NCBI GenBank assembly: GCA_016219115.1
Contig: JACRCH010000123.1
Coordinates: forward strand, 1-41,597
Source of the DNA: Deltaproteobacteria bacterium
Lineage (GTDB): Bacteria; Desulfobacterota; GWC2-55-46
Direction: 5' to 3'
Length of the DNA stretch: 41,597 nucleotides
Each line of letters opens with the position of its first letter. The first letter of the stretch is position 1. The notes under the pieces were generated by a model that had not been told where the DNA came from, ran no database searches, and saw only the letters and a program-made list of their open reading frames with translations. Of the stretch, positions 1 to 41,597 are shown one piece after another. A program made the position numbers and the translations under genes.

Positions 1-141
1 ATACGGTCCGGCGAATAGGTCGCTATTTTTATCTGCCGTCCGCCAGGGACCGTGCGGTCGGCGGATTTAGAAAATCTCCTTTGCCGACTACATACGGTCC
101 GGCGAATAGGTCGCTATTTTTATCTGCCGTCCGCCAGGACC
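1..141. repeat. Tandem ~47-bp direct repeat (period 91 bp) of a family also found at ~3648-3700
   Basis: atacggtccggcgaataggtcgctatttttatctgccgtccgccagg occurs at 1-47 and again at 92-138; the intervening gtgcggtcggcggatttagaaaatctcctttgccg recurs at ~3651-3690. Confidence 0.9.
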
Positions 142-287
142 CTTCTTAAGAAAGATCCCCCCGGAAACCTCTGGGCCGCCTTTTACATGGACGTTCATTA
201 ATAATGTAGGTCTCTCCGGGGGTTTTGTCAAGGAAGGGGTTTCGGGCCCTATTGCCTTTTAGTTTCAAATAATATATAAATAAATCA

Positions 288-3200
288 ATGACAGCCGAAT
301 TACTGAGTATCGCCGAGTCCGAGGCCTCGAAGAAGCTCCAAGCGATGGGTTTTGCCGACGGAGCGGGGGCTTTGAAGAACCTGAAGCTCCTCGCCAGTAC
401 CCCCTTTTCCGGCCATCTTGAGAGCGTCACGCAATGGGCGCTCGCCTCACCTTCGCCCGACGGGGCGCTTAATAACCTGGAGACCATCGTCAGCAATTTG
501 TCTCAGGACGCCATCGGGGCGGCGCTTGCGGACCCTATGAACATCGAGAGGCTGATTACCATTGCAGGCTCCTCGCCTTTCCTCTCGAACATACTCACGA
601 GGGAGGCCGCGCTTTTTACCTGGCTCTTCTCCGGCGGGATCTTTGAGGTAAAGGACTATGAGGTCTTCAGGGCGGACCTCCGGGAAAGGACCTCCGGGGT
701 CGAGGGCTTTGACCGGATGGCAAAGGCCTTGAGGGTGTACAAGCAGAAAGAATATTTGAGGATCGGTTCACGGGACCTGGCCGGTCTATCGAACGTCGAG
801 GAGGTCACAAGGGAGTTATCCGACCTCGCCGGAGCGTCTTTAGACTGCGCGCTCGAATACTCGCTTAAGTATCACAAAGCCCTCCACGGCCCGCCCATCC
901 ATGCCGGCACGGACGGTGAGGAGAACGAGGCGCAGTTTTCGGTCATCGGCCTTGGCAAGCTCGGAGGCAGGGAACTGAACTTCTCATCCGACATAGACAT
1001 CATATACATATACTCATCCGACAAGGGCGAGACGAACGGGGTCGGGGGCAGGCCGGAGTCTCGCGTGAGCCTGCACGCCTTTTTCGTCAAGGTCTCGATG
1101 ATGGTCTCCAGGCTCATCTCAAGCGTGACAGAAGACGGCTTCGTCTTCAGGGTGGACCTTAATCTGAGGCCCGAGGGCAAGAGCGGGGACATGGCCAACT
1201 CCTTAAGGAGCGCCGAGATATATTACGAGTCGTGGGGCCAGTCCTGGGAGAGGGCCGCGATGATAAAGGCAAGGCCCGTGGCCGGCAGCCTTTCGCTCGG
1301 CGAAGAGTTCCTCTCGATGATACGCCCCTTCGTCTTCAGACGCTATCTCGACTTCACGGCTATCGAAGAGGTAAAGACGATGAAGGAGAAGATAGACTTG
1401 AGCCTGCTGCGCAGAAACCCCGACGCGATAGACGTAAAGCTTGGCGCCGGCGGCATCAGGGAGATCGAGTTCTTCTGCCAGGCCCTGCAGCTCATACACG
1501 CCGGCAAAAACCCGGATATACGCGACAGGAACACCTTGAACGCCATAGAGAAACTCAAGCGGAAGGGTTTCATAAAGGACTTTGAGGCCGCGACCCTTAA
1601 AGCGGGCTATATATTTTTGCGAAACCTCGAGCACAGGATACAGGTCGTGGAGGGCAGGCAGAGCCAGGCCATCCCCCCGAGGCCCCATGAGCTTGAGAGG
1701 CTGGCGCGCATGATGGGCTTCAGGGATATCGACGGGAGAATGGCCGGTACTTATTTCTGGGAGGAATACAAGAAGAAGACTAACGCCGTCCACGAGGTCT
1801 ACAGGTCCCTCTTCTACAGATCGGAGGAGGAGGCCGTGGAAGTGCCCCCGGACATACTCGCCCTCCTCTCGCCCGACATAACGGAAGAGGAGGCGGGAGA
1901 CAGACTTAAAGCGCTCGGCTTCAGGGACGCTAAAGAGGCCTTCAAGAACATGACGCTATTGCGTACCGGCCCCGCATACATGCATTTAAGCGCCAGGGCG
2001 CGCGTTATCCTTCAAAAACTCGCCCCGGTATTTCTTCTTCGCGCCTGTGCTTCTCCCGACCCGGACAGGGCTTTATCAAACCTCGAGAGGTTCATCTCGG
2101 CCATAGGCGCGAGAACGACCTTCTACTCTTTACTTTACGAGAACCCGCGGGTCCTTGAAGAGCTTGTCAGGTTATTCGGCACCAGCGTCTTTCTCTCAAG
2201 GAGCCTTATAGAGCGCCCCGAGAGCCTCGACATACTTCTCTCGGACGAGCTCGCCGTACCTTACAAGACGCGCCGCGACTTCTTCGACGAGTTCCTCAGG
2301 GAGATTGAAAACCGTTTTGATTACGAGGAGAGGCTCGATATCCTGAGGAGGCTCAAGAGCCGGGAGACCTTCAGGATCGGCCTCAACGGGGTCCTCGGGA
2401 CGATACTCTTCAGGCAGATTTCCTCACAGCTGACCTTCATGGCCGAGGCCTCGCTGGAGGCGGCCGTCAAAATAGCCTCGGATGAGCTTAAAAGGAGCTA
2501 CGGCGAGCCCGCGGACGCGCGCTTCGCGGTCATCGGTCTGGGGAAACTCGGTGGCCGCGAGCTTACCTACGGCTCGGACCTCGACATCATCTTCGTGTAC
2601 GATGACCCCACTGACGGGAAGACGACCGGGCCGAGATCCCTCTCGAACCACGAGTACTTCGTAAGACTCGGCCAGCGGATAATAAGCGTTCTGACCCTCA
2701 AGACCAGGGAAGGGCATGTCTTTAGCGTGGACGCGAGGCTGCGGCCCTCCGGGAGCGCCGGCCCTCTTGTGGTGGAGCGCCATGCGCTTGTCAAGTACCA
2801 CCGCGAAAAGACCCTTGTCTGGGAGAGACAGGCCTTCACGAAGGCCAGGGCCGTGGCCGGAGACACGGCCTTCGGCAGAGATGTATTGAATGAACTTTCT
2901 GATATAGTATACTCAAAGCCGCTGACGCCCGACGACGTGGACGAGATGCTTCGCGTAAGGAAACGGATGGAGGATGAAATTGCCAAAGAGAGCGCCGCAA
3001 GGTATAATATCAAGACCGGAAAAGGCGGGGTGGTCGACATAGAATTCCTCGTGCAGTCCCTTCAGCTCTCCTACGGGAGCGCGAAAAGACCTTTAAGGAC
3101 CCCGTACACGCTCAAGGCGCTTCACAGACTCTTGAGGGAAGGGATAATAATGGACGCCGACTACGCCTTTTTAAAAGAGGCCTACTCCTTCTACAGGCTC

Positions 3201-3410
3201 CTTGAGACGAAGTTAAGGATAGTCCACGACAGGCCCGAGGGGTATCTCGTCAGGGGCTCGGAGGAGCTTTTGAGCCTGGCGCGGAGAACCGGCTACACTG
3301 GTGAGGCGGCCTCCGAAGAGCTCCTTGCCGATTACGCGAAACGCGCGGAGAAGGTCCGCTCGCTCTATACAAGAATTCTCGCTGAACTGAAGGAAAAGAA
3401 GAAGGACTGA
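288..3410 (+). CDS. glnE: Bifunctional glutamine synthetase adenylyltransferase/deadenylyltransferase
   Basis: 1040-aa ORF with two related nucleotidyltransferase modules (FSVIGLGKLGGRELNFSSDIDIIYIY and FAVIGLGKLGGRELTYGSDLDIIFVY), the GlnE hallmark. Confidence 0.96.
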   Translation: MTAELLSIAESEASKKLQAMGFADGAGALKNLKLLASTPFSGHLESVTQWALASPSPDGALNNLETIVSNLSQDAIGAALADPMNIERLITIAGSSPFLSNILTREAALFTWLFSGGIFEVKDYEVFRADLRERTSGVEGFDRMAKALRVYKQKEYLRIGSRDLAGLSNVEEVTRELSDLAGASLDCALEYSLKYHKALHGPPIHAGTDGEENEAQFSVIGLGKLGGRELNFSSDIDIIYIYSSDKGETNGVGGRPESRVSLHAFFVKVSMMVSRLISSVTEDGFVFRVDLNLRPEGKSGDMANSLRSAEIYYESWGQSWERAAMIKARPVAGSLSLGEEFLSMIRPFVFRRYLDFTAIEEVKTMKEKIDLSLLRRNPDAIDVKLGAGGIREIEFFCQALQLIHAGKNPDIRDRNTLNAIEKLKRKGFIKDFEAATLKAGYIFLRNLEHRIQVVEGRQSQAIPPRPHELERLARMMGFRDIDGRMAGTYFWEEYKKKTNAVHEVYRSLFYRSEEEAVEVPPDILALLSPDITEEEAGDRLKALGFRDAKEAFKNMTLLRTGPAYMHLSARARVILQKLAPVFLLRACASPDPDRALSNLERFISAIGARTTFYSLLYENPRVLEELVRLFGTSVFLSRSLIERPESLDILLSDELAVPYKTRRDFFDEFLREIENRFDYEERLDILRRLKSRETFRIGLNGVLGTILFRQISSQLTFMAEASLEAAVKIASDELKRSYGEPADARFAVIGLGKLGGRELTYGSDLDIIFVYDDPTDGKTTGPRSLSNHEYFVRLGQRIISVLTLKTREGHVFSVDARLRPSGSAGPLVVERHALVKYHREKTLVWERQAFTKARAVAGDTAFGRDVLNELSDIVYSKPLTPDDVDEMLRVRKRMEDEIAKESAARYNIKTGKGGVVDIEFLVQSLQLSYGSAKRPLRTPYTLKALHRLLREGIIMDADYAFLKEAYSFYRLLETKLRIVHDRPEGYLVRGSEELLSLARRTGYTGEAASEELLADYAKRAEKVRSLYTRILAELKEKKKD

Positions 3411-3434
3411 AATTAACTGACAGGCTGTTGAACC

Positions 3435-3628
3435 ACCCCGGGAGCAAGCTCCGGGGTATCTCCTTAAACCTCCCCTCCCGCGATTGCGGGGGCTGGGCTC
3501 CCGTTGCGCTCTTCCGATGCAACGGGAAGCGGGGTGGGTGAAAACATTTTTTCACCCCTTTTCACCCCCTACCCTCCCCCATCAAGGGGGAGGATTTTAC
3601 AAGGGCTAGCTACAGGAATTTTTGTGAT
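3435..3628. repeat. Composite hairpin repeat (family C): GAACCACC..CCGGGGTATC hairpin, CTCCC/GGGAGG block, ttttacaagg and ttttgtgat tail
   Basis: Closely similar copies at ~31648-31800 and, inverted, at ~39882-40078; partial copy at ~11345-11402. Confidence 0.9.
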
Positions 3629-3647
3629 TTTTTGTGATTTAAAGGGC

Positions 3648-3700
3648 GTCCGTGCGGTCGGCGGATTTAGAAAGTCTCCTTTGCCGGCTGCATTCGGTCC
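3648..3700. repeat. Copy of the GTGCGGTCGGCGGATTTAGAAA repeat seen at the window start
   Basis: gtgcggtcggcggatttagaaagtctcctttgccggctgcattcggtcc, nearly identical to ~51-100. Confidence 0.88.
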
Positions 3701-3849
3701 ATAGAAAGTTCCAGCCGACAGGGTCTTTTCAACGCTCTGTCAGGACAAAAAAATTCCAGAGGGGGGCTTATTTGAAGGAGAGACAGGGAAACCTGACAAA
3801 AATCGGGATGCCGAGGCTTCTGCACCTGATCTACCGGAAGGGTGACGCG

Positions 3850-6300
3850 ATGTCCTCTCTCGACATAGTCCGCGAGCCGATAAAAAAGCGTTTCATCTTC
3901 AAGGACGGCGTGTGCGCCGCGGCCTCGTCCAACATCCTCAACGAGGTGTTGGGAAGACTGTTGATGCAGGAAGGCATCATCACTCAGAAGGACTACGAGC
4001 GATCGCTGGAGGTGGTCCTCAAGGAAAAAAAGAAGCACGGCCAGGTCCTCATCGCGATGGGGCTCATCACCCCGGAGCAGCTCGACGCCTTCCTGACTCT
4101 TCAGATCAAGAGAAGGGTCTTTAAGATCTTCGGATGGAACGAGGGGACCTACCGCTATGTCAGGTCAACGGATACGGCGCCCGACCTGCCGCCGCTTGCC
4201 CTGCACCCTGCCGCCCTCATCCTCGAAGGCATAAGCCTCGGGTTCTACCCTGCCTCGCGTCTAAGGGCTGACCTCAAGGAGTACTTCGACCATCCGGTCT
4301 TTGCAGCCGGGGACCCGGGCAAGTACGCCCTCGATGACTTCAACCTGAACCTTCAGGAGAAGAGGTTCCTGGAGTCCATTGACGGCAGGAAGACCTTAAG
4401 GGAGGTCCTCGACTCCTCGGACCTGCTCCGCCACAGGGCGCTCTCTCTGGCCTTGAGCTTCATCATCACCGGTGTCATCAAGAGCACCGTTGAGGTGGTG
4501 GAGGAGGAGTTCTTCGAGGAGGAGACGAGGGGGCCTGAGGCCGCCGAAGCCCCGCTTGACAAGAAACTTAACGCCGAGATCCTGTTCATGAAGGCCAGGG
4601 GCGCCCTTGAGAAGAAGGACTACGCCGGGGCCGTTAAGACCCTCACCGACATAACGGACTTGAACCCGATGGAAGGCGAGTACTGGGCGTATCTCGGCTG
4701 GGCCGTCTACCTGGAGAACACAGCGAACCTGAAGAAGGCCGAGAGGGTCATCAAGGACGCCATAGACTTGAATAACGACCTCGACATAGCGTGGCATTTC
4801 CTCGGCATGCTCTCGCTCGCCTCCGGGGACACGGAGATGGCCAGGAGCGCTTTTCGTACGGCCGTTCACAAGAACCCCTGGATGCTCGGTTCGGTCGCGG
4901 AACTCAAGCGGCTTGAGCTTTTCGACTCGACCGAGGCCGGAGCGGACCAGGAGGACAGGAAGGCATACATCGACGCGTTCGGTTTCGCCGAAGACCCGTT
5001 TACGCCGGTGCCCGGCCACGCTCGCGCCTACCTCGCCGGAAGCCGCCATGATGCGCTAGAGTCTCTTGTCAGAGCGGTCAAGAAGAGGTCGGGCCCGGTG
5101 CTCCTGACCGGCCCGGCCGGCGCAGGCAAGACCACCCTCGCGCTCGAGCTTCTATGGAGGCTCTCAAACGAGAAGGTGCTCCCGGCGGTGGTGCTTAAGC
5201 CCTCCGACAGGGAGCTCGTCCTTATAAAGGAGATCAACGCCGAGCTGGGCGTCTCAAGCGAGACCGACTCGATAAAGGAACAACTCCTGGCGCTTGGCAT
5301 GAGGGTCTCCCAGAACAAGATACAGGGCGGACATACGCTTCTGATAATCGACCGGGCCCACGGCCTCACGGACGGGTGTCTGAAGCTCGTGCAGTACTTT
5401 TCGCGCTTGAAGACCCTGCAGATAGTACTACTGGGGGAGCCGTCCCTTGGAGACAGGCTCAAGGCGGCCGACTTCAGGGAGCTTGACCAGAAGATAGCCA
5501 CACGCGTGCAGCTTTACAGCCTGTCGATGGACGAGACAAAGGAGTACTTCCTGAAAAGGCTCACCGGGGTGCGCAGTACCCGGAAGGCCTCCTGTTCCAT
5601 CACGGATGAGGCGCTGGTATTGTTGTTCGAGGAGAGCGGAGGGACCCCCTCCGAGATAAACTCCAGGGGTGTGCGTCTGCTCTCCGAGGCGGCGAGGTAC
5701 GGCACCTGCGAGGTAGATAACATCATCGCCATGGCCGCCTTCGGCAGGAAGAGCATATTCGAGGACGAGTCCGCGGCGGATGTCTTCGTTGAAGAGGCCT
5801 TCGAGCGCGCGGAGGGACCCGTTGCGCCCGAACAGGTATCGCCGGAAGAGGTCGCAAAGGCACCGGAGCCTCCTGTGGAGGCCCCGGTAGAGACCGGCCC
5901 CGCCAGTACCGAGGCGCCTGTAAAGACACCGTCAGAGACCCCCCCTCCCGCTCATTCCGAGGCGCAGACCGGGAGGGCGGGAGCGCGCGCCCCGGCCGCC
6001 CTCCCTCACCCGGTCCCTGAAGTAAAGGAAGTGAGGAAGGCCGGGACTTCGCGGTTGCTGCTGATCTTACTGATGATAGCGGCAGCGGGGCTTGTCGCGG
6101 CGTTTTTTACCAGGGCCTTGCGGTTCGGCGGTGAGTCGACCCCGACGACTTCCGTCGCACCCCGGCCTCAAAAGGCGGTTAAAGAGCCCCCGGCGCAGCC
6201 GACGGTCTCCGGAAGCGGCCCCGTAGAGACATCGGCAGCGATACAGGGCAGCGTTGAAGGTTTACCGGGCGCGGCGGCCAACCCCGAGGTAAGGCCCTGA
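3850..6300 (+). CDS. Multidomain protein: DUF4388/GspE-N-like N-terminus, TPR region, ExeA/GspA-like AAA ATPase, Pro-rich linker and one TM helix
   Basis: Walker A GPAGAGKTT; TPR-like EGEYWAYLGWAVYLENTANLKKAERVI; TM RLLLILLMIAAAGLVAAFF. Start moved to ATG 3850 (MSSLDIV) because the upstream ORF extension runs into repeat DNA. Confidence 0.8.
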   Translation: MSSLDIVREPIKKRFIFKDGVCAAASSNILNEVLGRLLMQEGIITQKDYERSLEVVLKEKKKHGQVLIAMGLITPEQLDAFLTLQIKRRVFKIFGWNEGTYRYVRSTDTAPDLPPLALHPAALILEGISLGFYPASRLRADLKEYFDHPVFAAGDPGKYALDDFNLNLQEKRFLESIDGRKTLREVLDSSDLLRHRALSLALSFIITGVIKSTVEVVEEEFFEEETRGPEAAEAPLDKKLNAEILFMKARGALEKKDYAGAVKTLTDITDLNPMEGEYWAYLGWAVYLENTANLKKAERVIKDAIDLNNDLDIAWHFLGMLSLASGDTEMARSAFRTAVHKNPWMLGSVAELKRLELFDSTEAGADQEDRKAYIDAFGFAEDPFTPVPGHARAYLAGSRHDALESLVRAVKKRSGPVLLTGPAGAGKTTLALELLWRLSNEKVLPAVVLKPSDRELVLIKEINAELGVSSETDSIKEQLLALGMRVSQNKIQGGHTLLIIDRAHGLTDGCLKLVQYFSRLKTLQIVLLGEPSLGDRLKAADFRELDQKIATRVQLYSLSMDETKEYFLKRLTGVRSTRKASCSITDEALVLLFEESGGTPSEINSRGVRLLSEAARYGTCEVDNIIAMAAFGRKSIFEDESAADVFVEEAFERAEGPVAPEQVSPEEVAKAPEPPVEAPVETGPASTEAPVKTPSETPPPAHSEAQTGRAGARAPAALPHPVPEVKEVRKAGTSRLLLILLMIAAAGLVAAFFTRALRFGGESTPTTSVAPRPQKAVKEPPAQPTVSGSGPVETSAAIQGSVEGLPGAAANPEVRP

Positions 6301-6335
6301 AGGTTTTTTGACGCGATATACCGAGGATCAAACGC

Positions 6336-6437
6336 TTTTAATATTTCCTTCGGGTTGAATTAAGCGCGTCTTGCCGCGTATATAAAAACAGATCTCCCTT
6401 TGGGTACCCCGCCAGCAAGGCTTGCGGGGTGGTTCAT
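6336..6437 (-). repeat. Repeat family A, uninterrupted copy
   Basis: Reverse complement reads atgaaccaccccgcaagccttgctggcggggtacccaaagggagatctgtttttatatacgcggcaagacgcgcttaattcaacccgaaggaaatattaaaa; matches the copies at 20685 and 17479. Confidence 0.93.
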
Positions 6438-6465
6438 AAATTCCAGTGGAACGAGGTGACTGAAA

Positions 6466-7719
6466 ATGTCCTGTCCCGAACCGGGTTTTTTTAAGGAAAT
6501 AGTAACCACGATAGAAAACGCGAACAAGTACCTTAGTCTCCCCAAATCCGTCATCGACAGGCTCAGTACCCCGCGCCGCTCTCTCATAGTATCTGTCCCG
6601 GTGAAGATGGACGACGGAAGGATCGAGTTCTTCAAGGGCTACCGCGTGCAGTACGACTTCGCGCGCGGGCCGGCCAAGGGAGGGATACGCTACCACCCAA
6701 GGGTGAACCTCGATGAGATAACGGCCCTGGCCGCTCTCATGACATTGAAGTGCGCGGTCGTGGATATCCCGTTCGGCGGGGCTAAGGGCGGGGTCGAGTG
6801 CGACCCGACGGCGATGAGCCGCGACGAGATAGAGCGGCTCACCAGAAGATACACCTACGAGATAGCGATCCTCATAGGCCCCGAGACCGACATACCCGCC
6901 CCCGACGTCTATACCGACGAGCAGGTGATGGCATGGATGATGGATACCTATTCGATGATGAAGGGGTACCCGGTGCCGTCCATCGTCACCGGCAAGCCCG
7001 TTTCCCTCGGCGGGTCCCTGGGCAGGGCCAGGGCCACCTCAACGGGCCTTGTCACCACGGTCATCGAGGCCTTAAAGCACCTGAATATGCCGCTTGAGGG
7101 GCTGACAGTGACAGTACTCGGCTTCGGCAAGGTCGGCTACCACGCGGCGAAGATACTCCATGATAAAGGGGCGAAGGTCATCGGCCTTGCCGACTCGAAA
7201 GGCGCCATATATAATCGGCGGGGGCTCGATATCGACGCCGTCTCCAGCCACAAGAAATCAACCGGGTCGCTCTCGGGCTTCAAGGAGTCAGAGGACCTCT
7301 CCATAGACGAGCTTTTGGCCGTAGAGTGCGATTGCCTGGTCCCCGCGGCGCTCGAAGGCCAGATAAACTCCAAAAACGCCGGCTCAATAAAGACGCGCAT
7401 CATGGCCGAGGGCGCCAACAACCCCGCCACACTCGAGGCCGATGAGGTATTGAAGGACAAAGGAGTCTTTTTACTCCCAGGGGTGCTCGCCAACGCAGGG
7501 GGCGTGGTCGTCTCTTACTTCGAGTGGGTGCAGGACCTCCAGAGGTTTTTCTGGAACGAATCCGAGATAGACTCCCGCCTGCGGTCGATCATGACAAAGG
7601 CCTTCGAGGAGGTCCTTCAGATATCTCTCGAAAAAAAAATCGACATGCGCACAGCCGCCATGACGCTCGGAGTAAAGAGGGTAGCGGAAGCCGTCATGAT
7701 AAGGGGGCTTTATCCGTAA
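6466..7719 (+). CDS. gdhA: Glu/Leu/Phe/Val dehydrogenase (glutamate dehydrogenase)
   Basis: 417 aa; KGGIRYHP, PFGGAKGG and PAPDVYT motifs; Rossmann GFGKVG. Confidence 0.93.
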   Translation: MSCPEPGFFKEIVTTIENANKYLSLPKSVIDRLSTPRRSLIVSVPVKMDDGRIEFFKGYRVQYDFARGPAKGGIRYHPRVNLDEITALAALMTLKCAVVDIPFGGAKGGVECDPTAMSRDEIERLTRRYTYEIAILIGPETDIPAPDVYTDEQVMAWMMDTYSMMKGYPVPSIVTGKPVSLGGSLGRARATSTGLVTTVIEALKHLNMPLEGLTVTVLGFGKVGYHAAKILHDKGAKVIGLADSKGAIYNRRGLDIDAVSSHKKSTGSLSGFKESEDLSIDELLAVECDCLVPAALEGQINSKNAGSIKTRIMAEGANNPATLEADEVLKDKGVFLLPGVLANAGGVVVSYFEWVQDLQRFFWNESEIDSRLRSIMTKAFEEVLQISLEKKIDMRTAAMTLGVKRVAEAVMIRGLYP

Positions 7720-7879
7720 AAAAACGCGCCACCGGCCCACGGGGCTGAAGCCCCCGCGAGGGTCCCGGCAGTTCGCTAAAAACGGAGATAGTCTTTTATC
7801 ACAAAATTCCCGGAGCTTGCTCCGGGGTGGTTCATTTCCACCCCTCCTCCGGGCCGTGAGGCTCACAACCTCTTGTTTT

Positions 7880-8198
7880 ATCAGATTAATTTCACCTGCC
7901 AGACGCCCCGTTATTTTTAAAATTAAAAACCTTGAAAATTAAACTCCGCTCTGATAAAGTGACCATCTACTAAACCCGCAAAGTTATCAACATCTGTGCA
8001 TAACCCTGTGAATAATTTCTGGCTTGCTGAGCCGTTTGCAGGTAACGGTCATTTGGATTAACACCTCATTCCGTAGAACCGCCGGCTAATAAACTACCCC
8101 GCCGAAAGCAGCGGGGTATTCTTAGAAACTCTTTTCAAAAATTTTCGCGGCAAGCCGCGCTTAATTAAACCCCGAAAGGGGATTAAAAAGTTGTTGAT
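7880..8198. other. Putative oriC portion upstream of dnaA with three clustered DnaA-box-like 9-mers
   Basis: ttatcaaca 7984-7992; tgtgcataa 7995-8003 (TTATGCACA); tgtgaataa 8007-8015 (TTATTCACA); AT-rich stretch ~7900-7960. Confidence 0.75.
8092..8188 (+). repeat. Repeat family A variant (A') ending in a GNRA-like hairpin, in the dnaA leader
   Basis: ccccgccgaaagcagcggggtattcttagaaactcttttcaaaaattttcgcggcaagccgcgcttaattaaaccccgaaaggggattaaaa; second copy at 39742-39838. Confidence 0.9.
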
Positions 8199-9545
8199 AT
8201 GAACTCTGAAGTTATCTGGACAAATTGTTTGGACGGCGTTGTCGAGCATGTAAGCCCGCAGCACTTCGCCACCTGGTTTCGCCCGATTAAGGTCGTCGGA
8301 GGGGCCGAAGGCGCCATCGAACTTGAGGTCCCCAACCGGTTCTTTCTCGAATGGATCAAGGAGCACTACCTGCCCCTGATCCAGGAGGTCTTGAGAAGGG
8401 TCGGCAAGAAGGACTACAAGCTCAACTGGAGGATAAGCGACGAGGCCTCGGCCGTTGCCGCCCCCGCGGCGAAGAAGTCCTCGAAGGACACCGGAGCGAA
8501 GGCGCAGAAGCCCGCCGGATTGAACCTTAACCCTAGGTACACCTTCGATAACTTCGTCATCGGAAAGGCTAACGAGTTCGCTCACGCCGCGTGTTCTTCG
8601 GTCGCCTCCAACCCGGCGAGCAAATACAACCCGCTTTTCATATACGGCGGGGTCGGTCTCGGCAAGACGCATCTCCTTCAGGCGATAGGACACAAAGTCC
8701 AGCTCAATAACCCGGCCGCAAAGGTATGCTACTACACGTCCGAGCGGTTCATGAACGACTTCATCAACTACATAAGCCGCCAGAAGATGGCTGATTTCAG
8801 GGTGAAGTTCAGGAATGTCGATGTGCTGCTCATAGACGACATACAGTTCTGGGCGGGCAAGGAGAGGACTCAGGAGGAGTTTTTCCACACCTTCAACGCG
8901 CTCTACGAGGCCCACAAGCAGATAGTCGTCACGAGCGACAAGTTCCCCAAGGACATCGACGGGCTCGAAGAAAGGCTCAGGTCCAGGTTCGAATGGGGCC
9001 TTGTAGCGGACATCCAGCCTCCGGACACGGAGACCAAGATAGCGATACTCAGGAAAAAGGCGAAGGCCGAGAATGTAAAGATCCCCGATGATGTCGCCGG
9101 GTGGCTTGCGACGGTGAGTGACTCCAACGTAAGGGAGCTTGAGGGTTTTCTGAACAGGATCATAGCGGTATCGAGCCTCACCAACCAGGAGATAACCCTG
9201 GGGATGAGCAAAGACGCTTTAAAGAACCTCCTTAAGGAAAAGGAGGAGAAGATCCTCACGATCGACGAGATACAGAAATCCGTCGCCGTCTTCTTCAACA
9301 TAAAATTCTCGGACCTGAGGTCAAAAAGAAGACACCGCACTATCGCGCTGCCCCGCCAGATCGCCATGTACCTGGCGCGTGAGTACGGGAACTTTTCTTT
9401 CCCGGAAATCGGCTCTTCTTTCGGCGGCAAGGACCACTCAACGGCCATACACGCCGTTAAAAAGATAGAGAAGGAGCTCAAGGAAAACCCGGAGATAAAA
9501 AACGCGGTCAAGGCCTTGAAGCAGAACCTCGGGATAAGTAAATGA
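8199..9545 (+). CDS. dnaA: Chromosomal replication initiator protein DnaA
   Basis: 448 aa; GGVGLGKTHLLQAIG, VLLIDDIQFWAGKERTQEEFFHTFN, C-terminal GGKDHSTAIHAV. Confidence 0.98.
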   Translation: MNSEVIWTNCLDGVVEHVSPQHFATWFRPIKVVGGAEGAIELEVPNRFFLEWIKEHYLPLIQEVLRRVGKKDYKLNWRISDEASAVAAPAAKKSSKDTGAKAQKPAGLNLNPRYTFDNFVIGKANEFAHAACSSVASNPASKYNPLFIYGGVGLGKTHLLQAIGHKVQLNNPAAKVCYYTSERFMNDFINYISRQKMADFRVKFRNVDVLLIDDIQFWAGKERTQEEFFHTFNALYEAHKQIVVTSDKFPKDIDGLEERLRSRFEWGLVADIQPPDTETKIAILRKKAKAENVKIPDDVAGWLATVSDSNVRELEGFLNRIIAVSSLTNQEITLGMSKDALKNLLKEKEEKILTIDEIQKSVAVFFNIKFSDLRSKRRHRTIALPRQIAMYLAREYGNFSFPEIGSSFGGKDHSTAIHAVKKIEKELKENPEIKNAVKALKQNLGISK

Positions 9546-9659
9546 AACTCCCCGGAGCTTGCGCGGGGTATCCAAAGACGCTGGAAAAACTGGCGTTACG
9601 CCGCCCGCGGGCGGCCGATGAACCGCCCTGGAGGTTTTTTTAGTCTTACGGCCGCTCTT

Positions 9660-9890
9660 CCGGATAACGGGTGTATAACCTGTTAATTGATGTTGGCGAG
9701 TTGTTGGGTATTTTCCGTTTGAGGGGGCTTTGCCGGTACAGGCGGTTTTTATGTTGATAAACAGGCGGGTCTTTTCAACAGACAGGCGTCCTGGTTTTAT
9801 GAACGCTAACGGCGCCTTGGGCTGTTATCAACATATCAGTACGCCCTACTACTCATTTCTACTAAAGTAATTTATATTATTATAAAGAGG
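9660..9890. other. dnaA-dnaN intergenic region with further DnaA-box-like sites and an AT-rich segment
   Basis: tgttgataa 9752-9760, ttatcaaca 9825-9833, weaker gtgtataac ~9671-9679; AT-rich taatttatattattataaa before dnaN. Confidence 0.6.
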
Positions 9891-9898
9891 AGAGCCAG

Positions 9899-11005
9899 AT
9901 GAAGTTCACAATCGATAAGAGTAATTTCCTAAAGGTCCTTCAGAGGATCCAGGGGATAGTCGAGAAGAGAAACACGATGCCGATCCTTGCCAATGTGCTC
10001 ATCGAGGCCTCCGGCGGCAAGATCAACATATCGGCAACCGACCTTGAGGTCTTTATAAAGGACTCTTCCGTTGCCAACGTGACGGAAGAAGGCTCGGTGA
10101 CGGCAAACGCCAGAAAGTTATTCGAAATAGTAAAGGAGCTCCCTGATAACTCAATAGACATATCCAGGGGAAAGGATGAGAAGGTAACGGTAAAGGCCGG
10201 TAAAGCCAGGTTCAACATCATGGGGCTTCCTTCAAAGGATTTTCCGGTCTTCCCGGCGATAGACGACACGAAACTTGAGGCCGTGGAAAGCGAGAACCTC
10301 AAGGAGATGATAGACAAGACCTCTTTCGCCGTCTCAACAGACGAGACCCGTTACAACATAAACGGCTTTCTGCTTGAAAAAGAAGACACAAGGATAAGGA
10401 TGGTGGCCACGGACGGCCACAGACTCGCCTTTATCGAGAAGAAGGATATGAAGGGTGTCGCCTCCGCCGAAAAAGAAGGGGTCCTTCTGCCGAGAAAAGG
10501 CGTTATGGAGATGAGAAAGCTTCTCGATGAGAAGGAAGGGAGCTTTTTCCTGGGCGTTACTGAAAAGAGCGCCGTGATGAAAAAAGACGACACGATCATA
10601 AGCGTAAGGCTTTTAGAGGGAGAGTTCCCGGACTACAAGAAGGTGATACCCAAGGACAACGACAAAGAGGTTTTGGCCGACAGGTCAAACCTCCTCCATT
10701 CCCTCAAAAGGGTCTCCATCCTCTCTTCGGACAAGATAAAAGGCGTAAAGTTCATCTTTTCAAACTCGAACCTTACGGTATCCTCGTCAAGCCCGGATAT
10801 AGGCGAGGCCACCGAAGAGATAGACATTGAGTACGGCGGTGAGGATATCGAGATAGCCTTCAACGCCAGGTATTTTATAGACATGCTCGAGGCCGTCGCT
10901 GAAGATAAGGTAAGAATTGCCCTCAAGGACTCTTTAAGCCCCGGGTTCATAAGGCCGACGGGCAACGACGAGTACACCTATATCATAATGCCGATGAGGC
11001 TCTGA
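9899..11005 (+). CDS. dnaN: DNA polymerase III beta subunit (sliding clamp)
   Basis: 368 aa; MKFTIDKSNFLKVLQRIQGIVEKRNTMPILANVLIEA and C-terminal YIIMPMRL. Confidence 0.98.
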   Translation: MKFTIDKSNFLKVLQRIQGIVEKRNTMPILANVLIEASGGKINISATDLEVFIKDSSVANVTEEGSVTANARKLFEIVKELPDNSIDISRGKDEKVTVKAGKARFNIMGLPSKDFPVFPAIDDTKLEAVESENLKEMIDKTSFAVSTDETRYNINGFLLEKEDTRIRMVATDGHRLAFIEKKDMKGVASAEKEGVLLPRKGVMEMRKLLDEKEGSFFLGVTEKSAVMKKDDTIISVRLLEGEFPDYKKVIPKDNDKEVLADRSNLLHSLKRVSILSSDKIKGVKFIFSNSNLTVSSSSPDIGEATEEIDIEYGGEDIEIAFNARYFIDMLEAVAEDKVRIALKDSLSPGFIRPTGNDEYTYIIMPMRL

Positions 11006-11172
11006 CAGGACCGGGGCGGGTTTTCGTGAAGGTAGGCCCTTTCACCTTCCGGGGCTTAAGCGCGGGACCGAAACGACCGTTAAAAAAGCTTGACATTAAG
11101 GACTCCCTTGTGTCTAAATAACTATTTCGTTTTTAAAAAACGGAATAAAAAGTAAAAGCAGAGGAAATAGTC

Positions 11173-11325
11173 ATGAAGAGAACATTCCAGCCGAGCAAAA
11201 TAAAAAGATTGAGGACCCACGGCTTTTTAGTCAGGATGTCCACGAAGAACGGCAGGGCGGTAATAAACAGAAGAAGGGCAAAGGGCAGAAAGCGTCTTTC
11301 GGTAGGGATAAGCACCCCGAAGTAA
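11173..11325 (+). CDS. rpmH: 50S ribosomal protein L34 (absent from supplied ORF track)
   Basis: 50 aa: [50 protein letters not shown]; upstream gagg. Confidence 0.97.
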
Positions 11326-11529
11326 GCTCCTGAAAAGACCGCTGAACCCTCCGGGGTATCTCCTTAAGCCTTCCCTCCCCCATCGATGGGAGAGGGCTCA
11401 AGTTGAAGCGGTATTGCCGGCAATACGCCACCTCAAGCTCTCTTTTTTACAGGCGGTCCGTGGTCCTGGGGTCACACAAACTCCCGGTCTTCCGGGCCGC
11501 TAAAATTTAAGGGGACAGGCGCGCTCCGA

Positions 11530-11895
11530 GTGGTTACAAACGGCAAAACGCAACCGGAAGCGGGTTTTTCCTTTGCCAAGGGCGAAAGGATACTCAAACC
11601 CGACGACTTCAGCCGGGTACGCAAGACCGGCAAAAGGGTCTCCACCAGAAGCCTCACCATCTATATACTTCCCACCGTATCGGGGGTAAGAAGGATCGGG
11701 CTCTCGGTAAGCTCCAGGGTCGGCAACGCCATTGTTCGTAACAGGATAAAGAGGCTGTTGAGGGAGGTCTTCAGGCTCAACAAAGACTCCTTCCCCCAAT
11801 CCTCCGACATCCTTGTATCTGTAAAGAGCACGGCCGGGATAAAAGACTTGAACGACTGTAAAAAAGAGTTGTCAAAGATATTCGTCTCCCCCTGA
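11530..11895 (+). CDS. rnpA: Ribonuclease P protein component
   Basis: VGNAIVRNRIKRLLREVFR motif; position between rpmH and yidD. Confidence 0.95.
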   Translation: MVTNGKTQPEAGFSFAKGERILKPDDFSRVRKTGKRVSTRSLTIYILPTVSGVRRIGLSVSSRVGNAIVRNRIKRLLREVFRLNKDSFPQSSDILVSVKSTAGIKDLNDCKKELSKIFVSP

Positions 11896-12000
11896 CAGTG
11901 TCTCCCAGAATAACAGGGCGCTGAAAGGTTTATCGGAGGAAACTTTCTGTAGAAAGGTTCCCCCAAGAGTCTTATCAGCGGTCTGTCAGGGCATCGGGGA

Positions 12001-12261
12001 GTGATGATAAAGAAATTTCTGATGTCGCTCATATTTCTTTACAAGAGGCTGGTCTCTCCCGTCCTGCCGCCCGCCTGCAGGTTCCACCCGAGCTGTTCGG
12101 AATACGCCTATGGGGCCATAGAGGGCCACGGAGCGCTCAAGGGGACCTACCTCGCCGTCAGGAGGGTTTTGAGGTGCCACCCTTACCACCCCGGCGGATA
12201 CGACCCAGTGCCGCACCATGAACGCTTTAATGTGCGTATGCCGTTAAAAAAACAAGAATAG
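12001..12261 (+). CDS. yidD: Membrane protein insertion efficiency factor YidD
   Basis: [54 protein letters not shown]. Confidence 0.96.
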
Positions 12262-12274
12262 GTAGAGTGTTTAA

Positions 12275-13849
12275 ATGGATAAGAGAGTATTGATAGCCGT
12301 AATACTTTCCGTGGGTATACTTTTCTTCTACCCATACATAATACAGAAGATATATCCGCCGCAAAAACCCAGGGCAGTCCAGCAGGAGGCCGCTGTCAAG
12401 GCCCCGGAATCCGGCGCCCCGGTTTCGGCCGGTCATAGTGCCTCCGTGAGCGCGCCTGCGGTAAAAGAAGACCTCACGACGGTTGAGACACCGCTCTTCA
12501 AGGCGGTATTCACAAGTGCGGGCGGCGGGGTCAAGAGCTTCGAGCTTAAAAGATACAGAGCGGCCCTCAAGGCGGACGCCCCCGTAGAGAACATCGCCAA
12601 TACGGTTGCCCTCTCCAGCTCTTTTAAGACCCATATAACCTCAAACGGGGTCTCCGAGTCTGTGGCCTTCCGTCCTTCCTCTACGGGGCTTGTCCTCAAG
12701 GACAAGGATACGGCCGAGCTTATCTACGCCGGGGTGGCCAAAAGCGGGCTCAAGGTGGAAAAGAAATATGTCTTTACCGCCGGGAGCTACCTGATACATA
12801 CGGAGCTTAAGATAGACAACCCCTCGGCAAATCCTTTCGCTGGAAGGGCCGATATAACGCTGGTCTCCAACCTGGCCGGCAAGGACGCCTCCGGCTATCA
12901 CACGGGCCCTATCGTAGACACGAAGGACAAGCTTATAAGGCAGGGCGAGAAAGAGGCCCTGAAATCCGGCTCGGAGAAGCTCAAGTGGATAGGCCTTGAG
13001 GACAAGTACTTTTTGTCCGCCATCATCCCCAGGACCGACACGGAGGTCACCTGGGCGGCCGAGATACCGGCCGAGAAGTCTTCGACGGTGTCGGTCCAGG
13101 TCCCTCTGAACCTCGCCCCCGGCGCCGTTGCCGCGTACAGCTACAACACGTTCCTCGGCCCCAAGGAGTACGACCTTCTTGTAAAGCAGAACATAGGCCT
13201 TGAGGAGGCGATAGAGTTCGGCTGGTTCGGCTTCATGGCCAAGCCGCTGCTCGTGGTACTGAACTTCTTCCAGAGGTACTTCGGCAATTACGGTATCGCC
13301 ATCATCGTCATCACTGTCATCATAAAGATACTCTTCTATCCCCTCACCAAGCACAGCCTGAAGTCGATGAAGGAGATGCAGAAGATCCAGCCCCAGCTTG
13401 CCGCGTTGAAGGAAAAGTACAAGGACAACAAGGAAAAGCTAAACAAGGAGATGATGGAGCTTTACAAGAGGTACAAGATCAACCCGGTCGGCGGGTGCCT
13501 GCCGATGGTGCTTCAGATACCGGTCTTCATCGCCCTCTACGAGGTGCTCTATGTGGCTATCGAGCTGAGGCACGCGCCGCTGTTCCTCTGGATAAAGGAC
13601 CTCTCGGACAAGGACCCGTACTACATAACGCCTATCGTCATGGGCGCCACCATGTTCATACAGCAGAAGATGACGCCCTCGACAGTCGACCCGAGTCAGG
13701 CGAAGATCATGCTCATCATGCCCATAATCTTCACATTCATGTTCCTGAATTTCCCATCGGGACTCGTAATCTACTGGCTTGTCAATAACGTCCTTTCGAT
13801 AGCCCAGCAGTACTACATACAGAGGACCCCGTCGCCCGCTAAAGCCTGA
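12275..13849 (+). CDS. yidC: Membrane protein insertase YidC
   Basis: 524 aa; N-terminal TM and periplasmic domain; MKEMQKIQPQLAALKEKYKDNKEKLNKEMMELYKRYKINPVGGCLPMVLQIPVFIALY. Confidence 0.97.
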   Translation: MDKRVLIAVILSVGILFFYPYIIQKIYPPQKPRAVQQEAAVKAPESGAPVSAGHSASVSAPAVKEDLTTVETPLFKAVFTSAGGGVKSFELKRYRAALKADAPVENIANTVALSSSFKTHITSNGVSESVAFRPSSTGLVLKDKDTAELIYAGVAKSGLKVEKKYVFTAGSYLIHTELKIDNPSANPFAGRADITLVSNLAGKDASGYHTGPIVDTKDKLIRQGEKEALKSGSEKLKWIGLEDKYFLSAIIPRTDTEVTWAAEIPAEKSSTVSVQVPLNLAPGAVAAYSYNTFLGPKEYDLLVKQNIGLEEAIEFGWFGFMAKPLLVVLNFFQRYFGNYGIAIIVITVIIKILFYPLTKHSLKSMKEMQKIQPQLAALKEKYKDNKEKLNKEMMELYKRYKINPVGGCLPMVLQIPVFIALYEVLYVAIELRHAPLFLWIKDLSDKDPYYITPIVMGATMFIQQKMTPSTVDPSQAKIMLIMPIIFTFMFLNFPSGLVIYWLVNNVLSIAQQYYIQRTPSPAKA

Positions 13850-13854
13850 GATAT

Positions 13855-13890
13855 CCTCCGGGGAACTTTCTGAAGAAAGTTCCCCGGAGG
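13855..13890. terminator. Long perfect hairpin downstream of yidC
   Basis: cctccggggaactttc tgaa gaaagttccccggagg, 16-bp stem followed by aattctttt. Confidence 0.75.
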
Positions 13891-13994
13891 AATTCTTTTC
13901 CTGAAACCGCGTTCTCAAATTATAATGGACGGCATAATGAAACCTTTTAGCGGCTTTTTTCAGTGGAATAAACGCCGCTGAAAATCAACGGCCC

Positions 13995-14030
13995 GTGCCG
14001 CGCTTAATTCAACCCGAAGGAAATATTAAA
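13995..14030 (+). repeat. Truncated family A repeat (3' end only) immediately upstream of mnmE
   Basis: gtgccgcgcttaattcaacccgaaggaaatattaaaa, identical to the 3' end of family A. Confidence 0.85.
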
Positions 14031-14040
14031 AGGCTCGATA

Positions 14041-15422
14041 TGAAGGACCTTGATACCATAGCGGCTGTTGCCACGCCCTGGGGAGAAGGCGGCGTGGGGG
14101 TGTTGCGCGTGAGCGGCCCCGGGGCCTTGAGCGCGGCGCTTGCGCTCTTCAAGCCTGCCCCGCGCGGTGACATCCTGGACAGGTACCTGCACTACGGCCG
14201 GATAACCGACGGACACAACGATATAGACATCGGCTTTCTCGTGTTCATGAGGGGGCCCCGTTCTTATACGGGCGAGGATGTAGCGGAGCTTCATTGCCAC
14301 GGCGGGCCGCTTATATTGAAGAAGGTGCTCGAAGCGCTCGTTGACAACGGGGCGCGCCTGGCAGGACCCGGCGAGTTTACCAGGAGGGCCTTTTTAAACG
14401 GGAAGCTCGATCTCGCGCAGGCCGAGGCGGTCTCGGACATCATAAGGGCGGAGACCGAGCTCTCTTTGAGCGGCGCCAGGGGCAGGCTTGAGGGCGGGCT
14501 CTCAAAGAGAGTAAACGCCATAAAAGAACTGCTCGTCTCTTTGCTCGTCCACATGGAGGCAGAGCTCGATTTTGCGGAAGACGAGGTAGACGCCCTTCCG
14601 GCGGATGAGACATTAAAGGTGCTTGAAGAGGCCGGTGCTTCGATAAAGAGCCTTGTAGCTACCTATGAGGAGGGCAAGGCCTTGAGGGACGGGGTAGGCG
14701 TGCTTATACTCGGTAGGCCCAATGTCGGAAAATCGAGCCTCCTGAATATTCTCTTAAAAGAAGAGCGGGCCATAGTGACGCCGCATCCGGGGACCACGCG
14801 CGATGTCATCGAAGAGGTCGTCAATATCCGGGGTATTCCGGTGCGCCTCATGGACACGGCGGGGCTCTGCGATGCAGCGGACCATGTGGAAGCCATCGGG
14901 GTGAGGCTCGCCAGGGAGAGGATCACTCAGGCCGCCCTGATACTCTTCGTTGTGGACTCAACGGCGGACTCTTACGAAGAGGATATAAAACTCCTGGAGT
15001 GCGCCGATGGCAAGAAGGTCCTTATAATCGCCAACAAGACCGACCTCGCGAAAGAGAAGAACCTTGAAGCGGTCAAAGTCTCTTTCGGCGCCCGCAAACG
15101 GATCTTCATCTCCGCCCTCCTGTCCGACGGCATAGAGGAGTTAAAGGACAGGATCTACGAGGAGGCGGTGGGCCGCGCCTGCGGCGTCAAGGGCGAGGCC
15201 TCCGAGGGCGAGCTCATAGTATCGCTCAGACACAAGAGCTCGCTTATGAATTCCCTTGAAGGCATAGAACGGACGAGGGACGCAGTCGTGAACGGCGCCG
15301 CGAAGGAGCTTATCGCGACGGATCTGAGGTGGTCGGTAGACAGGCTTGGCGAGATAACCGGCGAGACGACTACCGAAGAGATTCTCGATAAGATATTCGG
15401 CTCATTCTGCATCGGAAAGTAA
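14041..15422 (+). CDS. mnmE: tRNA modification GTPase MnmE
   Basis: LGRPNVGKSSLLNILLKEERAIVTPHPGTTRD and C-terminal FGSFCIGK; start chosen at ATG 14041 because the ORF extension to 13995 is repeat sequence. Confidence 0.96.
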
Positions 15423-15450
15423 GACACAAAAGGCATCAGGGAGGTTAAGC

Positions 15451-15861
15451 TTGAAGAGGTTGTTGACAGCGGTTGCTATGGCTATTTTGTTTTCGGGTCC
15501 GGTAGGACCGTAGGAAGGTATTTGTGCTTCCGAAAAACCCGGCGTGCAGGCAAAAAATGAAGTAAAGTTTGAGAAGAGAAGCGATGTCTGCATGGTGACG
15601 AACATGGTCCCCGGAGACCGGCCCATGTTCCCGGTCGAGGTAGCGGGCAAGACCTACTACGGGTGCTGCCCGGTTTGCGTAAGAAGGATCAAGGAAGAGA
15701 GGGCGGTCCGTTACACCGTAGACCCGGTGACGAAGCGCGAGGTCGACAAGGCAGATGCCTTCATCGTAGCCGGGCCCGACAAAAAGGCCATCTACTTCGA
15801 GTCCGAACAGACGGCTGGAAAGTATCAGGCGCTCTCGGCCTCCAAAAAGATAAGACAGTAA
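15451..15861 (+). pseudogene. Secreted TRASH/YHS-like metal-binding protein ORF interrupted by an in-frame TAG at 15511-15513
   Basis: GGGAGG, then TTG start giving (M)KRLLTAVAMAILFSGPVGP-TAG-EGICASEKPGVQAKNEVKFEKRSDVCMVTNM..GKTYYGCCPVCVRRIKEE; signal peptide and mature part share one frame. Confidence 0.65.
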
Positions 15862-16027
15862 GAAGATTTTATCTGAGGGCTTCGTAAAAAGGGCCCTCAC
15901 CTCACCTTTTCTTTTAATCCGCCGTGCGCCAGGACCGTGCGGTCGGCAATTTCCAAACGAAATGCACCTTGCCTGTCTGCTCCGCGGATTATCCAAAGTT
16001 TTTGATCCGCCGTACGCCAGTACTTTT

Positions 16028-16110
16028 GCGGGTTCAGATTTGAAATCTGAACCCTATAAATTTTGTGGTAATTACGAATATCCAGGTTCAATTTGCAAAA
16101 TTGAACCTGC
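16028..16110. repeat. Two adjacent GGTTCA..TGAACC palindromes
   Basis: gggttcagatttgaaatctgaaccct and caggttcaatttgcaaaattgaacctg; related copy at 23194-23230. Confidence 0.85.
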
Positions 16111-16315
16111 GTTCAGGGAAGCATCGTTGAGCCTTAGCTCTCAAGAACGCCCGGCAGGGCGTAAAAACTCTGCAGCTAAGAAAGACGAATATCCAACAGT
16201 CAATCTTTTTCTCAGAAATCTTTAATCCTAACAACTCCCTGAATGTGAGGACTCGTAGGTGTAATACTTAAACTCCGCTTCAGCCCGTCCTTCTTCATTT
16301 TTAATCCACTGACGC

Positions 16316-17305
16316 CTACGCTTCCCGGTACTGCCAGAAGCTCTCGGCCTCCTCCACGTCCTTCTTGCTGCCGATGATGAGCGGCACCCTCTGGTGGAGT
16401 TTCTCCGGCACTATGTCGAGTATCCGTTTGTCCCCCGTGGAGGCCTTGCCCCCTGCCTGCTCGACGATGAAAGAGAGCGGGTTGGCCTCATAGAGGAGAC
16501 GGAGTTTCCCGTTTATCGATTTCCTGTCCGCCGGATAGAGGAAGACCCCGCCCTTTAAGAGGTTACGGTGGAAGTCGGCCACGAGCGAGCCGACATAGCG
16601 GGCGGTGTAGTTTTTTTCGTCGTTCTTTAGCTTTTCGATATACAGGCTGGTGCCCGGGAGCCAGTGCCTGGAGTTGCCCTCGTTGATGGAGTATATCTTG
16701 CCCCTCTCCGGGATCCGGATGTTCTCGTGCGAGAGCAGGAACTCCCCTACGTTCGGATCGAGCGTGAAACCGTGCACGCCGTGGCCCGTGGTGTAGACGA
16801 ACATGGTTGATGAGCTGTAGAGTATATACCCGGCGCAGACCTGTTCGACCCCGGCCTTGAGGAAGTCCTTTTCGGTAAGGTCGCATTCAGGGTTGCATTT
16901 CAGGATGGAGAATATAGTGCCGACGCTTATGTTTACATCGATGTTCGATGAGCCGTCCAGCGGGTCGAAGAGCAGGAGGTACTTGCCCCTTGGGTACCTG
17001 GGGTCTACCTTTATAATCTCGTCGATCTCCTCGGAGGCCATGCCCGAGAGGTGCCCGCCGTGCTCCATCGTCTTTATGAACATGGAGTTGGCGTACTCAT
17101 CGAGCTTCTGCACCTCTTCGCCGTGGACGTTCTGGTTGCCGGCCGCGCCGAGGATGTCGATGAGCCCCGCCCTGTTGACCTCACGGGAGATTATCTTGGC
17201 CGCTACCACGAGGTCTGAAAAGAACGCGGTAAAGTTGCCTTTCGAGCCCGGAACTCGTCTTTGTTCCTCGAGCAGGAACTTGGTTAAGGTCATCCCTATA
17301 TTCAT
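16316..17305 (-). CDS. fbp: Class I fructose-1,6-bisphosphatase
   Basis: 329 aa; LLLFDPLDGSSNIDVNISVGTIFSI and GGVFLYPADR motifs. Confidence 0.96.
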   Translation of the reverse strand: MNIGMTLTKFLLEEQRRVPGSKGNFTAFFSDLVVAAKIISREVNRAGLIDILGAAGNQNVHGEEVQKLDEYANSMFIKTMEHGGHLSGMASEEIDEIIKVDPRYPRGKYLLLFDPLDGSSNIDVNISVGTIFSILKCNPECDLTEKDFLKAGVEQVCAGYILYSSSTMFVYTTGHGVHGFTLDPNVGEFLLSHENIRIPERGKIYSINEGNSRHWLPGTSLYIEKLKNDEKNYTARYVGSLVADFHRNLLKGGVFLYPADRKSINGKLRLLYEANPLSFIVEQAGGKASTGDKRILDIVPEKLHQRVPLIIGSKKDVEEAESFWQYREA

Positions 17306-17478
17306 GGCGTCTCCTTTGCGTGATAATAAAAGACCTCAACGGATGCCCGCCGCCCCATAAGCTGGCAAAGAGCGAGCCGTAAAAATGACAATCGCCTTAC
17401 CGTGAAGAACCCGGTCATAAACGCTTGGTTCCTCGCTCGCCGAACTCACGACGCTTAAAGACCGTATCCGGGTATGGT

Positions 17479-17688
17479 GAACCACCCCGCTGGCAAGGCT
17501 TGCGGGGTACCCAAAGAGAGATCTGTTTTTATATACGCGGCAAGCCGCGCTTAATTAAAATGCTCCGCCATAAATGACGGAGAATTTTGATGGTATGGAA
17601 GGTCATTTGTATTTGCCAGCCTTGACCCGCCGCTAAAGCGACGGGATTGCGGAGTGGCACACCCATTCAACCCGAAGGAAATATTAAA
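17479..17688 (+). repeat. Family A repeat interrupted by 111-bp module B (17557-17667)
   Basis: Left part matches 20685-20757; module B splits ..gcgcttaatt / caacccgaaggaaatattaaa. Confidence 0.93.
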
Positions 17689-17837
17689 TCCCCCGGATAG
17701 TCTTGCCGCAGGTGCGGTGGATGGAGTCAGGCAGGAGTCTTTTAACCTATTTCACGCAAAAAAGCACCAATTTTCAAAGCCCGTTGAGTTGATAAACCAA
17801 CGGCTTCGGGAAGACGGATTACCCGGCGGCCAGATCG

Positions 17838-18518
17838 TCAATAGACCCCGGTTTTTGAGGAGAGTCTTGGAAACTCGAAGTTTTTAAGCTCCTCGACCTC
17901 GAAGAGCCCCGGGTATTTAGCGTCCTCGAGGAGTATCTTTCTGACATTGCCCTGCCAGAGCGAGATAAACAAGTCCTTCTGTTCTTTCGTGGCTACACCT
18001 CTTAGCACGAGCGGCACAAGGTCGTTCATCCTCGGGTCGCCCGAAAGCGCCTGAGGGTTGTAAGTGACCTTGACTGTTTTTCCGTTGTCTTCCCTCTGGA
18101 AGATGTAGGTGTTGAACTGCATGTCTTCAGAGTCGAAGAAGAGTTTGTTGTCCCTGCCGTGTCTGCCGCCGAGGCCCTTGAAGCCTGTCACGCCGGCGGC
18201 CCCGGTTATAAGGGAGATGACTTGGGATTGGGGTCCGTAGGCGAGGTCCGTCGGCCCGCCTTTTATTAAGACCTTTATCTGGCCCCTTGTGGGGAGCTCA
18301 TCCCCGTAGAGGGCTTTAAGCGCCTTTGCCGTTACCTTATAGGCCCCTGAGACCGCCGGGCAGGAATGACCGGCCAGGAGCACCGCGTCGGTGTAGTTGA
18401 AGACAAACGGTTCTCCTTCGTCCTGCGCCCCGAGTATGTAGGCTAACGGGTCTTTGAGCTTTATCGGCTCGATCTCCTCAAAGAAATCCTGACGCCACGC
18501 GGTTGTCTGCTTTGCCAT
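17838..18518 (-). CDS. FmdE-like domain protein
   Basis: ~226 aa; GHSCPAVSGAYKVTAKALKALYG resembles the FmdE GHxCPG motif; RBS aggag before MAKQTTAW. Confidence 0.6.
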   Translation of the reverse strand: MAKQTTAWRQDFFEEIEPIKLKDPLAYILGAQDEGEPFVFNYTDAVLLAGHSCPAVSGAYKVTAKALKALYGDELPTRGQIKVLIKGGPTDLAYGPQSQVISLITGAAGVTGFKGLGGRHGRDNKLFFDSEDMQFNTYIFQREDNGKTVKVTYNPQALSGDPRMNDLVPLVLRGVATKEQKDLFISLWQGNVRKILLEDAKYPGLFEVEELKNFEFPRLSSKTGVY

Positions 18519-18578
18519 AACATAAACTCCTGATATTTTCACTCTAAAGGTTAGTAGTAAAAGAAGGAAGTATATCTG

Positions 18579-18621
18579 ACAGGATGCTGAAAAAGTCCTT
18601 CCCGGATTTTTTCAGCCACGA
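18579..18621. repeat. CTGAAAAAGTCC..GGA(C/T)TTTTTCAG inverted repeat
   Basis: acaggatgctgaaaaagtccttcccggattttttcagccacgac, near-identical at 41067-41107. Confidence 0.85.
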
Positions 18622-19222
18622 CCGGCTAAACTCATCTGTAGATATTCTCTTTTTGACATAGCCACGATAGCATTTCCCTTTCCGCTTTTCCAGGCGTTGC
18701 ACTTCGTTATTGAACCTGCGATATTAAAAAAGTATAGCAGTTTTTCCGGCCTCCTCACCTTTCACCTCCTTAACTTTTTTGAATTTCATCCGAAGAGATT
18801 ATTAAGTTTACTTAAACGCTTATTCGCCGAAGCCTGGCTATCGAGCAGTTTGTGAAAAATTTACCGGTTGCTCCCCGCGGTCTGCCGCTGATAGGTTTCA
18901 TTGAGATTTATCTGCGCTATTTTTGCAGATGTTAAAACTGCTGTCACTGATAAATATCTGCTTTTCTGATTTTTTATCGAGGGGTTTTTGAGAAGAGCAA
19001 CAAAGCCCGTAGCCAAACCGGAGAAAGCATACCAGAATGATGCCACCCGCTCGCCAGACCGGAATTTAAAATAATCCAAAAAAATGTAAAGATTTTGCTT
19101 GACGAAAGTTAAATTTACTGATAAACATAAATTTAAACTTGTCTCTAGTCCATTTTTAACCTTAGCATAAGCTTTAATAACGAATTTTACATCGTTTTCA
19201 TATATATGGGAGCAAACACAAG

Positions 19223-19492
19223 GTGGGAATCAGAACACCAGAACTATTGGCCAAGATCGATATTCCAAGACAAAAGCTTTATTATCTTGAGCAAAAAGGC
19301 TTTATCAGCCCAAAAAAGACCGTAATCGGCGAAAAGGAGTTCAGGGAGTACTCCGAGGAGGATGTAAAAAAGGTCGAATACATCTGGAAATACCTCAAAA
19401 AGGGCTTTAAATATAAGATAGCTTACGCAAAGGCGATGGAAGAGTTGGCGAGTCCGCAGTTGGTCTTCACAAAAACAGAAAAGCCCGCATAA
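19223..19492 (+). CDS. MerR-family transcriptional regulator
   Basis: 89 aa with MerR HTH: IDIPRQKLYYLEQKGFISPKKT..FREYSEEDVKKVEYIWKYLKKGF. Confidence 0.8.
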   Translation: MGIRTPELLAKIDIPRQKLYYLEQKGFISPKKTVIGEKEFREYSEEDVKKVEYIWKYLKKGFKYKIAYAKAMEELASPQLVFTKTEKPA

Positions 19493-19510
19493 AAGGGTAG
19501 GAGGAAACAG

Positions 19511-20680
19511 ATGGAAGAGCTTTCGATAAGCTCTGAACCCCCCAGTACGAATTTAGCTACAAAGCTAAAGTCGGAGTTAGCCGAATTGATTGAGTATCCG
19601 GGCAGCCGTCCCGAGTACTGGTATGACTGGAAATGGCAGCTTAAAAACAGGATCACCTCCCTTGAAGTAATACGCGACCTCATCCCTCTGACAAGAAGAG
19701 AGGAAGAAGGCATTAAACGCGCGTCCGGCCGCCTGGCAATGGCCATCACACCATACTTTTTTTCATTGATAGACAGACAGGACCCAAGGTGTCCCATCAG
19801 GAAGCAGGCCGTCCCGAGGCTCGAGGAGTTCAGCGTATCCTCATGCGAGCTGGTAGACCCATGCGGAGAAGACAGCCATTCCCCGGTACCAGGACTTGTC
19901 CACAGGTACCCTGACAGGGCCCTTCTCATAGTCACGGATTCATGCGCCATGTACTGCAGGTACTGCACGAGAAAGCGCATGGTGGGAGAAGAGACCCCCC
20001 CGATGTCCATCGAGAGGTTCGAGGACACCTACAAATACATCAAATCGAAGAAGACCATAAGGGACGTGCTCATCTCCGGCGGAGACCCCCTGATGATGAA
20101 GTCCGAGGTCCTCGAGAGTTACCTGAAAAAGCTCCGTTCAATACCCCATCTGGAGATCATCAGGATAGGCACCAGGGTCCCGGTGACCCTGCCGATGAGG
20201 GTGAACGCGGAGCTTGTCGATATGCTCAGGAAGTACCATCCGCTCTACATGTCTATACACTTCTCGCATCCCAGGGAGATCACCCCCGAGGTTGCTAAAT
20301 CATGCGGTATGCTCGCTGACGCGGGTATTCCGCTCGGCAGCCAGACGGTGCTTTTGAAGGGCGTAAACGACAAGCCGGCCACCATGAAGAAGCTGATGCA
20401 CGAGCTCTTGAAGGTCAGGGTCAGGCCCTACTACCTCTACCAGTGCGACATGGCTATGGGCACGGCCCACTTCAGGACCCCGGTCTCGGTAGGCATGAAC
20501 ATAATGGAGGAGCTTAGAGGCCACACCACCGGATACGCCGTTCCGACATTCGTGGTGGACGCGCCCGGCGGGGGCGGCAAGATCCCGGTGACCCCGACTT
20601 ATCTCCTGTCCCAGGCAAAGGGAAGGGTAACGCTCAGGAACTACGAGAACAAGATATACAATTACACAGAGCCGGATTGA
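19511..20680 (+). CDS. kamA: KamA-family radical SAM protein (lysine 2,3-aminomutase-like)
   Basis: CAMYCRYCTRKRMVG radical SAM motif; VLISGGDPLMM; YYLYQCDMAMGTAHFRTPV; VDAPGGGGKIPV. Confidence 0.92.
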   Translation: MEELSISSEPPSTNLATKLKSELAELIEYPGSRPEYWYDWKWQLKNRITSLEVIRDLIPLTRREEEGIKRASGRLAMAITPYFFSLIDRQDPRCPIRKQAVPRLEEFSVSSCELVDPCGEDSHSPVPGLVHRYPDRALLIVTDSCAMYCRYCTRKRMVGEETPPMSIERFEDTYKYIKSKKTIRDVLISGGDPLMMKSEVLESYLKKLRSIPHLEIIRIGTRVPVTLPMRVNAELVDMLRKYHPLYMSIHFSHPREITPEVAKSCGMLADAGIPLGSQTVLLKGVNDKPATMKKLMHELLKVRVRPYYLYQCDMAMGTAHFRTPVSVGMNIMEELRGHTTGYAVPTFVVDAPGGGGKIPVTPTYLLSQAKGRVTLRNYENKIYNYTEPD

Positions 20681-20684
20681 CCAT

Positions 20685-20784
20685 GAACCACCCCGCAAGC
20701 CTTGCCAGCGGGGTACCCAAAGGGGAATCTGTTTTTATATACGCGGCAAGCCGCGCTTAATTCGACCCGAAGGAAATATTAAAA
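20685..20784 (+). repeat. Family A repeat, uninterrupted, starting 5 nt after the kamA stop
   Basis: tgaaccaccccgcaagccttgccagcggggtacccaaaggggaatctgtttttatatacgcggcaagccgcgcttaattcgacccgaaggaaatattaaaa. Confidence 0.94.
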
Positions 20785-20848
20785 AGGCCCTCCCCGATTT
20801 TTTACCTGACCTTCATCCGCGCAGGGGTATGGGAAAAGGAGGCAGACG

Positions 20849-21046
20849 ATGGCGAAGGAAAAGACCTTCAGCGAATATACCGATACGAACCAGTATCTCT
20901 ACAGGTGGCTTGCCGAGAAGCCGCCTGAGAAGAAGAGCGACAGGTCCTTTGAGATAGACCTGGACAAGAGGCTCGATACCATCTTGACCGCTCTCCATAA
21001 GGCTGAAGAGTCCAATGTCATAAGGCTTAAGCAACGCAAAAAGTAA
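20849..21046 (+). CDS. Conserved-looking small hypothetical protein
   Basis: 65-aa charged ORF with strong RBS aaaaggaggcagacgATG. Confidence 0.7.
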   Translation: MAKEKTFSEYTDTNQYLYRWLAEKPPEKKSDRSFEIDLDKRLDTILTALHKAEESNVIRLKQRKK

Positions 21047-21077
21047 GAGAGGGGCTCACCGGTCCCGATTGGCGTCC

Positions 21078-21182
21078 GTAAAAGCCGGTTTGGCTGTTTT
21101 TGATTGATTTTCAATGTCTGAATAGGGTATATTTGAACATTGGACATCAGTCGAAAATAATCAAAACCGGCTTTTTGCCGTA
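21078..21182. repeat. ~105-bp imperfect inverted repeat in the pyrE leader
   Basis: aaaagccggttt..tttttgattgattttcaatgtc vs gacatcagtcgaaaataatcaaaaccggcttttt. Confidence 0.75.
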
Positions 21183-21197
21183 ATAAGGGGTGTATTT

Positions 21198-21842
21198 ATG
21201 ACTATCGATATGGAACATCAGGTAATGGACCAGGACTATAAAAAGGAGCTTCTCGACATCCTTTACGCCCGGAGCTTCAAGTACGACCCGGATCAGGGCT
21301 TCACGCTCACCAGCGGCAAGAAGAGCGATGTATACATCGATGTGAAGAAGACAGCAATGAGCGCCGAGGCGATGGAGCTTATAGGGTTCACCTACTTCAG
21401 GGAATTGAAGCTAGAGCCTATCGACGCCATAGGCGGGATCACCCTCGGGGCCGACCCGATAGCCTACGCCGCGGCCCTTGTGTCCACCATGAACGGCAAG
21501 TACCTCGACGCCTTCGTCATAAGGAAGGAGCCCAAGAAGCACGGCACCATGCAGTGGATAGAGGGCAATGTGAAGGAGGGCGCCTGGGTATGCATCGTAG
21601 AGGATGTCGTCACAACCGGAGACTCCACGATAAAAGCCGTCGAGAGGGCGCGGGAAGCGGGCCTCCAGGTGAGAAGGGTGCTCGCGCTTGTGGACAGGGA
21701 AGAGGGCGGGGCCGAGAACATCAAGGAGAAGGCCAGGGTCAGGTTCGACGCCATCTTCACCAAGACCGAGCTCATGGAGCTCCACAAGAAGTACAACCCG
21801 AAGAAAGAAGAGAAGAAGCTCCCTGAAAAACCTGTCTTCTGA
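21198..21842 (+). CDS. pyrE: Orotate phosphoribosyltransferase
   Basis: 214 aa; PRPP-binding VCIVEDVVTTGDSTIKAVE. Confidence 0.92.
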   Translation: MTIDMEHQVMDQDYKKELLDILYARSFKYDPDQGFTLTSGKKSDVYIDVKKTAMSAEAMELIGFTYFRELKLEPIDAIGGITLGADPIAYAAALVSTMNGKYLDAFVIRKEPKKHGTMQWIEGNVKEGAWVCIVEDVVTTGDSTIKAVERAREAGLQVRRVLALVDREEGGAENIKEKARVRFDAIFTKTELMELHKKYNPKKEEKKLPEKPVF

Positions 21843-21968
21843 GATAACGATATACCCGACGGGGCGGCAAAACCCCGGACTTTACATACCATCACAAAGA
21901 AAATATGGACTTGAAGAAAGGCTGTACTTGAAAAGGTAGGGCCTTTCTTTTTTGAAGGAGACCCCGAT

Positions 21969-22718
21969 TTGAAGCTCGCGCCTAAAGACCGGATAATATT
22001 CGCGCTCGATGTGCCCACTACCAAAGAGGCCGTCAAATACATCGACCTTTTAAAAGACCATGTCGGGGTCTTCAAGATCGGCCTCGAACTCTTCGTAGCC
22101 GAGGGCCCGCGGGTCGTCGAGGCCGTTAGAGAACGGATGGGTCCAAAGGGTATATTCCTCGACATGAAGTTCCACGACATACCCGCAACCGTCAAAGGCG
22201 CAATGAAGTCGGCCTCGAAGCTCGGCGCAAAGTTCGTCACCGTACACTGCGACGAGGGGAGGGGGCTTCTTAAGGCAGTAGTCGAAGGCAACACCGGGGG
22301 AACGAAGGTTTTAGGCGTGACGGTTTTGACGAGCCTCTCGGCTGAAGACATGCACGATGCCGGCATTGACCCGAAGAAATACAAGACCCCGGCAGACCTC
22401 GTTCTAAAGAGGTCTGAGCTCGCCAAAGCCGCCGGATGCGCCGGGGTCGTTTGCTCAGGGCAGGAGGCCGCCGGAGTCAGAAAAGAGTTCGGAGAGGACT
22501 TTATAATAGTGACCCCGGGGATAAGGGGGCCGAACGACCCCGTAGGCGACCAGAAGAGGGTGGCCACCCCCTACGAGGCTATCACAAACGGGGCCGACTA
22601 CATAGTCGTCGGCAGACCCATAAGACAGGCCACGGACCCTGTAAAGGCCGCCTCCGCGATAGCAGCGGAGATAGAGAGGGCGGTCAAGGACAGGGGTACT
22701 GGCGTACGGCGGGTTTAA
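21969..22718 (+). CDS. pyrF: Orotidine 5'-phosphate decarboxylase
   Basis: 249 aa; IIFALDVPT, GIFLDMKFHDIPATVKGA, FIIVTPGIR, DYIVVGRPI. Confidence 0.95.
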   Translation: MKLAPKDRIIFALDVPTTKEAVKYIDLLKDHVGVFKIGLELFVAEGPRVVEAVRERMGPKGIFLDMKFHDIPATVKGAMKSASKLGAKFVTVHCDEGRGLLKAVVEGNTGGTKVLGVTVLTSLSAEDMHDAGIDPKKYKTPADLVLKRSELAKAAGCAGVVCSGQEAAGVRKEFGEDFIIVTPGIRGPNDPVGDQKRVATPYEAITNGADYIVVGRPIRQATDPVKAASAIAAEIERAVKDRGTGVRRV

Positions 22719-22913
22719 AAGCTGACAGTATACCCACCAACGAGCCTGTGCAAAATAAAGTTATGTTAAATTGCCGACCGCACGGTGGGAACGAGCGGGG
22801 TGGGGGAGGCTGAAAGCGAAGCGAACACTGCGCCAAAAAAGCGCACGGCAGGGCGCAAAAGTATAAAACCAAATACACGATTTTTTCATTCTATGCAAGT
22901 CACTCAACAAAAA

Positions 22914-22941
22914 AAGGGTCCGATCTTTCGATCGAACCCTT
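22914..22941. terminator. Hairpin, possible terminator
   Basis: aagggtccgatc tttc gatcgaaccctt, one mismatch, flanked by A-tract. Confidence 0.5.
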
Positions 22942-23014
22942 AATCCTTCTTCTCCGTATCTTCGCTTTTTGCTTTCCTGTCCGCACGGGACCCGGTATCA
23001 CACGAGTTCGGCGT

Positions 23015-23104
23015 TCAGGAGGGCGCTCCCATCTTCGGGAGCACGTACATATTGACTATAATTATCAGGACGAAAACCCCTATCGTTATAAGTATATCTC
23101 TCAC
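23015..23104 (-). CDS. 29-aa single-pass membrane microprotein (absent from ORF track)
   Basis: MRDILITIGVFVLIIIVNMYVLPKMGAPS, GTG start preceded by taggagg with 8-nt spacing. Confidence 0.6.
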   Translation of the reverse strand: MRDILITIGVFVLIIIVNMYVLPKMGAPS

Positions 23105-23193
23105 GGTCAAGGCCTCCTAACTAACCCCTATGATAACAAAAATCCTCATGTGACTCAAGCGGGATCTCCTTCGTTTTCTGACCACCCCCCCAT

Positions 23194-23230
23194 GCGGGTT
23201 CAGGTTTGCAACCTGAACCCTGATATTTTG
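23194..23230. repeat. GGTTCA..TGAACC palindrome with conserved flanks
   Basis: gcgggttcaggtttgcaacctgaaccctgatattttgt; compare 16028-16065. Confidence 0.8.
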
Positions 23231-23582
23231 TTAGTGCTTAATCGATTGGAAAAGACATAATCCTGCCACTGTGCGAAAGAGCTTTTTCCGCACTGCCGTG
23301 CGGTTCCTGGGGGTAGGGTTCTGGCCTTTCTGCCTCCCCGCCCCGTGCGCTTCGCCCGCTTAACCGCTGCGCTTAATTCCTCCCCGCTCGCGCACCACCG
23401 TGCGGTGTCCAATTTTAAATAACTCCATCTGGCACATCGTTAGCGGATATACGGTCGGCTTTTATTGCGCCGTACGCCAGTACCCTCACCCTACGCCCCG
23501 CCGGGTTTATTAAAGACAAGGCAAAAAAGGTGTTCTTAGTCATAATGTCCCCAGGCAGAGCCGGGGGTTTGCCGGTTTTTAA

Positions 23583-24329
23583 CTATTTTTCTCCCTGCCT
23601 CTTTTTCGCGTACCCGAGGTAGTTTACCGTGGTATCGTTAGATATCTTGAACTCAAGTTTGAAGGGGTCGTAACTCATCCCCTTAAGCTCCATTATCTCC
23701 ACCCCGTTCTCTTCCAGAATATCCTTCAACACCGAAGGCCGCACAAACTTCCGGTAGTCGTGCGTGCCCCTGGGGACCATCCCAAGAAGGTCCTCGGCGA
23801 CGAATATCGCTAAGAACCTCGACTTCATCGTCTTATTGAGCGTCCCGAAGAAGAAGAGCCCGCCGGGCTTCAACATCGAAAGAGAGTCTTTCAGAAACGC
23901 ATTGAGGTCGTCTACATGCTCCAACACCTCGGCGCAGACGATGATATCGTATGCCTCGCTCTTCTCAGGCGCGAGTTTGGAGGGCGACGAGACCCTGTAG
24001 TCTATCGAGAGGCCGGCATCGAAGGCGTGCTTCCCGGCGGCCTCTATCGCCACGGGCGAGAGGTCTATGCCGGTGACTGAAGCCCCGGCCCCGGCGAACT
24101 TCTCGGCAAGGAGTCCGCCGCCGCAGCCGATATCGAGGACCTTCTTATCTTTCAGCTCCCCTGCCGCGCCCGAGAAGTAATCGAACCTCAGGGGGTTTAT
24201 CCGGTGGAGCGAAAAGAGCTTGCCAGTGGGGTTCCACCACTCCTGCCCGTATTTTTCAAACTTTTCGGATTCGGTCGTCATCGGTCTCTCTTTTTTATTT
24301 TCTCTTAGGGTAAATACTCCGCTAGCCAA
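23583..24329 (-). CDS. ubiG: UbiG-like 3-demethylubiquinone-9 3-O-methyltransferase
   Basis: KKVLDIGCGGGLLAEKFAGAGASVTGIDLSP; EVLEHVDD; real start probably MTTESEKFEKYGQEWWNPTGKL. Confidence 0.88.
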   Translation of the reverse strand: MASGVFTLRENKKERPMTTESEKFEKYGQEWWNPTGKLFSLHRINPLRFDYFSGAAGELKDKKVLDIGCGGGLLAEKFAGAGASVTGIDLSPVAIEAAGKHAFDAGLSIDYRVSSPSKLAPEKSEAYDIIVCAEVLEHVDDLNAFLKDSLSMLKPGGLFFFGTLNKTMKSRFLAIFVAEDLLGMVPRGTHDYRKFVRPSVLKDILEENGVEIMELKGMSYDPFKLEFKISNDTTVNYLGYAKKRQGEK

Positions 24330-24555
24330 GCCGCGTTCTTACAAAGGAGTCTTTTTGCACGCTGCCGCGCGCCTCGGGGTATTGCTCCGCTTGATGACGA
24401 GCTTGCCCGCAATGAGGAACCGGGGCAAGCTTGGCACTCTCTCCTTTATCGCTACGCAAAACCCCTGGTATTCTGTTTAAAGAACAAAATACAAAAGTAA
24501 CACCAGCAATGATGTTGGATATTATAAGATACCCCGTAATAAGGCTTGTGAGGGG

Positions 24556-26010
24556 TTACTCTATCCCGTAGTCCTTCCACTTCGAGTTCACAAGCTCGAC
24601 GATCTCTTTGGTCATCTCCATCCGCTCTCCCCATTTGCGAGTGACCTCAGGCGGCGCCTTCGCCGTGGCGTCTATGCCCATCTTGCTCCCGAGGTTCTCC
24701 AGAGGGGATGAGAAGTCGAGATAGTCTATCGGCGTGTTTTCTATCAGCAAGGTGTCCCGCTTCGGGTCCACCCTTGTTGCTATCGCCCAGATGACATCGG
24801 CCCAGTTGTGGACATCTATGTCGCCGTCCACGACGATGATGTACTTCACGTACATGAACTGCTTGAGTATCCCCCAGAGCCCGAGCATGATCCTTCTGGC
24901 GTGGCCGGGGTATTCTTTCTTTATCGAGACTACGGCGATCCTGTAGGAGACCGCCTCCATCGGGAGGCTGAAGTCCACGACCTCCGGGAACTGGAGCTTC
25001 AGCGACGGCAGGTACATCTTGTTGAGTATCGTCCCTATGACCGCGTCTTCCTTCGGCGGCCTGCCGGTGATGGTCGTCAGATAGAGCGGGTCTCTCCTGT
25101 GCGTTATCGCCTTCAGGTGAAATACCGGGAACGGCTCGGCGGCGTTGTAGTAGCCGGTGTGGTCGCCGAACGGGCCTTCAAGAGCCGTGTCCGCGTGGCG
25201 TATCTCACCTTCGAGGACTATCTCGGAAGAGGCCGGGACCTTCAAGGGCACGGTCTTGCACTCGACAAGTTCAATGGCTTTTTTCCTCAATACCCCGGCG
25301 AAGTGGTACTCACCGACGTCCTCGGGCACGGGAGTAACTCCGGCGATGGTCGTAGCCGGGTCGCACCCGATGGCCACGGCCACCGGCATGGGTCTGCCTG
25401 TCGCCTCCCATTGCCTCTGGTGCGCGGCGCCGCCCCGGTGCTTGAGCCAGCGCATGATAGCCCTTTTCCCGTCGAGGCGCTGCATCCTGTAGACCCCGAC
25501 ATTGAACGGGCCGCCGTTGGGGCTCTGCGTGACGACAAGCGGCCAGGTGATAAGCGGGCCGGCGTCGCCGGGCCAGCACTTTATTACGGGAATGGCGGAG
25601 AGATCCGGGTCGTCGGTGTTGACGACCTCATGGCAGACCGCGCTTCTTACCGTCTTGGGGCCGAGTGTCAGGATCTTACCGAAGTAGGGGATCTTTTTGA
25701 CCGCGTCCCAGAGCCCCTCGGGAGGCTGCGGCCTCTGGAGCGCCGCTATGAATCGGCCGATCTCTTCTATCTCTTCCTCCTCGACGCCGAGGCCGAGGGC
25801 GACCCTTTCGCGGGTGCCGAAGAGGTTTCCGACGATGGGTATCTTCGAGCCTTTTATATTTTCAAGGAGAACGGCGGGGCCGTTTCTTCGCACGAGCCTG
25901 TCCATGATCTCGGCCGCTTCGAGGTCCCTGTCGACTTCAGTCGCCACCCTTTTGAGGAGCCCCTTTTTTTCGAGGTCCGCCAGAAATTCCCTCAGGTCGT
26001 TATAGGCCAT
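24556..26010 (-). CDS. ubiD: UbiD-family 4-hydroxy-3-polyprenylbenzoate decarboxylase
   Basis: 484 aa; MAYNDLREFLADLEKKGLLKRV; NVGVYRMQ; GPFGDHTGYY; VVDGDIDVHNWADVIWA. Confidence 0.94.
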   Translation of the reverse strand: MAYNDLREFLADLEKKGLLKRVATEVDRDLEAAEIMDRLVRRNGPAVLLENIKGSKIPIVGNLFGTRERVALGLGVEEEEIEEIGRFIAALQRPQPPEGLWDAVKKIPYFGKILTLGPKTVRSAVCHEVVNTDDPDLSAIPVIKCWPGDAGPLITWPLVVTQSPNGGPFNVGVYRMQRLDGKRAIMRWLKHRGGAAHQRQWEATGRPMPVAVAIGCDPATTIAGVTPVPEDVGEYHFAGVLRKKAIELVECKTVPLKVPASSEIVLEGEIRHADTALEGPFGDHTGYYNAAEPFPVFHLKAITHRRDPLYLTTITGRPPKEDAVIGTILNKMYLPSLKLQFPEVVDFSLPMEAVSYRIAVVSIKKEYPGHARRIMLGLWGILKQFMYVKYIIVVDGDIDVHNWADVIWAIATRVDPKRDTLLIENTPIDYLDFSSPLENLGSKMGIDATAKAPPEVTRKWGERMEMTKEIVELVNSKWKDYGIE

Positions 26011-26025
26011 TTTTATTCTTCCCTT

Positions 26026-26910
26026 TTATAGGTTGAGGTCGATGAGTATGAAAACGAGTATGAAGCCGCCGACGACTGCGTTACCGATGAACCCCCTGAA
26101 GGCCGCCTCCCTCGTAGGGTTCTTTTTAAGGTGCGCTGCCATCCGGAGAAACGCCCCGAGCGAGATCAGGACCCCGGAGTAGTAGACCAAGCCCAGACCG
26201 CCGGCAAAACCGGCGGCCAGGAGGAACGCGGCTGTAAGCAGATAAAGGAGCGTCAGCGCGAGATAAACTTTCTTGCCGAAGAATATCGCCGTTGATTTGA
26301 CCCCGATCATCAGGTCGTCCTCCATGTCCATGAGCGCGTATATCGTATCGTAGGCCGTCGACCAGAAGATGTTTGCCGCGAAGATCAAGAGCGGGACCGC
26401 TCCGATAGAACCCGTGACGGCCGACCACGCCATCACGGAGCCCCAGCCGAAGGCCATGCCGAGGACCACCTGCGGGAAGTGACTCACCCTTTTGACGAAC
26501 GGATAGAGGCTCGCAAGCAGTATCCCGACGACCGACAGAATGACCGTTAGCGTGTTCAGGAAGAGTACAAGCGCGAAGGCCAGGGCCGACAGAGTCACGA
26601 AGACGATGGCGGCTTCTTTGACCTTCAGTCTGCCGTTGGCCAGAGGCCGCGTCCTTGTCCTCTCCACATGCGGGTCGAAGTTCCTGTCCGCGATGTCGTT
26701 TATCGCGCACCCGGCGCTGCGCATCAAAAAGGTCCCGAGGATGAATATCGCGAGGAGCTTTACCGTTGGGACGCCTGCCGAGGCGATGAAAAGCGACCAG
26801 AGCGTGGGCCAGAGCACTAAAAGAGTGCCCTGCTGTTTGGGCAGCCTAATGAGGTCCGATACCGCGGAGATTTTTTTTATCGTAACGGCGTTGGCGTTCA
26901 TGTTTTTCAA
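26026..26910 (-). CDS. ubiA: UbiA-family 4-hydroxybenzoate polyprenyltransferase
   Basis: SAGCAINDIADRNFDPHVERTRTRPLANG; ALMDMEDDLMIGVKSTA; multiple TM helices. Confidence 0.94.
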   Translation of the reverse strand: MKNMNANAVTIKKISAVSDLIRLPKQQGTLLVLWPTLWSLFIASAGVPTVKLLAIFILGTFLMRSAGCAINDIADRNFDPHVERTRTRPLANGRLKVKEAAIVFVTLSALAFALVLFLNTLTVILSVVGILLASLYPFVKRVSHFPQVVLGMAFGWGSVMAWSAVTGSIGAVPLLIFAANIFWSTAYDTIYALMDMEDDLMIGVKSTAIFFGKKVYLALTLLYLLTAAFLLAAGFAGGLGLVYYSGVLISLGAFLRMAAHLKKNPTREAAFRGFIGNAVVGGFILVFILIDLNL

Positions 26911-26950
26911 TCTTCGGCGGCGTTTGACAGCCCGGTCCGTCGAGCGGTTT

Positions 26951-27613
26951 TTAGAAGAATTTATCCGCGGACGCCCGTAACGCCCCGAGCTTGATCCCCT
27001 TTGTGAAATCGCTTGTCACCAGTCCGGGGCTGAATATCTCGGTCACCGAGGCCTTGATGATCCATCCGCTGGCGGCTTCCCTGTTCGAGAGTATATACCT
27101 TCTGGCGATAAAGGGTGTGGAGGCCGGGGCGCCGAGGTCTTCGGCAGCGGTCGGGCACCTGACTACGCCGACCTCGAGCTTCTCTTTAGTGAAAAATATC
27201 CTGTTCGCGTTGAGCACCCTGCCCAATGGTTCGTTGGCGTATCTTTCGAGCTCTTCTTTAAGCCCCCCCTCTATGCAGGAGAGCGGTATCAGCGTGTGGG
27301 CGTAGACGAGCCTCCTGTTATCCACCGTGAGCCAGACCTCGCGCTCCATCGCCTCCTCGCCGGGTTTTTCTTCCAGATAGGACGCGTCTTCGGCCGGCAG
27401 AGGGCTCGTGCCTTTGAACCGCACCTCTACCCCTACCTTCGAGTTGTACAGGAGTTCGAGGTCGAGCGTCATGGAGCCGTCCGAGAGGAGCAGCAGCTTC
27501 TGGTGCGGGAGTATTCCGTCGAGCTCGGGCCGGTCCCTCTCAAGATCGGCCCTGAACCAGTCCCGAAGGAGCGTATACGAGAACCTTATCGTCATAAGCC
27601 CTGAAATTACCAT
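26951..27613 (-). CDS. Chorismate lyase-like (UbiC/DUF98-type) protein
   Basis: 220 aa; YAHTLIPLSCIEGGLKEELERYANEPLGRVL; adjacent to ubiA; start may be the internal MTIRFSY. Confidence 0.75.
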   Translation of the reverse strand: MVISGLMTIRFSYTLLRDWFRADLERDRPELDGILPHQKLLLLSDGSMTLDLELLYNSKVGVEVRFKGTSPLPAEDASYLEEKPGEEAMEREVWLTVDNRRLVYAHTLIPLSCIEGGLKEELERYANEPLGRVLNANRIFFTKEKLEVGVVRCPTAAEDLGAPASTPFIARRYILSNREAASGWIIKASVTEIFSPGLVTSDFTKGIKLGALRASADKFF

Positions 27614-27700
27614 ATAGAATGGCTTTGGTCAATAAGCTATAGCGCGCCAGGGGCGGGTTGTCCGCGGAGGAAAAATCCCGCACCCCGGCGCCGGGCAAAA

Positions 27701-27737
27701 AAATACCGCGCTTAAAAGAGCTTTAAACGCGGTATTT
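27701..27737. terminator. Hairpin upstream of the ubiC-like gene
   Basis: aaataccgcgcttaaaagagctttaaacgcggtattt inverted repeat. Confidence 0.6.
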
Positions 27738-27774
27738 CAAGCCTTTAATTTGTAATTCCGTGTAGCTTTGCTAC

Positions 27775-28060
27775 AGGGTTCCATCTAACCCCGCCTTGAC
27801 GGGGGAGATTTTGATACCCTGCGGCAAGGCTTGCAGGGAGGTTTATTTAGCCGTCAAAACACCAGACTCCTGTCTGGTGATGAAGAGGCTGTCCGAAGGA
27901 CCCAAGCCGAAGGCTTGTAACCAAAGAAACCGCCGACTCCTGTCGGCGGAGGTTCACTCTCTCTCAGTGTTGATACCCCATAGTCCGCTACGACTATTTG
28001 GATCCGATGTCCTTAAGATACCCCGGATACCCCGCAGTTTGCTGCGGGGAGGTTCATTGG
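27775..28060. repeat. Cluster of small perfect hairpins
   Basis: ccctgcggcaaggcttgcaggg, caccagactcctgtctggtg, ccgccgactcctgtcggcgg, ccccgcagtttgctgcggggaggttcatt. Confidence 0.85.
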
Positions 28061-28067
28061 AAGTACC

Positions 28068-28562
28068 TTAGTTCTTCGTTTCTTTTTCCTGCTCGGTGTA
28101 CGCCTTGGGAGCCGGCATCTCGGCAGCCTTCAGGAACGCGTCCACGCTGTACTTGATGGCGGCCGCCGTACTCTGGTTCGTGCCGCGAAGTATCTTCAAG
28201 AGCTTTCCGACATAGATGATCTCATCCGGGCTCAAGCCGCCCATGTCGCCGGGGGTCCTCTGGTGGTACCCTTCCTTGCCGTAGGCCGAGGTGTCTTCGG
28301 CGGCTATCATGTATGTCTTTCTCTCAAACTCCCCGCCGCGCCCGGCCTTGTACATCTCGCCGTCGCCGGATATAAGCCAGTCCACGGAAAGACCGTAGAT
28401 GTTGGCAAACCTCAAGACCAGGTCTGTCGGCATCTCGCCCCTCTTCTTGTAGTTGGAAAGCGCCTGGGGTGTGACTCCAAGAACCCTGGCGACGGCCGAG
28501 TCGTTTTTAAGCTTTCCGGCCCATCTCATCCTCTCGATAATTTCTGCATAACTTACGCCCAT
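28068..28562 (-). CDS. Phage CI/XRE-like helix-turn-helix regulator
   Basis: 164 aa; DSAVARVLGVTPQALSNYKKRGEMPTDLVLRFANIYGLSVDWLISGDGEMY. Confidence 0.8.
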   Translation of the reverse strand: MGVSYAEIIERMRWAGKLKNDSAVARVLGVTPQALSNYKKRGEMPTDLVLRFANIYGLSVDWLISGDGEMYKAGRGGEFERKTYMIAAEDTSAYGKEGYHQRTPGDMGGLSPDEIIYVGKLLKILRGTNQSTAAAIKYSVDAFLKAAEMPAPKAYTEQEKETKN

Positions 28563-28951
28563 CGCGACCCTCTCCTTACTTTATAAAAGTTTTAAAGTTT
28601 TTGTAATACGCCTATCCTGCTGACTCATCCAGCCGTGATGCGCACAACTATCGGATCTGTGAATAATAACCAGAGTAATATAGATAGCATATCGTGCCTG
28701 CGGGCTCGAGTGAGGGGATGAAACGGGGCATTTCCGTACATTGACAACTATTCAGAAAACTTCGAGGATTTTAGAAATAGCCGGGTTTTTCTCACACTGC
28801 GTTAAGCCGGAATAGCTCGCTTGCACTAATTGTAAACCTTTTGGCAAACCATGTCAATAGGCATTTATCGACATTTTTCAATTTTATCATCAGGTTAAAA
28901 CAAGTTTTTAAATGCCTGATGCCGAAAAAGATAGTGGCGATCCGTCCGAGA

Positions 28952-29392
28952 CTATCTCTCAATCGCTTCTTTTGAACGATTGTTCCAGTTTTGCAGTTTT
29001 TCCTTGTAGTCAGCGTAGTCATCGGCCTGGGAACGAAGGACTATTGTCAGGTCATTGACGAGGTCGTCGAATTTCGCGCTATCTTTTTTGAAGATTCTTT
29101 TGTCCTTTTCCGACATATCGTTGAGTCTCTCGCAGTTCCTGTAGACTATATCATCGATCCTTTGCGCAATGCGGCTCGTCTCATGGAGATCAAAGAATGC
29201 GGCGTTTATCTTCTGCTGAGTCATTTCCGTCTTTACTCCCTTTATCTCAACGGGCAGCATCATGTCGTCTTCCCCGCCCCTGCCGTAGACCTCGAACACC
29301 ATCGGCCTGACGCAGACCTCGGCACAGGCGGTAAGAAACAAAGGCAATAAAAGAAGAAAGAACAGGGAATGTATCCTCTTCACGACATTCAC
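28952..29392 (-). CDS. Predicted lipoprotein of unknown function
   Basis: Signal peptide and lipobox LFLTAC; 146 aa. Confidence 0.65.
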   Translation of the reverse strand: MNVVKRIHSLFFLLLLPLFLTACAEVCVRPMVFEVYGRGGEDDMMLPVEIKGVKTEMTQQKINAAFFDLHETSRIAQRIDDIVYRNCERLNDMSEKDKRIFKKDSAKFDDLVNDLTIVLRSQADDYADYKEKLQNWNNRSKEAIER

Positions 29393-29533
29393 TCCGGGTA
29401 GAGTCGCTTATCTTGTAAAGGTAGAAATCTACACTTTTTAAAGTACTTTTGCAATAGAGTTTTCTCATGGAGCAGGTTGAGGCCGGGCAGCGCGTCGGGC
29501 CTGGAGCGAGGGAGCTGTCGATGGTTGGTTGTA

Positions 29534-29608
29534 TGGTGGGCGGTACAGGGTTTGAACCTGTGACTTCCACCGTGTGAAGGTGGCACTCTGCCGCTGAGTT
29601 AACCGCCC
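29534..29608 (-). tRNA. tRNA-Val (anticodon CAC), CCA encoded
   Basis: gggcggttaactcagcggcagagtgccaccttcacacggtggaagtcacaggttcaaaccctgtaccgcccacca folds as a cloverleaf with CAC anticodon. Confidence 0.94.
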
Positions 29609-29704
29609 GGAGAGGACTGAAAAGTATATTGGATAATATAGTAACTCCTTTGTAAAGTCAAGTTTGACCTTGTAAAAAAGCCCAAAAAAAGCTATATTAT
29701 TATA

Positions 29705-30133
29705 ATGAGAATAATGGGTCTGGACCTCGGAAAAAAGACTATAGGCGTCGCCGTGAGCGATGAGACGGGCCTTACCGCCCAGCCGGTAACGACTATAAAG
29801 AGGGTTTCGTTGCGGAAAGACCTTGATCAGCTCTCAAGACTTATCGGGGAGTACGAAGTCACGGGGGTGGTCGTCGGACTACCCGTAAATATGAACGGCT
29901 CCATGGGACCTGCCGCCGAGTCCGTCTTCAAGTTCATCGAGAACATTCAGGAGAGGACCGGGATCACGGCGGAGACCTGGGACGAGAGGCTTTCAACGGC
30001 CGCCGTCACGAGAGTCCTTTTAGACGGCGACATAAGCAGGTCGAGGAGAAAAGAGGTGGTTGACAAGATGGCCGCCTCGTACATACTCCAGGGATACCTC
30101 GACAGGGCCTTGTGCGGCAATAGCGCCGTTTGA
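29705..30133 (+). CDS. ruvX: Putative pre-16S rRNA nuclease (RuvX/YqgF)
   Basis: MRIMGLDLGKKTIGVAVSDETGLTAQPV; VVVGLPVNMNGSMGP; TWDERLST. Confidence 0.95.
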   Translation: MRIMGLDLGKKTIGVAVSDETGLTAQPVTTIKRVSLRKDLDQLSRLIGEYEVTGVVVGLPVNMNGSMGPAAESVFKFIENIQERTGITAETWDERLSTAAVTRVLLDGDISRSRRKEVVDKMAASYILQGYLDRALCGNSAV

Positions 30134-30277
30134 TCCGTCCTTTTTGGGCCGGATACTCTCTGAAGTGCGCTTTCCGTATTAATGAAACCTACCCGCGGCA
30201 AGCCGCGGGGTTCCGTCGGCATGCCCTTCAAAAACTGCCCGATAGCCAGGCTTCAGCGAATTTAACGCCGCAGACAA

Positions 30278-30488
30278 TAAACCACCCCGCAAGCCTTGCC
30301 AGCGGGGTATCGAAGGGAGATCTGTTTTTATATACGCGGCTCGCCGCGCTTAATTAAAATTCTCCGCCATAAATGACGTAGAATTTTGATGGTATGGAAG
30401 ATCATTTGCATTTGCCAGCCTTGACCCGCCGCTAAAGCGACGGGATTGCGGAGTGGCACACCCATTCAACCCGAAGGAAATATTAAAA
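30278..30488 (+). repeat. Family A repeat interrupted by module B (30356-30466)
   Basis: Same nested architecture as 17479-17688; module B also 111 bp. Confidence 0.93.
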
Positions 30489-30570
30489 CAACCCTTAACT
30501 TCCGCAGGCTCCGTCCGATAGATATTATATACAGGGGAATATCGCTCTGCGCATTTCAAACTTACTCAAG

Positions 30571-31608
30571 ATGCCCAAACGGATAGAAAAGACAGTTTTT
30601 CTTATACTCGTCGCCCTCGTCGTAATCTCCACGCATCTCTATATTACATTTTTCACGCCCGCTTCCCGCGAGGGCGGGGCGCGTACCGTCTATATCCAGA
30701 AAGGCACTGGTTTCCGCATGGTTGCCGAAAACCTGGAGAAGGCCGGGGTCGTGCGCGACGCCGAGAGCTTCATATACGCGGCCCGTCTTTTAGGCGCCTA
30801 CAAGAAGGTGCAGGCCGGAGAGTACGAGTTCGACAGATCCATGACCCCGCTTGAGATACTCAACGCGCTCACCAAAGGCAAGGTCAAAAAGCATCTCGTC
30901 ACCATCCCCGAAGGATATAATATCCAGGAGGTGGCCGAGGTATTGAGCGAGGAGGGGCTGGCCGACCCCGGGGATTTCACTGCCAAAGCGACCGACAGAT
31001 ACTTTGTGGCAACCCTCGGGCTTGAAGGCCGGACACTCGAAGGGTACCTCTTCCCCGACACCTACTCGCTCACAAGGGGGATGACAGTTGAGGAGATAAT
31101 AACGAAGATGGTCGATAAGTTCAAAACGGTCTATACGGCCGAGTTCGACTCTGCCGCAAGGGCAAAAGGGATGTCCATGAGGACGGTCGTGACGCTGGCC
31201 TCGATCATCGAGAAGGAGACCGGGGCGCCCGAAGAGAGGGACCTGATCTCCGCGGTCTTCCATAACAGGCTTAAAAACAGGATAAAGCTTCAGAGCGACC
31301 CGACGGTCATCTACGACATAAAGGATTTTGACGGCAACCTTACGAAGAAGCACCTACTGGCAAAGACGCCGTACAATACCTATGTCAACTACGGCCTGCC
31401 CCCGGGCCCTATCGCGAACCCCGGCAAGGCATCGCTTAAAGCGGCGATAAGCCCGGCTCGCGCCGACTACCTCTACTTCGTCTCCAGGAACAACGGCACC
31501 CATCAGTTCTCATCGAGCCTCAAGGACCACAACAGGGCCGTAGACTCCTTCCAGCGTAAACACAGAACAAGGTCATCGCCCACGGCAGCCGCTTCGCCGA
31601 AGAGCTGA
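30571..31608 (+). CDS. mltG: Endolytic transglycosylase MltG
   Basis: 345 aa; LEGYLFPDTYSL; ASIIEKETG; LQSDPTVIYD; YNTYVNYGLPPGPIANPG. Confidence 0.96.
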   Translation: MPKRIEKTVFLILVALVVISTHLYITFFTPASREGGARTVYIQKGTGFRMVAENLEKAGVVRDAESFIYAARLLGAYKKVQAGEYEFDRSMTPLEILNALTKGKVKKHLVTIPEGYNIQEVAEVLSEEGLADPGDFTAKATDRYFVATLGLEGRTLEGYLFPDTYSLTRGMTVEEIITKMVDKFKTVYTAEFDSAARAKGMSMRTVVTLASIIEKETGAPEERDLISAVFHNRLKNRIKLQSDPTVIYDIKDFDGNLTKKHLLAKTPYNTYVNYGLPPGPIANPGKASLKAAISPARADYLYFVSRNNGTHQFSSSLKDHNRAVDSFQRKHRTRSSPTAAASPKS

Positions 31609-31647
31609 AGAGAACCTTATTGAAAAGTCCTGGCGGACGGCGAAAAT

Positions 31648-31800
31648 GAACCACCCTGATAGCCAAGCTCCGGGGTATCACTTTAAGCCTCCCCTCCCGT
31701 TGCGCTCTTCCGGTGCAACGGGAGGGGAGGGGGGGTGAAAACATTTTTTCACACCCATCCTCCCCCATCGAGGGGGAGGGTTTTACAAGGGCTTACCTAC
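31648..31800. repeat. Family C composite hairpin repeat
   Basis: gaaccaccctgatagccaagctccggggtatc..cctcccctcccgttgcgctcttccggtgcaacggga..cattttttcac..tcccccatcgagggggagggttttacaagg. Confidence 0.9.
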
Positions 31801-32181
31801 CCTGTTGGTTTTTATTCTTTTGCCATATAGAAAAATTTATTCTGCCTGATCCACGCAAATCACAAAATCTGTCCTCTTGACTTGCTGAAAGCCAAAGGGA
31901 TACTTTGTCTTCCTTTAGCACAGCTAACAACTCCAAATTTTTAACTATGAAATCAACAGGGATACACAAGAGATGAAAATCCCGCCTATTTTCATCTTGG
32001 CACAGAAGATTTATCGTTTGGCATCTTTTTAGTTTGCTAAGAGGAATTCGTGAAACCAACTGGGGCATTTGGGCCATGATTCTTCAGTGGTATAAAATTT
32101 AGAAACCGCAGTACATTCTGGCGATATTTCTTCAAAATGTCTTTTTGCATAAGATAGTCCATCTTTTCTTGTTTCATTCAT
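31793..32181 (-). pseudogene. Frameshifted small hypothetical gene
   Basis: RBS gggag and ATG 32181 (MNETRKDGLSYAKRHFEE..CPSWF); reading resumes in another frame as SRIPLSKLKRCQTINLLCQDENRRDFHLLCIPVDFIVKNL. Confidence 0.6.
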
Positions 32182-32218
32182 AATTATCTCCCTTAGTAAT
32201 GTTTTTTTAGTTTTTTTG

Positions 32219-32329
32219 AATGGGTGTGCCAGCCGCAATCCCGTCGCTTTAGCGGCGGGTCAAGGCTGGCAAATACAAATGATCTTTCCATACCATCAAA
32301 ATTCTCCGTCATTTATGGCGGAGAATTTT
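32219..32329 (-). repeat. Standalone module B (111 bp), outside any family A repeat
   Basis: Reverse complement aaaattctccgccataaatgacggagaattttgatggtatggaaagatcatttgtatttgccagccttgacccgccgctaaagcgacgggattgcggctggcacacccatt. Confidence 0.93.
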
Positions 32330-32540
32330 AATCTTTCCTTGAGCGCATTTCAGCTATCTTATCAGTTATCTCTTTAACTTGTAATTCCACGTGGTCTTGC
32401 TCTACGGGGTGAGTATTTGTAGTATACAGGAGGCATGAGTGAAGGGCAAGCTACAGTGAATTTTGTGATTAAAGTTGCCCCATTTTCCTGACCGGACTTG
32501 GTCGGCAGATGGTCGTTTTGAAATCCGCCGACCGCCGGGT

Positions 32541-33560
32541 CTAGAATATCTTTCCCTTGAAGCCTTTCGAGACGGTCACCCTGCCGTTTGAGTCGACTAT
32601 TACGGCTTCGACCTTATCGAGACTTTCGACCAGTTCCATCCCCTTGACCGGCCCCATCACAAAGACCGCCGTAGAGAGGGCGTCCGCCGTTGTCGGGTCC
32701 CCTGTGACTATCGTGACGCTTGAGCACCTGTTGGCCGGAAAGCCAGTGGCGGGGTCGAGTATGTGGTGGTACCTTACGCCGTCTTTGATGAAGAACCTTT
32801 CGTAGTCGCCTGATGTGGCAACGGCGCCGTTCAGGAGATGTACCTCGCCGAGCAGCTTTTTCTCCCGCGGGTGCTGTATGCCGACGGTGAAGGGGATATC
32901 AGTCCCTGTCTGGAAGACGGTCATATCGCCCCCGGCGTGTATTATCCCGCGTTTCACCCCCGCTTTTTTGAGCGCCTCCACGGCCCGCCCGACAATATAG
33001 CCTTTGGCTATTCCACCGAGGTTCAGGACCATCCCCTTCTCTTTAAGTCCCACGGACGACCCTGCCTCATCGACGGCTATCTTCCGGTAGTCCACGAGCT
33101 GGAGCGACCTTCCGACCTCTTTTTTCCCCGGCACTCTTCCCTTCTCGCCGGAGTAGCCCCAGACCATTCCGAGCGCGCCGACGGTCGGGTCGAAGGCCCC
33201 GTCGGAGAGCCTCGCGACCCTGACGGCCTCCGCTGTCACTTTCAGGAGATCGGGGGAGACCTTGACCATAGAGCCCGCCGAGGCCGAGACCCTCGACACG
33301 TCGCTGCCGGGGTTATAGGTGCTTAATAGTCTCTCCAGCCTCTTTATTTCGTCGAAGGCCGCTTCAGCCGCCCTCTCATGTTTCGCGGAGCCCCCGTCCA
33401 TGATGGTGACCTCGACGACGGTGCCCATGAGCATCTTCATGTAGGTCACGCTCTCGGCGGGTCTCTTGTGAAGGAGCGATACGAGCAGCAGCGCGAAGAC
33501 CGGGATGATGACGGCGGCGTAGGTGAGGTAGTTAAATTTTTTTTTCGAGGGAGTCTCCAT
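32541..33560 (-). CDS. apbE: FAD:protein FMN transferase (ApbE)
   Basis: 339 aa; MGTVVEVTIMD; LNLGGIAKGYIVGRAVEAL; HILDPATGFPA; TADALSTAVFVMG. Confidence 0.94.
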   Translation of the reverse strand: METPSKKKFNYLTYAAVIIPVFALLLVSLLHKRPAESVTYMKMLMGTVVEVTIMDGGSAKHERAAEAAFDEIKRLERLLSTYNPGSDVSRVSASAGSMVKVSPDLLKVTAEAVRVARLSDGAFDPTVGALGMVWGYSGEKGRVPGKKEVGRSLQLVDYRKIAVDEAGSSVGLKEKGMVLNLGGIAKGYIVGRAVEALKKAGVKRGIIHAGGDMTVFQTGTDIPFTVGIQHPREKKLLGEVHLLNGAVATSGDYERFFIKDGVRYHHILDPATGFPANRCSSVTIVTGDPTTADALSTAVFVMGPVKGMELVESLDKVEAVIVDSNGRVTVSKGFKGKIF

Positions 33561-33669
33561 CTTTCAAACGGGCCCTCCCGGATCAGGGGTCTTGAGAGCG
33601 GCGAATAAGGCGTCAGGTCTTTCGCTCTCCGGGTTTCGGCGCTAGCAAGGCTTGCGGTAGTGGTTCATT

Positions 33670-33706
33670 AAAAAAGCCGGGCTTCGGAAAAAGCCCGGCT
33701 TTTTGA
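33670..33706. terminator. Rho-independent-type hairpin with A/T tracts on both sides
   Basis: aaaaaagccgggcttcggaaaaagcccggcttttt. Confidence 0.85.
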
Positions 33707-33738
33707 TATGGGGTGTCTACCTCTTGACAGTCCTCTCT

Positions 33739-34326
33739 CTAAAATTCCTCTTCTTCGTTGTCGGACTTCTCGAGGATGCCGAGGCCGGACTCTTCCTCGA
33801 ACCTGCCCTTGATCTTCTGCTCCCGCTCGTTTCTGGACTGGCACTCGACGCATACACGCGTGAAGGGCAGGGCGCGGAGCCTGTTCTCGGTGATAGGCTC
33901 TCCGCATTCCTCGCAGCCGCCGTAGGTGTTGTCCTTGATTCTATCGAGCGCGTCTTCGATCTCGGAGAGCTTCTCTCTGTCCCTGTCTCCCAATATCAGG
34001 GTAAGCTCCCTCTCGCGTTCGTTGCTGGCTATATCGTAGATATCGCCTATCTCGAACTTGAGGACATTGCTCTCGCTCTTGATCTTCTGAGTGACTTCCT
34101 GGAGGATCTTGTTCTTCGATTCGAGGAGCTTCTGGGTGATCTCCTTCTTAAACGGGAGCTTGCCCCTGGCCGACGACGCCCTGGATAGTTTTGACACCTG
34201 CTGCGGTTCTTCCTTGGGTGAAGCGGCTTTGGCTTTCTTGGACGGAGCCGCCTTCCTGGCCGGGGCTTTTTCCTTTTTCTGGACTGGTTTTACGGTTTTT
34301 TTATTTTTTGGATTTGTCTTTGGCAT
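33739..34326 (-). CDS. DksA/TraR-family zinc-finger protein with basic N-terminal extension
   Basis: YGGCEECGEPITENRLRALPFTRVCVECQ zinc finger; start MPKTNPKNKKTVKPVQKKEKAPARKAAPSKKAKAASPKEEP. Confidence 0.88.
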   Translation of the reverse strand: MPKTNPKNKKTVKPVQKKEKAPARKAAPSKKAKAASPKEEPQQVSKLSRASSARGKLPFKKEITQKLLESKNKILQEVTQKIKSESNVLKFEIGDIYDIASNERERELTLILGDRDREKLSEIEDALDRIKDNTYGGCEECGEPITENRLRALPFTRVCVECQSRNEREQKIKGRFEEESGLGILEKSDNEEEEF

Positions 34327-34566
34327 AAGGAGGAAGTATACCGATTTTTTTTCCGATGTCAATGTAAATTTGATATTAACCTGTAAATTCAACAAGTTAC
34401 CATATTTTTCAGTTAATTTCAATCGTCTTTTCTTGCCCGTATGTTAACTAAAATTGTATAAAGCAGGCCGTGCGGCTCTTTTAAATCGATTGACACCTGT
34501 TCCTCATTTACTATAAAATAATCCTTTAAATTCATAGGGTTTTTTCTATTTCAGAGGTTTTAACGG

Positions 34567-36462
34567 ATGTCCTTCGAGGGTGTTTACGACATTATCGTCA
34601 TAGGAGCGGGTCATGCCGGGTGCGAGGCATCTTTAGCCTCGGCGCGCCTCGGTCTTTCCACCCTTGTCCTTACCATGAACCTCGATACCATCGGGCAGAT
34701 GTCCTGCAACCCGGCTATCGGGGGGATCGCCAAGGGCCACCTCGTAAAAGAAATCGACGCCCTCGGCGGGGAGATGGCAAGGGCCATAGACTCTACAGCC
34801 ATTCAGTTCAGGACTCTGAACGACAGCAAGGGCCCGGCCGTCAGGGCCACAAGGGCGCAGGCCGACAGAACCCTTTACAGGCAGAGGATGAAGGCTGAGC
34901 TCGAAAAGACCGAAAACCTCCATCTGCGCCAGGGGGTGGCTGAGGCGCTACTTGCGGGCAGCAACCCCGGGGGAGCCCCTTTTGTCGAGGGGGTGCGGCT
35001 CAATACCGGAGAGGTCATCAAGGCCAGGTGCGTTATTTTAACGACCGGGACCTTTTTGAAGGGCCTGATACATATCGGCCTTGTAAACTATCCAGGGGGC
35101 AGGGCAGGGGACATGGCAAGTGTCGGCCTATCCGATTCTCTGAAGTCGCTCGGTTTTACGATCGGCCGCCTGAAGACCGGGACCTGCCCGAGGCTCGATT
35201 CCAGGACGATAGATTTTTCCAAGGTGCAGGCTCAGGAACTCCAGGGGCCGGACGAGTTTAAGCCGTTCTCCTTTACCTCCCCGCCGATCACAAGGGACCA
35301 GGTTCCCTGCCACATTACATATACCAATGAAGAGACCCACAGGACTATCAGGGAGAACCTCGACCGCTCACCATTATATAGCGGTGTCATAGAGGGCACC
35401 GGACCGAGGTATTGCCCCTCGATCGAGGACAAGGTGATAAAGTTCCCGGGAAGGCTCCGCCACCAGGTATTTCTGGAGCCTGAGGGGTACAATACGACCG
35501 AGGTCTACCCGAACGGGCTATCGACATCACTACCGATAGATGTCCAGTACAAGTTCTTGAGAACCATAAAAGGCCTTGAAAAAGTTGAGATTTTGCGCCC
35601 CGGATATGCCATAGAGTACGACTATATAGAGCCCACTCAGCTGAAGCTGACCCTGGAGACAAAGACCGTAGAGGGGCTCTTCCTCGCCGGCCAGATAAAC
35701 GGCACCTCGGGCTATGAGGAGGCCGCCGCCCAGGGGCTCATCGCCGGGATAAACGCCTCTTTAAAGGTAAAGGGCGCCCCTCCGCTGATACTCGACAGGT
35801 CAGAGGCCTACATCGGGGTCATGATAGACGACCTTGTTACAAAGGGGACAAAAGAGCCGTACAGGATGTTTACTTCGAGGGCCGAGTACAGGCTTATTTT
35901 GAGGGAAGACAACGCTGAGGTGAGGCTGCGGGAGAAGGGTTTTCAGGTAGGACTCGTACCAGAAGGGGTCTACAGGGCCTACCTTGAGAAAAAAAGGCTG
36001 ATGGAGGAGACCGACAGGTTCTTGCTTGAGACACGCATAAACCCGACAAACGAGGTCAACAGAGCCCTGGAGGCCATCGGCGCGGTAGAACTTAAGAAGT
36101 CTATCTCATTAAAGGAGCTTTTAAGGCGCCAGGATATGACGCTAAAGGCGATCTACCACCTTATAGATAAGGATTTCGCCCTCCCCCCGGAGTTATCTGA
36201 GGCCATAGAGACCGAGACCAAGTATGAGGGGTACATAAAGAGGCAGATAGAGGAGGCCGGCAGGTTTCAGAAGATCGAGGGGATAAAGATACCTGAAGAC
36301 CTCTCTTATGAGGCTGTTTCAGGGCTCTCCGCCGAGATTAAAGAGAAGCTCAGGAAGACAAAACCCCGCTCCATAGGGCAGGCCGGGAGGATCTCCGGGG
36401 TGACGCCGGCTGCCATATCGATGCTCATGATCCACCTTAAGAAGATAGGCGCCTACAGGTAA
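34567..36462 (+). CDS. mnmG: tRNA uridine-5-carboxymethylaminomethyl modification enzyme MnmG
   Basis: [62 protein letters not shown]. Confidence 0.98.
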
Positions 36463-36463
36463 T

Positions 36464-36479
36464 TGTTCCACGTGGAACA
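36464..36479. promoter_or_regulatory. parS site 1
   Basis: tgttccacgtggaaca exact 16-mer in 22-bp palindrome aattgttccacgtggaacaatt. Confidence 0.97.
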
Positions 36480-36523
36480 ATTACGGTTCGGATAGACTCC
36501 CCAAGGTCATCCGTTGCCTGTAA

Positions 36524-36539
36524 TGTTCCACGTGGAACA
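36524..36539. promoter_or_regulatory. parS site 2
   Basis: tgttccacgtggaaca exact 16-mer in 22-bp palindrome taatgttccacgtggaacatta. Confidence 0.97.
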
Positions 36540-36614
36540 TTACAGAGTGGCTAAAGACCGGATCAACCCCCGTGGGCTGAAAAACCACTGGTTTTCAGGA
36601 TATTTTAGAATAAA

Positions 36615-37271
36615 ATGGACGAAAGACTGATAAATACCTTGAAAAGCGGGGCCAAAGAGCTGGGCGTAGACCTCTCGGAAGGGGCCTTGGCACTGTTTGA
36701 TGCGTACCTGACAGAACTCAAGGCATGGAACAAGAAGATAAACCTCACCGCCATAGAGACCGATGGCGAGATCGTGACAAAGCACTTCCTCGACTCCCTC
36801 ACACCATATAAGTACCTCACGGGGGTCAAAAGACTCCTCGATATCGGCGCCGGGGGCGGTTTCCCTGGTCTGCCCCTTAAGATCGTAGCCCCGGCCCTCG
36901 AGGTTGTCCTTATGGACGCTGTTGAGAAGAAGGTCCACTTTATGAGGCACATCATAAGGAAGCTCGGGCTTAAGGGGGCCTTTGCAGTGGCCGGCAGGGT
37001 CGAAGACCCCTCGGTCATCGACTGGCACAAGGGTACCTTTGATGCCGTCATTTCAAGGGCCTTCACGGAGCTGAAGGTTTTTTTGAGCATGGCGGCCCCC
37101 TATGTTGGACACGGCGGGATGATAATAGCCATGAAAGGGCCGCAATATAAGGAGGAGCTTGAGGGAGCGGAGGGTTTAAAGGGGTTCAAAACCCCGGAGG
37201 TCTACGAGGCAAGGGTCCCTTTCACCGACAGGACGACCGTCATCATCATATTCCGTAAAGATATTGGATAG
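36615..37271 (+). CDS. rsmG: 16S rRNA (guanine527-N7)-methyltransferase RsmG
   Basis: INLTAIET..HFLDSLTPYKYL; LLDIGAGGGFPGLPLKIV. Confidence 0.95.
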   Translation: MDERLINTLKSGAKELGVDLSEGALALFDAYLTELKAWNKKINLTAIETDGEIVTKHFLDSLTPYKYLTGVKRLLDIGAGGGFPGLPLKIVAPALEVVLMDAVEKKVHFMRHIIRKLGLKGAFAVAGRVEDPSVIDWHKGTFDAVISRAFTELKVFLSMAAPYVGHGGMIIAMKGPQYKEELEGAEGLKGFKTPEVYEARVPFTDRTTVIIIFRKDIG

Positions 37272-37273
37272 GA

Positions 37274-37289
37274 TGTTCCACGTGGAACA
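37274..37289. promoter_or_regulatory. parS site 3
   Basis: tgttccacgtggaaca exact 16-mer in 20-bp palindrome gatgttccacgtggaacatc. Confidence 0.97.
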
Positions 37290-37488
37290 TCACTGAAAAG
37301 GTATGGCAGGTTGCGGAAAAACCACCGGATGCTCGCCGGCTCACGGGCGGCTTGCGGGGGGGAGCTTCAAGGTGAGTTTTTTTGATTGAAATAAAAGAAA
37401 TAAAAAAATCTTTTCTCTTGAAATGTAGTATATATATGTTTTAAACTTTTTCATACAGAGCTTTGTCGTCCAAGGATTGGTTCTAAAG

Positions 37489-38253
37489 ATGGGTAAGATA
37501 ATATCCGTAGCAAACCAGAAGGGTGGGGTCGGAAAGACCACAACGGCGGTAAACCTCGCCGCCTCCCTTGCCGTTGCCGAGAGGAAGGTCCTTTTGGTGG
37601 ATTTCGACCCCCAGGGTAACGCCTCAAGCGGCATAGGCGTTGAGAAGAACGGGGGGCCCGGCATATATAACGCCATGACAGGCGAAGAGGAGATAGGGAC
37701 CCTCATGAAGGATACCGAGCTACGGTACCTCAAGGTCGTCCCTGCCTCCATAGACCTTATCGGCGCCGAGGTAGAGCTCGTAGACGATCCTAAAAGGGAG
37801 TACAGGCTCAAGGAATGCTTGACGGGTGTGGCGGAGCACTTCGACTATATATTTATAGACTGCCCGCCTTCATTGAGCCTCCTTACGGTAAACGCCCTTG
37901 TCGCCTCTAACTCGGTCCTGATACCGCTGCAGTGCGAGTACTACGCCCTTGAGGGTATAAGCCAGATATTGAGGACGATAGACCTCATAAAGACGAAGCT
38001 CAACCCATCCCTTGAGATCGAGGGGATCGTGTTGACGATGTTCGACTCGAGGAACAACCTCGCCCACCAGGTCGAGGACGATATAAGGAAGCACTTTGGA
38101 AATAAGGCCTTCAAGACCGTCATCCCGAGGAATGTTCGCCTGAGCGAAAGCCCGTCCTTCGGCAAACCCGTCATACTCTATGATGTGCAGTCCAGGGGGG
38201 CCCTGAGCTACATGGAGCTTGCCAAGGAGCTGATACTCTCAGGGCAGAAATGA
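37489..38253 (+). CDS. parA: Chromosome partitioning ATPase ParA/Soj
   Basis: MGKIISVANQKGGVGKTTTAVNLAASLA; VLLVDFDPQGNASSG. Confidence 0.97.
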   Translation: MGKIISVANQKGGVGKTTTAVNLAASLAVAERKVLLVDFDPQGNASSGIGVEKNGGPGIYNAMTGEEEIGTLMKDTELRYLKVVPASIDLIGAEVELVDDPKREYRLKECLTGVAEHFDYIFIDCPPSLSLLTVNALVASNSVLIPLQCEYYALEGISQILRTIDLIKTKLNPSLEIEGIVLTMFDSRNNLAHQVEDDIRKHFGNKAFKTVIPRNVRLSESPSFGKPVILYDVQSRGALSYMELAKELILSGQK

Positions 38254-38349
38254 ACGGTTTTTGCGGGTTAAGAAACCCGGTCAGGCAACGCCGGCTAAAA
38301 AGTAATTTTATCTATATAAATCAACCAGTTAAGAAGGTAAAGAGGTCTT

Positions 38350-39210
38350 ATGCTCAACAAAAAGAAGGTTCTCGGCAGGGGGCTTGGGGCCCTCATAGGG
38401 GATGTGGAGAGGTCCGCGGAAGTCTCTAACTCCAGGGACAAGTATTTCTTGTGCCCTATCCTCGATATCACCCCCAATAAGACCCAGCCGAGAAAGAGGT
38501 TCGACGACGCGGCATTGAAAGAGCTCTCGGATTCTATCCGCGAGAAGGGAGTAATAGAGCCCCTCATCGTACGGAAGGACTCAGGCGGGTTCGAGCTTAT
38601 CGCCGGCGAGAGGAGGTGGAGGGCCTCACGGATGGCAGGGCTTACGCATGTCCCGGTCGTCGCCATCGACGCCACGGATGCCGAAAGCCTGGAACTCGCC
38701 ATCATCGAGAACATCCAGAGAGAGGACTTAAACGCGATAGAAGAGGCGGAGGCCTACAGAAACCTCATGACCGCCTTCAACCTCTCTCAGGAAGAGGTCG
38801 CCAAAAGGGTAGGCAAGGAAAGGGCGACCGTAGCCAACTACCTGAGGCTCCTTAAACTTCAGCCCGAGGTCAAAGAGGAGCTTATAAAAGGCACCATTAC
38901 GATGGGCCACGCCAGGGCCCTGCTTGCGATCGAGGGCCACTCGGCGCAGACGGAGCTTTTAAGGACGATCATCACCAGGGGGCTCTCGGTACGCGAGACC
39001 GAAGCGCTCGCCAACCGCGGGGTGGTCATTGAGAAGGTATCGAAGAGCGCCAAAGGAACGGCCCACAGCCCCCTTGAAGACGAGCTCCGCTCGATATTCG
39101 GGACCAAGGTCGCGCTCAAAGACAGAAAGGGCAAAGGCAAGATAGAGATAAACTACTTCTCCGCCGATGAGCGCGAGAGGATAATCGAGATGCTCCGTTC
39201 CATACAGTAG
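38350..39210 (+). CDS. parB: ParB/Spo0J partition protein
   Basis: GRGLGALIGD; ELIAGERRWRASRMAGL; IIENIQREDLNAIEEAEAYRNLM. Confidence 0.97.
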   Translation: MLNKKKVLGRGLGALIGDVERSAEVSNSRDKYFLCPILDITPNKTQPRKRFDDAALKELSDSIREKGVIEPLIVRKDSGGFELIAGERRWRASRMAGLTHVPVVAIDATDAESLELAIIENIQREDLNAIEEAEAYRNLMTAFNLSQEEVAKRVGKERATVANYLRLLKLQPEVKEELIKGTITMGHARALLAIEGHSAQTELLRTIITRGLSVRETEALANRGVVIEKVSKSAKGTAHSPLEDELRSIFGTKVALKDRKGKGKIEINYFSADERERIIEMLRSIQ

Positions 39211-39323
39211 CCGTTCTTCTGCGGGGCGCTGAAAAAGCGTATTGTGTGATTTATGCACTTGTTTCCGGCCTTGTTTTTTTCGTAATATGGTCTTTGACCA
39301 TAAGACCATAAGAGGAGGACGCG

Positions 39324-39713
39324 ATGTTCGGTAAAGACAAGGGTAGGGACGCCCTGGGCGCCGAGGTGATAGGCATCCTCGGCAAGGGCATGACCATGGA
39401 GGGCAAGCTCACCTTCGGCGAGACGGTAAGGATAGACGGGAGCTTCAAGGGCGAGATAGACGCTACAGGCACGATGGTCGTCGGCGACAGCGGCTATGTC
39501 GAGGGGAATATAAAGGTAGGGAGCGCCATAGTGACGGGCGAGATAAAAGGCGTGCTTGAGGCGTCGGTAAGGGTCGAGCTGAGGCCGCCGGCCAGGGTCT
39601 TCGGCGACATAAAGACCCCGACCCTCCTGATCGCCGACGGGGTGGTCTTCGAGGGGAGCTGCGTGATGACGAAGAAAGAGACGATGGAGACGGTCGGGAC
39701 CGTCAACTACTGA
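39324..39713 (+). CDS. Bactofilin family protein
   Basis: 129 aa; IGKGMTMEGKLTFGETVRIDGSFKGEIDATGTMVVGDSGYVEGNI beta-helical bactofilin pattern. Confidence 0.88.
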   Translation: MFGKDKGRDALGAEVIGILGKGMTMEGKLTFGETVRIDGSFKGEIDATGTMVVGDSGYVEGNIKVGSAIVTGEIKGVLEASVRVELRPPARVFGDIKTPTLLIADGVVFEGSCVMTKKETMETVGTVNY

Positions 39714-39741
39714 TGGGTCCGCGCGAGGACGATTCGAACCC

Positions 39742-39838
39742 ATGAACCACCCCGCAAGCAGCGGGGCATTCTTAAAAACTCTGTTCAAAAATTCTCGGGG
39801 CAAGGCGCGGGGAATTAAACCCCGAAAGGGGATTAAAA
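39742..39838 (+). repeat. Family A' repeat ending in CCCCGAAAGGGG hairpin
   Basis: Close match to 8092-8188. Confidence 0.9.
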
Positions 39839-39881
39839 CTTCATAAACCGGCAACAGGCCGGCCGAATTTTTAATCACAAA

Positions 39882-40078
39882 ATTCCCTGTAGCCTGCTAC
39901 AGGATTTCCTTGTAAAATCCTCCCACTCGATGGGGGAGGGCAGGGTGGGGGTGAAAAAAATGTTTTCACCCTCCCCGCTTCCCGTTGCATCGGAAGAGCG
40001 CAACGGGAGCCCAGCCCTCCCATCAAGGGAGGGGAGGTTTAAGGAGATACCCCGGAGCAAGCTCCTGGGTGGTTCATT
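39882..40078 (-). repeat. Family C composite hairpin repeat, inverted
   Basis: ttttcaccctccccgcttcccgttgcatcggaagagcgcaacgggagcccagccctcccatcaagggaggggaggtttaaggagataccccggagcaagctcctgggtggttcatt. Confidence 0.9.
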
Positions 40079-40150
40079 ACGCTCTTAACCTCCCGTGTTT
40101 CAGGCGCCGGAGGTACGGATAAAATTTCGGCATAAAGGAGTCCTCTTAAA

Positions 40151-41065
40151 ATGGAAAAGGGAAAAAAGATATGGATGGACGGCAAGCTCGTTGACTGGGA
40201 CCAGGCCAACGTCCATATACTTACTCATACGCTTCACTACGGGCTCGGGGCCTTCGAGGGGATCAGGTGCTACAGGTGCGAAGACGGCAGGAGCGCGATA
40301 TTCAGGCTCGCCGAGCACACCGACAGGCTCTTCGACTCATCTCACATCGCGATGATCGAGATACCCTTTACGCGCGATGAGATAAACGACGCCACGGTAG
40401 AGACGATGAAGGCGAGCGGCCTTAAAGACGGCTACATCAGGCCGATAGTATATCTGGGCGCGGGGTCCATGGGGGTCTATCCGAAGTCTAACCCGGTGAG
40501 GGTGGCGATAGCCGTCTGGGCGTGGGGCGCGTATCTCGGGGAAGAGGGGCTGGCAAACGGCATAAAGGTCAAGGTCTCGTCCTTCTGCAGGACGCATGTG
40601 AATGCCGGCATGACGAAGGCGAAGCTCTCCGGCAACTACATAAACTCGATACTCGCCAAGAGAGAGGTCGTGGCCGCGGGCTTCGACGAGGCGGTGCTGC
40701 TTGACACCGAAGGGTATGTCTCCGAGGGGAGCGGCGAGAACATCTTTATGGTCAAGGACGGGGTCCTGAAGACCACCCCGCTCACCTCGATCCTCAAGGG
40801 CATAACCAGGGACTCGGTGATGAAGATAGCCAGGGACAAGGGGATAGAGATAAAAGAGGAGAGGTTCACGCGTGACGAGCTCTATACGGCGGATGAGGCG
40901 TTCTTCACGGGCACGGCCGCCGAGATAACCCCAATAAGCGAGGTCGATCTCCGTAAGATCGGCGCCGGCAAACCCGGCCCCGTCACAAAGGAGATCCAGA
41001 AGGCCTTCTTCGATACGGTAAAGGGCAAGAATAAAAAATATGAGAAGTGGCTCCGGTATCTCTAA
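40151..41065 (+). CDS. ilvE: Branched-chain amino acid aminotransferase
   Basis: 304 aa; HTLHYGLGAFEGIRCYRCEDG; KLSGNYINSILAKREVVAAGFDEAVLLD; EGSGENIFMVKDG. Confidence 0.95.
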   Translation: MEKGKKIWMDGKLVDWDQANVHILTHTLHYGLGAFEGIRCYRCEDGRSAIFRLAEHTDRLFDSSHIAMIEIPFTRDEINDATVETMKASGLKDGYIRPIVYLGAGSMGVYPKSNPVRVAIAVWAWGAYLGEEGLANGIKVKVSSFCRTHVNAGMTKAKLSGNYINSILAKREVVAAGFDEAVLLDTEGYVSEGSGENIFMVKDGVLKTTPLTSILKGITRDSVMKIARDKGIEIKEERFTRDELYTADEAFFTGTAAEITPISEVDLRKIGAGKPGPVTKEIQKAFFDTVKGKNKKYEKWLRYL

Positions 41066-41066
41066 C

Positions 41067-41107
41067 AGGATGCTGAAAAAGTCCTTTCCGGACTTTTTCA
41101 GCCACGA
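41067..41107. repeat. CTGAAAAAGTCC..GGACTTTTTCAG inverted repeat, downstream of ilvE
   Basis: acaggatgctgaaaaagtcctttccggactttttcagccacgac; compare 18579-18621. Confidence 0.85.
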
Positions 41108-41137
41108 CCTGTACGAAGTGAACCTTCGGACATTGGG

Positions 41138-41597
41138 ATGAAAACAAGGCTTAAAGAAGAATCCGTCCTATTCGTAAGCGTCATTAAGTGGCTTGTACTC
41201 GCCACGGTCATCGGGATAATCGTAGGGTTCTCCACCGCGGTCTTCCTGAAGCTGCTGAACTGGTCCACTGCCTTCACCGGGCAGTTCAAATGGTACTTCC
41301 TCCTTCTGCCGCTCGCGCTTCCGGCGAGCGCCCTGACAGTCAAATATCTCGCCCCCGAGGCCGAAGGGCAAGGAACCGAAAAGGTTATAGAGGCCGTGCA
41401 TAAGCGCTCGGGCAAAATGGACGCGATGGCGGTACCCGTGAAGCTTGTGGCCACCATCATCACGCTCGCCCTCGGCGGCTCGGCCGGAAAGGAAGGCCCC
41501 TGCGCCCAGATAGGCGGAGGGCTCGCCTCGGTATTCGCCGACATATTGAAGTTCGCGGAGATCGACAGGAAAAAGCTCGTCATCTGCGGCATCAGCG
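41138..41597 (+). CDS. ClC-family chloride channel/antiporter, truncated by window edge (not in ORF track)
   Basis: MKTRLKEESVLFVSVIKWLVLATVIGIIVGFSTAVFLKLL..LALGGSAGKEGPCAQIGGGLAS with ClC GSAGKEGP signature. Confidence 0.88.
   Translation, partial: MKTRLKEESVLFVSVIKWLVLATVIGIIVGFSTAVFLKLLNWSTAFTGQFKWYFLLLPLALPASALTVKYLAPEAEGQGTEKVIEAVHKRSGKMDAMAVPVKLVATIITLALGGSAGKEGPCAQIGGGLASVFADILKFAEIDRKKLVICGIS

Follow-up and report, generated by a model that had tools for sequence, protein, structure and literature searches.

The window examined here, the whole stretch of DNA that was analysed, comprises positions 1–41,597 (41,597 nucleotides) of contig JACRCH010000123.1 in assembly GCA_016219115.1. 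It carries three copies of a 111 bp hairpin module, B, two of them nested in a larger repeat, A. The functional strand of B is the minus strand at 17554–17664 and 30353–30463 and the plus strand at 32222–32332. In the first nested copy the target TTGAAT (ATTCAA at 17665–17670 on the forward strand) is followed by GGGTGTGCC, two hairpins and a terminal TTTTAAT; the coordinates 17554–17664 are equivalent to 17557–17667 because ATT is repeated. The target of the second nested copy lies at 30464–30469 (ATTCAA), and that of the standalone copy, whose flanks are unrelated to A, at 32216–32221 (TTGAAT). The split copies of A, both on the plus strand, consist of a left part (17479–17553 and 30278–30352) and a right end (17665–17689, ATTCAACCCGAAGGAAATATTAAA, and 30464–30488), and at both sites A and B together are absent from the congener G001. 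Two further copies of A lack B: the one at 6336–6437 (minus strand) carries an empty TTGAAT site, and in that at 20683–20784 (plus strand) the site is mutated to ATTCGA, with the G001 orthologue lacking A and retaining the flanking TTTAAAA. Only the tail of A, likewise without B, is present at 13999–14030 (plus strand, CGCGCTTAATTCAACCCGAAGGAAATATTAAA), a copy that is not in the earlier note. A-like relatives lie on the plus strand at 8096–8188 (ACCCCGCC..CGCGCTTAATTAAACCCCGAAAGGGGATTAAAA) and at 39746–39838, the latter with 87% identity to the former. The repeat arms in the window share 96–98% identity over 47–175 nt, far above chance.

The module is abundant in the host genome, a 2.3 Mb MAG of an uncultured groundwater bacterium, with about 90 sites of 111 bp net. 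When as many as three mismatches were allowed, the 22-base core of B had 97 matches in the whole MAG, corresponding to about 88 sites, and the reversed control pattern had none; 86 copies were aligned. About 42 copies are split into A and about 25–30 stand alone, 25 of them clearly so, while 39 A junctions lack B. Many copies of B and A lie at contig ends, and these repeats probably account for the contig breaks of the MAG at such places. Relatives of B were found in 12 of 30 related genomes, spread across genera but all within the taxonomic family of the host. Comparison with phages, plasmids and viral contigs gave no match, and an origin from phages or plasmids was rejected on that ground; a known RNA family was likewise rejected, the only hits being chance miRNA matches below gathering.

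Comparison of host and congener shows real insertions of B. G001 reads GTAGAAT[B]TGACCC at locus L169, where the host has GTCGAAG-TGACCC with a flank of equal length. At L170 the host lacks B and reads AGTCT in place of the ATTCA of G001, and the B copy at C121 of G001 is missing from the host, whose sequence at that point is TTGATAAACC. B is thus a real mobile element, non-autonomous, about 111 bp long and encoding no protein. The earlier note had proposed such a non-autonomous mobile element, and empty, filled and standalone sites were indeed all found in the host MAG. It had also named beforehand what would speak against its reading (no further copies, no empty orthologues, or B only inside A); the data show the opposite on each point.

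On its functional strand, B begins directly 3' of (T)TGAAT with GGGTRTGCC, continues with hairpin 1, AAATAYAAATGATYNTTCCNTACCATC and hairpin 2 (AAAATTCTCC..GGAGAATTTT), and ends in AAT before the flank. TGAAT is the native target and not part of the element, as shown by the equal-length flank in empty orthologues and by its presence in empty A copies. There are no terminal inverted repeats, the two ends (GGGTGTGCC.. and ..AATTTTAAT) being unrelated. Instead, palindromes lie near both ends in the form of two hairpins with compensatory changes, which differ from each other in sequence and have the feet GGGTRT (hairpin 1) and CCATC (hairpin 2). In the hairpins, 90.4% of cells pair and 13 pairs show double changes, compared to 6.4 in shuffles; none of 500 shuffles reaches any of the measures, and slid controls are far lower. 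The foot of hairpin 1 shows no clear guide sequence complementary to TGAAT.

The coordinates and the ATT on both sides of all three window copies, as reported earlier, are correct, yet the interpretation of ATT as a possible target duplication does not hold. In four genome groups the left and right trinucleotides matched in 55 of 72, 8 of 17, 1 of 18 and 6 of 18 cases, where independent flanks would give 52.4, 8.0, 0.6 and 5.8, respectively. Since in no group does the trinucleotide on the left vary together with that on the right, and the empty orthologues agree, we conclude that B makes no target duplication. A classical MITE moved by a DDE transposase with a 3-bp ATT duplication, to which the ATT on both sides of most host copies would point, is therefore highly improbable: terminal inverted repeats are absent, ATT does not co-vary between the two sides, and the left trinucleotide differs in other lineages, being usually ATG or TTG in the copies of genome G012. 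A recombinase-type insertion (e.g., IS110-like or integrase-like), in which crossover would take place at a shared ATT core and the far-end AAT would be part of the element, accords with the missing terminal inverted repeats and with ATT (AAT) at both ends, the far-end copy being lineage-specific as an element-derived core predicts. We nevertheless regard it as unlikely, given that in G012, with ATG versus ATT/ATA, the core would differ between the ends, and that the target side, TGAAT, is longer than a three-base core.

Repeat A shows the same anatomy as B, and its native flank, TTAAA, is a short target beside which it inserts. A itself carries TTGAAT adjoining its end hairpin and thereby provides a site at which B can land, invariably in one orientation. 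In an essentially unselected sample of 441 kb, TTGAAT was occupied by B at 8 of 18 sites in A, at 3 of 27 other intergenic sites and at none of 104 coding sites (Fisher, p=0.014 when A is compared with other intergenic sites and 7e-7 when intergenic are compared with coding sites). In-frame insertion into coding sequence, as in the Rickettsia type, was rejected on the basis of the 0/104 coding sites filled. The sole apparent coding case (L158:3773) sits in the remnant of a GGDEF gene.

The nesting is best explained by repeated independent insertions of B combined with recombination between copies. The earlier note had instead suggested that A and B spread as one unit after insertion, based on a stem change (ggctggc versus ggagtggc) shared by the nested copies. 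The change itself is real; it does not, however, separate nested from standalone copies cleanly. Copies with A on both sides comprise 25 with AGTGGC and 7 with CTGGC, versus 8 and 17, respectively, among standalone copies. Both subfamilies of B occur inside as well as outside A. Rather than a disruption, the AGTGGC stem is better read as a chimera of the 5' arm GCCAGCC with the 3' arm of the GCCACTCC...GGAGTGGC subfamily; G001 and one host copy carry that subfamily in intact form. In favour of a composite whose parts were later scrambled by gene conversion, AGTGGC is commoner in nested (25/32) than in standalone copies (8/25; p=0.001), the chimeric stems make recombination between copies evident, and A and B are missing together from G001 at both window sites. 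Against it, the 16 pairs of nested B copies that are less than 1% apart lie in A halves 7–30% apart, as divergent as random pairs (mean A distance 0.197 versus 0.187 for all pairs), and no nested pair is near-identical in both A and B. Filled and empty A copies are moreover intermixed, the nearest neighbour having the same state at a frequency of 0.51 (0.50 expected). A Mantel comparison of A with B gave r=-0.01 (trimmed r=0.12, p=0.20), with little power according to its positive control (B halves r=0.13, p=0.15; A halves r=-0.01), and it is not counted as proof here. Because the two halves are uncorrelated among copies, for B as well as for A, tests against a joint A+B unit are low in power. 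The same absence of correlation suggests heavy recombination between copies. Taken together, we consider spread as a composite rather improbable and retain repeated independent insertion.

The enzyme that moves B was sought in the host MAG, which is 89% complete. The profiles PF01797, NF047646 and PF07282 gave no match, and no RAYT, Y1 or TnpB gene was found; a TnpB-only IS605 element was rejected for want of a PF07282 match. PF04986 (IS91-type Y2) also gave no match, in a search run without positive control. No transposase gene was seen between matching ends of half-copies of B in the DNA stretches examined. Mobilization of the hairpins as REPs by a REP-associated tyrosine transposase, the REP/RAYT reading raised in the earlier note, would fit the hairpins, intergenic sites and high copy number, and the family does possess RAYT genes (above the NF047646 cut-off in G006, G009 and G013, partial in G001 and G012). 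Yet the host MAG lacks a RAYT or Y1 match, the RAYT/Y1 loci of relatives are without B and are flanked by other hairpins (e.g., CGGGTTCAGG..CCTGAACCCG at RAYT loci), and the presence of B does not go together with that of Y1/RAYT across genomes. In addition, the canonical foot tetranucleotide GTAG/GTGG (PMC6006769) is missing from B, and a 111 bp unit with two hairpins contrasts with a REP of 20–40 bp. We hence give this reading little chance.

Its anatomy, which resembles that of IS200/IS605 elements, leads us to favour B as a non-autonomous element mobilized in trans and similar to palindrome-associated transposable elements (PATEs), and we hold this to be probable. B would move as single-stranded DNA, its hairpins being read by a putative HUH-type (IS200/IS605-like) transposase, as proposed for PATEs, and would be placed 3' of TGAAT, with A supplying a landing site through its TTGAAT. 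A possible though clearly less likely reading builds on the lack of a recognized IS200/IS605 or RAYT gene in the host: B and A may be hairpin families moved by an unrecognized enzyme beside a one-sided pentamer, with A as the reserved safe harbour of B. B would then be a hyperparasite living on a second small mobile element.

B is a new family of an already known general kind. Like IS200/IS605 elements (IS608, ISDra2), it has subterminal hairpins, lacks inverted repeats and target duplication, and inserts on the 3' side of a fixed sequence of four or five nucleotides. Unlike them, it has no tnpA/tnpB and no evident guide, and no lagging-strand bias was detected by local GC skew, which is only a proxy (12 of 21 copies); the insertions of IS608 and ISDra2 are directed to the lagging strand (PMC6006769). 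The hairpins of IS608 are furthermore identical in sequence (PMC7290912), unlike the two of B. REPs and REPINs with their RAYT (TnpAREP) are similarly dispersed, intergenic, hairpin-forming and non-autonomous, but B is longer, with two hairpins and defined junctions, without the GTAG/GTGG foot and without a RAYT link found.

The closest resemblance is to the PATEs of Haloquadratum walsbyi, defined by near-terminal palindromes, the lack of terminal inverted repeats and target duplication, and a terminal oligonucleotide that belongs to the target and not to the element (PMC3119063). B likewise has palindromes near both ends and neither terminal inverted repeats nor a target duplication, and, like PATEs, it is too short for a transposase gene, has a conserved short target oligonucleotide on one flank, and occurs in many copies with strain-specific insertions (PMC3119063). 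The palindromes of PATEs match resident IS605-type transposons (PMC3119063), whereas the 89% complete host MAG yielded no IS200/IS605 gene, and the two hairpins of B differ in sequence. Our data widen the range of transposase-free hairpin elements of the PATE-like type by an uncultured lineage from groundwater that is labelled Deltaproteobacteria. Here the one-sided target rule can be put to the test, thanks to exact junctions, filled and empty orthologues and hairpins that covary. The small mobile repeat SMR-A of Haloquadratum (up to about 50 copies) is, like B, about 110 bp long, makes no target duplication and prefers a particular type of site within a second small mobile element; it has prominent terminal inverted repeats in place of two subterminal hairpins, and no mobilizing enzyme has been assigned to it either (PMC3119063). 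The dense nesting of B in A parallels, in a bacterium, the insertion of SMRs into PATEs in Haloquadratum.

The larger of two dispersed repeats (A) contains TTGAAT, the landing site of a 111-bp two-hairpin repeat (B). In the window, copies of A without insert lie at 6336-6437 (minus strand) and 20683-20784, the copies at 17479 and 30278 are each split by 111 bp, and this 111-bp segment also occurs by itself at 32219-32329; the positions given for these repeats in the earlier note were recovered on checking. The host MAG (2.3 Mb, 143 contigs) holds 97 matches to a 22-base core of B with at most three mismatches, against none for the reversed control pattern, and an initial set of 86 copies can be aligned over the full length. 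Empty, filled and standalone sites, of which a census had been called for, are all present in the host: 39 A junctions lack B, and among 77 B copies covered end to end, 32 are bordered by A on both sides and 25 clearly stand alone. A further 16 adjoin A on one side, the opposite flank being some other sequence or the end of a contig. Many copies are found at the ends of contigs, which makes the census a lower bound. The host also contains B relics that have diverged strongly (L239:13055, L239:5950, L255:17233, L256:17536, L248:18937), pointing to a long history of activity.

Other repeats also occur in the window. One dispersed repeat, ATACGGTCCGGCGAATAGGTCGC..., lies at 1-138, 3650-3700 and 32479-32541, with further partial copies and a 91-bp tandem duplication whose 47-nt copies are 100% identical. 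A dispersed hairpin family (CTCCCGTTGCGCTCTTCCGATGCAACGGGAG, then GTGAAAACATTTTTT and CCCTCCCCCATCAAGGGGGAGG) occupies 3437-3607, 31694-31793 and 39938-40069, a hairpin repeat GATGCTGAAAAAGTCC..GGACTTTTTCAGC is found at 18570-18623 and 41056-41109 (93% identical), and the repeat at 23188-23541 has many copies, 75-90% identical, in the congener G001. Since dnaA lies at 8199-9545, the window may be near the replication origin.

That B is mobile, as the earlier note proposed, is confirmed by filled/empty pairs with G001, which is about 87% identical to the host in genes; such pairs occur in both directions. Both A and B are absent from G001 at the equivalents of 17479 and 30278. At the equivalent of 20683, A is missing from G001, whose sequence is TTTAAAATGCC at the point of the host junction between A and TTAAAAAGGCC; TTAAA is therefore part of the A target. 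The two cleanest B sites are insertions in G001, with the host lacking B: GTAGAAT[B]TGACCC versus GTCGAAG-TGACCC with equal flank lengths (L169), and GAG[B]ATTCATCGGG versus GAG-AGTCTACGGG (L170). This comparison shows that the flank bearing ATTCA (TGAAT in the opposite strand) is native and that the insert itself is GGGTRTGCC...AATTTTAAT, whose far end is AAT. Both A and B have been active since host and congener parted. Elsewhere, at L158:3773-3893, a B copy carrying an internal duplication of 5 bp lies in a GGDEF gene remnant whose reading frame continues through B; the G001 gene is intact and lacks B.

If the ATT bounding B were a target duplication, the left trinucleotide should follow the right one. 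The two are equal in 55/72, 8/17, 1/18 and 6/18 copies of four genome groups, versus 52.4, 8.0, 0.6 and 5.8 expected under independence; ATT is thus no target duplication. In the related genome G012, ATG or TTG mostly stands to the left of B and ATT or ATA to the right; host copies nearly always have ATTCA as their right pentamer, and a few have GTTCA or ATTTA.

In 441 kb of essentially unselected host sequence, with one copy reassigned to the A class by eye, B occupies 0/104 coding, 3/27 other intergenic and 8/18 A-borne TTGAAT sites (Fisher p=0.014 for A versus other intergenic, p=7e-7 for intergenic versus coding). By these fractions, A offers B a tolerated site with an occupancy about fourfold that of other intergenic ones. 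Within A, B always has a single orientation, because its target is strand-specific. The suggestion that A and B spread as one unit fits poorly with 16 nested pairs in which B differs by less than 1% and the A halves by 7-30% (mean 0.197 versus 0.187 for all pairs), and filled and empty A copies are interspersed by sequence. Across copies, even the two halves of a single element show hardly any correlation, so gene conversion could have blurred a common history of A and B. The sequence comparisons nonetheless favour repeated independent insertion of B into A.

Both hairpins of B are kept by compensatory change. Among 34 diverse copies, standard pairs fill 90.4% of cells, 13 pairs are changed on both sides (6.4 in shuffles) and the covariation score is 0.207 (0.094 in shuffles); none of 500 shuffles reached any of these measures, and sliding the partner by 1-3 columns destroyed the signal. 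Lineage stem variants include GCCAGCC/GGCTGGC, GCCCGCC/GGCGGGC, GTCCGCC/GGCGGAC, GCTCGCC/GGCGAGC and GCCTGCC/GGCAGGC. B has no terminal inverted repeats. The stem formerly read as disrupted, GCCAGCC with GGAGTGGC, is instead a chimera of arms, from which it follows that B copies recombine; in G001 copies the GCCACTCC/GGAGTGGC pair is intact, and both sides of one host copy, L217 on contig C93, are of this arm type. A third repeat (..GCAAGCTACAGGGAATTTTGTG) ends directly against the first bases of B, ATTAAAA, in four copies (L029, L047, L049, L077; window ~32440-32475), and at L045:1729 and L064:639 this repeat takes the place of the left hairpin of B, forming chimeras.

The proposed Y1/RAYT transposase flanked by B hairpins did not emerge: the host gave no match to the Y1 domain (PF01797), the RAYT model (NF047646), the TnpB domain (PF07282) or, in a search without positive control, the Y2 domain (PF04986). 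RAYTs in relatives sit beside other hairpins, e.g. CGGGTTCAGGTTGCAAACCTGAACCCG, and none has B ends. The B-rich G001 and G012 have RAYT-like fragments only (L216 on G001:C137, L215 on G012:C13), contig-end cut or degenerate; GGGTTCAGGGTTGCACCCTGAACCC precedes that of G001, and the hairpins flanking RAYTs in other relatives are different. An IS200/IS605-style single-strand route is inferred for B, whose anatomy it fits best, given the one-sided pentamer, the hairpins, and the lack of duplication and inverted repeats; one expected correlate, an orientation bias relative to local GC skew, is missing (12/21).

B occurs in 12/30 related genomes, all of one taxonomic family, and in 0/11 genomes from other families of the same order. 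Its right-hand hairpin was found at 27 loci in a scan of 84,980 species, nearly all in MAGs labelled Deltaproteobacteria from NC groundwater, together with a few others. The viral contigs, phages and plasmids searched gave no match, and no Rfam family fits B. A and B are a family-wide pair of transposase-free hairpin elements, one nested in the other.

Among known elements, the earlier assignment as REP/RAYT- or MITE-like does not hold: B departs from the former in its foot tetranucleotide (PMC6006769) and in linkage to a RAYT, and from the latter in inverted repeats and duplication. Wherever tested, B shares the published features of palindrome-associated transposable elements (PATEs; PMC3119063), kinship with a resident IS605-type transposon aside. 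The small mobile repeats SMR-A of Haloquadratum, about 110 bp long and of enigmatic mobilisation, prefer insertion into PATEs (PMC3119063). The nesting of B within A parallels this in a bacterium, but without the inverted repeats by which SMR-A are defined. We regard A and B as a new family of an already known kind of element.
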